Assembly: GCA_907163375.1 (NCBI GenBank)
Contig: CAJQUW010008712.1
Span: forward strand, 1-64,000
Direction: 5' to 3'
DNA: 64,000 bases
Origin: Prostheceraeus crozeri
Lineage: Eukaryota > Platyhelminthes > Polycladida > Euryleptidae
Shown: in pieces, positions 1-64,000 of the stretch
Position numbering within the stretch: the first letter of the stretch is position 1
How the letters are laid out: every line of letters begins with the position of its first letter
Notes under the pieces: generated by a model
The model's database searches: none
What the model was told of the DNA's origin: nothing
What the model saw: only the letters and a program-made list of their open reading frames with translations
Made by a program: the position numbers and the translations under genes

Positions 1-1940
1 CAATAAAGATATTGTCTTGTGGTACATGTTACTGTAGTGTATCTTCTTCTCAATCGTAGACTTCGTCACATCGAAAATCGGCTTAAACAAATGAAAGGAT
101 ATTGTTCGGATGTTTGTTTTATATAGTAGGTTACACATTGGGTTTCATACGCTTCTCGAGATTGTTGTCAAACGCCCGAAAAGTGTGTACCCGGTACTAT
201 TAGATTTTAGTCCGTGAAAATGAGATTGGGAAAAATCATGATTTTTTCAAATACCGGTGATGAAAAAGCGATATTCTCAATGAGATCTTCTTTTTAAAAA
301 ACAATATAATATGTCACTGATATGATTGAGTGAATGAAAATGTAGCATTATTTAATCACGAGAAAGATCAGAAAATGACATTGTATCGCTGTGAAATCAT
401 AAGATCCGATCTCGTAAATAGTTTATGGACTACACGTCATTGAAAATAAGCGTATGCAAATTTTAGGGACCACGGCTCACAGAATTCAAAAATTTCGAAA
501 ACTGATTACAGCAGAGATAACTATGGGTCATAATCTAATCCGAATTGAAAAAAATTGCTGGTTTCTGGGACTAGTTGCAGGGCTTGTGAACCTGCATGAT
601 TCGCAGGTAAAGTTTGGAAGAACAAGGAAAAAGAGAAGATAAAATCTTGTATACAGATGGCGGTCTTTAGGCCAATATGCTCAGCTTAATTGAACCGAAC
701 TTGGGCCAGCTAGAGTGGGACAAGCAACAACTCAGCCACATGGAAGAAAGGCTCCGTACTTGATGTGCCCCCGAATAGAAACAAGGTTTTTATCTATTTC
801 AATGACGTCTTCACGAAATTTCAGTGTCAAATAATATTTCTTCACTTACATTCCCCAGAATCATTTGGACGATGTGAAGACAAGAAAACAAGATGCGTCA
901 GGAGACGGACAGGATTGCAACAACCGACGATGCTGACGAAGTTGAAGTATTTCGTATTTTTTGCGGACACATGACGTGATGACATCTATAGCATCCCTTC
1001 TGTTTCGGCAAACAATTATCCATGCTCCCCACGATCGACTGATCGTTTCTTCACAAGTTGATCGATGTGATAATGATGAAGTGACAAGTAACAGGCTCAA
1101 ACAAAAATGTGAAAGATACCAACGCATAATTTGCAGCGTCAAAATCATTGATGTAGCATGTTAATGAAAAATGACTGTTTCTCGTCGCAATAAGATACGT
1201 AATGATGAAAAAAAATTTTCTAGGTTTTGATGATATCCTTTACATTAAAGCCTAGCATCGTCGGCTATTGCAATCCTGTCCGTCTCTTGGCGCATCTTCA
1301 AACGCCCAAAATTAATATTTTTTCCAATAATTTTTCACAGCTCACCTTATTATTGCCATTAATCTGTAAGAGATTAACTTTTTTTCATTATTGCAATTAC
1401 ATTTTTGAACTCTTTAAAATCAAACAGATAATCAAATCATGCTTCTTGTAACATGGACCTCTTCAAAAGTATCGGCATCCGTCCTGGGTGTCCTACTTCT
1501 CCCTTTGTGATCATCACAACTCCCAACTTTCATCTAACTGTGATTCCAGGGAAATTTCCTGTCAAGATACTAGCATTAAGAAGTCTATCCGTAGTGTCAA
1601 TCTTTGATGGGTGGAAATTTCATGTCAAAATACCCTAAATATTGAATTTCACTATTGGAAATACACAGGATTTGAACTTACACATCGTCTTTCTCTAAGA
1701 GTACTCAATATTCAGACATAAACTTTGCAGAAAAATTCTTATGGGTAGGCATATTTTGCATTTGCATACAAAAGTTAGCTGCATACATCGAATGGAAAAT
1801 GACCAAGTTATAAGAATTTAGTTTCCGATACTTTTGGGACACCTGGCATTCTAGCCATGCACTTAAGCATGACTTTTTTGACATTTTGCTCGGGTCAGAA
1901 TTTTCAGATTATCTTTGAATAAGACTTCTTTCTTTTCCAG
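1..1940. other. No gene recognised; probable intron or upstream sequence
   Basis: Only short ORFs without recognisable domains occur here. The stretch ends in a pyrimidine-rich tract and AG at about 1931-1940, a good splice acceptor for the exon that follows, so at least its right part is probably intron. No repeat family or RNA gene was recognised. Confidence 0.4.
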
Positions 1941-2422
1941 GAATGCTGAAAGAATTTGGTCAAAGTTCAACCTGTCAAGATGTTTCAAGGCCATTAAAAG
2001 AAGTTACACCACACTCATTTGCTCAAACCTTACCAATCTCTTCGAAATCTGAAAAACCAAGAAGTAAGATCAAAGTTGCAAGCACAACCACTGCGTCTAA
2101 AAGTTTAAGTAAAGGCAAACATGTCAAGGAGAAGTCGATCATTCGGAAGACACATAGAACTGATACTGGAGAAGGTGGAAATGGATGTACTGCAATCATA
2201 CAGTTAGCAGATGAGTCCCTTGAGAGCGTTGATGAAGACTTATCGACTCTTCAGAAAACAGAAAAAGAAGTCGCCACGACTTCCGGAACCACACCTGCTT
2301 TCCCCTGTTTAAAACTTGATAAGTGTTCGACCACAACTTCCAGTGGTGAAAATCAATTGTCCTGTGAGGATGGAGAGCATTACTTCCATTTGTATAGAAA
2401 TTCCAATGACGAAGACGAGGAT
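1941..2422 (+). pseudogene. Tyrosine-recombinase-like gene copy, N-terminal exon (left of the Polinton)
   Basis: The exon starts after a TTTTCCAG acceptor. Its frame is open from ATG 1943 to the Polinton insertion and encodes a Ser/Thr/Lys-rich, then acidic, low-complexity stretch with no recognised domain. The last two codons, GAG GAT, are the 6-bp target duplication, and the same two codons restart the same frame at 20686. The exon was therefore continuous before the Polinton arrived. The ORF runs on to 2500 only because the terminal repeat is open in this frame. Identity comes from the downstream pieces (20686-22198, 25069-25210, 28887-29069), which together show the tyrosine recombinase motifs. 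Exons upstream of 1941 were not found. Confidence 0.6.
2417..2422. repeat. Polinton target site duplication, left copy (GAGGAT)
   Basis: GAGGAT directly abuts the AGTAATGG terminus of the element. The identical hexamer is at 20686-20691. Six-base duplications are the known signature of Polinton integrase. Confidence 0.93.
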
Positions 2423-2867
2423 AGTAATGGGCAAAAGACCGTTCCAGGACACCATAAAATTCAAAAAAATGGTATCTTTAAAAACGACATAAATTCATGA
2501 ATTTGAACCCTTTTTCAGGTTTTTAAGACCTAAATACATGAATTTAGTCCATTCAAAAAGTACCATTTTTTCAAAAAATGGCATTTTTAAAAACGACATA
2601 AATTCATGAATTTGAACCCTTTTTCAGGTTATGAAGACCTAAATTCATAAATTTGGGCGTTTTTAAAAATACCCAATTTTTCAAATTTTTCAAAATCTCA
2701 AAATTTGAGAATTACAATTTTACACCCGCCCTTAAAATCATGACCGTTCCAGGACACCGAAAAAATCATAAAAGTTGAGAATCTCAAATTTGAGAATTAC
2801 AATTTTCTCGCTTAAATCATGACCGTTCCAGGACACCAAAAATCATAAAAGTTGAGAATTTCAAATT
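2423..2867 (+). repeat. Polinton left terminal inverted repeat
   Basis: This region matches the reverse complement of 20244-20685 with scattered substitutions and small indels. It contains two copies of a module with the core AAAACGACATAAATTCATGA (from about 2479 and 2590), then repeats with the core GACCGTTCCAGGACACC at 2437-2453, 2742-2758 and 2821-2837. A further partial copy is at 2900-2911. The repeated core next to the tip is a plausible integrase or terminal-protein recognition site (inference). Confidence 0.9.
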
Positions 2868-3386
2868 TGTGATTATGATCATTTTCTTGCTCAAATCATG
2901 ACCGTTCCTGGCGTTCTTACAATTTATCTACTGCTTTGCACTCAGATAAACACTCAATTGTAGAGAACATCTGCTTCTCGCATTTATGAAGAAAAGGCAT
3001 TTCAGTGTAAAGAGCTGTGTCCTCCAACTCAAACATTTGAAAGGAAACAATGTATGAAAGAACAAACAGCTGCTACACCCACTTAGACATTTGTAAGACG
3101 TGGAATATATATCCAGCAAATCCTACTCCAGCTATAGTGCCGTGAAACAATACACAACAATAATAATCGATATGGCTATTTCAAACAATTGTGCTGAAGA
3201 CTTATTTAATTAAATAGTGTTTCTTGTCAGTGAAGGTTGTGTCAAAACGCTCTCGTCATATATTTCTCAAAATGAGACAAGATCAATTTGAAGATAGAAG
3301 AAAACAATCGTTGCCAGGGAGGATGAAAAAATTACGGGAGGAATTCAAGAGGAATATATTTTGAGAGTCATGAATTTACAGATACT

Positions 3387-3677
3387 TTGAGTGATTTCAT
3401 AGAGCCAAATGGTGGAGAGAATAATACAATTGTGAACTTACACAAATTCTTGTTGCATGAAAAAAGAAACAATTCACTCAGTGTTATGTGTAAAATTTTT
3501 ATCGGTAAGCACTATCTGCTCTCTGTTTGTGATAATGACAAGTCTTATTTTTATAGTCTCTTGAAGCAAAATCATATCAATTATTCACGCACCGAAGTTT
3601 CATTTGTTATGAAATTAGGTAAATTAGCAGACAAATTTCCTACGCTTTGTTGGGTGTCTGTTTCTCTTGTACTTTAA
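3387..3677 (+). CDS. Hypothetical small ORF in the Polinton left arm
   Basis: A 96-aa ORF with reasonably protein-like composition: mixed charged and hydrophobic segments and a C-terminal helix-like stretch around FVMKLGKLADKFPTL. The product is not recognised. It lacks the TAAAAATG start context shared by the other genes of the element, and the open frame begins upstream of the first start codon, so it may be a remnant of a larger broken gene. It may be real or chance. Confidence 0.3.
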   Translation: MSDFIEPNGGENNTIVNLHKFLLHEKRNNSLSVMCKIFIGKHYLLSVCDNDKSYFYSLLKQNHINYSRTEVSFVMKLGKLADKFPTLCWVSVSLVL

Positions 3678-4008
3678 AAGTCACGACCTAATGTTATCGG
3701 AAGATTGACTTCATTGTGTAAAGCAATTATGTATCATTCCAAATGATTCCATTCTTCTCCCAAACAATGGTGCGTCATTTAGCGTCAATATTGCGCTGAC
3801 ATATTCAATGGAATTTGGGTGTGTATCCCGCTTTGTTACTGCGACGGCCGCACGACACTTTATTTTCGTTTAGACCTATGCTATTTCATTTTAATTTTCT
3901 TAACAATGGTGCGCCATTCAGCTAAAATACTGCGCCATTCAACTAATCAAAAATCAACGCGTTAACATTAGACGCGCTGTGAAGAAAATTTATCATTCTT
4001 GAAACCCT

Positions 4009-4260
4009 CTGTTTTATATGCAATGTTATTTCCTGTTGCACATGTAAATACAATAGAGTGTTTCAACCAATGAAACCTTGTCAACCCGTGGACAGAAATC
4101 CCATTGTTTAGAAAACTTGTATCTGGCGGTTTTATATGCAATGCTATTTCCTGTTTTATATGCAATGCTATTTCCTGTTTTATATGCAATGTTATTTCCT
4201 CTTGCACATGTAAATACAATAGAGTGTTTCAACCAATGAAACCTTGTCCACCCGTGGACA
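4009..4260 (+). repeat. Duplicated 85-bp block plus three 24-bp tandem units
   Basis: An ~85-bp segment starting CTGTTTTATATGCAATG and ending near CCCGTGGACA occurs at 4009-4093 and again at 4175-4260 with few changes. Between them the 24-bp unit TTTTATATGCAATGCTATTT(CCTG) is repeated in tandem from about 4128, merging into the second copy. The pattern suggests unequal exchange or replication slippage. Confidence 0.85.
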
Positions 4261-4391
4261 AATTTACATGTATTTCAATGTATCCAAATTGAATGTATGC
4301 AAAGTGGATGTAACCGAATTGAAATATCCATGTGTTGTTTTTATTTTCTCATTTACGGGAATATAATAGAAACATTTTATCTTCTATAAAA

Positions 4392-4580
4392 ATGAGAAAC
4401 ATTAGAGACTTCCAAAAAATATACGGCAAACAAACTACGAATTTCGATTTAAATGAGATTGCTAAGCAATTGGGAATAAAGAATTTTCACATATTGATGA
4501 GTAATGAATTACTATTGATAAAAGATGTGCGAAACACTAACTCTACTAATACAATGCAACAATGTAACGTTTTAATTTAA
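4392..4580 (+). pseudogene. Partial duplicate of the protease N-terminal domain
   Basis: The start at 4392 is chosen because it has the TAAAAATG context typical of this element. The 62-aa product parallels the first ~47 residues of the protease at 4811: both share F-x-K-x-YG-x-QTT, NFDL, IA-x-x-LGIKNFH and LM-x-x-EL. After that the similarity stops and the ORF ends without the catalytic His, Asp or Cys. It is therefore a truncated, diverged tandem copy of the protease leader domain. Three 53-bp tandem repeats separate it from the full gene. A function as a free N-terminal domain cannot be excluded. Confidence 0.7.
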
Positions 4581-4608
4581 TCTAAATTAAATCATTTCAA
4601 AATCGAAT

Positions 4609-4766
4609 AAGTAGTAAGGAAAGACCTCATTAGAGAACAGTTTTAAATCAATACCCCCCCCAAGTAGTAAGGAAAGTCATCATTATGAAACAGTTTTAAT
4701 TAAATACCCCCCCAAGTAGTAAGGAAAGACATCATTAGAGAACAGTTTTAAATCAATACCCCCTCC
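4609..4766 (+). repeat. Tandem repeat, 3 x ~53 bp
   Basis: Units start at 4609, 4662 and 4714 with AAGTAGTAAGGAAAG and end in a run of seven to eight C. They sit between the truncated protease duplicate and the intact protease gene. Confidence 0.9.
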
Positions 4767-4810
4767 CTTCTGACTTCTAGGGGTCCCTTAAGAAATTTTT
4801 TTATTATAAA

Positions 4811-5302
4811 ATGAGCAACATAAATGAGTTTTTGAAATTATATGGAACACAAACGACAACGAATTTCGACCTAAAGAAAATCGCTAATCGATTAGGAATA
4901 AAGAATTTTCATGTTCTAATGAGAGTCGAATTACAATTCCTAAAAAATAAGCCAACAGGAACCTTTAGTTCCCGGAACAAAGTTCCATCAATAACTATAA
5001 ATTTTATAACGAATCTTCACACTTCAGACCAAAAAGGCGTACATTGGTCAGCAGGTATCTTTAGTAAAAACGGAGATAATTATTATTTTGACCGCCCGGA
5101 GGCTGAGAACTATTGGTTCGACTCATACGGGCTTCCACCTACGAATGAAGTAAGAGAAATACTTGGCAATGGAATTTATAATACATTTCAAATTCAAAAA
5201 CCGGGAACAGCTTATTGTGGTCAATTATGTTTATACGTTTTGTATAAATTACAAAAAGGAGTACCATTTCTTGATATTATGTTAGAATTGAACGAACCGT
5301 AG
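4811..5302 (+). CDS. PRO: Adenain-like (Ulp1-fold) maturation cysteine protease
   Basis: In Polintons and adenoviruses this protease cleaves capsid precursor proteins during virion maturation. The 163-aa product has an N-terminal lead domain (1-45) and then the adenain-type catalytic series: HWSAG (His about residue 80), FDSYG (Asp about 108), a Gln before the nucleophile and AYCGQLC (Cys about 138). The start at 4811 follows TTTTTTTATTATAAAATG, matching the start context of the other genes. The ORF stops inside a mini-palindrome (5294-5306): the stop TAG is the loop and stem of GAACC-GTA-GGTTC, so the original C-terminus may have been altered by that repeat. A second palindrome pair lies inside the coding sequence at about 4976-4996. 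Confidence 0.88.
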   Translation: MSNINEFLKLYGTQTTTNFDLKKIANRLGIKNFHVLMRVELQFLKNKPTGTFSSRNKVPSITINFITNLHTSDQKGVHWSAGIFSKNGDNYYFDRPEAENYWFDSYGLPPTNEVREILGNGIYNTFQIQKPGTAYCGQLCLYVLYKLQKGVPFLDIMLELNEP

Positions 5303-5338
5303 GTTCTATGGCTACGCCTAACAAGGGAATTTCATTCC
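5294..5338 (+). repeat. Triloop mini-palindromes at the protease 3' end
   Basis: Three adjacent hairpins: GAACC-GTA-GGTTC (5294-5306), GGC-TAC-GCC (5310-5318) and GGGAAT-TTC-ATTCCC (5324-5338). All have three-base loops and belong to a family dispersed through the Polinton. Confidence 0.85.
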
Positions 5339-5367
5339 CGAAACGTTAGTTCCAATAATAATGATAA

Positions 5368-6728
5368 TTAAAAATCAGTTCGTTGTAATTCATTTTGATA
5401 AAATCGGCCTCTGATATTTTCATCATCTAAATCTTTAATTTCATAACTAATCGGATAAGTTTGTTTTATTTTACAAATTTCAAATATCTCTTTCGTCCAG
5501 TATCCGACGAAGCCTTTTTCAAATTTATTCTTATATTTAAATATTCTAACTCTATCTCCAATTTTAAATTTCGGCTTAAGTTTCTGCAAATTCGGATTAC
5601 TCTCATTCAAATTATTATTCTCGAATATTTTTTTTCTTATCAAATCAGGGTCGTCAGAAGCATTCTTTGGGGTTTCTTCAATACCAGAATGAACTTTATT
5701 ATTGTACTCTTCTACAACTCCTGGTAATATCTTCAACCATTTCTGATTTCTTTGCTCAGTAAATTTCTTGAATAATTTATTTTTTAACGTCCGATTGAAT
5801 CTTTCTATCACTACGGCCTTCCCTGCATTTTCAGTTGAATAAACAGTTTCAAATAGTGGCTGAACGTTTCGGTTATAAAATTCCGACCCTTTATCAACAA
5901 ACAATTTTTTGGCTTTCTCTTACTTTCTTTAAAGATTTCTTCAAACGCATATTTAACTGATAGACCACTTTTATTTTTTAAAGGCTTTACCCAAGCGTAT
6001 CGTGTATATAAATCTATAACGGTCAATGCGTATTTGTAGTCCCTTTCATTCGGCATATGAATAAGATCAGCACTCCAAATATCATCTTTATTGAATACTT
6101 TTACTTTCAATAAATATTTCGGCTTTCTGTATTCCCTATGAATTTCGGAGGCATAGCGTCCTAGGTCATTCGACATTTCGGACGCATAGGTTCGAGCGTT
6201 GCTCTCAGACAGCTTTACTGTCGTTTCATTTAAACCCTGACCGAATAATATTTTAGCTTGTAAAGCTTTCTTAACAAACATTCTTTCAATTTTTTCTCTA
6301 AATGTTGGATTTTGAATACTATCTAATTCTTGAATCATCTTCTTATCAGCTGCATGTCGAGAACTTAGATCATGATTTCGATAAGCTAAATCATGTCTAT
6401 AAGCGGCGGCATCTACTCTATTTATTGGTTCTTCACCTGGTTTCGGATTATTATTCTCATCTAGTCTTATATCTAATCGAGTTCCTGGACCGGTATATGA
6501 ATGACCAGGAAGATGTTTTTCTTTCGAATATTTACTCCAAATAAATCCAGGAAAGTTTTCTAATGTTTTTTGTATGTCACCACCGTAGGTAGTAGCCAAA
6601 CTTTGTTTGTCGTCGTTACCTTCATAAATTTTACAATTTGAGTTTTCATTTTTGTTTAATAGATAATTCAATAAATCTAAATTAGAAATTTTTAATTTAA
6701 TTAAATTTTCGGAATTTGTAGAATTCAT
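5368..6728 (-). pseudogene. INT: PLA2 domain - retroviral-type integrase gene, frameshifted
   Basis: The N-terminal ORF (start 6728, ATCTTTAAAATG context) first encodes a parvovirus VP1-type phospholipase A2 domain: calcium loop YTGPGT (78-83), catalytic HDLAY (112-116) and a conserved Asp in HAADKK. In the same frame it continues into an integrase core (IWSADL, first catalytic Asp at 221). The frame is lost near 5880-5930. The second ORF (to 5368) carries VDKGSEFYN (second Asp), ERFNRT (catalytic Glu) and a C-terminal basic SH3/chromo-like DNA-binding region (KFKIGDRVRIFKYK). Polinton integrases insert the element; VP1-type PLA2 in parvoviruses breaches endosomal membrane. Having both in one frame is unusual and may be an old gene fusion or decay of two overlapping genes. 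Confidence 0.85.
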
Positions 6729-6759
6729 TTTAAAGATAAAATAAATGTTTTACCTAATA

Positions 6760-6815
6760 GAACCAAAGGTTCTGAGGCTTTAGCCGATCGGACCAAAGGT
6801 CCTGAGGTTATTACC
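6760..6815. repeat. Cluster of four triloop mini-palindromes
   Basis: GAACC-AAA-GGTTC (6760-6772), GGCTTTAGCC (6776-6785), GGACC-AAA-GGTCC (6790-6802) and GGTTATTACC (6806-6815) lie between the integrase start and the pX-like stop. The cluster is close to an inverted copy of the one at 9587-9644. Confidence 0.9.
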
Positions 6816-7296
6816 GAATCATACTAGGACTTAGATATATTCCAGAACCATCTTTAGTTTCTTTAATTTCAATTACATCATCAACATTGTGGAGAATATT
6901 TTTAAGAACTCGTTTTCCTTCATCAACTAATTTTAATTTACTAATAGAATTATCTACTATTCCTTCACCCCTAGCAACTTTCTCTAACTCTCTATTATGT
7001 CGTTTTTGTTCTTCTAATGCTGCCTTCTCTGATTTATTTTTATTTACTGCTTGGACAATACCAGCTGTCCCGCCTGCAACACTTCCTGCAGCTGCTATGC
7101 CACCTATTATTAGTGGAATTAATGGGAGAATCCCGCCATTCTTTTCTTCTTGTAATTGAATATTCTCTATCATTGGTTTACTTATGTAATACTTTTTTTT
7201 ATTAATCGTAATAGTTTTAGGGGTATTTTTGTCAACAATATTACGTAATTTTAATTCAACAGTTTTATTATTAATATTACTTTTCGCTTGCGACAT
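6811..7296 (-). CDS. pX-like hydrophobic virion protein
   Basis: The 161-aa product starts in a TTTTTTTATTAAAAATG context. Residues 1-50 are basic and polar. Residues 54-83 form a Gly/Ala/Ile-rich hydrophobic segment beginning GGILPLIPLIIGG, followed by a charged helix. The C-terminus is GSGIYLSPSMIR. The GG-x-LPLIPLI motif resembles adenovirus pX and its counterparts in Polintons, small core or membrane-active proteins cut by the maturation protease, and the GG at 54-55 fits such a cleavage site. It sits just downstream of the capsid gene on the same strand. Assignment is by motif and context only. Confidence 0.65.
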   Translation of the reverse strand: MSQAKSNINNKTVELKLRNIVDKNTPKTITINKKKYYISKPMIENIQLQEEKNGGILPLIPLIIGGIAAAGSVAGGTAGIVQAVNKNKSEKAALEEQKRHNRELEKVARGEGIVDNSISKLKLVDEGKRVLKNILHNVDDVIEIKETKDGSGIYLSPSMIR

Positions 7297-7453
7297 TTTT
7301 AATAAAAAAATTTTAAGTTACTAAAAAATTTTAAGTTACGAAAAATTTTTAAGATATCAAAATTTTAATCTATTCTAGTTATGAAAAATTTTAAGTTAAG
7401 AATTTTTAAGTTAACAAAAATTTTAATCTATTCTAGTTATGAAAAAATTTTAA
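7297..7453. repeat. AT-rich direct repeats between capsid and pX-like genes
   Basis: AAAATTTTAAGTTA is repeated several times and a ~65-bp block containing AATCTATTCTAGTTATG occurs twice. This is probably the promoter and leader region of the pX-like gene. Confidence 0.6.
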
Positions 7454-8788
7454 TTAACTTATCCTTACCATCTTTCCATTAAGAATTTCAATAGAATATT
7501 TTACATCTTCTAGCAATAAACCATAAGCCATCAATGAAGTTGTGGAATCTTTCTTTTCAATATTAATTGTTACATCACAACCATTTTTAATAATATCTTC
7601 AGATTGTGCACTTAAATCGAAACAGAAAACAGGATATAAATGTTTCCAATCTCCAGGAGTTAATTGTGGTTCAACTCCAAATTCTATACAATGATTTCGA
7701 TAAGAATCATATCCTTCCATAAATTGATTATTGGTATCATCGAATCTTAATGGATCAATTGGATATCGGGTTTGATTTAATGAAACTTGTAAACTTCGAA
7801 TTGTATTAATATGGAAGAGATTATTGTTCTTATCAAAACTTGGAGAATTATTTCTTTGAAAAGTTAGTAATAAATATCTTGGAGTATTCGCAGTTCTAGT
7901 AAAATGCCAGTTAAATCTTTGTTCGGAAAAAGTTACTGAACTAGCAGTACGCTTTAGAAAATTTACTGGAATTGGTTTGTTAGTATTTAATCTTTTTGCA
8001 ATAGCTGTTTCAACCTCTAAACTAGGAGTAATATGCTTAATCCACCATTCAAGTCTATCAATTTTTAAATATGCTTTTTTTCCAGTCTTACCAAAAAAGA
8101 TTAATTCATTATTTGCTGTACGATGAATTATTAATTTAAATTTTAATTGATATGATATTTTATCATAATCTAAATATCCGAATAATGGAGACAATGACCA
8201 ATTTACTGTCTGTTTACTTTTCTTGTTAAATTCACGTCTTTCTTTATATGCATCATTATTTGTTTTATTTAAATGTTTTGCAATATTTTCTACATCTTTC
8301 GCAATTCCTGCGGCATCTGTTCCAGCGTGAGTTAAATCATCAACAATTATACCATCATTAGTATCAGGAAACCAACCTTCGATTTCATACTTTTTATTAT
8401 TTTCACCAATTGTTATAAATCTAAGCATTGTATCAATTACACCTGGAGAATCACTTATTGTTTCTATATTTTGAGTTGCAACATCTAAACGCATTTGTGT
8501 AAATAATCTTGGAAAGAAATTATTCTCTAGTGCAATATTATCGGTTTCTGGTAATGGTGTTGTAAAATTGGCATCACTGTACAAAGAATATTCACAGTGT
8601 AAAAATGAATCAGGTAAATATAAATAACTCTGCTGATTATCAACTTCAAAAATTAAATCACCTCCAGTATTTACTCTACTGGAAGATCCGGGATTCATAG
8701 CAATTCTTATATAGTCATTCTTTTTTTGTTTGTAACTGACGAACGGAGGATCGTCTAATCTAAATTTATTTTCGATAAGCGAAGACAT
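7454..8788 (-). CDS. MCP: Major capsid protein (double jelly-roll hexon-like)
   Basis: The 444-aa intact ORF has a start context ATTTTTTATAAAAATG. Motifs shared with Polinton/adintovirus hexon-like capsid proteins can be seen: VNTGGDLIFEVDNQ near residue 40, ALENNFFPRLFTQ with a following ..IETISDSPGVIDTML block near 100-125, and in the second jelly roll QTRYPIDPLRF, FGVEPQLTPGDW and LYPVFCFDLSAQSED. Such proteins trimerise to build the icosahedral shell. The frame carries no lesion, in contrast to PolB and integrase. It lies in one co-oriented block with the pX-, pVI- and fibre-like genes. Confidence 0.87.
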   Translation of the reverse strand: MSSLIENKFRLDDPPFVSYKQKKNDYIRIAMNPGSSSRVNTGGDLIFEVDNQQSYLYLPDSFLHCEYSLYSDANFTTPLPETDNIALENNFFPRLFTQMRLDVATQNIETISDSPGVIDTMLRFITIGENNKKYEIEGWFPDTNDGIIVDDLTHAGTDAAGIAKDVENIAKHLNKTNNDAYKERREFNKKSKQTVNWSLSPLFGYLDYDKISYQLKFKLIIHRTANNELIFFGKTGKKAYLKIDRLEWWIKHITPSLEVETAIAKRLNTNKPIPVNFLKRTASSVTFSEQRFNWHFTRTANTPRYLLLTFQRNNSPSFDKNNNLFHINTIRSLQVSLNQTRYPIDPLRFDDTNNQFMEGYDSYRNHCIEFGVEPQLTPGDWKHLYPVFCFDLSAQSEDIIKNGCDVTINIEKKDSTTSLMAYGLLLEDVKYSIEILNGKMVRIS

Positions 8789-8951
8789 TTTTATAAAAAA
8801 TAATTTGACTTTTTGTTTTACTCACAGACAGAAAAAATTCTGCTAAAATAATTTTACTAAAATAATTTTAATAAAAAAATTTTACTAAAACAATTTTGCT
8901 AAAATATAATTTTAGAATTTTACTAAAAAAAATTTTACTAAAAACATAATT
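8789..8951. repeat. AT-rich direct repeats upstream of the capsid gene
   Basis: AATTTTACTAAAA and close variants are repeated about seven times. This is a likely promoter or spacer region. No ORF was seen. Confidence 0.55.
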
Positions 8952-9542
8952 TTAGAATTTTGCTAGACCAGCTCCGCTACAGCTTTGCTGGTTAGACCGA
9001 AGGTTGCTATTAATACCATTACCTCTTATTTCTTCAATTGAACGAACCGTAGGTTCAATTGAACGTTTTATGGCAACGCCTGATTTCTTCTTATGTTTAC
9101 TATCAGACGGAGCTCCGCTCCTCAAGGTTTCACCCCGTACAGCTATGTTAGCAATTTTATTTTTTGTTTCCTCTGAAAGTTTTTTTAAATTTTTTAGTTC
9201 TTCAGAATCATTCCTAAGTTTACGAATAGCTTCTAGTTGTTTTAATTCGTTTTGAGATTTAACAGCATTTGATATGGCACTAGCTGTACTACCTATAGCA
9301 GCTGCTCCTTTTGCAGCAGATGTAATCAAATCTTTATTATTTTTAATTAAGTTAACGATACTTCCAATACCAGAAAATATACCGGCTCCTTCTTTTTGAA
9401 CGGCACCTGCGGTGCCTAGGGACTTTTGTGTTCCGATTGTTTCTACATCGTTATAATGGTAAACAGATTTCATAGATGGTTCATGAGCAATTTTTTGATT
9501 TGAAGCAAAATGTTTAAGATTGTGTTTATAAATTATAGGCAT
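8952..9542 (-). CDS. Putative pVI-like minor virion protein
   Basis: The 196-aa product starts in a CCTAAAAAATG context. An amphipathic Ala/Gly/Ile region (about residues 52-95, starting GAGIFSGIGSIVNLI) is followed by a charged coiled-coil-like helix (95-130) and a basic tail containing KHKKKSG. This layout resembles adenovirus pVI and other membrane-lytic capsid cement proteins, but no sequence identity can be claimed. The gene has absorbed several mini-palindromes in frame: GGCACC-TGC-GGTGCC (9402-9416), GGAGC-TCC-GCTCC (9108-9120), GAACC-GTA-GGTTC (9044-9056) and GGC-AAC-GCC (9072-9080). The C-terminal codons also run through palindromic sequence (8968-9008). Confidence 0.55.
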   Translation of the reverse strand: MPIIYKHNLKHFASNQKIAHEPSMKSVYHYNDVETIGTQKSLGTAGAVQKEGAGIFSGIGSIVNLIKNNKDLITSAAKGAAAIGSTASAISNAVKSQNELKQLEAIRKLRNDSEELKNLKKLSEETKNKIANIAVRGETLRSGAPSDSKHKKKSGVAIKRSIEPTVRSIEEIRGNGINSNLRSNQQSCSGAGLAKF

Positions 9543-9586
9543 TTTTTAGGAATAAATTTGACTTTTGGGAAAAAATATTTACGATC

Positions 9587-9644
9587 GGCTAAAGCCTCGA
9601 GGAGCTTTGCTCCGATTGGTTAGTAACCTGAGGACCTTTGGTCC
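9587..9644. repeat. Cluster of four triloop mini-palindromes
   Basis: GGCTAAAGCC (9587-9596), GGAGC-TTT-GCTCC (9601-9613), GGTTAGTAACC (9618-9628) and GGACC-TTT-GGTCC (9632-9644) lie in the gap between the fibre-like gene stop and the pVI-like gene start. A transcription-termination or 3' end role is possible (inference). Confidence 0.9.
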
Positions 9645-9646
9645 GT

Positions 9647-10529
9647 TTAAGATTTACGTTTGTGAATGGACAACAACTTCGAGATAACTTTAATTGACTG
9701 TTGCACTTTATCTATTGCGACAAGCAGCGTGTGATGTACTTTAATTTCTTTTCTATTAACTTGCATTTTATCCTGATTCATCTTCAACGCCGTTTTAAGT
9801 GCATTTAACTTAATTTTAAGAACATCTAATTGTCTTTTAACAGAATCTAACTGTTCTTTATTTTCTTTAGAGTTTTCTTGTAAATTTTTCTTTAATTCAT
9901 TTTCTAAATTGATTTTAAGATTTTTCATTTTATCAACTTTTTCATTAAGTGAGTTTACTTCATTTATTATTCTATTCATCTTTTTCATTTGTTGAGTTAT
10001 TTTAGAACTTAATTCATCAACACTTTTTGGAATGTAGTTTGTAACTGCTTTAAATTTTTTTAATTCTTTCAGGAAGTTTTTCTATTTCATCTTCTAATTG
10101 TTCTTTTAACATTTTTATCTGATGTTTATTTTTAATGACAGCAGATTTTAAATTTAAAGAAAGTAATATTAAAATTTTTGATTGTTCTGAAATCTTTTTA
10201 AAAAGTTTTGCTATATCTGCTTCTAGCTCTCTATCCTTTTTATCAAGTTTTAATAATTTTTCGTTTAATGATTTGTCATTAAGTTTTAGCAACTTTAATT
10301 CATTCATCAGTGGAACCATAACATCGTTTATATATTTTTCTTTTAAGTCATTGATTTGTGTATCAACATATTGTTTATTTGTTAACTCTGTATTTTGTTG
10401 CGGAAGAATAGAAAGATGCAATGGACCAGATAAAACGTCTCCAGTTTTCATGATATAATTTTCTATCTCTATTTCTAATTCACGATTATTCGGGATATAT
10501 GCACCTCCACCAACATTTGGTAACATCAT
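9647..10529 (-). pseudogene. Fibre-like coiled-coil protein, one frameshift
   Basis: The upstream ORF (10529 to 10050, 159 aa; start context ATTGTTAAAAAATG) begins with a short Gly-rich leader. It then has MKTGDVLSGPLHLS and LTNKQYVDTQI, which match the repeating module of phage and viral trimeric fibres (tGd-x-sGpL ... n-K-YVD). A long heptad coiled coil follows. A second ORF (9988 to 9647, 113 aa) continues the coiled coil in another frame, and the open frame reaches back to a seven-A run near 10055, so a single indel in that homopolymer explains the break. The likely role is an attachment fibre or spike; this rests on the module and the coiled coil. A sequencing error is a real alternative to a true lesion. 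Confidence 0.6.
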
Positions 10530-10604
10530 TTTTTAACAATAAAAAAATAAAATTTTTTCTAATAAAAATAAAAAAATAAAATTTTTTCTAATAAAAATAA
10601 AAAA

Positions 10605-11899
10605 ATGGATAAAGCAAATTTAAAAAAATTATATTCGCCCGCATCATCCTGTTCTTCTTATTCGACGAGATCAACGGGATTTGAAAATAAATGTTTGATA
10701 ATAATAATAATAATAATCCATGTATAGATGTTAATATTTTATTTCAATTACAAGCCGAAATATTTAGAGAACAGACTAAAGGTTTACCTTCTATAGAAAC
10801 TAATTATTGTTTATTTCCAGGTGATCCATTTATTAAATTTATGGATATTGTAAGCAAATATAATGATGTAGCTTATGTAGAATTAAATAAAGAAAATATG
10901 GTTATAATAGGACATAATAATGTTTATGGATTCATTAGAGCAGTTTTGCCGATTAGTAATACTGATTGGATAGAAACTAAAATTATTAATTATATTAATA
11001 TTAAAGAATTAGTTAAAAAATTAAAATCTTTTTCCAAAGAAAAAATAAGATTATTTGTTGACGATCAAAACCAATATAATATTCATATCGAGAGTAAAAA
11101 ACATAGTGAAGAATTATTATGTCAAGTTTATTACAGAGATACAATTTATAAACAAGAAACATTAGAAATGCCGCAAAGATATGATGATGATACGTATATA
11201 GGATTATATTCCAACTTAAATATTAATTTATTAAAATCTTATATAAATGGTTTAGCTCAACAAGAGAAAATTTATATGTGGACTACACCTTATACTATTA
11301 ACAATGACCATAATCATATTCATAATCAACGAACTGAAGGTTCTAGGGCTTTGCCCGATCTTAAAGAATCTTATGATAATAATGATGATTCTGTAACATC
11401 TGAAAAAGGTGTAAATGGTAAAAAAGATTATAAAAATATTAGTAATTATAAAAATTTATCTAAATTTCATTTTCTTACAATTGAAAATAATAATGATGGC
11501 ATAGTTTAAGATACAGTTAGACAACTATGTGTCGGGTCTACAAAATTTAAATTAGGATTTACATCTAATCAATTTAAAATTTTATCATCTTTAACAAAAA
11601 CTAAAAGTGATTCAGATTATGGTGGTGTTATTAAATTTTCCAAAAGAGAACAAAGACCAATATTTTTCTCTATTATATTATTATCAGATAAAAGATGTAA
11701 TTTAGAGTTAGATATTCCAATAAGAGAATGGTATCCTATCATGGAAGGGCATCCTATACCAAAAAGTGTAATTTATGATGTTGAAGAAACAATTTATGAT
11801 GATGATGAAGAATCAATTGATGATGATGATGAAGAATCAATAGTTAGTGAAAATAAATTTAAATTATCTTTTGATAAAACGTTATATGATAAAACTTAA
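10605..11899 (+). pseudogene. Unknown Polinton protein with acidic tail, interrupted
   Basis: An ATG at 10605 follows the TAATAAAAATAAAAAAATG context and opens a short Ser-rich leader. Its frame runs into an (ATA)n run at about 10695-10715, where the main ORF (10691-11509, 272 aa) takes over in a different frame. The main ORF ends at TAA 11507-11509, yet the same frame stays open to 11897 and ends in Asp/Glu-rich blocks. The gene therefore shows two breaks. In-frame palindromes at 11331-11356 encode TEGSRALPD. No domain was recognised; position upstream of PolB, acidic tail and size would fit a replication accessory factor such as a clamp-like protein, but that is a guess. Confidence 0.5.
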
Positions 11900-12056
11900 T
11901 ATGATAAAACTTAATGTGATAAAGAAAATAAAATAACTTAAGAATGTGAAATATATAATAATATAAAATAACTCTCAAGTCCTTGATATTAGAATGTTTA
12001 TATCTAAAATTAAAACACAAATTTTTTCTTAAATTTTCCCTAAAAAAATAAAAAAA

Positions 12057-15000
12057 ATGGAAAATACCAAGTTTTATTGTGTCTTATGTAAAAAAAAGTT
12101 GCAAACAAAAAGAAGTTATCAATCTCATTTAAATAGTAAATTGCATTTACAAAATGTAGAACGAGTTGATGAAGGAAATATATTAAAATTAAATAGTTAT
12201 AAAAACTATCTAGAAACATTGCCTACTGATATAAAAGTTAAAAAAATGTTTGATGATTATTCACATTCGGAATATAAAAATGTTTTTAATAGTGAAGATG
12301 AGACCATACAAACCGAAGGTTCTAGGACTTCGCCCGTACCAGGTGGAAGATATTTATTTAGAGATACTGATGAATTTAACGAAATAGATGAATTTGATGA
12401 AGCCGTAACAGATATAAAATATTTATTTAATCAGTCTGTTCGCGGGACATCAAAGATGTCTTCCAGGGCTTCGCCCGTTGAACATAATGAAACCGATGAA
12501 ACTTTTTATAATGTATTAAAAAACTTTTTCAAAATATTTAAGAAATCTTTCAAATGTTATATGAATGTAGAAGTACTTTATACAAAAAATGGACCTGATG
12601 GAATTCCTGAAGAAATGATACAAGGACATTTTACAAATTCACAAGAAATTCATAATGTAAATGATATACAACCCATATTTGAATCGATGATACTTAAATT
12701 AGAAAATTGAATAATTGAAGCCCAGTTACGTGAATCTGGTTGGAGATTTGTTAAAATACTATCTAAGAAAATAGTAATTGATAAATATAAAAATAATACT
12801 GGTGGTAGTTATGTTCCTTTACCTTTCAGTTCACCACAAATAATCAACATAAAAAATGAAGATGATTATTGTTTTCTGTGGAGTATTATAGCACATTTAC
12901 ATCCTGCAGAATATCATAAAGAAAGACTAAGTCATTATAATAAAGAAGAATACATAAATGAATTTGATCTTTCTGATGGCTTGGATGAATTTCCATATGA
13001 TTATAATAGGTTAAAAAAGTTTCATAAAAAGAATAAAAATTTAATAGAAGTAAATGTTTTTGAATTACATGTGAATTATGTTTCTATTGGTAAAATTACT
13101 CCACTTTACTCAGATTCAAAAAAATTTTATTTGAATAATAAAAATTTATGTCAATCAGAAATAGTATATAATGATAGGGGAAATTACATGCATCATAATA
13201 TTTTTTACCAAGGAAATATAATATGTACTGAAAAATTTGAAATTATAAAAACATTATCACCAATAATGATTAGTCATAATAATTATAAAGGACGTAATTA
13301 TAATTATGATTATGATTCCGATTATTTATCTTTATTTTTAGAATATCAACAAAAATTACAAAATTTAAATAAAAGTTTACAAAAATGTAAAACAGATTAT
13401 CAACAACAAACAAAATTATTAGTACAAGAATATGGCCATAAATATGAAAATAAGATAGAAACGATTCAAAAATTAAATGAAGACAATAAAGAATTAAATA
13501 AAGACAATAAAGAATTAAATGAATGTTTAAAAAAATGTCTACAACAATATAAAGAACAATATGATAAAGAATATAGTTATCAGTTACAAATATTAAATCA
13601 AAATTATCATCAAAATACATTTAATATTACAAAGACAAATTAATGAAACACATGAAATATATAAAGATAAATTTGAAAAATTAAAACAAACAAAACAACC
13701 AGCACAAGCGAATATATTATATTATCAGGGTCATTTTATATTGTGTAAAGATGTTTCTATATTTACAAAAACTTCAGATAATACAAATTTTCCTTGTCTT
13801 CAATGTATGACAAGTTTTAGAACTAAAGAAGAAATGAATAGACATTTGGAGAATTGTCAACAAAATGAAGCAGTCAGAAACACATTTCCAAAAGATGATT
13901 ATTTAGAATATAATAAATGGTATTTTAAAAATAAAGTACCCTTTACTATTTATTGTGATTTTGAAGCTTATAATGTTAATATGACACAAAATCAAACGGA
14001 AAGTTCCAGGGCCTCACCCGATTCTAAAAATGATAATTCTGAAAATGGTACGGGCCAAGCCCTAGAACCTTCGGTTTGTAATTATGAAAAAAGTGCATCT
14101 GAACAAAGTAAAGAAAAATATTTATTTGAACAAAAACCATTATGTTGGGGAATGTATATTCATTCAAATTATCCTGAATTATTTAAATCAGAATATTATC
14201 AATACTATGGTGAAGATAGTTCAGAAATGTTTACAAAGAAAGTAGAAGAATTACAAGGTCGCTTTTCACAATTGCTTGAAACAAATATACCGATGATGCC
14301 ATTAACAGAAAAAGAAAAATTAAATTTTATTAATGAAACAAAATGTTATTACTGTGGAAGAGAATTTACAATAAATTATAAAAATGGCAAAGGTAGATAT
14401 ATTGATAAGCGAAGCGGCGGCTCTGCCGATAAAGTAAAAGATCATGATAATCTAAATGGATTATATAGAGGTGCAGCACATAATTCTTGTAATCTTAATG
14501 CTAATAAATTTAAATATAACTTTGTTCCTTTATATTTCTACAATGGTTCTAAATATGATTTCCATCTAGTAATGAAAGATTTATTTTCATCTGAAAAATT
14601 ACAACGACAACAAATAAATGTACTATGTAAAACAGAAGAAGAATATTTTTCAATGCAATTAGGTTGTATTAGAATTTTAGATGCATTTAGATTTTTTACT
14701 CCTTATTCATTAGATGTTATGGGAAAAACTTTGAAATCTGAACAATGTAAAATATTAAATAAATATAATTAAAAACCTTTAAAAGGCATATTTCCGTATG
14801 AATATTTAACCTGTGGTTCACAGTCGAAGACTGATATAACTGGAGATAAAACCTGTGGTTCACAGTCGAAGACTGATTTTAATTCTGTGAATAAAATTAT
14901 GGAAGAAAAACAACTTCCTCCAATAAATAAATTTAAATCAACATTAAAACAATCACAATTATCTGACGAAGACTATGCAGAAGCTGAAAAAAATTGGAGA

Positions 15001-16669
15001 AAGTTAAATTGTAAAACAATGTATGATTATACAATGAAATATCTTCAGATAGATGTATTAATACTAGCTGATCTTTTCGAAAACTTTCGTGACATGTGTT
15101 TAGAATATTACGGAATAGATCCATGTTATTGTTATTCTACACCAGGTTTAACATGGTTAGCAGGATTAAAACATACAAATGTTAAACTTAAACATTATAA
15201 AGAAAATACATATGATAAATTATTATTTTTTGAATCTGGAATTAGAGGTGGAGTTTCATCAGTTTTAGGTAATAGATATGTTAAATGTTATAATAAGAAA
15301 GTAAATCCTGATGATTATGGAATAATGAAACCTTTATCTCCAGAAGAAAGTGATCAGTTTATAAAATTGTTTAATCAAAATATAGAAGGACTTATATCAA
15401 ATGAAGATAGTCAAGCAGCAGTTGATGAAATCATGAGAGAAAACTATTTGTTATATTATGATTTTAATAGCTTATATTCTTCTTGCATGATACAAGAATT
15501 ACCAACAGGTGAAATGTCATGGTGTAATATTCGCCCGTTCTAGATTATCAAAAAACATATGATGGAAATTATAATCATGGTTATATATATGAAGTTGATT
15601 TAGTATACCCTGATGAAATAAAAGATAAAACAAAATATTTTCCTTTCTGTCCCGAAAACAAAATTCCCAATATAGAAGATTTTTCAGATTATCAAAAATC
15701 TATAATTCCTAAGAAATACAGACCAACAAAAAAACTTATGTTAACACAAAGCAATAAAGGAAAGTATGTTGTTGAAGGAAGAATGCTAGATTGGTATTTA
15801 GATCATGGAATGATTCTCACCAAAATACATCGAAAACTATTTTATCAAAAATCTAGGTGGTTAAAAATTATATAGAGTTCAATATTGAAAAACGTAAAAT
15901 AGCTAAAAGAAATAAAGATGATTTTGGAAACGTGTTCTTCAAATTAATGAATAATGCATTTTATGGTAAGACTTTAGAAGATGTGCGTAATAGACAAAAT
16001 ATTGAAATAGTTTATGATAAAGATAGGTTTCAAAATTTAACAAGGAAACCTACATATAAAAGAACTACTAGATTTAGTGATGAACTATGTGCTGTACATT
16101 TACGTCGAATTAGCGTAAAACATGATAAGTTTAATTTCATTGGTTTCACTATATTAGAATTAGCTAAACTATTTATGTATAGATTTATATATGATTATTT
16201 AGCACCTGCTTATGGCAAAAACTATAAATTACACTTTACAGATACCGATTCTGTTTTCTTAGAATTAACAATACCGTATAATTCTTCACTTGATGAAGAA
16301 ATTAATAAAATAAAAGATATCATTCATCCTTCTGATTTATGTAAAGTAAAAGATGAATTAGAAGGAAATGAAGATTTCATAACAGAAGCTATATTTTTAA
16401 AATCTAAATGTTACTGTTATGATACAACTAATAATATTAAAACACATAAAACATTAAAAGGAATTTCAAAGGCATCAGTGGCTAATCAAATAACATTTCA
16501 AGATTATAAAAATGTATTATTTAATAATGAAATAAAAACAGCATGTAATTATAGACTTAATTCAAAAAAACATAACATGTATTTAAAAGAAGAACATAAA
16601 TTAGCATTAGATCCATTTGATGATAAAAGAAAAATTTTACCTGATGGAATAACTACTGAACCTTTTTAA
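12057..16669 (+). pseudogene. polB: Protein-primed family B DNA polymerase, decayed
   Basis: The product replicates the element from its ends. The gene opens with a C2H2 zinc finger (CVLCKKKL...HLNSKLH, residues 5-30), followed by the N-terminal region typical of Polinton PolB (NEDDYCFLWSI near 12860). The exonuclease motif YCDFEAYN is near 13955, Exo III-type YLQIDVLILA near 15045, polymerase motif A DFNSLYSS near 15463, motif B KLMNNAFYGKT near 15943, and motif C FTDTDSVF near 16240. Lesions: in-frame TGA 12708-12710; frameshift near 13627; in-frame TAA 14770-14772; frameshift and stop near 15541; frameshift near 15863. Different stop codons are used, so code reassignment is not the explanation. 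Mini-palindromes are inserted in frame at several points. Confidence 0.92.
14811..14875 (+). repeat. Duplicated paired mini-palindrome inside PolB
   Basis: The pair CTGTG-GTT-CACAG and CAGTC-GAA-GACTG, overlapping by three bases, occurs at 14811-14833 and 14853-14875. Both copies are in the PolB frame and encode TCGSQSKTD twice, just after the conserved GIFPYEYL segment. Confidence 0.92.
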
Positions 16670-16749
16670 TTTTCTAATTTCTAAGATAGTCAAATTTAAT
16701 ATATACATAAAATAAAAAAATATTATAACACTATATTTGTATATTTTTA

Positions 16750-17517
16750 TCACTCCGCGAAAATATTTTCTATAACTCTTTCATGAATTTTTTTATCAAT
16801 ATTAATTGTAATGAAGCCATAATCTTTTGACCAAGCATTGTTACACGATTGTTTAAATTCATCTTTATTTCTTACACATAAATCTCTTAACAAATCACTT
16901 AAGTTTCTTGCATTTATTTCAAATAGTATAAATATATTTGCATTCTTTCTAATAACACTTCCGTCTAATGAATACATACTTTGTGTTAAATAAAAAACAC
17001 TACAGTTATTATGTCTACCTCTTGTGAAATAATTTCTCTGAACTGACTGATTTCTATCATTAACACAATCATCAAAAATTACACAATGTTTCATTGTTTT
17101 ATCTAGTTTACTAGGATCTTGCATATTACCACTATCATCTATTAATTGTATTTTTATATGCTTATTTTTATTGGATTCAACTAATTGTTTATTTTTTGCT
17201 GCTTCTTCACACCACGAACTTATTTCTTCTTCATCTTCAGATTTTTCATATTCTTTGAATAATGAAGCAATTGCTGTTTTTTTAAGATTATTTTCAAATC
17301 CATATTTTAAAAATTGATAGACGGGTTGTTCTGCTGTTGTTGTATAAATTATAAGATTGTTATAATCCAAAAAATTTGGAGTCGTTAAAATTTTAAATAA
17401 TAGATGTGTTTTTCCACAACCTGATCTTCCACAAATAACTGACAAAACTTTATTAGATAAATTTGGATGATGATTAAATTTAAGTTTTTTTTTGTTTAAT
17501 GGGGGTACTTCACTCAT
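16750..17517 (-). CDS. ATP: DNA-packaging ATPase (FtsK/HerA type)
   Basis: The 255-aa ORF is intact and starts in TTTTTTATTAAAAAATG. The Walker A motif GRSGCGKT is near residues 29-36, Walker B CVIFDDC near 145, and the downstream FYLTQS fits the sensor motif of A32-like packaging ATPases. In Polintons and related viruses this enzyme pumps genomic DNA into preformed capsids. It is convergent with PolB (81 bp between stops) and leads a block of four minus-strand genes. Length is normal for the family. Confidence 0.9.
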   Translation of the reverse strand: MSEVPPLNKKKLKFNHHPNLSNKVLSVICGRSGCGKTHLLFKILTTPNFLDYNNLIIYTTTAEQPVYQFLKYGFENNLKKTAIASLFKEYEKSEDEEEISSWCEEAAKNKQLVESNKNKHIKIQLIDDSGNMQDPSKLDKTMKHCVIFDDCVNDRNQSVQRNYFTRGRHNNCSVFYLTQSMYSLDGSVIRKNANIFILFEINARNLSDLLRDLCVRNKDEFKQSCNNAWSKDYGFITINIDKKIHERVIENIFAE

Positions 17518-17596
17518 TTTTTAATAAAAAATTTATTTTTATTTTATTTTTATTTTTAAAGAAGAATAAGAAAATTAAACTTCTCTAGCTTCGCGT

Positions 17597-17613
17597 GGGA
17601 GTTTATACCTCCC
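17597..17613. repeat. Mini-palindrome downstream of the penton-like gene
   Basis: GGGAG and CTCCC flank a seven-base loop, directly before the stop of the minus-strand penton-like gene at 17603. The adjacent AGCTTCGC is related to the triloop family. It is more degenerate than the others. Confidence 0.55.
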
Positions 17614-18391
17614 GAACCAAAAGATCTATCATAATCTCTTCACCTCCAAAATTTATTTCTTGTCCTTTCTCATCAGTGATTCTAATGTTAATGTTGTTAA
17701 TAGTTTTTCTTGTAATAGGGAAATATATTAATGTTTGTGGAAATACATTTAATCTATAACCAATGGGTACAGTAAAAGCTGGAAAACTGAATATTAAATT
17801 TGACAATTTACCATTTATATATCCTCCTTCAATAATGTCACAATGTACAACAATTGAATTTATTTCAGTTATTTTTGGAATCTTCTCACCTAAATGATAA
17901 CCTTGACTATAGGTTTGTTTATTAAATCCTAATAGCTTTGACAATGATCTATCATGATTAAAATCAACTTGATGATTTTCGTCTAAAGTAAGAGAAAATT
18001 TATTAACTGCCGGTTCAACTGCAAAATGTAATTGTTTCTTATCTTTAAATGATATACCTAAATGTCTCTTAATTTCATTTGATATTGATTCAACTTCGTA
18101 AGAACCAGGAAGAAAAGTTAGTATTTTCCATGTTTTGCCTTTATCAGTAGAATATCTAAATTGATCATTCACATCTTTGATAACGTTTTGAATAGTGTTA
18201 AATGTAGAGAAACTAGTCAATGCAATTTGATAATTTTTATTTTGTTCCAAATGTAGAATGGGTTCTAAATTACAAGTGTGTGATGAAGTAGTTGTTATAA
18301 TTTTTAACGTCGTACTAAATTTTGATGAACCCAAAATCTCTGTTAGATTTTCTAAATGATTATTAATTTTGTCTAAATCTGCTGAACACAT
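17603..18391 (-). CDS. mCP: Penton-like minor capsid protein (single jelly-roll)
   Basis: The 262-aa ORF is intact, with start context TTTTAACTAAAAAATG. It carries the pattern common in animal Polinton minor capsid proteins: LEQNKNYQIALTSFSTFNTI (residues 44-63), then FRYSTDKGKTWK and PGSYEVESISNEI. In these elements the protein fills the fivefold vertices of the shell. It sits between the ATPase and an unknown ORF on the same strand, a usual place for it. Confidence 0.82.
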   Translation of the reverse strand: MCSADLDKINNHLENLTEILGSSKFSTTLKIITTTSSHTCNLEPILHLEQNKNYQIALTSFSTFNTIQNVIKDVNDQFRYSTDKGKTWKILTFLPGSYEVESISNEIKRHLGISFKDKKQLHFAVEPAVNKFSLTLDENHQVDFNHDRSLSKLLGFNKQTYSQGYHLGEKIPKITEINSIVVHCDIIEGGYINGKLSNLIFSFPAFTVPIGYRLNVFPQTLIYFPITRKTINNINIRITDEKGQEINFGGEEIMIDLLVREV

Positions 18392-18473
18392 TTTTTAGTT
18401 AAAATTTTAAATAAATATTTTTTTCTGAAATATTTTTTTAATAAAAAATTAAAAACAACAACATATTTCAGCT

Positions 18474-18502
18474 ACGGGCGAATCCCTAAAACATTCGGTT
18501 CG
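18474..18502 (-). repeat. Degenerate paired mini-palindrome at the 3' end of the next gene
   Basis: Read on the minus strand this is a worn copy of the paired unit (GAACCGAAGGTTC then AGGGCTTCGCCC), beginning GAACCGAATG. It overlaps the stop region of the 274-aa gene. Confidence 0.6.
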
Positions 18503-19310
18503 TTATACTTTTATAATCCTCTTCATTTAGAATCTTCTTTTCTAACAGTCTTTTCAATATAGCATGAATTTCATTGAAACTAGAATTATGTCCTTCTTTT
18601 ATTGGAGATATTAAAATATTTAATCTATCTAGTAATTCTTGTGGATCATCTGGTAAAAATATGGTTGTTTCTGTTTTCTGTTTTTCAGATAAACCTTTCC
18701 CTACTTTAACTCCCGTTGATAATAAATTTTCTAATTGTTTATAACGTCTAAGAGATTTTACTGCACTAACTCTGTCTAACATAGCTTTATATTTTATGAG
18801 ATCTTCTACAGCATAATTATTTAAATCTGCTCCTCTTAAAATATTAACAAAATTTCTATCTAAATTAAAAGGAGATTTATCTGGTGAAAAAATTATACCT
18901 CGAAAAGGTTGTGGAAATATTTCTTTTTGTCCGAGATAAAATCTAGGTATTGTTTTTCCATCTATAAATGAAATAGAATGTTCAAATTGCATAGATTTTG
19001 GTAATTTCTTATTAATGTTTGATTCTAGTAATCCATAGTCATCTAATATAGTTTTGTGCTCTGGATCTGTTATATCAATTTGTTTATCATTATTTCTACT
19101 TTCTTTTTCAAGAGTTTTAAATGGTTTCATAGTTTTTTCAAAATCAATTTTTACTTGCTCGGTTTGCTGCATTTTTTCAAACATATCAGATTGAATACCA
19201 GCTTTTATCATTCTATGTTGAAGATGATTTTCTTTCATAATATTTCTTTGTTTTATTAACTCTTCTAATTGTTTTATTCTTTTAAAATTATCAGCTCTAA
19301 TTTTATCCAT
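18486..19310 (-). CDS. Unknown Polinton protein, coiled-coil N-terminus
   Basis: The ORF is open from 19376, but I place the start at 19310 because ATTTTAAAAATG there matches the start context of the other genes, giving 274 aa. The first ~70 residues form a charged coiled coil (KRIKQLEELIKQR). The middle contains GKTIPRFYLGQKEIFPQPF and a short FSPDKSPFNLDRNFV segment, and the C-terminus is helical. No known domain was recognised. The frame is intact and lies within the ATPase-penton gene block, so a virion or assembly role is possible. Confidence 0.6.
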   Translation of the reverse strand: MDKIRADNFKRIKQLEELIKQRNIMKENHLQHRMIKAGIQSDMFEKMQQTEQVKIDFEKTMKPFKTLEKESRNNDKQIDITDPEHKTILDDYGLLESNINKKLPKSMQFEHSISFIDGKTIPRFYLGQKEIFPQPFRGIIFSPDKSPFNLDRNFVNILRGADLNNYAVEDLIKYKAMLDRVSAVKSLRRYKQLENLLSTGVKVGKGLSEKQKTETTIFLPDDPQELLDRLNILISPIKEGHNSSFNEIHAILKRLLEKKILNEEDYKSITNRMF

Positions 19311-19431
19311 TTTTAAAATATAATATTTGAATTTTGTGGTAACATTGGAATACAGCAAAAACATTTTACTGAACAAATTATTTTTTTATTGCTTTGTTGT
19401 TTGACATCTTTTCGTTTAAAGTTTTCTCGTT

Positions 19432-20178
19432 TTAAGTTTTGTTTAATAAAGTTTTGTTTAATAAAGTTTTGCTTAAATTTTCGCTTAAAGTTTTTAGCTC
19501 TTCTAAAAAAATTTTATCATTTTCTTCATTAGAAATTTTACCACCAGTAAAAGTTTTACCATCACTAGAAATTTTGCCACCCTGTTTATTCTTATCATCA
19601 ACTTTTTCGGTCTTTAAATGAAATGATATTTGATTTACTTCATTAGCTATTTGATCAAATTTTTCAATCTCATCTAACGTAATAACATTATCATCACATA
19701 CTCTTTGAAAGTAGTAATGTAGTTTATCATAGACTTCTTTAATATGTAAATGCTTAGTTTTTAATGATTTTCGTTTCTTAGTTATTAAAGATTTATCTAA
19801 CATTGTAACAAGTGAAGATGCAAAAACACCCGTACCTGTTAAAGCTGTAGCAACTACTGGAATTACTAAAACACCTGAAGATATAACAATTGTTAAAGCA
19901 CCTAAACTTATTGTTAAGAATATGCCAATTCCTTGTGTTACATTCTTAACTTTAGTCCATCTCTTTCTTAATTTTTTATAATGCTCTAATCTTAATAATA
20001 ATTGAGATTCCTTATCTTTCATATACCTAACTCTATCTTTGTGTTTTTCTTTATTCATTTTTTCAATGTTAATCTTTTCAATGTCCATTAAAGTAGAACT
20101 ACGTTCATATGATAACGAAGGATATATTCTTGCGGTTTCTTCCATTTCTGAAGTTCCTTCCACTTTTGTTTCTTCCAT
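19432..20178 (-). CDS. Unknown Polinton protein with a hydrophobic membrane segment
   Basis: The start at 20178 is preferred over the upstream codon at 20202 because of its TCTTTAAAAATG context (248 aa). After a charged coiled-coil N-terminus (~1-75) comes a long hydrophobic stretch starting IGIFLTISLGALTIVISSGV and continuing through VVATALTGTGVFASS (about residues 83-125), enough for one or two membrane passes. A basic region and a helical Lys/Asp-rich tail follow. The last codons repeat the peptide LLNKT twice. It is not recognised. It is the outermost gene next to the right TIR. Confidence 0.6.
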   Translation of the reverse strand: MEETKVEGTSEMEETARIYPSLSYERSSTLMDIEKINIEKMNKEKHKDRVRYMKDKESQLLLRLEHYKKLRKRWTKVKNVTQGIGIFLTISLGALTIVISSGVLVIPVVATALTGTGVFASSLVTMLDKSLITKKRKSLKTKHLHIKEVYDKLHYYFQRVCDDNVITLDEIEKFDQIANEVNQISFHLKTEKVDDKNKQGGKISSDGKTFTGGKISNEENDKIFLEELKTLSENLSKTLLNKTLLNKT

Positions 20179-20243
20179 TTTTAAAGAAATATTATTAGTC
20201 ACATGATATATTTTAAAAACCTGAAAGATGGATAAAATTCATG

Positions 20244-20685
20244 AATTTGAAATTCTCAACTTTTATGATTTTCGGTGTCCTGGAACGGTCATGATTTTGG
20301 CGGGGGTGGAAATTGTAATTCTCAAATTTTGAGATTCTTAACTTTTATGATTTTTTCGGTGTCCTGCAACGGTCATGATTTAAGCGAGAAAATTGTAATT
20401 CTCAAATTTGAGATTTTGAAAAATTTGAAAATTGGGTATTTTTAAAAACGCCCAAATTTGTGAATTTAGGTCTTCATAACCTGAAAAAGGGTTCAAATTC
20501 ATGAATTTATGTCGTTTTTAAAAAGTACCATTTTTGAAAAAATGGTACTTTTTGAATGGACTAAATTCATGTATTTAGGTCTTAAAAACCTGAAAAAGGG
20601 TCTAAATTCATGAATTTATGTCGTTTTTAAAGATACTATTTTTTTGAATTTTATGGTGTCCTGGAACGGTCTTTTGCCCATTACT
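20244..20685 (-). repeat. Polinton right terminal inverted repeat
   Basis: Reverse complement of the left TIR, ending ..CCATTACT at 20685. Core motif copies (as GGTGTCCTGGAACGGTC) lie at 20655-20671, 20358-20374 (one substitution) and 20274-20290. Relative to the left TIR, the two inner sub-repeat variants occur in swapped order. Confidence 0.9.
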
Positions 20686-20691
20686 GAGGAT
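20686..20691. repeat. Polinton target site duplication, right copy (GAGGAT)
   Basis: Identical to 2417-2422 and in frame with the interrupted exon. Confidence 0.93.
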
Positions 20692-22198
20692 CTGCACTTC
20701 AAAAGCGATCAGAGGAATGTTGGATCAGCGAAAGGTATAAGCAAAATAGTTGCAAGACAAACTAAACAAACAGAAGTGGATCTTGACCTTGTTGGAACGT
20801 CAACAGACAGCGATCCGGATGATGCAGGTACTGAGTGTAGTGATTTTGAAAGTGAGCCAACCGCAGAGAAGTTCTTAGACGAGTAATTGTTCTTAACAGT
20901 AACACAGTAAAAGTAACAACACAACCAAGCAAGTTTTTGATAAGAGAGACAGTTGCTATTTCTGCAAGAAAATGATCTTGAGTATATGTCTTGTACGTCA
21001 TTTTCTCAACATCCACAAAAACGAAGAAGTTATTAACATCACTCAAATGAAGAAAAACTCAATACAAAAAAAGCATGCATGTCAAAAACTGAGGAATTTA
21101 GGAAACTTTGCTTATAATGCATCGGTTCTTGAGAACGGAGGACATCTGATAGTCGTACAGAGGCCGTTAAGATCTATAGACATAACAAATAACTTGAACA
21201 AATACTCATCATGCAACAAGTGCTTCGGGTACTACAACACCTCTATCATTTGTCGCCACAGGTGCCCATCGGATCCAATGAAGAAGTTTAAAATAGAACA
21301 TACAAAATTACAGATCATTGGAATGTCTCAAGAACTCCATATCTTCTTCTCCCGCATGAAAAATGATATTGTGACGCAGACAGCTGCCAATGATAGCCTT
21401 ATCAAAGAATTCGTATCTCAACAATTGCTCAGCAAAGGAATGCGAAATTTTACGACTGTTTCCGAAAAACCAGAGTTCTCTCCACGTTTCTGATGGACTT
21501 CCGACGGCACACTAGCAATAAAAACTTATCACTTCAAGATTTGTTAAAGCCTGCGAATTTGGATGATATCCGCACAGTTATTTTACTCAAATTTGAATAC
21601 AATTGCATGAATGAAAAACATAACAGCACTGTCACCGTTCAAAGACCATCAAAATTGATTAAGCGAGGACAAAGTCTCATTCAAATTTCTGATGTCCTAC
21701 TACGTCAATATCTAAAAAATTCTGAGCGAACTGAAGTTGAAAACACAGAAAACTTGATCAAGCTACTGAACTCCGATCTGCGTCCTCTCATGGCAAATGC
21801 TCATCTATCATTGAAAAGTTCGAATGCAGGACGTCCAGAGGATCTACCGGAAGCTGATGATTTAAGCACATTGATTGATCATATCCATTTGATACTAACA
21901 TAATTTCTCAAGACAGATGTTCGGAAATTGAAAAATGCATCGATGACATTCCTTTTTCTTTATAATAAGAGACGTTCAACTGAAGTATCTGCGCTGGAAA
22001 AGAAAACTTGGGAAGAACGCCATATTTGGAAGAAGAGAGCAATGAATGACATCCCTAAGATGAATGCAGAAGAGAAGAATTTCCTGAAAGATACAGAAAT
22101 CGTCTACGTTCGTGCTAAAGGAAATCGTTTCGTTCCTGTACTTTTTCCAAAAATTGTCGTTCTCGTTATTAACTACTTGGCCAATCTTATCGACAACT
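20692..22198 (+). pseudogene. Tyrosine-recombinase-like gene copy, central part
   Basis: The exon resumes after the Polinton. It runs through an acidic segment to TAA at 20884-20886. The frame from 20903 then carries a C2H2-like finger (CYFCKK...RHFLNIH) and a second zinc knuckle (CNKCFGYYNTSIICRHRC, near 21215). Further on it holds the recombinase core: NKRRSTEVSAL (first catalytic Arg, near 21970) and the K-beta hairpin VYVRAKGNRFVPVLFPK (near 22103). Lesions: frame change between 20886 and 20903, a -1 shift near 21490 and in-frame TAA 21901-21903. The LINE enters at 22198, and the frame resumes exactly at the duplicated CGACAACT beyond it. This is a decayed copy of a Crypton-like or domesticated tyrosine recombinase family gene (family inferred from motif order). 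Confidence 0.72.
22191..22198. repeat. LINE target site duplication, left copy (CGACAACT)
   Basis: Direct copy of 25069-25076. Removing the LINE and one copy restores the recombinase frame. Confidence 0.82.
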
Positions 22199-25068
22199 TA
22201 CTTACTTACGTTAGCCGTTATCATCCTTGCGGAAAATGGCCTCCCTTGTGATACGAATCCATTTCGCACGATCGTTCGCCGCCAGCCGCCAGTTCCTTGG
22301 GAGTTCGTCTCTCCATCTCTTTCTCTGTCCTCCACGGTTTCTTTTCCCTTCTCTTGGTATCCATACTGTCGTTCTATGGCTCCATCTGTTATCGGGTCTC
22401 CTGATGACATGACCAGCCCACTTCCATTTGAGATGTTTCGCTTCTATCACAACGTCCTTTAACCCTGTTCGTCTCCTTACTTCTTCGTTTCTAACCTTGT
22501 CTTTCAGAGTGACTCCAATCATCCTTCGTTCCATCGCTCGTTGTGTTATTCTGAGTTTATTCTCTTGTGATCGTGTTAGAGACCAGGTTTGGGATCCGTA
22601 TGTCAGGACAGGCAGAATGCACATATCGAACAAACGTTTTTTATTCTTCATCTCTATACCTCGTGATGTTAAGTAGGGCTTGAGTTTCCAAAAGAACTTC
22701 CACGCATTTTGTGTTCTTCTTAGGATTTCTTGTTCTTGGCGGGCTTGAAAGGAGATATTCTGTCCAAGGTAAATAAAATCGTCGACATAATCTATGACGT
22801 GTCCATTGATGTGGATTAAACTCTTTTGGCCGTTTGTCAAAATTTTTGTTTTCTCGTTGTTTATCTTTAAACCGACCTTTTTTCCCTGCTTATTTAGCTC
22901 ATCTACAATTATTTGCATGGAAGTCGCGTCATCCTCCAAAATGGCAATATCATCTGCAAATCTCAAGTTCATGAGACGTTCACCGTCGATGTTTATTCCT
23001 GCGTCTGTAGGGAAGTGACATGATCTGAATATGTCCTCTAATGTTGCCGTAAAGAGGACTGGGGATATGGGATCTCCTTGGCGAACGCCACGTTCAATGA
23101 GGAATTTCGGGCCTCTTGTTTCCAACTTTATGGAAGCTGTTGCATCACTATATATCTCATTTAAAATTCTCCAAATTTTCCCTCTTACTCCCTGCTTTCT
23201 TACTGCAGTTAGCATCGCTGTGTGGCTAACAGAGTCAAAAGCTTTTTCATAGTCGATCATAAGTATATAGAGAGTCTTGTTATACTCTGTATACTTCTCA
23301 ATCAGTTGATTTATCGAGTGTAGATGGTCAATTGTTGAGTAGCCTTTCCGGAAACCAGCTTGCTCTCTTGGTTGATTCCATTCTAATGTCTGTTTAATCC
23401 GGCGTTGTAAAACTCTGGTAAAGACTTTGTACAGATGACTTAGAAGGCTTATTGGTCGGTAGTTCTTTATGTTCTTACTGCAGCCTTTTTTGTAAATCAC
23501 TACTACATCTGCGTTTCTCCACTCATGGGGTATCTGGCCACAATTCAAAATTCGGTTAAAGATTTTTTGTCAGCATCTCAATCAAGGTTTCCCCTCCAGC
23601 TTTTAACATTTCGCATATTATTTCGTCTTCTCCCGGTGATCTATTATTCTTCATTTCCCTTATTGCTAATTGTACTTCACCTTTCAAAATTTCAGGTGTC
23701 GGATTTTCTTTCTCTTCTTCTTCAATTTCTACATCTATTATCACATTTGCAAAATCGTTTTTGTAAAGCTCTCTATAGAATTTGGTTATTTCTTCTAGTA
23801 TTTCACGTCTGTTTGTAACGTCATTTCCATTCTTTGAGATACATCTTATCATTTTTCTGCCCGGATTCATTAGCCCTTGTGCTTTTTTCAACGATTTGTT
23901 CCTCTTTATGACCTCTTCTATTAGCTTTTCGTTGAATTCAGAAATATCTTGTTTAATCTTTTGTTTAGTCAATTTTCTGGTGATGGTAAACTCAACCTCT
24001 GCTTCGTTACTTTCTCTTCTTCTCTTCCGCAGTTCCTCTCGTTTATTAATCAGATTGACTGTGTCGTCTGTTAACTTTTTGTTTTCGACATTTTCTCAAT
24101 TTTCAATGACTTTGTTGTTTCTTTTATAGCGCAGGTGAACTTCGAATATTCAACATTTAGGTCGTCTGTATCTTCAATGTGTAGACTCTCAAATCTATTG
24201 GAGAGTTTCAATTGAAATTCTCTTCTCCTGTCCAGCATGAAGTTGCCTGGAGTAGCGAGTTTCCTCATCTTTTTTGCTCTTTCTCGTTTCTCATTTATTT
24301 TCATTTTTGCTCTTAAAAGACGATGGTCAGAGTCAAAGTCGAATCGGTTAATAATTCCAACATCTAACACAACATCGGGATCTCTACAGAGGATGAAGTC
24401 ACTTTCATTTTTGGTTGCTCCATTGGGTGATTCCCAAGTCCATTTTCTATTTTGACTTTTTTTAAAGAAGGAGTTGGTTATCTTCAAGTTATTCGCAGCA
24501 GAAAATTCTATCAGTCTTGCCCCTCGCATGTTTCTTCTGCCATAACCGTAGTTCCCGATGCATTGTTCGTTGTCCTGTTTTTCTTCAATTTTCGCGTTGA
24601 AATCGCCCATTACGATCGGCTTTCCACATCTATCATCGTCGATTACTGCCTGAATGTCGTCGTAGAAGCTCTCTACTTCTTCATCCTCGCTGTTGGAAGT
24701 AGGTGCATAAACTTGAATTAACTTTAAAGCTGTTCTTTTGTTTATTCTTAGGATCAGAACTGATATCCTATCAGACTTCGAATAGTAATCTACGATATTG
24801 TCTTTCCACCTCCTGCTCACCCAGAATCCCGTACCTCTCACGCCTCTTGATCCACTCCAGCATAGAACATTACCTCCTTCGGTCTGCATCATTTCTTCTC
24901 CATTTCTCCTGGTTTCGCATAGGCCTAGAATATCTACATTCACAGATTCTAGGGCTCTTTCAAGTTCGTGTAGTCGAAAATCTCCACTTGGTTGGTCTAT
25001 TAACGATCGACAATTGTATGTCGCAACAGAGATGTTTGTCGTCTTATTTCCTTTGCAGCATCTTCTAC
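22199..25068 (-). mobile_element. APE-type non-LTR retrotransposon (RTE-like LINE), 2.87 kb
   Basis: Inserted on the minus strand with an 8-bp target duplication. Its 3' end, just after the ORF stop, is a short (TAAG)n tail at 22199-22210, typical of RTE-like elements, which lack poly(A). The 5' end at 25068 lies only a few codons before the endonuclease start, so it is either nearly full length for a compact RTE-type element or slightly 5' truncated. RTE placement comes from the compact endonuclease-RT organisation, the tail and the C-terminal GHVIRRPDNRW signature; exact clade not established. Confidence 0.85.
22211..25062 (-). pseudogene. LINE polyprotein: AP endonuclease and reverse transcriptase, two frameshifts
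   Basis: The endonuclease part (to 24071) starts near 25040 with VATYNCRSL. It then has ILGLCETRR, LIQVYAPTS, VMGDFNAK and FDSDHRLL, the metal and catalytic residues of APE-type nucleases. The frame changes near 24085, giving the 23972-23556 segment (linker and RT start, NNRSPGEDEI), and changes again near 23552. The RT body (23548-22211) shows NYRPISLLS, GFRKGYSTIDHL, MIDYEKAFDSV, GVRQGDPISPVLF and the catalytic LRFADDIAIL. It ends with the AGHVIRRPDNRW region and a basic tail. It nicks target DNA and reverse transcribes its own RNA when intact; this copy is dead or carries sequencing indels. Confidence 0.88.
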
Positions 25069-25210
25069 CGACAACTACATATTCTCAAATACAGTCGGTA
25101 TGTTCATTCGAGGAAACGATGCGTTGCGCAGCATTTCAATAGAAGCTGGGATACCCCTAAGAAGCATTTCGTCCACGAAATTTCGGAAACATGCCGCAAC
25201 ATCCCTCCAA
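25069..25210 (+). pseudogene. Tyrosine-recombinase-like gene copy, box II exon end
   Basis: The frame resumes at the duplicated CGACAACT (25069-25076) and encodes YIFSNTVGMFIRGNDAL, then SSTKFRKHAATSLQ. The second catalytic Arg of tyrosine recombinases is the R in KFRKH, with Thr in place of the usual His of H-x-x-R. It ends in phase 0 at a strong donor, CAA|GTAAGA (25211). The next piece of the same protein starts at 28887 after a good acceptor. Confidence 0.75.
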
Positions 25211-25225
25211 GTAAGATGTTCAGGT

Positions 25226-25233
25226 ACTCATGT
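25226..25233. repeat. MULE target site duplication, left copy (ACTCATGT)
   Basis: Identical to 27235-27242, just outside the inverted termini. Confidence 0.82.
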
Positions 25234-25333
25234 GGCGCCGTTCAGTTAGTGCGCGTCTTGATAGTGCGCGTCTTTGTTCTATAATTGTGTCGCATGATTG
25301 CATAAGTAATGGAAGTAAGTCCTGTTACCGCGC

Positions 25334-26994
25334 GTGATGAGTGTTCACTTAGTGCGCGTAAAGACTGGGCCGCCTATAAGTTGCATTCAGATGTGCATCG
25401 CATGTTTCGACATGGAAGTCATCAAGAGCCGCAGAGGAAACCCATGTATTGCGAAGGACGTTCACATTTGGTGCAAGGACAAGAGCAACAAGAACGGCAC
25501 CATAGCATTCCGTGGTGTAGTCAAGACCTGTTCCTCAAGAGGAGTTGCTGGCAAAGCGCTGGAGTACTTTGAAGAATCCAGTCAAGAACACAATCACCCA
25601 GCCGATCAATCCAAGATAGAAGTCATGAAGCGGAGGAACACCTTAAAGTCTGCTGTGCTGGAGCACCCTACTGTTCCAATAAAGCGGCTATACAATGAAG
25701 TCTTCGCTGACGTTGAAGACGGCGACAGTATGGTCAATGTGCCTCCTCTTAAAAGCATTCGCACGAGCCTATACATGGAAATATCCAAAAGGATTCCAAA
25801 GTTGCCAGTGTCTACTGCTGCTGAAATTCAACTGACAGATGAGTGGCGAGAGACGAGAAGTGGTGCTGATTTCATTCTCTGTGACAGTGGTACCAATGAA
25901 GATCGAATCATTGCCTTTGGGACACAATGATACCTGTTGTCTACGCACTACTACCGAACAAGATGGAAGCCACCGGCACTACTGCAGTTTAGTGTACCCT
26001 AAAATGCATGTGAGAACAACATGATTTAATCAACAGATTGAATGCCGTTCGTTCTTCCCTATAGTTATAAATGAGTGTCTTTGTGTCTTCGTGTGTCTTC
26101 GTCTTCGTCTTCGCACATTACACCGAGCGCGCGCTTCGGTGTAATGTGCGTAGTCATCGTTTGCGGGAGAATGCGCCGTTGTTTTAGGGTGCACTAAACT
26201 GCAGTAGGCGCGTTTCCGTCTCTTTCATAGAGGGTGCACTAAACTGCAGTAGTGCCGAAGCCACCTACGGTCAACTGTTTGAATCTCTCAAACTGAAGGC
26301 TACTCAGCTTGGTTTGACGCTACGTCCCGAAGTTCTGCAGACAGACTTGGAGAAGGCTCTACAGAATGCTGCTGAGACATCACTTCATCCTCGAAGACTG
26401 CGCGCTTGCTACTTCCACTACTGTCAATCCATCTGGAGGAAGGTTCAAACACTGGGTATGATTACCCGACACAACGAAGATGACGTGTTCGCCAAGTGTG
26501 TCAGAAGAGCGTTTGGTATTCCCTTTCTCCCATTGAACATGGTTGATGACGTTTGGATGGATTTGATAGCCACAATGGATGGCAGCGACGATGGGTTGGT
26601 TCAATTCATGGACTACATAACAACCAACTATGTTGATGAGTACGATGCGAGATTTCCGAGAGAAATATGGACACAGTGCGACAACGTTCTTGGCGACAAG
26701 CTGGTGATTCGAACCAACAATCATCTAGAAGGCTTTCACGGCAAACTGAAGAAAGATTTTGGCAAACATCCAAATATTTTCGTTCTTATCGAAAATCTGA
26801 AGAAAGAACAGGAGTCACAAGAACTGAATTTGAGATTGATGAGAGCTGGTGCGGAAACAAAAGAAAAGCAAAAGAAGAAATACAAGAATGCAACAGAGAA
26901 GTTGAAGAATCTTCGACGGCTGCCTGATGGTAACGAGATCTCACCATCCGAGTTTTGTGGCAAGTGCTCTGTTATTTGCATTTCACAAAAGTAG
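25334..26994 (+). pseudogene. MULE transposase with FLYWCH zinc finger, internally deleted
   Basis: The first ORF (25334-25930) has the FLYWCH finger (VIKSRRGNPCIAKDVHIWC ... HNHPAD, near 25420-25605) and reaches DSGTNEDRIIAFGT. In intact relatives about 45 residues follow here, including the DGTF motif with the first catalytic Asp. In this copy they are missing, and the frame changes at about 25922 straight into MIPVVYALLPNKMEAT. The MITE (25975-26256) interrupts at that point. The remainder (26266-26994) keeps QTDLEKAL (second catalytic Asp), the C..H zinc-like CYFHYCQSIWRK and a charged tail. Transposase activity is lost by the deletion as well as by the MITE. Confidence 0.8.
25975..26256. 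mobile_element. Nested MITE, 282 bp
   Basis: Inverted termini GGCACTACTGCAGTTTAGTG on both strands, with a 9-bp duplication GAAGCCACC at 25966-25974 and 26257-26265. The interior has a second copy of the terminal CACTAAACTGCAGTAG motif (near 26190) and a strong hairpin at about 26113-26150 (CACATTACACCGA with its complement around a GC-rich centre). The long duplication and GG terminus suggest a MULE-derived MITE. Confidence 0.88.
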
Positions 26995-27234
26995 TGTAGC
27001 ATTTGATGCTTTTGTTTTTTTATTCTTGTTTTTAAGATAAAAATCTACGAACAAATGCTCATCTATGAAAGCATTGTTTTTCCTAATTGGGATGTTTCTT
27101 GATAACCTTCTAGATAGTTGAGTCAAATTAAAGTAGAACTTATATTATAAAGAAACACGCGCACTAACAGGACAACATTTGAGTATCTAAACACTGGCGC
27201 GTACTAACAGGACGCGCACTAGTCGGAAAACACC

Positions 27235-27242
27235 ACTCATGT
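27235..27242. repeat. MULE target site duplication, right copy (ACTCATGT)
   Basis: Matches 25226-25233. Confidence 0.82.
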
Positions 27243-28886
27243 AGTCGATAGCAAAATGTGGGGCAGCAAAATTAAGTAATTCAACTTAAACTACATAGAT
27301 AACTTTGATTTTGATAGTTTTTAATTTTGTGTTTAAAATCCATGATGCTGGATGTAGCTAATTTTGAAGAAGATTGAGCCAATGTGTTGGGTTAGTTTTT
27401 GAAAAACTTATTTCTTGCTTACTGACCCTGGAATTAGACATGCCACTCATTAGATAACTTAAGGCCATTACATACAAGCATTGAAATTTCTTGGATGATT
27501 TCCATGAATTTTTGTCATGTGAATGGATATGTTGGCAGAGCGTTTAGGTTGTGTCTGGTCAATAGACTCAAAAATATGAATTTTTGATCAACTCATTCAC
27601 CGATGTCTACAGACGAAGTTATGCAATACAGAAAATAAAGATCATCACCATTGAATCAGGCTCGTGTTAAGCTTTCAGATGACTTAATTTAATTTTTTTC
27701 GAATTTCGACAACATATGTTACAATTTCATTCAATTTACTATACTCACGTCCAGTTTTGCGCTACTTTCGTTTTAAGTTTTTAATGGCCGACTGCATACA
27801 ACTTAATAACTATTGTTGTATTAACGTTAGCATTTTCCAGCTTGAGTTTGAATGAATGCTGGTGTTATCAGCTCCAAGAATATGTAAGTTTTATCAAGAT
27901 CGGCCCCTTCGTTCACGGGCAAACTTCAAATTTGTATTATTCCCATACTCAGTCATTGGATGAGTCATCATTTCCCTCGGTTGAGGTCAGAATTACTTCG
28001 AATCTCTGATATGCAAACGAAGGCTTGTCGCCACCTGTTCAGAAACTGTAGCAACCTTTTCACGCCGTAGTTGATGCTCTTGCGTCCGGTTAGTGGATCG
28101 ACACTGATTCGTCACTGAAAGCAACAAAAATTTATTACAGGTACTTATAATTTGGTACATATGAGCTTGAAACTAAACTGTAATGGAAACAAATTCACAA
28201 TTTGAATGAAATTTATTACAATTATTAGCGTATAAAATGATCAATACCGTAGCAAGCATCTGAATAAAATCTGAATAATAACAGCTCTTTTTATTCAATA
28301 ACGGATTCAACTACGTTGAAAACCAGTTTAATTCGCCAGACTATGTAGGGATTCTCCTTTTTCGACTCGTTTTATACATTGAAGTTTCGTCTCTACGGAG
28401 ATTTCTTTCTTTTCCTTCGTGGCATCGGCATTTTACCCACACGTTTGCCGACAGAAAATACCATAAGCAGGTAGCAAACTGCATTCCCTGCCGGTAATAA
28501 GCCCGCATGGATGTGCAGCAACGTAGGAATATCAGTGATTGGTTGCCACATGAAATCACAAGATGAGTGCTTGATTTCCAAGAATCAGCAGTGTTATTTC
28601 CAAGAAAATCGTTGAGTGTTACAAAGACAATGAACGTTTGACGCGAGTTAATATACCCGGGTATATTAAGTAGAAAACTCCGGCAATTGCTTCATGTAAT
28701 TAGGCAGACCACACTGTTCCTAAATCAAGTGTTCCGGCTGACCAAGTGAGCATATTTAGTAATCAATTAATTGTGAGACAACGATTTAATTTGATGCGAA
28801 TAAAGAAGAGATATAAGAGCTTTTAGGGTTGTGCAACGATTTAGGAAGCGGACTTCAAGTTTCAAACAATCAAACTCGTTTTTCAG
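27243..28886. other. Intron of the recombinase-like gene copy
   Basis: AT-rich sequence without recognisable coding. It ends in a pyrimidine tract and CAG at 28884-28886. A perfect 18-bp palindrome AATATACCCGGGTATATT lies at about 28651-28668. Confidence 0.6.
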
Positions 28887-29069
28887 CTTGAAGACTTCCA
28901 CGAAAATGACTTTCGCATGTTGTGCCGGCACTTGGGGCACACGGCTGAGGTACACAATCGCTGGTATCGAAAGAGCGATGTTACTATCGAACTAACGAAA
29001 GTGGGAAAGATGCTGGAAGACCACTACGAACATGCAAAATCTGGACATGTGTCCAAGAAAAATAAGTAA
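28887..29069 (+). pseudogene. Tyrosine-recombinase-like gene copy, catalytic Tyr exon
   Basis: The exon begins after TTTTTCAG and joins the 25210 donor in phase 0. It encodes LCRHLGHTAEVHNRWYRKSD: LGH-T is box III (His) and WY supplies the nucleophilic Tyr at the usual spacing. A helical tail KVGKMLEDHYEHAK follows, and the frame ends at TAA 29067-29069. An alternative donor, AATAA|GTAAGC, overlaps the stop. The exon itself carries no lesion. With 1941-2422, 20692-22198 and 25069-25210 it forms one gene spread over 27 kb by insertions. Confidence 0.75.
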
Positions 29070-29601
29070 GCAGGGTATATTTTTCATTTTTTACTAATTC
29101 CTCAGAAATTCAGAAGCTAATTCTTCAGATGCTGCGTATATTTGCAAATGTCATCGTCGAAAGATAAAATAGCATTTTTGGCCTGCTTTTTTCGATTTTG
29201 CGTGAAAGTCTGCATATCTCTTAATATTGAAGTATTTAATCACAATATACCGATTTGTATATTGCAGATCGAAGAAATAAGAGATATAATATGAGAAAAA
29301 TAGTGCTAGCTATTTCTTTTCTATAAATTAATTTACAAAATTATCCAGTGCATCACTAAAACGTCACCGAAAAAGTTTTGTTGTGATTCATGCAGGACCC
29401 ACGAAAGTAAAAGTAGTTACGAAAAATTTTGAAATTCCATCCTTCAGATGATGAATTTGATAATATTATAAAGTAAAACATCTTTTCCAGGAAACTGAAT
29501 TCCATTCTCTCGCAAGGTTATAGACGCTGTAGCTACTATCGATGTTTAAAGCATAGTGTGGTTTAAATCACAGAAGTGACTGTTATAACAGTCTATATAT
29601 A

Positions 29602-30713
29602 GACTTGTTAGCCACGATGGGCAAGTTACGTCATATAGCCTGTTGTAGGTTACGTGGTTATATTATAAAGTTGTTGACCGATTTGAAGCTCACCACATTG
29701 AAAATTTCATGTGACTGCTTGCTCTTCTATTTTTGGGGACTGCAATTGCCTCTAGAAGTTCAACTAGGATATCTCAAATATCATTCCGGTATAAATTCTA
29801 TAAAGTCAAGCGTAAACGTAGTTGCATGTTCGATTTGAAATTTCCTATCATCCTGGGTCTTATGAAGATAGTACATATATTTTATGTACATACGAGTATG
29901 AAAGCCCATATAAGTTTCTATGTTAATTGGTCGGATAATCATAATGACCGAAAGCAGAAATATTTCTTCAATCGAGCTATATTTTCAATATTTTCGTATT
30001 ATGTGGTTATCGGATCAATTAGCTACGTTTTTCATAATGAATATCAATGCAGCTGTGACCGGTGGTTTGACCTGACTATTTGAAAACGAATTTCACAGTA
30101 TCAGAAAATACAAATGACAATCAGGCCTTTATTCATGTTATTCTATTAGCTAACCAAATTGACAATAAATCAATGTTTTCTGTAGATAATAAAAAATACA
30201 TCATCACCAAGCTATTTTTGGTGAGGCTCAGTAAACTAAGTAAAAAATATCTATTTAATTTAACTATTTTAAAACTACCTGTCGTTACTTTAGTATGCCG
30301 GTATTTATGCTAAATCCAAGTATAAACTAGAAATATTTTCATGAATATTAAGATGCATACAATAACCTAACTGCTCATAATGCCGAATTTTAATCAAATT
30401 CTTGGACTTATCAAAATCATGAGAGACAATCATAGACCAGGATATTCATGAAATCGAATGCAGGGTTGGACGTGGTAAACTCGTGAATGATGTGGTATAA
30501 CTAGTCTGAAATTGCATAGTCTTTCCCTCGCCCTCTGGACGACCACCAGGAATTTTCTTCATCACTTTGCGAACAAATTTCTGCGTTCAATCGCATGCAG
30601 CCTAGCAAGAAAATTCTAAGTTCACGGAGACTTCATTCTATAAAATCATTAAAAAATCGCAATTTAAGCCACACGACTGTATAACATAATTTGGGTATCG
30701 TAGCTAACAAGTC
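29602..30713. mobile_element. Non-autonomous inverted-repeat element, 1.1 kb
   Basis: The left end GACTTGTTAGCCACGATG and, on the opposite strand, the right end GACTTGTTAGCTACGATA form inverted termini. TATA flanks each side (29598-29601 and 30714-30717), a possible TA or TATA duplication. No transposase was seen inside; short ORFs there look random. Confidence 0.6.
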
Positions 30714-31077
30714 TATAACATTCCTTTCTGTCTACTGAGACAAACACGCTAAGTCATTCACTTTAAACTGTGTCGGATCTTTAATGTGATTTGTGCTTGG
30801 CAGGCAACACTACAATCTTGTAGAAGAATGCGTCTCTTTCCACGAAAACTTCGTATGTAGAAAGACGATGAAGGGTACCGGTTTTTATCCGTAATAGATA
30901 AGAAGTGTGCGGAAGAATTTTGAACACCACAAAATGTTTAGAAGAAAGTTGCAGTCATCGAAGCTAAAAACGCAAACGAACGTAATAATAATTCGAATAC
31001 CGTAACCAGTGATACAACCTCTATTTTGATAATGAATTCTGTTTCCGAACAACGAATTCTTCCACTTTCAGGCATTG

Positions 31078-31943
31078 AGTTGTAAACTTGGCATAAATCT
31101 ACGGACACGTGCATTTTTCAACACCTTCTAAATTTTTTTGCTATTAGGAAATATCGACAAATTTATAATCACCTGAAAGAAAATTTTCGGATCTATCATT
31201 TGAATGTTGTTGAATTAATTGTTTTTGAAATTGGTGGTTCCTAGAGGCCCATAAACCCGAAAGCCCCAAATTTTCTTTGACTTGTTTTGACAAGCGCATA
31301 AATCAATTTGAAACATTCTCCTTGTAATATTCAAAACCGTCACAAGATTGGCTTTCAGAAAATATATAGTTTGAAAGTGTTTTGTCGAAGTTTATAGGCA
31401 ATATTTTGAAAGTAGTATAGATAGATAATGTGGCGATTTTTTCAGTTTCAGAATATTTCTTCGAAGGGCCTTAAATTTACCCAACAAAAGCTGAAAACAC
31501 TAGTTTTGAGGTAAATAAATGCCACCAGTTAGTTAACAGCGTTATTTCTGCTATTATCGCAACACATTCTGAAACTGAAAAAATCGCCACATTATCTATC
31601 TATACTACTTTCAGAATATTGCCTATAAACTTCGACAAAACACTTTCAAACTATATATTTTCTGAAAGCCAATCTTGTGACGGTTTTGAATATTACAAGG
31701 AGAATGTTTCAAATTGATTTATGCGCTTGTCAAAACAAGTCAAAGAAAATTTGGGGCTTTCGGGTTTATGGGCCTCTAGGAACCACCAATTTCAAAAACA
31801 ATTAATTCAACAACATTCAAATGATAGATCCGAAAATTCTCTTTCAGATGATTATAAATTTGTCGATATTTCCTAGTAGCAAAAAAATTTAGAAGGTGTT
31901 GAAAAATGAACGTGTCCGTAGATCTATGCCAAGTTTCCAACTT
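31078..31943. mobile_element. Foldback element: ~377-bp near-identical inverted arms
   Basis: The left arm 31078-31454 and right arm 31566-31943 are reverse complements with only a handful of differences, separated by about 111 bp. The outer ends read AAACTTGGCAT(A/G)(A/G)ATCTAC; the inner ends CAGTTTCAGAAT. There is no ORF and no clear target duplication. It may be a foldback transposon or a recent inverted duplication. Confidence 0.85.
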
Positions 31944-32289
31944 GCTGTCGCGCACTGTAGATTATGACTAACTGTGCGATAGTTATAGACCCATCAGGCT
32001 TATGCGTATGCGTGTTGGTATTTACGGGCAGCGGGAGGCTTGCCAAATCCGAATGTGTGTATGAGCTTCATAAATAAATGTTCATAAACATGATTGGAAA
32101 TGACATAAAGACATTCCATGCCAGAAATGATGGCTCTAGACTTACATTTCAGTTGAAAAGAGAAAACATTGAAAATTAAATTTTTGCCAAAAGCTGCAAT
32201 CTGCGTACCATTGGACTATGTGTTTTTCTTTGATCGTGTCTGACAAGAGGGACCTGGTAGATCTCAACAGATGTGCAGATTCGTAGTAG

Positions 32290-32640
32290 GCATGGGGTGA
32301 ACATCATTCTGTGAAGGCTTCATTTTCGGCCTCGTTCCCTGCAGAAACTCGTTCTGGCTGCCAGACAATTGCCAGCTGGGAATCGAAGCCAGTCCTTATT
32401 ATATTCCGGAATCGGTTCTCCCACGTCGCTTGGAAGCAGTTGCTATTGTTATAAAAACAAAGCAAGAAGATTGCGTCACAACGCGGGCGGAAAGCTTTGC
32501 TTGCTCCTGACACGGTCTGAAGGTTGTGCTTCGCTGGTGTTGGTGATCTTCACGTCGCGCTTGCTGTTCAAAGACTGGGTTCGATTCCCAGCCGGCAAGA
32601 AATATCGCTCCGACCTCGTGAAAGCCGGAGGCAATGGATT
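32290..32640. repeat. Inverted pair of tRNA-derived SINE-like pieces
   Basis: The plus-strand piece contains the B-box-like GGGTTCGATTCCCAGCCGG at about 32577-32595. The minus-strand piece contains CTGGCTTCGATTCCCAGCTGG (its complement near 32372-32392). Both fit the T-arm of a tRNA and are followed by similar sequence. No complete cloverleaf can be drawn, so these look like SINE heads or tRNA fossils. Confidence 0.5.
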
Positions 32641-33299
32641 GTGGAATATATCAGTCATCTGCATTCACAGAAAAATTCATAAATGAATTCATTAAGGGGG
32701 CAGGTAAGTTCCGAGACCACCATATCAGTTGGGCTTTTACTGATTCACTTACCGACCAATGATCTGATTAAAGCTCGTTCCCTGCAGAAACTCGGCGGAA
32801 GAAGAATAAAGAAATTGCGCTGCTTCGAGGATCAGCATTTTTGGAAGGGGATTTGTGGAAGTGAGCACTTATAGGGCGGTAGGCATTGCATCTTCTCTCA
32901 GTTTCCTGTGATTTCGAACTTTGAGGTGAGGTCAAGACTGTCCCTTTGCATGAGAAACACAGAAGCCCTTTTAAAAACCAATATCGGGAAAGTTAAGGAT
33001 TGCAGAGGGTCTCAAATTCTTGCGTCGAATATTATGAAGCCACTTGAGCAATTCGTTGAGCAGTTAGAGAACGTAAATACTTGATATTTTCGAAGCACGA
33101 TCTTTACCAGTAGCAAAACTAAATTGACCTGACAGGATTGATGAATTCTATGTTAGATGAGGAAGTGAAAAAAACGAGTTATCATTAGTAAAAAATTCAC
33201 GGTAACTGTCAAGTTTAGCTCTACTATTTATTTTAGACTTTCATTGAAGAGGAATGTCGACAAAATACAATCTAAGTTACAGAAAAATTAGAAAAACGA

Positions 33300-34110
33300 A
33301 TGTTGAGACTACAAGAACCATACAATCACAACCAACTACCTCCTGAAAACGACAATATGCCGCGTTTACATGATCCACGAAATGATTTAGTTACTGACTT
33401 CTCCAAATCTCTCTCTAATGAAGAACTGACACTATTGCAGAAAGGTTCAAAATTCAACTTGGCAGGTGCTTTCAACGAAAACTCTAAAATTGACTTTCGT
33501 GTTCATTTTAGCGCTTCGCAGTAAAAACCTTGTTGGAATGCTGAGTTGGAAAACAAAAATGAGAATAAGTATGATAACCACAAAAATATCCCTGGCACTC
33601 ATATCTCAGTATTACCACCTACGAATAATAAAATCGAAGCCAAACTCAATCAACTTAAATACGAACTGAAGAGGATAGTTGAAGATGTGAAATTTCAACC
33701 AAAAAACTTGAATCCCTGATCATCTGAAAAGCAAATTCTTGAAAATTAAAAAAAACAAAGACCTTACTTTTTTACCTTCGGATAAATGATCCGAATTCTG
33801 TGTTGTAAATAATGACATTTACGACGAAGCTGGAACGAATCATTCGGCAGATCTTACTACACACAAAAGAATTTTGCTAAAAAGAATATTTTTGCGCATT
33901 GATTCTCACATGCCAACTAAGACAAAAATGAATTTCATAGTAAATGAAAAGAAGAGAATTTCTGGTCGATGTTCAGATGAATCATCACGCATGAAACACG
34001 AGGAAGATTTTGACAAACTTTTACGTATAAATGGATATAATGAGCAAATTAGAAAATCCTCGAATACAAAAATACAGCAACACAAGAAAACAACAAAACG
34101 AAAAATAGAT
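33300..34110 (+). pseudogene. Penelope-like element remnant, RT core deleted
   Basis: The left part encodes SKSLSNEELTLLQKGSKFN, matching the N-terminal Penelope-like (PLE) pattern of a short L-S-x-x-E-x-x-LL-x-KG block. A frame change later comes KNKDLTFLPSDK, the typical PLE K-D-x-x-x-LPADKG motif just before the RT core. Instead of RT motifs the sequence then jumps to LLKRIFLRIDSHMPTKTKMN and a helical RINGY segment resembling the C-terminal end. The ~300-residue RT palm appears deleted. Several stops are present. Confidence 0.5.
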
Positions 34111-35970
34111 AACAATCAGTGGCGTCTTCTCCGTGCCTGCGAAGCCTTCGGCGCATCCTCAAAAAATTATTTTCCAACAATTATAAAAATGAAAAGTGTC
34201 ATCATTCATTTAAATTCGATAGCTTCTCGTGACAGCTGTGCACAGCTTTCCGTCTCAAAGTCAGACGCTCAACCTCATTGAACAGTTTTGCAGCACGTGC
34301 TCGAATCACAGCTGTTTTCTTCGAACAATTAGACACGCAAGCTGGTCGTGTGTTCAGAAGGAGCATTGATGTTCAGACAGAGCGAAAGAGAGTTGTGTGC
34401 GTGTGAGGCAGCAAGCGCCCGCGCCCGCGCCAATATTGGCTTTTCCGATAGACATGATGCTTTGCCTTCTCCAATTTTTGCAATGAAATTCTACGCGATT
34501 CTTGATCGAGGCGCGGTATCTAAATATAGTAAGGGAAGCGCAACCCAATTGTTCCTGGATTCGCTTTATGTCAGAGAGGCCACTACGTCAACAGTAGCAG
34601 ATGGCTGACGTTCAGACAAGACTGCGATCAGATGATGAGCGTTCTCCAATGAATGCAGAGTAATGCATCTGACTCGAACACCCAGATTCGGTAGAATTCC
34701 ATAATTTGTTTTTACGTGATTGATGTGACACTATGTTTAGTAGTACCGATGAGATCATAACCACGCCTTTCGTCCGAAGGGAATATACTGAAAAGATGAC
34801 AGTCGTCAAGCAAGGTAGGCCAACACCTGATATAAAAATTGAAAGTACTCACAGAGACAGAAATAAGAAATACACAAGACATTTTAATGCATCAAAATTT
34901 CAAAGATGTGAGCGGCTGAAAGGCCATGAGAAAGGCAAGAAACTGTTGACCTTGCCTCCTTTTTTACCGAGAAAATGGGGTCTGGATAGAGAGGGGATAT
35001 AGTGATCAGTTCCTTGAGTAAGGCGGTTAAGAGACATGAGCAATCACTTCTCATGTGCACATTCACTTGGCCTTAAAAAATGTTCAGGAAATTGTTATCA
35101 AAAATTCAACTTTTATGAAAATTAATGTTGTAACATACAAAATGTCTGGTATAGAAATAGTATTCCAATACCGAGTGAAGGCCTATGGTCTGGGCTCACG
35201 CGACGCCACTGATAACAATCAATGGATGAATAAAAATGTTCTGTATTTCTCTTTCCCATAATTTCAGACAATATTGAGTCAGACAAGTGAGTCAGATCTC
35301 CAAGACTTGTTTTCCTCAAAAAGGGCTGGTCGTGTGATTTCTAAACCATGATTTTCTAAATTTTCGTACAAAAATACATCAGAAACCGCCGAGAAATATA
35401 AGGAGAAATGAAACAGCCTCTCCTGGCGCACCGTGATTAACGAAACAAATTCTTCTCGTGTAGAGCTAAGCTGATGATCCCCAAATAATCAAAAATGAAA
35501 TCTTCTTGTTGAAATTAATGTATTTGGTATAGAAAAGTCAATGAAATAAAGGTAGATTGATAATTCTCTTCAAATTTTGTTACCAATCATGACTTTGAAA
35601 TGTAACAAAATGATACACCAGAAATGTACAAAATCAGACATGAGTAATTGTCAAAGTTCACAATATCACCATCTCATGGACACTGTGTTCATAAAGTTAT
35701 TGGTAGATTCAATGTAGAAAATGATTTCAGCTTGAAAGAATTGGTTGACAACATTCTTCTTCATAATAGAATATAAATTGATGAGAAAGTCTTCTGTTAT
35801 ATTTATTCATATTGGATGAAAAATGAATATCAGGATATGTTAGAACAGCCGCATGATGTCATAGTGTCTTCAGATAATTTCAGAAAATGAGTGGATAATT
35901 GTCGTCTTTCCTGGAAGAAAGGTCTTCATCACTGGAAACTGTAGAGTACGAAAGCTGGATGATTTTGACT
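34111..35970. other. No gene recognised
   Basis: Mixed sequence with a GC-rich patch near 34400-34435 (CGCCCGCGCCCGCGCC). Short ORFs only; nothing with domain character. Confidence 0.4.
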
Positions 35971-36170
35971 ACGAAACAGATGTATAAAAGGAGAATAACA
36001 AAATGTACGAAAGCAGTATTGTTCGTACTCACATACTACGAAAGCGATTGGCTTTCCTATTGGACTATCTTTATCATCCAATAGGAAAGCCAATCGCTTT
36101 CGTAGTATGTGAACACGAACAATAGTGGTTTCGTACATTTTGTCATTCTCGTTTTGTACATCGGTTTCGT
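35971..36170. repeat. Long hairpin, ~95-bp inverted arms
   Basis: 35971-36064 pairs with 36075-36170. The inner ~40 bp (ACGAAAGCGATTGGCTTTCC region) is almost perfect; the outer part has scattered mismatches. The loop is about 10 bp. Probably a small snap-back MITE. Confidence 0.85.
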
Positions 36171-38271
36171 GGTTTCGTAAGTAGCTTTGCTATCGCACAA
36201 TTTACAATGTAATGCACTTCCAATTATAAACAAGATTCGCTTCTTTACCTATAACTTGAAATTGCGGAACACTGATTCTGGAACAATGCTAGATAATTCA
36301 GCGTTTGAAATCTTCGATGTGTGCAATCGTTAAATCGCTTCAACTCCAGAATTGATGGAAGCAATAAGCGAGTCAAAGGCATGCTAGATCGATGGTGTCA
36401 TATAATTAATTGCAAACATGAATTCACGCATCCTACCGAGTCATTAAGAATTGTCGGTAGCATGAAGTGTAGAGCATGTATTATCGACATATTCAAGTCG
36501 AGTGTTTATTGGCAGTTTTTCGAAACAATGAATTTTATAGACTTTGTTGTCATTCATTTATGTATTAAAAGGTAGACTGGTTTTCTAAATGCCAGGCTTT
36601 TGCTGAAATTAGAGCTCTCCACATCATAGAAATTGATAACGAAAGTAATCTCTAGAAAGGAAGTCAAGCTTCATGCTATACACAATAGTGGCACATAAAT
36701 CGCACGTATTTCCACCTGGACACACTTGTCAACGGCTGCATGATTGGGTTAGAATCAGTCATATATAATTCTGTGCTTTTCATTGGTCATTCATTTTTGA
36801 ACAACTTCAGATAAACAATTTATTTCTATGCTCCACATTATTCATATAATGGAAATGGAAAATGAACAACTTCCCATGGGCTGCGATGAACAAAATGTGC
36901 GATATAGTGGCAATGATATCATTGATAATTTTCAAAATTGTCAGAATATTGCAAACGACCAAGCGTTTTGCAATAGAAATCATGAATGTAATCCTTCGTG
37001 CGTATTCCTATTTGTAGGCAGCTTTCGCTTTACTTCCTTTACTTTCGCTTTTCATAGATCTTGTATTTTGAGTGTATACATACAAAAATTTCATAAGCAG
37101 ACGTCCAAATAATTTGGTATTTAGTAGGATTTTCAATTACTAAATGTGCCACTACCTAAATAAAAGCAGTAACGTGTAGCATCGCATATTTTTGAAAATC
37201 GACCTAAAATGCCAGATGAAACGACTTTTCTCTCAAGGTGACCAAAGATCGTTTCACAAGATTCTGATTGTAACCTAACAACGAATTTCGCAATAGCAGT
37301 TTTCGACACTTAATGCAGATTAAAGTACACTCTGCTCTCAACTGAACACCTAGTCTCGTATTGGCAAATATGTTTTAATTTAAACCATGAAAGTTCCATG
37401 CTTGATATAAAGCGTCAGTAGATGTACGTATAGCTAGGAGAAGCGATTACTTTCATAGAGCTTGTTACAGAGCTTATATCGTGTTATTTATGAGGATCTT
37501 CAGATATCACTCCTAATCATACCTTTGTTTGGGACAATATTTGAGCTCTTTACCTTCGGATCGGCAGTCTATGTCACTAGCCATTGAGCCACAGGATCAT
37601 TGCTGCTGCTTGCGTACATTTTTAGTATTTTTGTTAAGCATGACTCAAATTTCAATGGAATGTTGTGATTCACAATCCACTCATTTTCTGTTAAATGCAA
37701 TATTTTGGAAAGTCAAAAGGATTGCTGATTTCTTCGCGTACAGATGACTGCGAGCTGTTCAGAACTTAATTGGCAATTGTACATGTGTTTCATTGAAAAT
37801 TATTGCAATATCTTGACTCCATAGATATATCTTTTTTAAAAAAATCAATTGAGTGATAACTTGACAAAGTAACAAATACTAGTACGATGTTGCAGAGATC
37901 GATCTGAATGTTAATCGGAAAAATCGTCAAATAAATGTACCGTTTTCTTTCACTTCATGCATTTGATGTGTTTGTTGTAGCATCTTCTTCGCCCTCATTC
38001 CTTTAGATCGAATCTTCACATCAAGTTGCTCCTGTAATGGTAAAAGTATTCATTAAAGCATCTGGCGATCTGAGCTTCAGGATAGGGTATAAAGATGCTG
38101 ATGCTTGAAACAGAAAACTTGCACCGCTTTCTTGATAAACCCACAGAATTAGATTGTTTAACTCTTTCAGTTTACTAGAAGTGAGGACTTATTCAAAACG
38201 ATGACACACTCTGAGACTTAGTGAGTGGTCAAAAAGGAATTCCTAACACCTTTCAAAGATAGGGAAAAAGT
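36171..38271. other. No gene recognised; one tRNA-like SINE head
   Basis: On the minus strand at about 37540-37605 the A-box-like GTGGCTCAATGGCTAGTG can be read, suggesting a SINE head or tRNA fossil; no good B box follows. Otherwise nothing supported. Confidence 0.35.
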
Positions 38272-39182
38272 CATGCGTCGCTTATGGATTGCTGTGAATT
38301 CCATCAAAGTACTTCGATTGCCGAGATTCCTTCAGATTCGAAGAATTCAGACAGTTGCTGACATTATTGAAGGAAACTGTAGGCTCACGAAAAATTGCAT
38401 TCCTCATTGCATGCACTGAATCAACTGAATGTAGCTAGACAGCGATGTGCGTTTTGTGTGTCCAAAGTGACATTACAACACGCACGCCACTCACTGGCTA
38501 CTGGCCGAAGCCGGCTGCCAGCTTATTGTTTGAGAGAGTGCCGTTCTATGAACACTGAAGGAGCGGAGCCTAGTTGTCAAATTTTGTGCATAAGCCTATC
38601 AACCAGAAATAAATTTTGTTCTGAAGTACGTGGATGACATAGAGTAGCACTTTGAAAGCATGCGTACCGACGCCATGGTAAAACCATAGAAATCCGACTT
38701 TTCGCTTTGTTTTAGTTAATTGATGGACAGCAGCTGTTTGTTCGTCTGTGTACCGATTGCTAGATCTTTAGATGAGGCAAATTACTGAACACGCAACCAC
38801 AGAATTAGACAGGTCGTCTCTTCTTCTGTTTGACTAGAAAGGAAATATTGGAAAGTGTAACGTAAATGAAATGGCACAATCTGGTGACATATTACCATAG
38901 CAATCGAACAATGAGCAGCCAGTTCAACATTAAACAAGCCAAATTGTGCGACATTTCAGTGACTGTTATCAACCGGATCACACAGCAAAGCGACACAGTC
39001 GATGTCAAGTTCTACAGAGAAGTTCGTGAAGGTTGCGAACTGCTAACTTTTTAAATAATAATCGGAAGGACCAACATTATCTATAGAAGTTTTGCGCAAT
39101 GATCTGTATTCTTCGAATCTGGAGGAATCGTGGTGATCGGAGCATTTTGAAGGAATTCTCAGCAATCCGCAAGCGACGCACG
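38272..39182. repeat. Inverted pair of a ~90-bp repeat
   Basis: 38272-38360 (+) and 39089-39182 (-) share a core, with variants of GATTCCTTCAGATTCGAAGA. They could be the ends of one ~0.9-kb element or two separate insertions of a dispersed repeat. Confidence 0.65.
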
Positions 39183-41929
39183 CCTATTTTTCCTATCTCT
39201 GCAAGGCATTTAAAATTCCTTTTTTCCCACTTATTAAGTTCCTGCATGTGCCATCTCTTTGAATCAGTTTGCACTTCTATAAGAATTGCCCCGCTTGAAC
39301 AATCCAATTCTCTGCATGCAACAGTTGTGGATTCTTTGTCGCAAGGCGATTTATTGAAAATGATTTTATATATATAGAGAGATGATAATAAACGTAAACA
39401 TCTACAAAGTACACTGATAAGCTGCCGGTACCTTCCTATTATCAACCACTGGAAGCCGCCATCGTTTACATGTAGGCACAGCTGTCATGACTACGCATGT
39501 CTACGTCGTTTTATTGTTTTTTTTTGTTATTTTCCCTGTCTGTTCTGTTCTTTCCTTACTATAGAGTGTCGTATTTCAATGACAGAAACTCAGTTATATC
39601 AACACCTGGTCAAAGAAGTTGCAACTACAACTCAACCGCTTTGCTCCCGAAACCCTGGTCATCAATACAGGTAGAAGGCTATCCAATCAACACATTTTGT
39701 GAAGGACCTCGGAGCTCTTGATTCTGCATCATATTCTACATGGTCCTCTGAAGGCGAAAATGGTTTTCAAAGCTAGATCCTTAGAACCTAAAGAGATCCT
39801 AAAGTTCTAATGAAACTGCAAATCTCTGGTGGGTCCTCGCATTGAATTTCTGAAATTGAATTCTCATTGAATTCACGTGACTTCAAATCTCTCCTTCGAC
39901 GATCGCGTAAAAGGTCCATACAGTGGGCCTTCGCAACATAGATCACTCCGAAGTTCATAAAATTCTTAGCAACCAATCTACCTGCCCCCCTAACGATGGT
40001 TCCTTTCGAATTCCTCGAAACTTCGTGGACACTCTTTCAATAATTCACTACCAGATGAAATTGTACCTTTCTCTGAAGTCTATGAAGATTATCAACGTCT
40101 TTGTACTGTGTGTACTGTGAGTGATTGCATGTTACCGCAGAATTTGTTACTGATTCTTTGTAAATATAACATCATCAAATGAATCGAAGATTTGTGCTGT
40201 AAAAAAGAGGAGCTGCGACGTCAATAACCTGTTGCTCGTTTAAGTTTACAGTACTGTATTTTATATGTGTAGACTTTACAACCGAAATGGTGGTGAACGA
40301 TAGGTCCAAATGCATTATTGTAAGAGGAACTATTGTCATTTCAAACCAAATCTGATTTGCACGCTCTTCGCATCAGTAATGAGTTTCGTGTTACTATATC
40401 AAATGCCTTTGATGAATCCTATCACTCTAACCATTGAATTGCGTAATACTGTGATACAAAATCATGAGCCTTTAATCAGACGTTGGAGGTATCAAGAATT
40501 TTTCTCCAATGCCGCTTGATGAGAACTCCAAATCCTCATGAGATCCGAGTCATTGATAAAATCTATTAGTCGCCTCCGTTCAACATTACCTTCTGATTTA
40601 AACAATATAAATCGTCATCCATTTCTTTCTTCACATTTGCTTCTTTTTCGTGAGGGGGATGCATTTCCACTGAGTAAAGAAGACAGAATGAGCATCAGGC
40701 ATTGGAGAAATTAGACCACTTTACATGCAAATGCCGGATCTGCTGTGGACGTTACGTAGAGAATGATCTGCCGCGATAATTGTTGTGGCATTCGAATCAT
40801 GCTGTACAACAACAGCTTCCATTACCTAAACCGGAGGATTCGTGTTATTGAATTTCGTTTAGAGAACACATTATGTGAAATATGCCTAAATGCAGACCAT
40901 CCCTATTGTTTGATGTTGACTGTTGTTGTTCTCATGTGGTGACTGGTATTGTCCTTTGCCAATACGGGTGCAGGTGACGCCGCTCATTGTCTCTAGACTG
41001 TCACTATAGGGTTTCCATTGCTATGTACAATCGCATTGAATGATCATGTAATGCCTTGATTTTTGTTAATACAAATAAAGGGTCGTGTTTTCCGATCAAC
41101 AAGATCACACCAATAAAGATATCTTATGGGCTACGTGACTTACATCCGCTTGAATCTCAAACACTTATTATCCAAAAACTTTGAAACGTGTGGTGGCTAG
41201 TTCAAGACAAGTTCTCAAAAGTCTTCCTCATTGGGGCTAGGAAAATCCAGTGCCCTACATTCCGGACGACAACGTCGGCAAACTTCAAAGAAGAAATATA
41301 TTTCTGTTCACTGATTGAACTCTAAAAATTAACTATTGTGCACTTCCTTTAGAATACGGTTCGGTGTTCCATCTCTACTGGATGAATTCGTCTACTTCAA
41401 ATGACTAAGTGCATGCCATCCATTATGCAGACGGAGAATTCAGTGATTGACAAAAGAATAAGGAAATTAGCAGAATTTGATAGAAGAAAGACTAACTTTT
41501 ATCAGTTTGTAATTTCATGAAAACGCGGAAAAAATAATGTGGGAGTATTTTTAGGAAGAAAATGGCGAGCCTGCGGTGATGTTCAAATTGAATCAAGGAA
41601 TAATTGATTTCTGTATTAGCAAATATTCAGTATTGAGGCAGATCTAGAAAAATCAAGAATTGTCAAATATTTTCGAAATTTTTATCAGATTCGCATTGAC
41701 TTGGACATGGTGGAAGAAGCAATGAGAATATAGGAACTACAAGCGTTTCTAGTCTTTTTAGATGTAGCTAAGCAGTACATCCTATTTTTTTAAGACAAAC
41801 ATAGAAGTATATTTACAAGTTTGAGGAATTTACAAAGATTCTGTATAAAACACAAAGTTAGTCAGATAATAGAAAAGTTTCGGTAACCAGCAAGGAAGTG
41901 AAAAAAAAACAAAAAAACTAGTCTTCGCG
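39183..41929. other. No gene recognised
   Basis: AT-rich stretch without supported coding, RNA or repeat features. Confidence 0.4.
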
Positions 41930-42705
41930 ATGAAAGAATGTTGGGATACCATGAGCATCATCCAAACTAAGGTCACTTCTCGATCTAATGCGGGAACCTC
42001 GCAAGCAGTGACTTGAGGCTCTTATCAAGGCGAACATAGTTTTCGTGTGGACGAATGAGCGAATGTTCTGATAATTTCCGTCCCATTTGTTTTCAAGTCT
42101 TTGAGTCAGCAATTTCAAAAAAGATTTTGCTTGTAACCCAAAAGCTCCGTCGCACGAGAATATTAGCGGAGTAAGGTCGCATCTTCTGAAATCACACGGG
42201 TCTTTGTATTTTGACTCCTTTTGTCTTTCGGCTGCTGGAAGGATCTATGTTGAGGTGCGGTTATCGCGAGATTCAGCGTCAAAGTTTAGTACCTGAACGT
42301 CGAACAACGCTGGTGTCTGCGATGTCCACACTCCTCGTACCAGTAGGTCAGCCCTCAGTCCTTCTTGCGTGATGTCATTTTCCATTCTCTCTCTAACAAT
42401 AGGCTCTTTCATTACATTGCGTTCTCCAAAGGCCAGGGCTGCGAGGTCTCCAACGACATCTCTGATTTCGTTGTGGCGTTGAATTACCAGTCCTCCCTTC
42501 TTGCAATTTAGTCCGTGATTGATAGAAAACATTTCACCGCAACCATCACAAATTGATGGTAGATTGTTCAGAGGACGTCCATAACGGAATGATAGACCAT
42601 CACGGAATTCAATTGATGATAAATCGAAATTGTGCGAGGTTAGAGGTAAGACATTCAGCCAATCACTTGCTTTGTGCTCAATTACTCGGTGAATATGATC
42701 TGCCC
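41930..42705 (-). pseudogene. Mobile-element ORF fragment (CxxC/GG(L/F)V..RH family)
   Basis: The minus strand encodes HNFDLSSIEFRDGLSFRYG, then CDGCGEMFSINHGLNCKKGG, QRHNEIRD, GLRADLLVRGVW and ALFDVQVLN. After several breaks it continues into a helical segment ending LRGSRIRSRSDL. This order is known from large repeated ORFs of invertebrate and fungal retroelements; the D...E-x-K-like spacing around ALFDVQV resembles a PD-(D/E)XK nuclease (inference). No RT domain is present next to it. It is a degraded fragment. Confidence 0.5.
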
Positions 42706-44474
42706 GATAACTAGGATGTTCCGAACAAATGAGTACATCCTATTGACTCATGCAGAGAAATCGTCATCCGATTTGCAGACACATTTACAATGCTCGCTTC
42801 ATTCGTTCTACATTTCCAATATCGTATAGACATCGCATTAACATTATTGTTGAATATAGACATCGCAATGAACCATGTGAATATTCAGAACAGATAATTG
42901 AACCAGGACATAGATTTTTACAGATGTGTAGCCAAGATATCCATGAAATGAATATGTTTGGCTTAGAAGTATTGGTCATCGGCGATATTTAGTTGAAGGC
43001 ATAGACTACTTCTTACATGACTTCTTATGGTATTGTCAATTTCTATGGTTGAAGGTGATGTCAAAAATGTAATGTTAAATATCTAATGTTAAATGATTTC
43101 ACTTCATTCAATGCTGAAATCTATGTCAACAAATTAACATAGAAAATGTTAAATTTTCAATTACATTGACTAGATATAGACATATTCAACAATAAGGTAT
43201 GTGACTGCTAAAAGCCCGGAAATGTCTGTAGCTTCCCTTACTACTTTGATCAAATCCTGCTCCACCTCTTGAATTTTTCCTTTCAGTTCGGCATCATTTT
43301 TGTTATAAAATAACCGATGGAAATAATGCGTGCACTGATAAAGAAGCTGAACATCTGCCTGTATTATAATTCTCTACTCTACACTGTACATTGCACGTGA
43401 TATAGGTTATCAATTCATTGATATATACTCGTATATATATCTATAAAGGAGATGCAAGATTTTAAAGTCTACAACATGGTTGTTCTTTTGTTGACATTTT
43501 TGCAATCATCTAGGAAATTATTTTCTTATTTTCATTGCATGTTGAATATTAATGGCAGAATAAAAAAATTTGTTCAGTATCTTTTCTGTTATTCATGATT
43601 AGATAAATTAAATCAAAACAAATTGAAGCAAAATTTTATTCATGAGCGACTCGTAGGCCTACTGGCGTTTCTTTAAAAATTACCTCTGTCTTGCACAGGA
43701 ATGAAGATGCACGAGATTTTCGATTCAACATTTCGTTAAATTTTCGTTAAAATTAAATTTTGTAACTGCTATGCATAGCATATATATTGCAACTCTTGGT
43801 AAAGAATCTCGAAACGTTAGTCAAAAATCTCACGTTTTCACTCTTATGAAACCCAGGGGCAATTTTAGGAAAAGCAATTTCCTTTATGAATCGCAGATGA
43901 AAGCCTCAACTGTCTCCATTAGTGTCCTTTCATAATTAACTGATCTCCAGCGACTGAAAAATCGCTCAATAAATATTCTGCTATTTAATGGTATACATTT
44001 TCATGCAGTTATAAAACTATTAAGAAACACTTCAAGAAGCCATGTAGCCTAATTGCGCATAAATTAGACTTTGACAGTCAAATAACATGCAAGGAAAATA
44101 AAATGTTTTCAAATAACACAAAAATATACAAAAGCATCAGCAAAACAAAAAATAGCAAATGAAATTATCTGAAGAGTTAACAAAGAGTAAACAAATAATT
44201 TTGCGTTGAAAAGCACATTTAGAACTTTGATGTCCATTTTATAAGGACAACTCCCCCAATGGGGGAGGGTGGGAATTAGGGTCTTTGCTGGAGCGACGCG
44301 ACACTTTATTTAGCAACTGTGTCACGAAGATCAAAATTATTGATAAAATATCCAGAGCATCAAATAGAAAATCTTGAATCAGATCATTGGTCAAGTCGCT
44401 GACCACGCACAAAATGAAGGTCAGAATTACTGTTGAGGACAAATTCTTTAATTTAAATTACATTTGAAACTTAC
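42706..44474. other. No clear gene; possible terminal exon on the minus strand
   Basis: At 44430-44432 a minus-strand acceptor (CCTCAACAG) precedes TAA, which could end the exon at 44475-44522 with an immediate stop codon. An alternative ORF (44442-44239) with a hydrophobic stretch is open here but out of phase with that exon. Confidence 0.3.
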
Positions 44475-44522
44475 CACATATTCTCTGTCCCTCTTCTCCA
44501 TTATTCGCCGCCGCTTACAAGC
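44475..44522 (-). CDS. Candidate short exon, basic C-terminal tail of a channel gene
   Basis: A 48-bp phase-0 exon bounded by an acceptor TTATTTGCAG and donor GTG|GTAAGT. It encodes ACKRRRIMEKRDREYV. A basic K-R-R-x-M-x-x-K-D-x-E-Y motif commonly follows the last membrane helix in invertebrate Cys-loop-type receptors, so it may be the next exon after 54859-55053. The link across a 10-kb intron is an inference. Confidence 0.4.
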
Positions 44523-44816
44523 CTGCAAATAAGATAGACACCAAAAGTATATATAATTACAAAATAAAATAAGAAAAACAATTTCCTCTCTTCAAAAATT
44601 TTGCAATCTATGCTGCCCATTTTTGTATGCTGTGGTTAACAACTTTAAGCTGCCTCTCACTTCCATTTCCTTGACATATCAACAGTAAATTCTCTTATTC
44701 CGTACTTGTAATTGTACGAGTAGGCCTACATAAGAACTGCCGGGTTTATATGTAGTGGTCGTATTACATAAAAAAATTTCACATGTGAATGTATACAGCA
44801 GTATTGTACGCAACTA

Positions 44817-45818
44817 CACTGCAAATCGCTGGATACGAAAATTACATACAAACATATACCAAAATCACATACAATTTGAAACTAACATCTGATACGAGAT
44901 TCTGGTATACCTACAGAGATCTGGTATGCTTTTCATACCACATCTCACTAACTTTAGTATTTGATTGGTATGTAGCGATACGAACTATTCTATCTGGCTG
45001 TTTTACAATGAAATACGAATTGTTGGTATGTTTTATATACGAGACTAGATTAAAATTCATCCTCATTCGTATGCCTCTGGTATGTGTTTGGTATGTGCAG
45101 CTTTAAGTCACATAGCAAAACAAAATATATGTATTACATACTACTGTCAAATAAATTTTTTCGGTATTAACATTCGTGAATACTTTTTGTTTGATAGAGT
45201 GATATTTAAGCACATTAGATTTATTGTGAATTTTATGCTCCACGAATATGTCGTAGATGCTACTCGTCTAGCAACATTAACAGGACGTTTATTTAACTCT
45301 ACTTTATGACCCAAGTTGATAAACATCATTTCGTTTAAACGATATCTTTAGTGAAATCTTGTTGACTTATATATATCGAACATGACTATTTTTGCGTTCA
45401 TGAATTATAATGTGTTTTTATTTCGGATTGATAAAATGCTTAATTTCAAAATTACATAATGCATAATTGTTGATGGTTGAAATCTTATTGATTATTCATG
45501 AAATGCCCTAGACTTACGTGTATTAAAATCGAATTCAGTATTGAAATTGTGACTCTTGAATGTCATTATCTCACTATTTACAAGACAGTAGTAACATTAG
45601 TGTGATCTTTATTGACAAAAGGCCTTAAATTAACATACTTAGATCATGATTTATGCTTTCTTTTAACATTGTGCTAGTATGGCTTTAGTATGTAAAACAT
45701 GCCACATTTGAAATATCATACGAAAAGCAAATACATGCCAAGAGAATACAGAAATATACCAAAAAAATATTTTGGTGTGCATCCTTTGTATGTGATTGGC
45801 ATTGAGCGATTTACAGTG
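44817..45818. mobile_element. Non-autonomous element with TA duplication, 1.0 kb
   Basis: Inverted termini CACTGCAAATCGCT and (opposite strand) CACTGTAAATCGCT, each flanked by TA (44815-44816, 45819-45820). The subterminal regions are rich in TATGTNNGGTATG-like repeats on both strands. This fits a Tc1/mariner-type MITE. No transposase inside. Confidence 0.75.
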
Positions 45819-48800
45819 TAATTTGTTCAATATTAAGGAATGATAAATAAGAATATCAGTAGGAATATTTGAGAAGTATCTCAGCCTGTCAAAATCATGC
45901 GGTTGGGTTGCTTCATGCGTAGCCTATGTCTGCTTAATATAACCTATTGATAGGGTCATTGAAGCGTGATTTATTGCGCAGTGAAGCATGTTCAACAAGG
46001 CATAGAAAACCATGGGACAGCATAAACTCCCACAGGTGATGACCATTTGCGGTTATGCGAGAAGATATTCATTACAAAAGGAGTATGGCTATGGATAGTT
46101 ATTACTAAATGGTTTTGCAAATTCTAAAGATGATTTCTCACCCTAAGTAGCATCTCTCAAAGGTCGAAGTCGGAGTGAGTCATTTTCACATTACTGTTTC
46201 AAACAATGTCTGCGGGCGACTTTGGATATCAGAAGCGCTGGCGGGCCACGCGTTGCCCGCCACTGCTTTGGATATTTCACAGTCGCTCTTCTAGGGGTCG
46301 AAACATAACTAGACGAGTACCTGCTGATGACTGACTGAATGGAGTATTATGTTATATATCCCTTAATCGGCAGCTGAAGTAGTGGTCGATGAATGAAGTA
46401 TTTCAAATGAAGAAATGTGGGATTACATGAAGTATTATAGGCGGATAAAGAAACTGGCGATAACAAATTCATGTGAAGAAATAGTATTTTCCATGAGCAG
46501 TCTTAGGTATAGTGTGCAGTTCGACTGCTTTTGGTGTAGTAGAGTGTCACTGCAGCTCTATTGTTTGTCTCCATTATGCGCTTTCCACTTGTCCACCATG
46601 TATAGTCTCAGATATTGTGTAGCATTAGTTCACTTGTAATTGGTGTAGAAGTATCATTGTATGTCTATGTTTTACCTCCACTTTTCCAATCTTAATCCAT
46701 CGGTTTCATGTTGTTTTGTAATATCTATTTTTAATTTCCTTAACCTATGGTGACCATTGTCCTATTGTATTTCCACTACCAGGATCTGTAGTCGGTAAGG
46801 TACATTGGACGTCTGTTTTGAAAGTGCATGCGGCTATGGTATTAGTATATTAACAGTAAGAATGAGTAGTGTTACAAGTCTTAAAATTTCCATTTTTACC
46901 ACATATTGGGCGAAAGGTGATCAATTTTTATTCGTTGCCATGAGAAAGCTCCATTGAGTTCTTTTAAGAACTGATTAATCCAATGGTAACAGCATCATTG
47001 CAATTGTGCACTTGCAGATTGGAGAACGGCATCAGTCCTCATCAGGACTACTTCAATTAATAATTAAAATTAGTAAGCATTGTATTCTATTATAAATGGC
47101 TGCTGGGATGATTTTCATCATCGTATGAGAATTCTTAATTATCTCATTAGAAGTTGCACAAGTCATTAGAAGAGAGATCCCATGGAACAGTTACTTCTGA
47201 AGGAAAATCTTCCACATATGCGCATGTTTGAGTTGCATTCATTTCACAAATCAATCTTATCAATAGATTTTTGTATACTCATGTAACCTCTCAGTATATT
47301 CAATCAGTTTGGCTTAATATATATCAATTAAGCACAATTAGGACTACAGCCAAAAGTCGTCAAAATTTCAATACTTCTAATAATTTGAATTTCGCATTGA
47401 ACAGAACTTAGAACTTCAGCAGACAAAACAGGAATTCATCAGCTTGCATCCATCCTCTACATTTTGTCTGCAGTAAACTTGAATTCATGAATAACATGCA
47501 CAAATTTTTTTGATATCAGAGAGTTAATAACTTTTGACGCACAAGGATGGTTAACTTTGTGACATTTTGGCGATAGATTCATCTGTACAAATATTTCCGT
47601 GATAATTCCTATTTCTGCAATGTTGAAAGAGGCTCCAATTTCTCCGTTTTATTCAGATAAAACGTCGCCGAAATTATACACGCAAATATGGTGCAGTTAT
47701 CTCGCGTGTGTGTGATTCTAATGTCTTATCTACACTCATCGTATGACCTCACAAAATTGTTTATCTTTGAGGGATTCTCTTGAAGATAATCGGAGTTTTC
47801 CCCGTGAAGAAGTGCTATTTAAAAGGAAACGGTTGATTTCAAAGAATTTAATAAATGATAAGAATTCTACATCAACAGTCTCATAATGCTACTACATGTA
47901 CTTGCATGCAGTCTTCCTTCTTACGGCAGGGAGAACACTGAAAACTTAGGGCACGTGTAGGCCTCACGTACTTGGTCTTGATTAACTTCAAGATTCATAT
48001 AGACCTACCCAGATGTCGCCTCTAATTCTAAACTGCAACAGAACCCATTTTGACGACACATGCATTTTCCTTATACTGTGATGTATTGACATACAGGCTT
48101 AAAACGGTGGATTTCCTAAACTTTACTCTTCACAGTTAATGAATAACGCTTGTCTTTGCATTCTGTAACCTGAAGTGCGCAAAGCATATGTAGTATTCAT
48201 TGCATTGAATCTCGGTGAATCGAACCAGTTTTTTCTATGGCTCCTTTTGCACCGAATATGTATTTGATGGTTCTAGAAGGAAGTGAAGAGATCTTAATTC
48301 TATTCCATTCGCACCCTTCTGTTTAATAGAAGATAATGCAATATAAGACTGCCGCTTAAAGATATGCAGTATATCAACTACTGTTAAATTATAAGTAGCA
48401 TAAAGTCAACTTAAGCTAAATATGAGACGTTCCAGTAAAATTCAACATCATGGCTACCAGATCATCAGGTAATTGCTGCGAAATGAAGACAACAGAAATT
48501 AGATAGTAACCAATAAAATTCAAGGTGATTTCGCAGCCGCATTAAGGTTTGGCAGCAAATTACCGACCAGACCGTCGGATTTCACCCAGGCGGCCGCTGC
48601 CAAATGAAGACGGTCTGGTCACCAAGAATGCCGAACCGTCTTCATTTGGGAAGAAATGTTAGTTTTTTTGATGAGTCAGTTTAGTAGCGAAATTTATTTC
48701 ATTTGGTAGCTGACGGTTTACGGTGTATGAATCTCAAAACGGAAAAGTAGATCTGTAGAGTATCACACAATAACATTAAACCCCTCAATTAATCATTGAT

Positions 48801-49366
48801 CAAAGTTTGCCGTCATGAAAAATTCAAAATCTTTTCATACAAAACAGAGCTGTTCTGGAGATGTGAACTTTCAGCAAAATAAGTTGATACAGTACTTGGT
48901 AGGCACTTCAGCGTTGCTATGCGTTCCCCATCAAGGAGGGCAGGTAGCGGGTCCGTTCCCAAGCGTCCCCCACGACGACAACTCTGCTTGTAGGCTATGT
49001 GAAACTCTTTAGTGGAAACAAGCTTAAATATCCAGCTATTTATCCTGTTAGTTTCCACTAAAATATCAGTGTCGACAATAGATCATTTGGATCTATGCTC
49101 CAGAACTCATTGAAAGCTGATGCTCTGTGAATTATTGCGAAAGACTTGGCAAATTAAAATTTCCATCTGAATTAACCTTAAAATCAGAATTGCTTCTTTA
49201 GATCCTAATTACAATCATAAAGGAATCAACGCTATCCACAATGAGAGTGAGGCATGTTTTAACTACAGAAACAACCTGAGACAAGGTTAGACATCGAAAT
49301 GACAAATTCAAGCTAGAAAGGAACTAACTTGCTTGTCTTAAATATATTGTCGTGGCTATTTTTCAT
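45819..49366. other. No gene recognised; small hairpins
   Basis: Contains a GC-rich hairpin TGGCGGGC/GCCCGCCA near 46231-46253 and a 14-bp-stem inverted repeat CAAATGAAGACGGT/ACCGTCTTCATTTG at 48601-48648. The second lies in a block with more GACGGTCTGG-like repeats, probably a small degraded MITE. No coding sequence supported. Confidence 0.45.
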
Positions 49367-50431
49367 GTTTTGAATGTAACTTGAAAGAGCCAATATTGAA
49401 ATATGGCAGTTTTATTTTCTTTTTTGTTAATTTTTGCAATTAATTTCTGTTAACATCCGTTAACTATCTTCAGGTAAAAAGGAATAAAATTCAAAAATTC
49501 ACACCGACGTCTATGTTCAGAAGTCTATGACATAATAACATATAAACTGAATACAAAAGGGAGGAAGGGCTATGAAACAGTAAATATAGGGTTGTATAGT
49601 ACCAATAGCATCTTAATGATGACCTGACTAGATGTGAAAACAAAGGACATAGAAATGGATTACTAATACAAAAGGGTTAAGTTATAAGTACATGCACATA
49701 TCAACAAGTATAAAAAAGCGATAAAATGATTGGAAGAAAGTTATGTACTTTACACAGAGTTAATAGTTGTCAAGACATAAGGTGTGAATTAGAAATCTGA
49801 TACCGTGATAATATAACACATTGTCAAGTCTTTTTTATGATTTTTACATAAAAGAATATTTTTAATCAAAAAGAAAATCTGCGTAATTGCTGAGCTCGAT
49901 TTTGTTGTTGATTGTGGGTTTCATTTTTCTAATATAATATGCTTCACGAAGATTGGTTATACATGGAAGACTTGCTGTTTGTTAATGCTCACGGCAGCGG
50001 ATATGTAGTGGTCTTATGATACTTCCAATGTAGAAGTTATCACACTTATCTCAATTCAGCTGATAAAATACACATGCCTGATTGCAGATGTTGTTGTTAA
50101 TTGGGCAATTTCTTAAATCACAATTTTGGTGTATCATAGACTGTTTCAACGCCTAAGAGTTCTTGACCCTCTTGTTAACCTTACGTTCAGGTTTTCTCGA
50201 TGAAAAACATTATGTAGTTGTTTATCCACTTTCTCAGAAACAATGGAAAATTGAAGTAAAAATAGTATCTTTTTTCTTTCTAATTTCTTTTAAATTTCCG
50301 TACCATAATTTCCTTCCTTTTTACCTGAAGATAGTTAACGAATGTTAACGGAAATTAATTGTAAAAAATAACAAGAAAAACATTAAGACTATCATCTTTC
50401 AATATTGGCTCTTTCTAATTACATTCAAAAC
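49367..50431. mobile_element. Inverted-repeat element, ~118-bp arms, 1.07 kb
   Basis: 49367-49484 is the reverse complement of 50314-50431 with moderate divergence. The outer ends read GTTTTGAATGTAA(C/T)T and the inner ends TATCTTCAGGTAAAAAGGAA. No ORF inside. Target duplication not resolved. Confidence 0.7.
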
Positions 50432-53039
50432 TTACTCGTCTCCAAAAACAGGGAAAGTGCAAAGCTTTAGTATATAGCTTTTTCATCAGTATTTGTCAAA
50501 CAAAGCAGCCATCCAACTAAAGGATAAAAAGTGTTCCATTTTCAAAACCATTTATTCGCCAGGTGCATCAATAATTGCCATGAGAGAACTATTTTAAAAA
50601 TCTGCTTTGATAACAACTCATGTTTTGCTGATTGCTTCATTTTGTGAAGTGTTGTATTTGATCAAACAAAGTGGTTCATTTTCATTTAGTCGCTGTATTT
50701 GTAGGACATCTATATTCAAAACAAAATGATCTAATTTTCCAAAATTTACCTTTAATTTGGTCGCTCAGCCTTTAAATACACACAGTTTTCCCAGTTCATA
50801 TTAATTCCCTTTTCTATTTGAGCATTTCTTGAAATGCAGCTCAGCAGTTTTCCCATTTCAGAGGTCAAGTCAGGTAAAATTTAGATGATTTAGAAAAGTT
50901 ATTAACAATATGCACATGATCATGATCTGAGGACAATTAAGAAGGACAGTATTTAAACAAAGAAAAATCGAGATATTCAAAGAAATAAAAAATAATGATG
51001 AGAACTCTGTGGATTAATTTGTCAAATTTTCTGGGTAAAATTTCTCCAAGTCAGATGCTTGACCGACCACACTTAGTATTTCGCGCGAGCCCTTTCGATG
51101 AAGGTCGACCTCGGTATTTGTGCGCTTGATTAATCAGCTTTTTAATCTACATTGTGCTATCATGAAGAAAAGATGTTGATAATGGTGCACGTCCCTTCAT
51201 ATATTCATAAAGGTCCACTAACGGAAATGAATTTTGGTTCATGCGTTGTCAATGTAGATTCCAATGTCTAGCCTAGAGTGGACCTCATCCTATCCCAGTC
51301 ATTGCATGCAATGGTAGAAAGCGAAGTCTCCCTTTGGCTTGCGTGATTGGCCAAGCGCGCATTGCAGAAGCAGCGCGCATCAACAAGCACACGAACCTCA
51401 TCGGTCAGATTGAAGGCAGGGCTGTCAAGTGAAAAGTGCATATCTTTGACTCAATTTTTCCTCCGTGATAAATTCGTCAAATGGAAACATCATTCACACG
51501 TCCCACTCTTCTCTAGTTCCTAACACGCAGACAAAACTATTGATCTCTGTGATGTAGGTAATCATTAGAATTTATGATCTAATAAACGAAAATAAAGTGA
51601 AGATGTCAATTTCGTTTTGGCTCACTGTCGGTTATCCTGAAAGCATGTCACTTCTACAGTGAAGCATCGTCGTCAGTGTCCTGTTGCACGCGATGCCACA
51701 GATAACAGATCTAACTTTAGAATTGTAATTTGTGCACGATCAAGGAATCCATTGTCAATTTTAGAGGCTAGTACATCAAATTAGAAAAGCCTGCATCGTC
51801 TGTACAAAAGGAATTTGTAAGGCAGCTGCTTTGATTCTCTATCGTGGGGAACTCTATTCATGGAGACTTACGCACCTGCGATTTCAGTTGAATTTGCTCA
51901 GAGTGTGCACCTTGACAAGAAAAAGGTTTCTTGGTGCTATCTTTCTTTGTCTTTTATCTTCAACTACAATAGAAAATGACTTACACTAACTTGTGGCACT
52001 TTTCATTTATGAAATATCGACCAGAATCCCGATTCCCGATTCGGATGTTTCTCTTCAGAGTTGATGAAGCGAAAGTTGATTTGCAGAAGCTGCATGACAA
52101 TTGTTTTATTGCAGGGCATACAAATGAGATAATTACACTAGGTGACATGCCACGCGTAATTACGGAACACCTCAAACATCCGTGGTTAAGGACATTGTAC
52201 TTTTCTAGCCGCATACATACGCGCTGCACAAAGAGTCAGCAATCACTTGATCTGATGCTGTTAAAACATGGGAAATGTTTATGAATGCGCGCGGGTGAAC
52301 GTTTACAGTTTGCACGTCGTCTACGGTTGTCTGCGCTGCCGCCAGAACCACGGATGAACCGCTAAGCATGTTCTGTCTTCCCTGAGCATGAAATTGAGTT
52401 CGTGTCACATTGTTTAGCCTCTGATACATGCATACACATGAGACGCAAAGTCTATATAGCAGGACTGCCAACTATGCAAACTTATATAACAGATGTTGCA
52501 GCAATTATGTCCCGCATAGCCACGGATGTTTGGGGTCATGTGTAATTAATGATTGAGCGTGGCATGTCACCCAATGTAATGGGCTTTTCGTGCGGATTCA
52601 ATTTGAAACTGGGTTATTTTCGAGTGCGAGAAACTAAGGTATGACAAAAGGGATTTGGAGCAATGGCTACAGGTAGATAGAACTTTAGAACCACGGCTTG
52701 TGAATGAAAACGGCAGTGTTGATGATCGGAAAAGAAGACCAAGATGCGATGAGAGACAAAAAGTGGAAGTTCAAAACTACTCTGTAGCTTTAACCAATGG
52801 TAAAGCATGACTGCCAAGTAAGATTTCTATCAAATCATGAATGGTAGATGCCATTTACCGATCTTCAGATACAAAAGTAGGCCATAGGATTGCATAACAT
52901 GAGATAAAAGTAATTGCCAAGTTCATAATATCTACATCATTACTTGTGAATCTATTATTTGAAATGAAATAGATTCCGGTATTCTGTATTAGAATAAGGC
53001 CAACCATCAGCAAAAGGATACCGGTAACAAGACTTATAA
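50432..53039. other. No gene recognised
   Basis: ORFs such as 51976-52284 lack recognisable domains and splice support. Nothing else supported. Confidence 0.4.
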
Positions 53040-53388
53040 GGCCGCTGTCACAGAATAAGGCGTCTTCTATCTTCCATCACGCTGTCACACAGGAAGAGCC
53101 AAAAGGCGTCGTCCATCGGCGGCTGATGAAGTTCATTTCCATCAACCATCTTCCATCATCCGCAAGACTGTTCTAAAATTAGAGCAACGTGAAGTGACGT
53201 CTGAGGGAAGATACTAGGGGAATTACAAAGAGAAGCAATGTATCAGAAACAGCTCTTTGTTCACCATGTCGGACGTATACAAGGATGAGGAAGAGAAGAG
53301 CTTAGACAGTAGTCATAGCAAAGGTAAATAGTGAAAAATAGCACTGACTGAATCGGATGGATTTCCCTAGTGTGACTGCGGTCCGTGG
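53040..53388. mobile_element. Possible small MITE, ~350 bp
   Basis: The left end GGCCGCTGTCACAGAATAAG and right end (opposite strand) GGACCGCAGTCACACTAG are similar. Inside, variants of ATCTTCCATC occur on both strands. Ends are diverged and no duplication is clear. Confidence 0.35.
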
Positions 53389-54858
53389 AAGATGGAAGGC
53401 CGAAGACGGCAGATGAAAATCGTCTCATCACGCCTCATCGAATTAAGACACGACAAAGTCAAAAATAAATTCGAAGGATCCAGGAAACGGAAGATACCAA
53501 AGTTAAACAATTACCCTAGTGGAGAATCCTGTAAATAATTAGGTAATCAAAAGTCATGAACGACTAAATAAATATTAATACTTTCTACATAGAGTGACCA
53601 TACTCCAGTACAGGATAGGGACTGAAATACGAATAAAGGCTAGCCGACTCAACTTAAGACGGAAAGGGAAATAAATTAATACTTATAAACGATTTCATTT
53701 TTACAATCTAAGAACTAAAATAAGAGTTCGTCATGGACTTGAAGAGAAGCTAACTTAAAAATAACAAATGGTGAAAATAAGAAACCTAAGAAACCAAAAT
53801 TAAGTTTGCTTTGTATGGAAACGCCTTATGAAGAACGTGCAAAAAGGCAAGTAACATGGAAGGCGCCTTATTCTGCGTGATACGGCCGAAAGAAACTAGG
53901 TCGGCGTAACATGTGCGGCAATACAATTTAATAGAGTCGATGCATCTACAGTACTTACGAAGTATATAATGTGCACAAATCATCACCATGAGTATCTTGA
54001 ATGCCGGCACATCTCAGTCAGTAATTAGGTACAGGCTTGCCGTGGAAGCGGGATTTCCCATGGGATTGGAAGAGCAATTTCAGTGATAAGAATTCCCATA
54101 AAAATGTCAGAAGCTTCAGAATATCTGAACAATAATTTCGCAGTTCTGTTGCGCGCTTTCATAAAGGGAATGGGACGAAGAGATCTCGTCCAAAGGCAAG
54201 CCTCGAAGTTTGCTACAACCCACATCTGTTTACGAAGTCCTAAGTAACCTATAAAGCCATAAATAAAGCTGCTTCGAAAGGACCACGCGAGTCTATTTAA
54301 TTAAGACAAGATTTTTTATGTGCCCGTCTTACTGAAGGGCAAGGTCTGTTATAAAAGAGTGCAACAATATTTTTTCACCAAAACTTATCTACCTTGTAAT
54401 TTATTGATTTGGAAAATCATGATTTATTTCTGTTAATTCGATAAGAAAAACTTAGTCGATTATCCGCAAAAACTTTCTTTAAATATCTAAAAGGAATGCT
54501 TTATACTTCTTGCTGCAATAATCTCTATGACTTAATGATGATATAATAGCTATAATCTCTTGCTTCCATAATGAAGCTTATGCTTTCCAAAGTGAACATA
54601 AAAATAGAAAAAATGCATAAATCATAGAAATTATGGCATTGTGAAATTAGCTTTTTCACTTCCAGATATCAGATAAGAATTATGCTGAGAGCATAAAGGT
54701 CGGATAACAAAGCGATTTAAACCAAGATAGCCAAGATGGCAAAAATTGGCAATCCGAACTCTATGGTATGACTATGAGTTTTACGATAAGAATGAAGAAA
54801 TCTGTCTTAGTTACGCCGACATTGGGCGGAAAGGATATCAGTTGAATGTTTTACTTAC
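53389..54858. other. No gene recognised; likely intron
   Basis: Lies immediately downstream (minus strand) of the 54859-55053 exon donor. No coding or repeat feature supported. Confidence 0.4.
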
Positions 54859-55053
54859 CACGCAGTAGATCATTATAACGAACCCGACGTTGTAAGCCAC
54901 ATACGAGAGGGCCATTGCAACAATGACATAGATCTCCATGCCAGCCGTAAACTCTTTTCCCAAACGATTGTAAATATTTTTGATAACAACGATAAACCCA
55001 TGCCAAAGGCAGATTAGTGTAAGAATGAAAAGACTGGAGATGACGTATTTGTC
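54859..55053 (-). CDS. Host gene exon, two membrane helices (probable Cys-loop-type ligand-gated channel, M3-M4)
   Basis: A 195-bp, 65-codon, phase-0 exon with acceptor TTTGCATTTTCAG and donor GTG|GTAAGT. It encodes DKYVISSLFILTLICLWHGF, a hydrophobic helix, then a ~20-residue polar link, then a second helix within EIYVIVAMALSYVAYNVGFV. The D-K-Y/W-V start and WH inside the helix resemble M3 of divergent invertebrate Cys-loop receptors, and the short link to M4 fits their short intracellular loop. Splice signals and codon structure make it a credible real exon; the family assignment is tentative, and other multi-pass proteins are possible. M1-M2 and ligand-binding exons were not found in the window. 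Confidence 0.5.
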
Positions 55054-55125
55054 CTGAAAATGCAAATAATGTCTTTAATAAACAGAATCAGGAAAATTGA
55101 TCACAGTCGTTCTTCCGTTGTGTTA

Positions 55126-55495
55126 GGTTGCGTTTACACGCGCAATTTGATTGCTGACACTTTTCGATCCATGATGAGTCAATACCCGGCATGAGTCACC
55201 CGGTAATAGCAAATTAGTGAATGGTGATAAAGAGAAATGCATTGATCTCATTTGCCTATCATCCTTGGAGTGTCAGTTAAAGTTACGCATAGTCCAACTT
55301 CAGCTGCCTAGCAGCTAACAAGCTGTTGAGATCAATGCATTTCTCTTTATAGCCATTCACGAAATTGCTATTGTCTGGTGACCCACGAAACACGCTTATT
55401 GAAAGAATGTAATTGCTTGCATTGTTTGTCGATTCTTCTCTGACTCATCATGGATCGAAAAGTGTCTGCAATAAAGTTGCACGTGTAATCGCACC
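55126..55495. mobile_element. Inverted-repeat MITE, 370 bp
   Basis: The ends read GGTTGCGTTTACACGCGCAA and, on the opposite strand, GGTGCGATTACACGTGCAAC. GACACTTTTCGATCCATGAT is repeated inverted just inside, as is GAGAAATGCATTGATCTCA near the centre. Most of the length pairs with itself. No clear target duplication. Confidence 0.75.
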
Positions 55496-57464
55496 GTAGA
55501 TTAGACGGTTACAGTATTTCTTTCAATAGTACCCGTACATAAATTAAGCAATTAAGTAATTTTTGCGACAAAGGTAATATTTCATGGATTCAGCTGCAAC
55601 TTTAAGTATGGAGTCGTGTCGATGTTGAAAGATGTGAACTAGGCCTACTGATGATTCCTGATATTGGATGAAATAGCAGCTACATGTATTCAGGTCTGCT
55701 CTCATTTTTCAACTGAGGATGCAACTGAACATTCAATGACTCTCTTTGCAAGATGTTTAGAACTACATTACATATGTGATTACGTAAAATAGGCCTGATT
55801 TTTTTCATTGCTTAGCAATGGCTGTCAATTAGTGGCCATTGTCCACTATCAGTTTTGATTTTTGAATAATCAGCATGACATCAATAATAGTCATTTCATT
55901 GACCGCGTTGTTTCCATCATCTAATTCGAATTTAATTAATTTAATCGAATTAATTCATTTAATATAACTGCTGTAACTATGGCTTAAATCGACTGTGATA
56001 TCATAAACTAGAAAACTTATTCTTTTAATCCGTTCCCGAAAAGAACCCGCACTTCATGTGCGAAATAAATCATTTCAACAGGTGGTTGCATGCATATTCG
56101 AAAATCCACTAAATAGCTAGAAAGGTGATCATTAAATGCATGTTAGTCGTCAAGACATTGGTGTCTGAGTCTCTTGCATTCGTAATAAACTCATTCTTCA
56201 ATGCAGAAGGTTGTCATGTAAATAGAAATCCAAAATTGTAAATCGATGTAAATTTTGGAAATTCACTGAGTATTCGAATATTTTTGAAAAATCAATGGCT
56301 ACACTGAGTTTTAGCTTATTATTTGTAAAGCTAGAATGCCTGAATATACTATATTAGAGGCCTGTTTTAGGTATAAAAAGATATTGTGCAGAGGACTTGA
56401 CAAGTCCAAATGATTCAAATAAGTAGAAAACTGCAGAGATACACTGGTGGCAAAATGTCCTGCCGATCCTCCGTAAATACCTGCTTTGATGGTTTCGCAG
56501 TCTCTCATTACTCCCATTAATATATTTTTGGAGATGCAAGCAATTTTGCTTTAATGAACGTCGAATCTCCTTCCAGCGGTTAAGAAACCTAGCAGTTTTC
56601 TGGAATAAACACATTGAAAGCTTCTTTACCGACAGTCATTTCTCAGATAAATGAAATATCGCTGGAACTTTTCAATTAATCACTAAATGACATGTAATAT
56701 AATGTGATGATATTTTGGAAGCTCATATTCGAAAGCATGCAAAGGGTTTGAAAATTGTTCAAATATATTGAACAGTGGAGCCCTTTTAAGTAAAATGAAT
56801 ACTCTTAGATTTCTTGGCGTCTGATTTCAAGCTGGTGCATGGTCTGTAAATCGACATTGCAAGTTGCATGTTTGTCTGATTATACTCTTAATTGATAGGA
56901 GCGATATTTCAAAATGATGAACGTACAGAACGTTTTACAGGATTTCCTTCCTTGTCATCCTGTCGCTGCAGTATTTTGTAAATTCACTATTGCATTTGTG
57001 TACATGATCTTTGGACTAGGGGCAACAATCCAGATCACAAATTCCAACCCGAAAACAAGAAAGCCAGCTCGCAAAATTGACTTTTTGCCCCAACTAAGTT
57101 CCCCCGGAGTGTGCCATAATTTTCATGCAATTTCCATTTTAGGACTTTCTATGGTATTATTAATTGCTATGGCATAAGTGTTCCGACACTGACCTCCAAA
57201 GGATTGGCATGTTGATCATTAGTGTCTGTTTATATCTAAGTTCCGATTAAATCGAGCCTGAAAAAACTTTGACGCAGGGGATCACTTGTTAAGTGGCATT
57301 GTGCGATCTCGTACATTTAAGGGTTAAGTCCATCCCGTAGAGTACAATGCCATGGACCCCCGGGATGGTCCTTAGTGCTTAGCACTTGAAGAGGATCATA
57401 TGTATCCTATGATGGACCAATAGGGGTTAAGTCCAGCTCCACCTAAGAGGCGCCAAGTGAGTCA
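55496..57464. other. No gene recognised
   Basis: Contains short ORFs on both strands (for example 56914-57177) without recognisable domain, splice signals or repeats. Confidence 0.4.
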
Positions 57465-57605
57465 GTGGCAAGTGTTGTCGTCTCCTCCAAACAGCTGGAG
57501 ATGGATTTCCTCTACTGAACGCCGGTGCAGCAATCGCTGCTCATCCGGTGCATAGAGGTTAAAGCGCGATTCTTCGGACCAGAGAATACGCCTGAAATGC
57601 TCTCT
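57465..57605 (-). pseudogene. Tc1/mariner transposase fragment
   Basis: The minus strand encodes RRILWSEESRFNLYAPDEQR, matching the conserved block of Tc1-type transposases that carries a catalytic Asp (usually W-S-D-E-S-R-F). Here that Asp is Glu. The frame ends soon after GGDDN. No terminal repeats were seen. A short dead fragment. Confidence 0.65.
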
Positions 57606-58672
57606 ATAGTCTGATTCATTCTAATTTTTCTTCACATTCTTATTTTCTTCACATTCTTAGTGAGTAGTGATTTTAATCTTGACTTGTGGGTGTTGCAGGC
57701 CTACCCCATGCCGAGGAGCATGAGTCACAACCATCTTCGACCATGGAAACCCCTGATGCTCCATGGAGACCATTGGTCGATGATCATCATCGATTGTAGC
57801 TCTGTAGAAGCCCACCGACGACTCTCTAGGTCATCATTCTTTAGTCTTTGATCACTCATCGCTCATCGACTTTGAGCAGATGGGACATCTGGATAATTCC
57901 CATTTCTTTGATGGGCAAAGAATCTAGAGAAATCTCAAAATATCAGTTGAAAAATGGCCACCAGTGTAATACTACTTGCGTAAGTCATTAATTAAATTGG
58001 TTGAGGCTAACCTCCGGTAGATCATAAAGAAAAATAATAATAACTATTATTATATAAAACTAACTAAAAACCTATCTAAAAACTGAAAAAAATATAACTT
58101 ATTACTGCGTTTTAAACAAAATTATAAATCTAACAACTTACTTATGACATTAGCGTCTAAAAAGGAGTGATTATAGACATGACACTTGTGTGTCTGCTTA
58201 TATACTTCAAACTTTGTAACTTATCTAAATCCCAATCTGCTATCAGTCAAATACAATTACAAACAGACCTGTCATTTCTAATGCGGATAACTGGTCAACC
58301 ACGTGTGGTGTTACGCAAATGCTTCAATCGAAGTGAGAAGATGAAGCTGAAGATAATGAAAAGTAAAGAATTTGATCCCTCCAAAGAACCGATCTGGCTT
58401 TCCCACAGGTTACATGAAGTGCAACTAAAACAGATAATTGATATATGCTGTGATAAAGTTGATGAGGACAAAAGCAATAGAGGTCATCAGCAGGAACTTG
58501 AGCAAGATTCACGTTTCGGCCCCTTAATTCCTGTACGTTCAAACTCGCTCAAGCGGGGCCCTGCTTTAAAGAAAGCAGCCTCGAAAGAAAAATCTCGGAC
58601 ATGTAGTCAGATATATTGACTACGCCATCGAGATGATTCGAACTGACTAAACTGGAAATATGGAAAAGGAAC
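57606..58672. other. No gene recognised
   Basis: An ORF at 58167-58619 (+) is open for 150 codons but has no recognisable domain and directly abuts the 3' end of the Penelope-like element on the other strand; probably chance or element-derived. Confidence 0.35.
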
Positions 58673-60500
58673 TTAAATAAAGTTCGGGCAGTTGTCCAAA
58701 AGTTGCTTAGCGGAGAAATAACCGTATTTCAATAAAGTCTCTCTGTGTTTGTGTAACTGCTTTTCAGCACTGCGCTTAAGATCAAAGCGATTATAACCTC
58801 TCGCAATGAGGGTGGTGGAGGTACGATTTATTTTTTCAATAAAATCGCTCTCATGTGTACAGATGCGAATATATCTCAAAACCTGTCCCGCGAAAACTTT
58901 TATACCGATTTTGTAAGGCATCGTGTTTTGAGGAAATGTTAAGAGCGTAAAAGGAAAATTGAAGTTATCAAGATTATGAAATACAGAAGTAACCGCTTCT
59001 GTATTAGTGATTTGCATTTTAATGTCTAAATATTCAATGTTGTTATCATTATCTCCACTTCTACTTGCCTCCAGACTTGTGGATAAATTTTAGGAATTAA
59101 AGAAGCGAAATGTTTATAATTAATAATACACAGATCGTCTATATATCTAGAGGTATTCGATAGAAGTTTAGCTAGACCATACTTTTTACTTTTCATAAGA
59201 TTAGACATGAAAATATATTCGCAGTGTAAAAGAAAAAGGTCTGCTAGCAAAGGGCTACAATTACCTCCCATCGGTATACCTTTTATCTGTCGAAAAACCA
59301 GTCCACCAAAAGTGACGTAAACTTCATGAATAATGAATTTAATAGCATCCTTAAAGTTATCTTTAGTAAAAACACTATAGCCTTGATACTTTTTACTAGC
59401 TAAAAAACATTTTTCATAACCGATGCATAAGTATTTCCTATTCGAATCATTAAACACCAAATCTAGCAAGTCAGAAATGTGATGAATAACATCGTCATGA
59501 TTCAAGTTAGTGTACAATGTGGAGAAGTCAAAAACTTGCACGTTATGTATATTGATGTTTTGAATATTATTTAGGAATTCGATCGAAGATACTATACTCC
59601 AAAAACAGTTAATTCCGCTATTTTTATAGATAGCGTTACAATATTCCTTAAAGTAATTTCTTATAACGGTTAGGCCTTTATTAATCTTAGTCGAAAGTTG
59701 TTTAGTGGTGCATTGTTTAGCACCTGCTATGAAGCGAAATTTGTAAGGGTTTTTATGCAATTTAGGTATCCAATACAATCGAGGTAGTTTAAGATTATCT
59801 TTATTACAAATGGTATGAAAGAAATTACTAATGATCTCTTTATGATTTACAACTAAACTATTGATCTCTATGTTAACAGGTATGTATGTACTATTACCTA
59901 TAGGAGTTAATGTCTTCAAATCAAATCCAAGTTCCTGTAATAAAACCAGACATAGAATTTCTTGCAAATGAACGCATAATTGCTATTAGCCTTATCTACC
60001 GCAGTAATAATGAAGTTATCATGATAATAATGCTGTAACTTGCTATCTTGCTAAGAGAATTAATGTTACTATTACTCATTGTATTCTTGCTATTGTTACT
60101 GTTTTGGTTCTTGAGCTTATTTATTATATAGTTTATCTCGCACTAATTTTAAAATCTTATTTCTCCAATCCGAATAATCAGCTCTTAAAATTCTTTTGTG
60201 CTTCCTACACATCTTAGCTATGTGCTTATCGAGCAAAACTGTGATACTGTCTATAATATTTTTATGATTACACTTCCTGGGTAAACGATGCTTCGTTCCT
60301 AGAGCAAGCAATTCTTTAAACTCAGGTTCATTAATAAAATTCAAATCACCTGTGAAAACGTGTTTGTGATAATCATTAACAAAAGAAGGGTGATCATTAC
60401 ATTTACACTTAGAATTTAAGATATCATGCAAATCAGACTTATCTAGCGTTTTCAAAAATTTGTTATAGTTGCAGATTTTCAAAGAGACAGGGCTATTCAA
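58673..60500 (-). pseudogene. Penelope-like element reverse transcriptase, frameshifted, no GIY-YIG seen
   Basis: The N-terminal ORF (60500-60117) has a Cys/His-rich CKCNDHPSFVNDYHKHVFTGDL block and a basic helix. The RT ORF (59967-59026) has PRLYWIPKLHKNPYKFRFIA, FDFSTLYTNLNH, IKGIPMGGNCSPLLADLFL and the catalytic SRYIDDLCII. A frame change near 59040 leads into the C-terminal ORF (59017-58673) with LRYIRICTHESDF and LIARGYNRFDLK, the thumb region. These motifs are diagnostic of Penelope-like elements. No GIY-YIG endonuclease motif is visible in or next to it. Flanking long repeats were not identified. Confidence 0.83.
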
Positions 60501-61295
60501 TGTAAAATAAGTTTTCGGAGGATAACAATCCTGTACCTGTTCTGGAACAAGTCGATTAATACTTCTGTCATGCAGAATACTGAGTGTAATATATAGTGTA
60601 ATATATAGTCATATGACATTTGAATTTCCAAGTCTATGTTTGATGTCTATGGTAGAATGAATGATCATAATTTGATTGATCTACATGTAAACTCATGCAT
60701 GATGCCTTTCCTTTCCAGCTAAGTCATATCGTTTGGCTATCTGCTCTGTGTAGAGTAGATTTTCTGGCCCACCCGTGGCCAATACTCTCAGAACGGAGTC
60801 TTCAGTGAAAGGAAAATAATCAGCAGAAGAATTCAATACCGAACTGGTGATGAGCAACAAAAGTTAATGTGAAAATATTTTACAGGAAGTTCCTCAGACA
60901 AAGAGAGTGCAAATGTCAAAATTGATGGACATTTATGTCTGATTGGTGCTTTCTCATCTGGAATAAATTTTCAATCAGTCAAGTTCATTTTTCATCAGTT
61001 AAATAGCAATCAAAAACGGTATTTTATCAACCGATTCAAACGAAACAGTTTCTACAACTCGCAATCAGTGAAATGAGATGGAATATTTTCAATCGCCGGA
61101 TATCCATCTTATCAATATTGTTTTAATCACCGCTGGCCTTGTTTAGTCGGAGCTGCAATCATCAATGTGGGCAATGAAGGACATTGACTGACAAAAATCT
61201 CGTTCTGGAATTTGCAGCCTTGATTGATCACAGCTTTTTCCATCTAGAATCAGGTCATCAAAAATTATCTCAGAGAATTTTCAATTTATGTGGAC
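60501..61295. other. No gene recognised
   Basis: Includes the tandem GTGTAATATATA near 60587-60611. No coding feature supported. Confidence 0.4.
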
Positions 61296-61475
61296 ATGTC
61301 TCCGTGGCACAATGGTTAAGTGCTTGGCCTGGCGATCTTTCGGTCCAGAGGTCGAGTCCCGATAGTGTGATAGGGAGTCGTCAGGAAGAGCATCCGGACT
61401 AAAAGTGTTACAATGCTCCAGATAAAATCTGACTATGTCGACACCTATGATCGGCAATGATATCATTTTAGTTTT
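61296..61475 (+). repeat. tRNA-derived SINE
   Basis: A-box-like TGGCACAATGGTTAAGTGC (about 61315-61333) and B-box-like AGGTCGAGTCCCGAT (about 61357-61371) have the spacing of a tRNA promoter. They are followed by GTCAGGAAGAGCATCCGGAC, close to the AGGAAGGGCATCCGGC core found in many invertebrate SINEs. The cloverleaf T-arm does not pair well, so this is a SINE rather than a tRNA gene. Confidence 0.75.
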
Positions 61476-64000
61476 TATAATGAAAATATACCATTTTTTA
61501 GTGAAATATGCGTAGGCCTACACCATAAATAAATCTAGTCATACAAATTTTTCGATTTGCACTGCTATCATGGTACTTTTACTGCTCTTAGCAATGAAAT
61601 TAAAATTAGATTGCATGCAGCATCGATATATTCCAAATAATGGAAGACCGAAGAAAGCAGTTTATTCATGCAAAGCTTCTTGTAATAATAGATATTGAAC
61701 CGATTTATAGCAGATCACAATTAGCGTTGATCTGACGCGCTGATATAACCTGGTAGAAACTAAATAAAAATTACCATGAATGACCGAAATGCAGGGTTGC
61801 CGTGGGATTGAAATTTGAATCCCTCCCCAACCTACCCCATGCCCACAGAATAGCCTGTGGGCATCCCCACAGAATCTTCATCCACAGGATTAGGCATAGT
61901 GACCGAAGAAAGCAGTTTAGTCATGCAAAGCTTCTTGTATATCAAAACTTAGGTAGGGCCTATGGCGTGTACATTAGACATCGCAAGTTTTGATTCAGGC
62001 TTTATACACTCGAATTACAAATATGCCTACAATATGCAGTTTGTTGGGCCAACAGTATCTAAAGTACGAAAAAAGGCTAAAAATATTTAGATTACAGTCA
62101 AGACTTCAAGAACATCAAGACAGTGTTATTAATGAGTTGTTTGACAATTTGTGTGATAGACAGACTGACAGACAATAGCCTGTTGCTTTTCGCTACATGA
62201 ATCAACCAGTGAGGAAGGACATGGGTAGAACAAACGAAAGAGACTACATTTGCTTCAATACAAAATGCGAAGAATCTATGATTAGAAGATATAATTGAAC
62301 AAAAAACATTGTTGATATTATCATTTTATATCATATTTCAAAAATAAAATGATATAAAATGATATCATTTTTCCTCGGAATAAAATGATCTTTGGTCAGC
62401 ACCGTCCAAGCACAAAGTATGGGGAGTAGTGACGTTGAAACTTCATCATGCACATGGTAATAGGCATCGACATGTCAGTGTTCAAAGCAAGCAGGTCGCA
62501 TCACAGAAATGAATAGTTTGGAAAGAGCCAATCTTTTATGTGTTATAAATATTGATTACCGGTGGCGATATATTTCATCTCACAACAGCTATCTTCAGCC
62601 AAGTGTTGAAGGAACATCGATACAGGTATACAAAATTTGAAATTTTTGCTGATTCATCAGCGAAATTGTTGGATAGGAAATAGAAGATACAGATAGATAT
62701 TGAAGCCCAAGACAGAGAGAAGAAAAGAGAGTTATGAGGGAGGTAGTATGGGGCATAGAAATTGACAGTACCAATAGCACATCTACGCAATCTTGCCTAC
62801 CAATAATCAAATCTTATAACACACACACAAATTGACTGTTTTCAGTAGCAGATCTGCATCAATGAAGTCCCGAATGTGCACTCTATGTTCCAAACTATTT
62901 ATATTTTAAATGTCCAGCAAAAGCCTATTCAGAATTGGGTCGCATTGCTCTCAAACTCTTCTTATCCAGACAACTTGGAACCGCATCCTAGCATTGTCCG
63001 TATCTTAGGAATGTGGGAGCTACCATATTGCTATTTATTACTTTTTCATATTAATAACTTCGACAAAATATGACCGCCTGGTCACACTACTTCATGACGA
63101 AAGGCAAATGAGTAGCTTCTACTCTCTTTAACTCCAGCAATTTCAAACCAATATCCAATGACTCAAATACAGCATCTAGTACGACTGTTTCTTCGGAAGT
63201 GAGCTATTGTTCATCATCACCTTGTAAGTACAAAAACACCATGCATGTAAAACATCATTGTTTGTAAGTGGTAAATTATGAAAATCTGTTCGGCAGACAG
63301 CATCGTCCACAAATCGCGGGTCTGATGACTGTCACCAAGGAGTTTAAGTCATTTTGTCCTTGCATCATCATACCCTGCGTGACATTAAATCAAAATGTCT
63401 TCAAAATTATATATAGGATGTCGCAAAGTCATCTATTCAACACTCGCAGTGATAAGGTCAACCATAGAGTAAGCGTACATCTGTAGAGTGTCGACTCAAA
63501 AAAGTATCTGTATACAGTGAAAATTTTTATATCAAAAGATTCAGTTTTTTGCGAAGATTACGTTCCCGTGGTCCAAAAAATTATTTGAGCAGTTTTAAAA
63601 AGTCAAAATTTTGTCAATTGAAATACTACCGAGATGACTCCCCGTTGTAAGCAAGATGGATATCAAAAGGAATGAATATTTGCTAGTAAGCATCCTAACT
63701 AAGCGATAATCAAGCTGATTATCAAAGGAATTTCATGCTCCGTATAATGGAAGTTTTCATGAAAAAGTTGCGATATTATTCGTGCTTTCTTTGCTGAAAT
63801 GTCAAGTTTATAATTCAATTTTCACCGGTATGATTCTATGATTCACTAAATTCACGTTTCATTTCATGGATCTGAACTGATGTGGAACCATTTACATCTT
63901 TCAAAGTTAATTGAAATCATTGTCTTTGAATCTGTGATTTTGCCATGCCAGTGGCAGCTGTTGCCTGATCACGATTAAGAAGATTCTCATGATGTTCAGC
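61476..64000. other. No gene recognised; one 40-bp direct repeat
   Basis: A ~40-bp sequence starting GACCGAAGAAAGCAGTTTA is present at about 61646-61687 and 61901-61940. The rest is AT-rich without supported genes. Confidence 0.45.

Follow-up and report, generated by a model that had tools for sequence, protein, structure and literature searches.

The window analysed here, a stretch of 64,000 nucleotides, carries a Polinton at 2423..20685 (no strand assigned), which was delimited by its long terminal inverted repeats, its Pfam domains and a 6-bp flanking target repeat, GAGGAT, at 2417-2422 and 20686-20691. Its Pfam-supported gene set comprises PLA2/integrase, DJR capsid, PolB pieces and an A32-type ATPase, and a further frame is putatively protease-like, judging by its sequence. 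The rve integrase match scored 27.2 bits, below the Pfam cut-off of 32.6. The element is a Polinton, as terminal inverted repeats, rve integrase, PolB, DJR capsid, packaging ATPase and a target repeat of about 6 bp were all found. The initial annotation had given the hairpin-bearing element as 4976..18502, which is too narrow.

Hairpin excess and the double-hairpin unit

We observed 22 GC-rich triloop hairpins (stem of at least 4 bp with at least 3 GC) in the whole Polinton against 2.1 expected, and 17 of them had GNA/TNC or AAA/TTT loops (0.4 expected). Host DNA, 45.7 kb of the window, showed no excess, with 22 such hairpins against 19.3 expected, only 2 of which had loops of these classes. 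Relative to local dinucleotide shuffles, the range 4976-20200 contained 12 stems of 5 bp with at least 3 GC and a loop of 3 where 0.7 were expected, whereas each of the other loop sizes from 0 to 9 gave 0 to 6 against 0.5-0.8; in the host DNA at 27001-64000 the same stem and loop gave 6 against 5.5. This bears out the claim of the initial annotation that triloop hairpins are dispersed in the Polinton and not in excess in the host, and the Polinton count differs from a composition-preserving shuffle, as that annotation had proposed to check. The 11 hairpin sequences which it quoted were all recovered at their 12 places; in GAACT-GAA-GGTTC at 11331 the closing pair is T-G. Loop 8 was also in excess in 4976-20200 (6), perhaps owing to pairing between neighbouring hairpins, and loops 5 and 9 gave 3 each.

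The usual unit is close to CGAACC-GAA-GGTTC-TA-GGGC-TTC-GCCCG, a double hairpin some 28 nt long, in which 5 bp with a 3-nt loop are followed by a linker of 2-4 nt and by 3-4 bp with a loop of 3-4 nt. Units often start with C and end with G, some are flanked as AT-CG..CG-AT, and TTTA loops occur in the second hairpins of some. A recurring paired unit had been noted before; its variants lie in the window and exact pairs in other Polinton copies, but the exact GAACCGAAGGTTC is absent from the window. Stems had also been said to stay always paired, but the units at 5090, 12309, 13993 and 18475 contain mismatches. The first stem covaries: double-changed cells numbered 24, compared with 5.5 in shuffles, and the score was 0.658, compared with 0.173. 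Here the pairing is partly built in, because the rows were preselected as hairpins, and the aligner had shifted 1 of the 20. At one PolB site a compensated change was seen: the window has AACC-TGT-GGTT where AGCC-TGC-GGCT stands in three other copies (L056, L058, L059; L-numbers denote loci with other copies in the same assembly).

In the 2.05-Gb assembly of the window, GAACCNNNGGTTC was found at 12,188 places against 557 for the reversed control, and 48 of the 50 matches listed had GNA/TNC loops by manual count. We examined 24 loci, taken from the first contigs listed and not at random, and all 24 were Polinton DNA (one of them, L048, at the margin of a terminal-repeat match of 327 bp); together they hold 28 of the 50 listed matches. 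Units were found in both orientations, inside the terminal repeats of other Polinton copies and in intergenic arrays with a period of often 31 nt, and the gene at which a given subtype lies can differ from copy to copy. One exact 18-nt pattern of the unit gave 0 matches in GTDB contigs. An ordinary MITE-like family of the host, moved by a host transposase and present in Polintons by chance, would likewise form a discrete unit with short direct repeats; we consider this very improbable, as all 24 examined loci are Polinton DNA and hairpins are not in excess in the window's host DNA, and a unit of 28 nt would hardly accommodate terminal repeats and binding sites.

Units of the window and their state in other copies

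The protease-like gene contains a 33-nt double-hairpin insert at 4956..4988 (+) with a CA or CCA repeat, absent in L037 and L070, and a decayed 30-nt unit at 5090..5119 (+) with a GAC repeat, absent in L039, L052 and L053. The stop codon of this frame is supplied by a GTA-loop double hairpin at 5293..5320 (+), which is shared with L001, L037, L039, L041, L049 and L052 and had no clean empty site among the copies compared. A 31-nt hairpin insert without direct repeat lies between convergent genes at 5322..5352 (+) and is absent in L037 and L049. The PLA2/integrase frame carries the double hairpin GACAG..CTGTC / GAGC-AAC-GCTC at 6193..6223 (-), present in L001 and L046 and absent in L070, but the flanks there are poor. 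Two tandem units, whose stem differences are compensated, lie between genes at 6759..6816 (+), and one of them is missing in L001, L072, L073 and L074.

Near the end of orf197 a 30-nt insert at 8976..9005 (-) has a GCTA repeat and a clean empty site in L068, and a GTA-subtype unit of the same gene at 9033..9083 (-) has been rearranged by a 21-nt tandem duplication (L050, L063-L068); for both we also used the protein alignment. Two further units of orf197, GGAGC-TCC-GCTCC / GGT-TTC-ACC at 9108..9136 (+) and a 36-nt insert with GGCACC-TGC-GGTGCC at 9400..9435 (+), each encode a peptide found in 3 of 14 homologues; the latter has a 1-bp direct repeat and is absent in L050. Between orf197 and orf144 lies a two-unit array at 9584..9646 (-), and comparison of 30 copies showed this site empty in 12 and occupied by one to several units in 18.

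A canonical unit in orf272 at 11330..11357 (+), encoding TEGSRALP, and a unit in the zinc-finger gene at 12309..12336 (+), encoding TEGSRTSP and having a TAC repeat, are both absent in the diverged copy L004; at the latter site L061 carries another subtype and L058 has both in tandem. The 37-nt subtype GACATC-AAA-GATGTC / GGGC-TTC-GCCC at 12441..12477 (+), 39 nt with its repeat, is absent in L038, L058 and L059. In PolB we observed a decayed unit at 13993..14020 (+) with AT on both flanks, where L057 and, judged by its peptide, P0001 have another subtype; a unit in reverse orientation at 14051..14078 (-), absent in P0001 and L061; and a 24-nt hairpin insert at 14410..14433 (+), absent in L058 and P0001, with an AAG repeat in the L061/L058 pair. 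A 30-nt PolB insert at 14804..14833 (+), AACC-TGT-GGTT / CAGTC-GAA-GACTG, is absent in L057 and L061, and a second 30-nt insert of this subtype at 14845..14874 (+), with a GAT repeat, is absent in L056; the 14821/14863 repeat represents two separate insertions 12 nt apart and not a plain tandem duplication. A decayed unit at 18475..18502 (-) provides the stop codon of orf299, at whose end it lies, and is intact in L051.

The units at 5293, 6759, 9584 and 18475 lie at or just past stop codons, as would be expected of signals for transcription termination or RNA 3' processing like those of Mimivirus and Marseilleviridae, and a hairpin rule is described for giant viruses (PMC5413956). Such a role is hardly credible for the present hairpins: of the 20 unit places listed for the window, 15 are within frames, 12 of 30 copies do not have the array at 9584, and other copies have units in their terminal repeats. 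The giant-virus type of hairpin was rejected as a candidate, there being no intergenic enrichment and most window units lying in frames.

Insertion of the units and their possible mode of movement

Filled and empty sites were compared at DNA level at 19 sites, chosen by hand, among Polinton copies of the same assembly. The insert was exactly 30 nt long at 14 of the 19 sites, and a direct repeat of 2-4 bp was present in the best pair at 13 (p = 9e-8, with a chance of 0.139 per site for a repeat of at least 2 bp); pairs with the window alone gave a repeat of at least 2 bp in 9 of 15 (4.5e-5). Six sites (5322, 6754, 9400, 9584, 12406 and 14046) had 0-1 bp, sites 12436 and 14410 had no repeat in the window pair and 3 bp in another pair, and the width of the target repeat is compatible with 2 or 3 bp. 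Indels without hairpins, most of which are low-complexity or tandem duplications, had a repeat of at least 2 bp in 34 of 41 cases and were 30 nt long in 6 of 41, a count that includes the decayed unit at 5090. Hairpin indels with good flanks were multiples of three in 15 of 15 cases inside reading frames and in 5 of 11 outside; without the flank filter 4 of 22 hairpin indels inside reading frames were not multiples of three, all of them in poorly aligned stretches. That the encoded peptides are insertions, as the initial annotation had proposed, is supported: many of the peptides are missing at the same PolB, orf197 and zinc-finger sites from relatives that are 64-93% identical, and its suggested alignment of orthologues showed them not to be conserved across all homologues, with filled and empty sites in the DNA copies too. 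Units were present sporadically at the same place among related copies, and the empty sites could in part be losses.

Polymerase template switching, by which quasi-palindromes form in place and no element moves, has been put forward, along with other mechanisms, for the coding palindromes in nematomorph mtDNA (PMC6649704), and stems that vary yet remain paired, the compensated change at one site and arrays that grow and shrink would all agree with it. As the origin of the hairpins it is improbable, since the empty sites of clean pairs have no hairpin arms, single inserts are mostly 30 nt, and identical units lie at unrelated genes in both orientations, which largely refutes it; it may nevertheless act as stem repair after insertion. 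We conclude that the hairpins very probably form a family of mobile elements, very short and non-autonomous, that live in Polintons and are best read as selfish mobile double-hairpin elements. We found no such family described for Polintons in the literature searched; new relative to the initial annotation are the length of often 30 nt with target repeat, the mobility, the rule for the loops and the count over the whole genome.

GNA is a stable DNA triloop, and the prevalence of GNA or AAA loops in the family points to single-stranded DNA as its working form. We would guess that movement takes place during protein-primed, strand-displacing replication of the Polinton, when the unit would be single-stranded and fold on its GNA or AAA triloops, and that the short repeat would come from a break staggered by 2-3 bp, whose gaps are filled once the unit has inserted. 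The Polinton integrase is unlikely to be the moving enzyme because the Polinton itself has a target repeat of 6 bp. Insertion into genes would be tolerated because 30 nt equal ten codons and several frames of the unit are open, and selection would retain only length-neutral inserts in genes. We offer, tentatively and as somewhat less than an even chance, the reading that a virus-like transposon is host to a parasitic element of about 28 nt, which moves only in the replication of that transposon, as a single-stranded GNA-triloop double hairpin, most insertions being frame-neutral as length and target repeat add up to about 30 nt. If so, it would be among the smallest mobile DNA elements known, and a hyperparasite editing viral proteins through ten-residue loops and new stop codons. 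Virus-like elements have here a route to acquire short protein insertions and new stop codons.

Comparison with known hairpin elements

Mobile short hairpins are known from mitochondria and bacteria, where their mode of movement is unsettled; the many young copies of one transposon family make insertion sites, target repeats, subtypes, decay and arrays readable in one genome. By description, not by sequence, the Polinton hairpins appear to behave like mitochondrial double-hairpin elements, yeast GC clusters and Rickettsia palindromic elements. The last are bacterial and about 100-150 nt long, compared by description with about 28 nt for the Polinton unit, and we know of no double triloop shape among them. 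The likeness to Rickettsia drawn in the initial annotation holds for in-frame palindromic insertion, but in size, double-hairpin shape and short repeats the units are nearer to mitochondrial double-hairpin elements and yeast GC clusters. The Streptomyces linear replicon has protein-primed ends, and its telomere palindromes are terminal and functional in end replication, whereas the Polinton units are dispersed and mobile. These palindromes of a linear replicon are, like the Polinton units, hairpins capped by GNA triloops (PMC7205883), and Rickettsia palindromic insertions are likewise tolerated within protein genes (PMC6649704).

Volvox organelle and nuclear palindromic repeats are, like the Polinton family, short hairpins in both orientations that occur also in nuclear DNA, but their mtDNA copies are intergenic or intronic and their nuclear copies are judged inert (PMC2670323). 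This last point speaks against deriving the unit from hairpin elements of host mitochondrial DNA, possibly still feeding it, to which we give a slim chance, slightly better than that of template switching; in its favour, short hairpin elements are described in fungal and sponge mtDNA (PMC2800124) and algal organelles (PMC2670323), and some second hairpins here share TTTA loops with the organelle palindromes of Volvox (same paper). The double-hairpin elements of Allomyces and the repetitive hairpin-forming elements of sponge mtDNA are, according to PMC2800124, short and often double hairpins, sporadic among close relatives, at times genic and merging in tandem, all as in the Polinton family. 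They are known from organelle DNA, whereas our family resides in a virus-like transposon (24 of 24 examined loci); in the same text the Allomyces elements lack flanking duplications, unlike the Polinton hairpins, and sponge elements conserve stems and vary loops, whereas Polinton units vary stems and keep mainly GNA or AAA loops. Yeast mitochondrial GC clusters (GC42 and kin) resemble the family in being short, GC-rich and palindromic with direct repeats, which are AG or ACT, and their units merge and are polymorphic among strains (PMC4478555). Compared by description, GC42 is 42 nt long and mostly intergenic in mtDNA, whereas the Polinton unit is often 28 + 2 nt and often genic.

Hairpin excess and architecture of the unit

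The Polinton extends from 2423 to 20685, with inverted repeats and the 6-bp repeat GAGGAT on either side. Pfam identified a PLA2-like domain, a double jelly-roll capsid protein, a PolB piece and an A32-type ATPase, with an integrase core beside the PLA2-like domain at a sub-threshold score; the putative protease-like frame (4781-5302) and further PolB pieces were assigned by us from sequence. The window copy looks broken, since several frames share PolB and two share the integrase. In the assembly, orf197 gave 9,472 first-look candidates, and the 150 scored were 92-100% identical, which suggests a recent burst of Polinton copies; orf197 frames are open in most scored assembly copies. No relatives of the Polinton proteins were found among IMG/VR and GTDB contigs, and an AlphaFold model of the PolB piece (5 sequences, mean pLDDT 41) was left unused. 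The left, gene-poor part bears tandem repeats at 3989-4213 (24/59 nt) and 4609-4766 (53 nt), and AT-rich tandem repeats of variable length among copies lie between genes at 8836-8935 and 10534-10600. A second, diverged copy of the protease-like gene start sits upstream of that gene (4389-4533 and 4856-4955). Immediately right of the Polinton, the stretch 22211-24943 carries the frames of a LINE-like element for its reverse transcriptase and its endonuclease.

The initial annotation had described triloop mini-palindromes dispersed over the Polinton, many of them in frame in its genes, and every hairpin that it quoted is present where it was placed. The comparison with a shuffled-sequence null that it had proposed as a check showed an excess: in 4976-20200 we counted 12 triloop hairpins with a 5-bp stem that includes three or more GC pairs, against 0.7 expected from shuffles preserving local dinucleotide content. 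For the remaining loop sizes between 0 and 9, the counts there were 0 to 6 (0.5-0.8 expected), loop 8, with 6, also being in excess. The host DNA at 27001-64000, from which such hairpins had been said to be absent, showed no excess (6 against 5.5 expected). Over the whole Polinton there are 22 hairpins with stems of at least 4 bp and at least 3 GC pairs (2.1 expected), and by loop these are GNA/TNC in 9 (0.25 expected), AAA/TTT in 8 (0.15) and others in 5 (1.7); the corresponding host counts are 1, 1 and 20 (2.5, 1.4 and 15.4 expected). A scan with a double-hairpin grammar found 8 against 0.67 at a score of at least 21 and 28 against 15.5 at a score of at least 15, a weaker contrast than that of the triloop test. 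DNA folding z-scores were about -0.4 to -2.5 for single units and -3.2 and -3.3 for two-unit pieces, and Rfam at gathering scores and ARAGORN gave no match across the window.

The hairpins mostly occur two by two. Such a unit consists of a 5-bp hairpin, a linker of 2-4 nt and a second hairpin of 3-4 bp, and its commonest form is near CGAACC-GAA-GGTTC-TA-GGGC-TTC-GCCCG. The stems vary (GAACC, GGACC, GGAGC, GCACC, CAGTC, GGAAC, ACAGC and others). Across 20 chosen first-hairpin sequences, both sides of the stem changed in 24 cells, compared with 5.5 for shuffles, the paired share being partly built in because the rows were chosen as hairpins. Firmer than this count is a compensated change at one PolB site, which reads AACC-TGT-GGTT in the window and AGCC-TGC-GGCT in three other copies. 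On the same strand, canonical units carry GNA or AAA in the first loop and TNC or TTT in the second, with exceptions at, for example, 9108 and 14051; each strand thus bears one hairpin of the stable class. Taking for each hairpin the strand that fits, we counted 13 GNA and 12 ANA loops among the 39 distinct strong triloop hairpins of all the loci; 22 of the 39 occur in at least two loci (GNA 9, ANA 8). DNA mini-hairpins closed by GNA triloops contain a sheared G-A pair and are extraordinarily stable (PMC6479982, citing Yoshizawa 1997); such mini-hairpins are treated generally in PMC10527192, and many Streptomyces telomeres end in GNA loops (PMC7205883). Given this stability, the loop rule suggests that the hairpins function in the single-stranded state.

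Filled and empty sites across Polinton copies

Other Polinton loci of the assembly were set against the window, and in some cases against one another; the same site was found with and without a unit at 19 places (4956, 5090, 5322, 6039, 6754, 8976, 9400, 9584, 12308, 12406, 12436, 13514, 14046, 14410, 14804, 14845, 20196, 20312 and 20456). The units of the family stand in both orientations. The starting list held 24 hairpin indels at flank identity of at least 34/40, with a repeat of at least 2 bp in 17, a length of 30 nt in 11 and a multiple of three in 19. Nine rows were dropped, namely 4954 and 14040 as second rows of one site, 9033 as a 21-nt duplication, and 6759, 6772, 9582, 9616, 9642 and 12324 as array or tandem rows; 5090 (listed as hairpin-free because decayed), 12308, 9584 and 12406 were added by hand. 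Weak flanks or unsuitable size led us to exclude 9040/9041 (25 and 43 nt), 8967 (48 nt), 6188 against L070 (36 nt, lacking a repeat), the subtype replacements at 12320 and 13992, and 11329 against L004. The non-coding pairs TIRa and U3a aligned badly with cut anchors, and other alignments of these were used. A tandem duplication at 14811/14853 was rejected after the filled/empty comparison, and AATTGAAC at 9036 was dropped as a target repeat, because L050 has the whole unit together with a tandem duplication of 21 nt.

Inserts measure exactly 30 nt at 14 of the 19 sites and 33, 31, 36, 39 and 24 nt at the remaining five. Direct repeats of 2-4 bp flank 13 in the best pair, and 0-1 bp the other 6; at a chance of 0.139 per site for at least 2 bp this has a probability of 9e-8, a value partly flattered because the best pair was chosen per site. 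Including 6188 against L070 gives 13/20 (2e-7), and window pairs alone 9/15 (4.5e-5). The repeat alone is no proof of transposition, since hairpin-free indels, mostly tandem duplications in AT-rich DNA, have at least 2 bp in 34 of 41; what completes the case is that the sequence is unrelated, that the length recurs and that the unit is shared. The integrase of the Polinton is unlikely to move the units, given that the Polinton itself is flanked by a 6-bp repeat.

The same subtypes recur at different places. GACATC lies in the zinc-finger gene in the window, and in PolB in L057 and, judged by peptide, in the homologue P0001. L058 carries two subtypes in tandem at a site that bears a single one in L059 and in L061. 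Inside the integrase core, L046 carries an in-frame unit of 30 nt where the window is empty, and two sites in the terminal repeats are filled in other copies and empty in the window. The orf197-orf144 interval is empty in 12 of 30 copies; in the other 18 it contains from one to several units, whose stems alternate.

In the assembly (2.05 Gb, 14,165 contigs) GAACCNNNGGTTC occurs at 12,188 places against 557 for the backward-read pattern, and by our count the loop is GNA or TNC at 48 of the 50 listed places, each of the four bases occurring in the middle position. We examined 24 loci (L001-L004, L035-L054) covering 28 of these 50 matches, and all 24 lie in DNA similar to the window's Polinton, L048 at the edge of it; within this sample the units are confined to Polintons. 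Exact and near-exact unit patterns had no matches in IMG/VR and GTDB.

Insertions in proteins and the reading frame

Alignment with homologues, which the initial annotation had proposed as a check, revealed that the encoded peptides are missing at the same sites in some PolB, orf197 and zinc-finger relatives. The PolB homologue P0001, with 86% identity over the alignment, is without the inserts at 14051 and 14410 and has a different hairpin subtype at 13993, and in P0003 the PolB stretch bearing the first two inserts is absent. Among 14 orf197 homologues, the 9108 and 9400 inserts are each found in 3 (P0008 and P0020 having other extra residues at 9400) and the 8976 insert in one, P0008; at 9033 the duplicated part is in none and the remainder of that unit in 2. 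The zinc-finger homologue P0006 (64%) lacks both inserts. Two units, at 5293 and 18475, supply stop codons; at 5309, near the protease-like gene end, L070, L072 and L073 have a GCGAAGC-bearing stretch in place of the GTA-type unit.

Taken without hand choice, well-flanked hairpin indels between 18 and 60 nt long were multiples of three in 15/15 cases within reading frames against 5/11 outside, and in 18/22 against 10/20 without the flank filter. Single units outside genes usually measure 30 nt, but array units there often 31. Frame neutrality is thus at least partly due to selection, aided by the unit's own length.

Proposed working and known hairpin elements

The initial annotation was correct in its observation and understated the finding, namely a genome-wide, largely frame-neutral double-hairpin family that occurs in Polintons and whose loops are mainly GNA or AAA. 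Most likely this is a short selfish element that spreads within Polintons. The unit would move as a folded single strand during strand-displacing replication, enter at a staggered break 2-3 bp wide and persist in genes through length neutrality, and template switching and slippage may later repair or expand it. That it is a hyperparasite of about 28 nt, moving only as a single-stranded double hairpin in Polinton replication and mostly frame-neutral at about 30 nt with its repeat, we consider possible rather than probable, and slightly less so because arrays outside genes have a 31-nt period.

The papers on known hairpin elements cite Paquin 2000, Ogata 2000 and Weiller 1989. In the literature on Polintons, adintoviruses and Mavericks, covered in part and mostly outside subscription journals, we found no such hairpin family; in the accessible text of a Polinton-like-virus survey (PMC12220804) the term 'stem-loop' occurs a single time, in connection with histone 3'UTR matches, and giant viruses have termination hairpins (PMC5413956, available portion). 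As far as the consulted sections go, hairpin elements are described in sponge mtDNA, with an account of those of Allomyces (PMC2800124), palindromes in Fusarium mtDNA (PMC7218506), and coding palindromes in nematomorph mtDNA along with Rickettsia elements (PMC6649704), and Volvox palindromes occur in the nucleus, where they were judged inert (PMC2670323). Yeast GC clusters have AG or ACT repeats and units that merge (PMC4478555, in the part available), so that short direct repeats and merging units are common to them and the present family. By analogy, the family would work like these clusters and the mitochondrial double-hairpin elements, a likeness in working and not a claim of membership.
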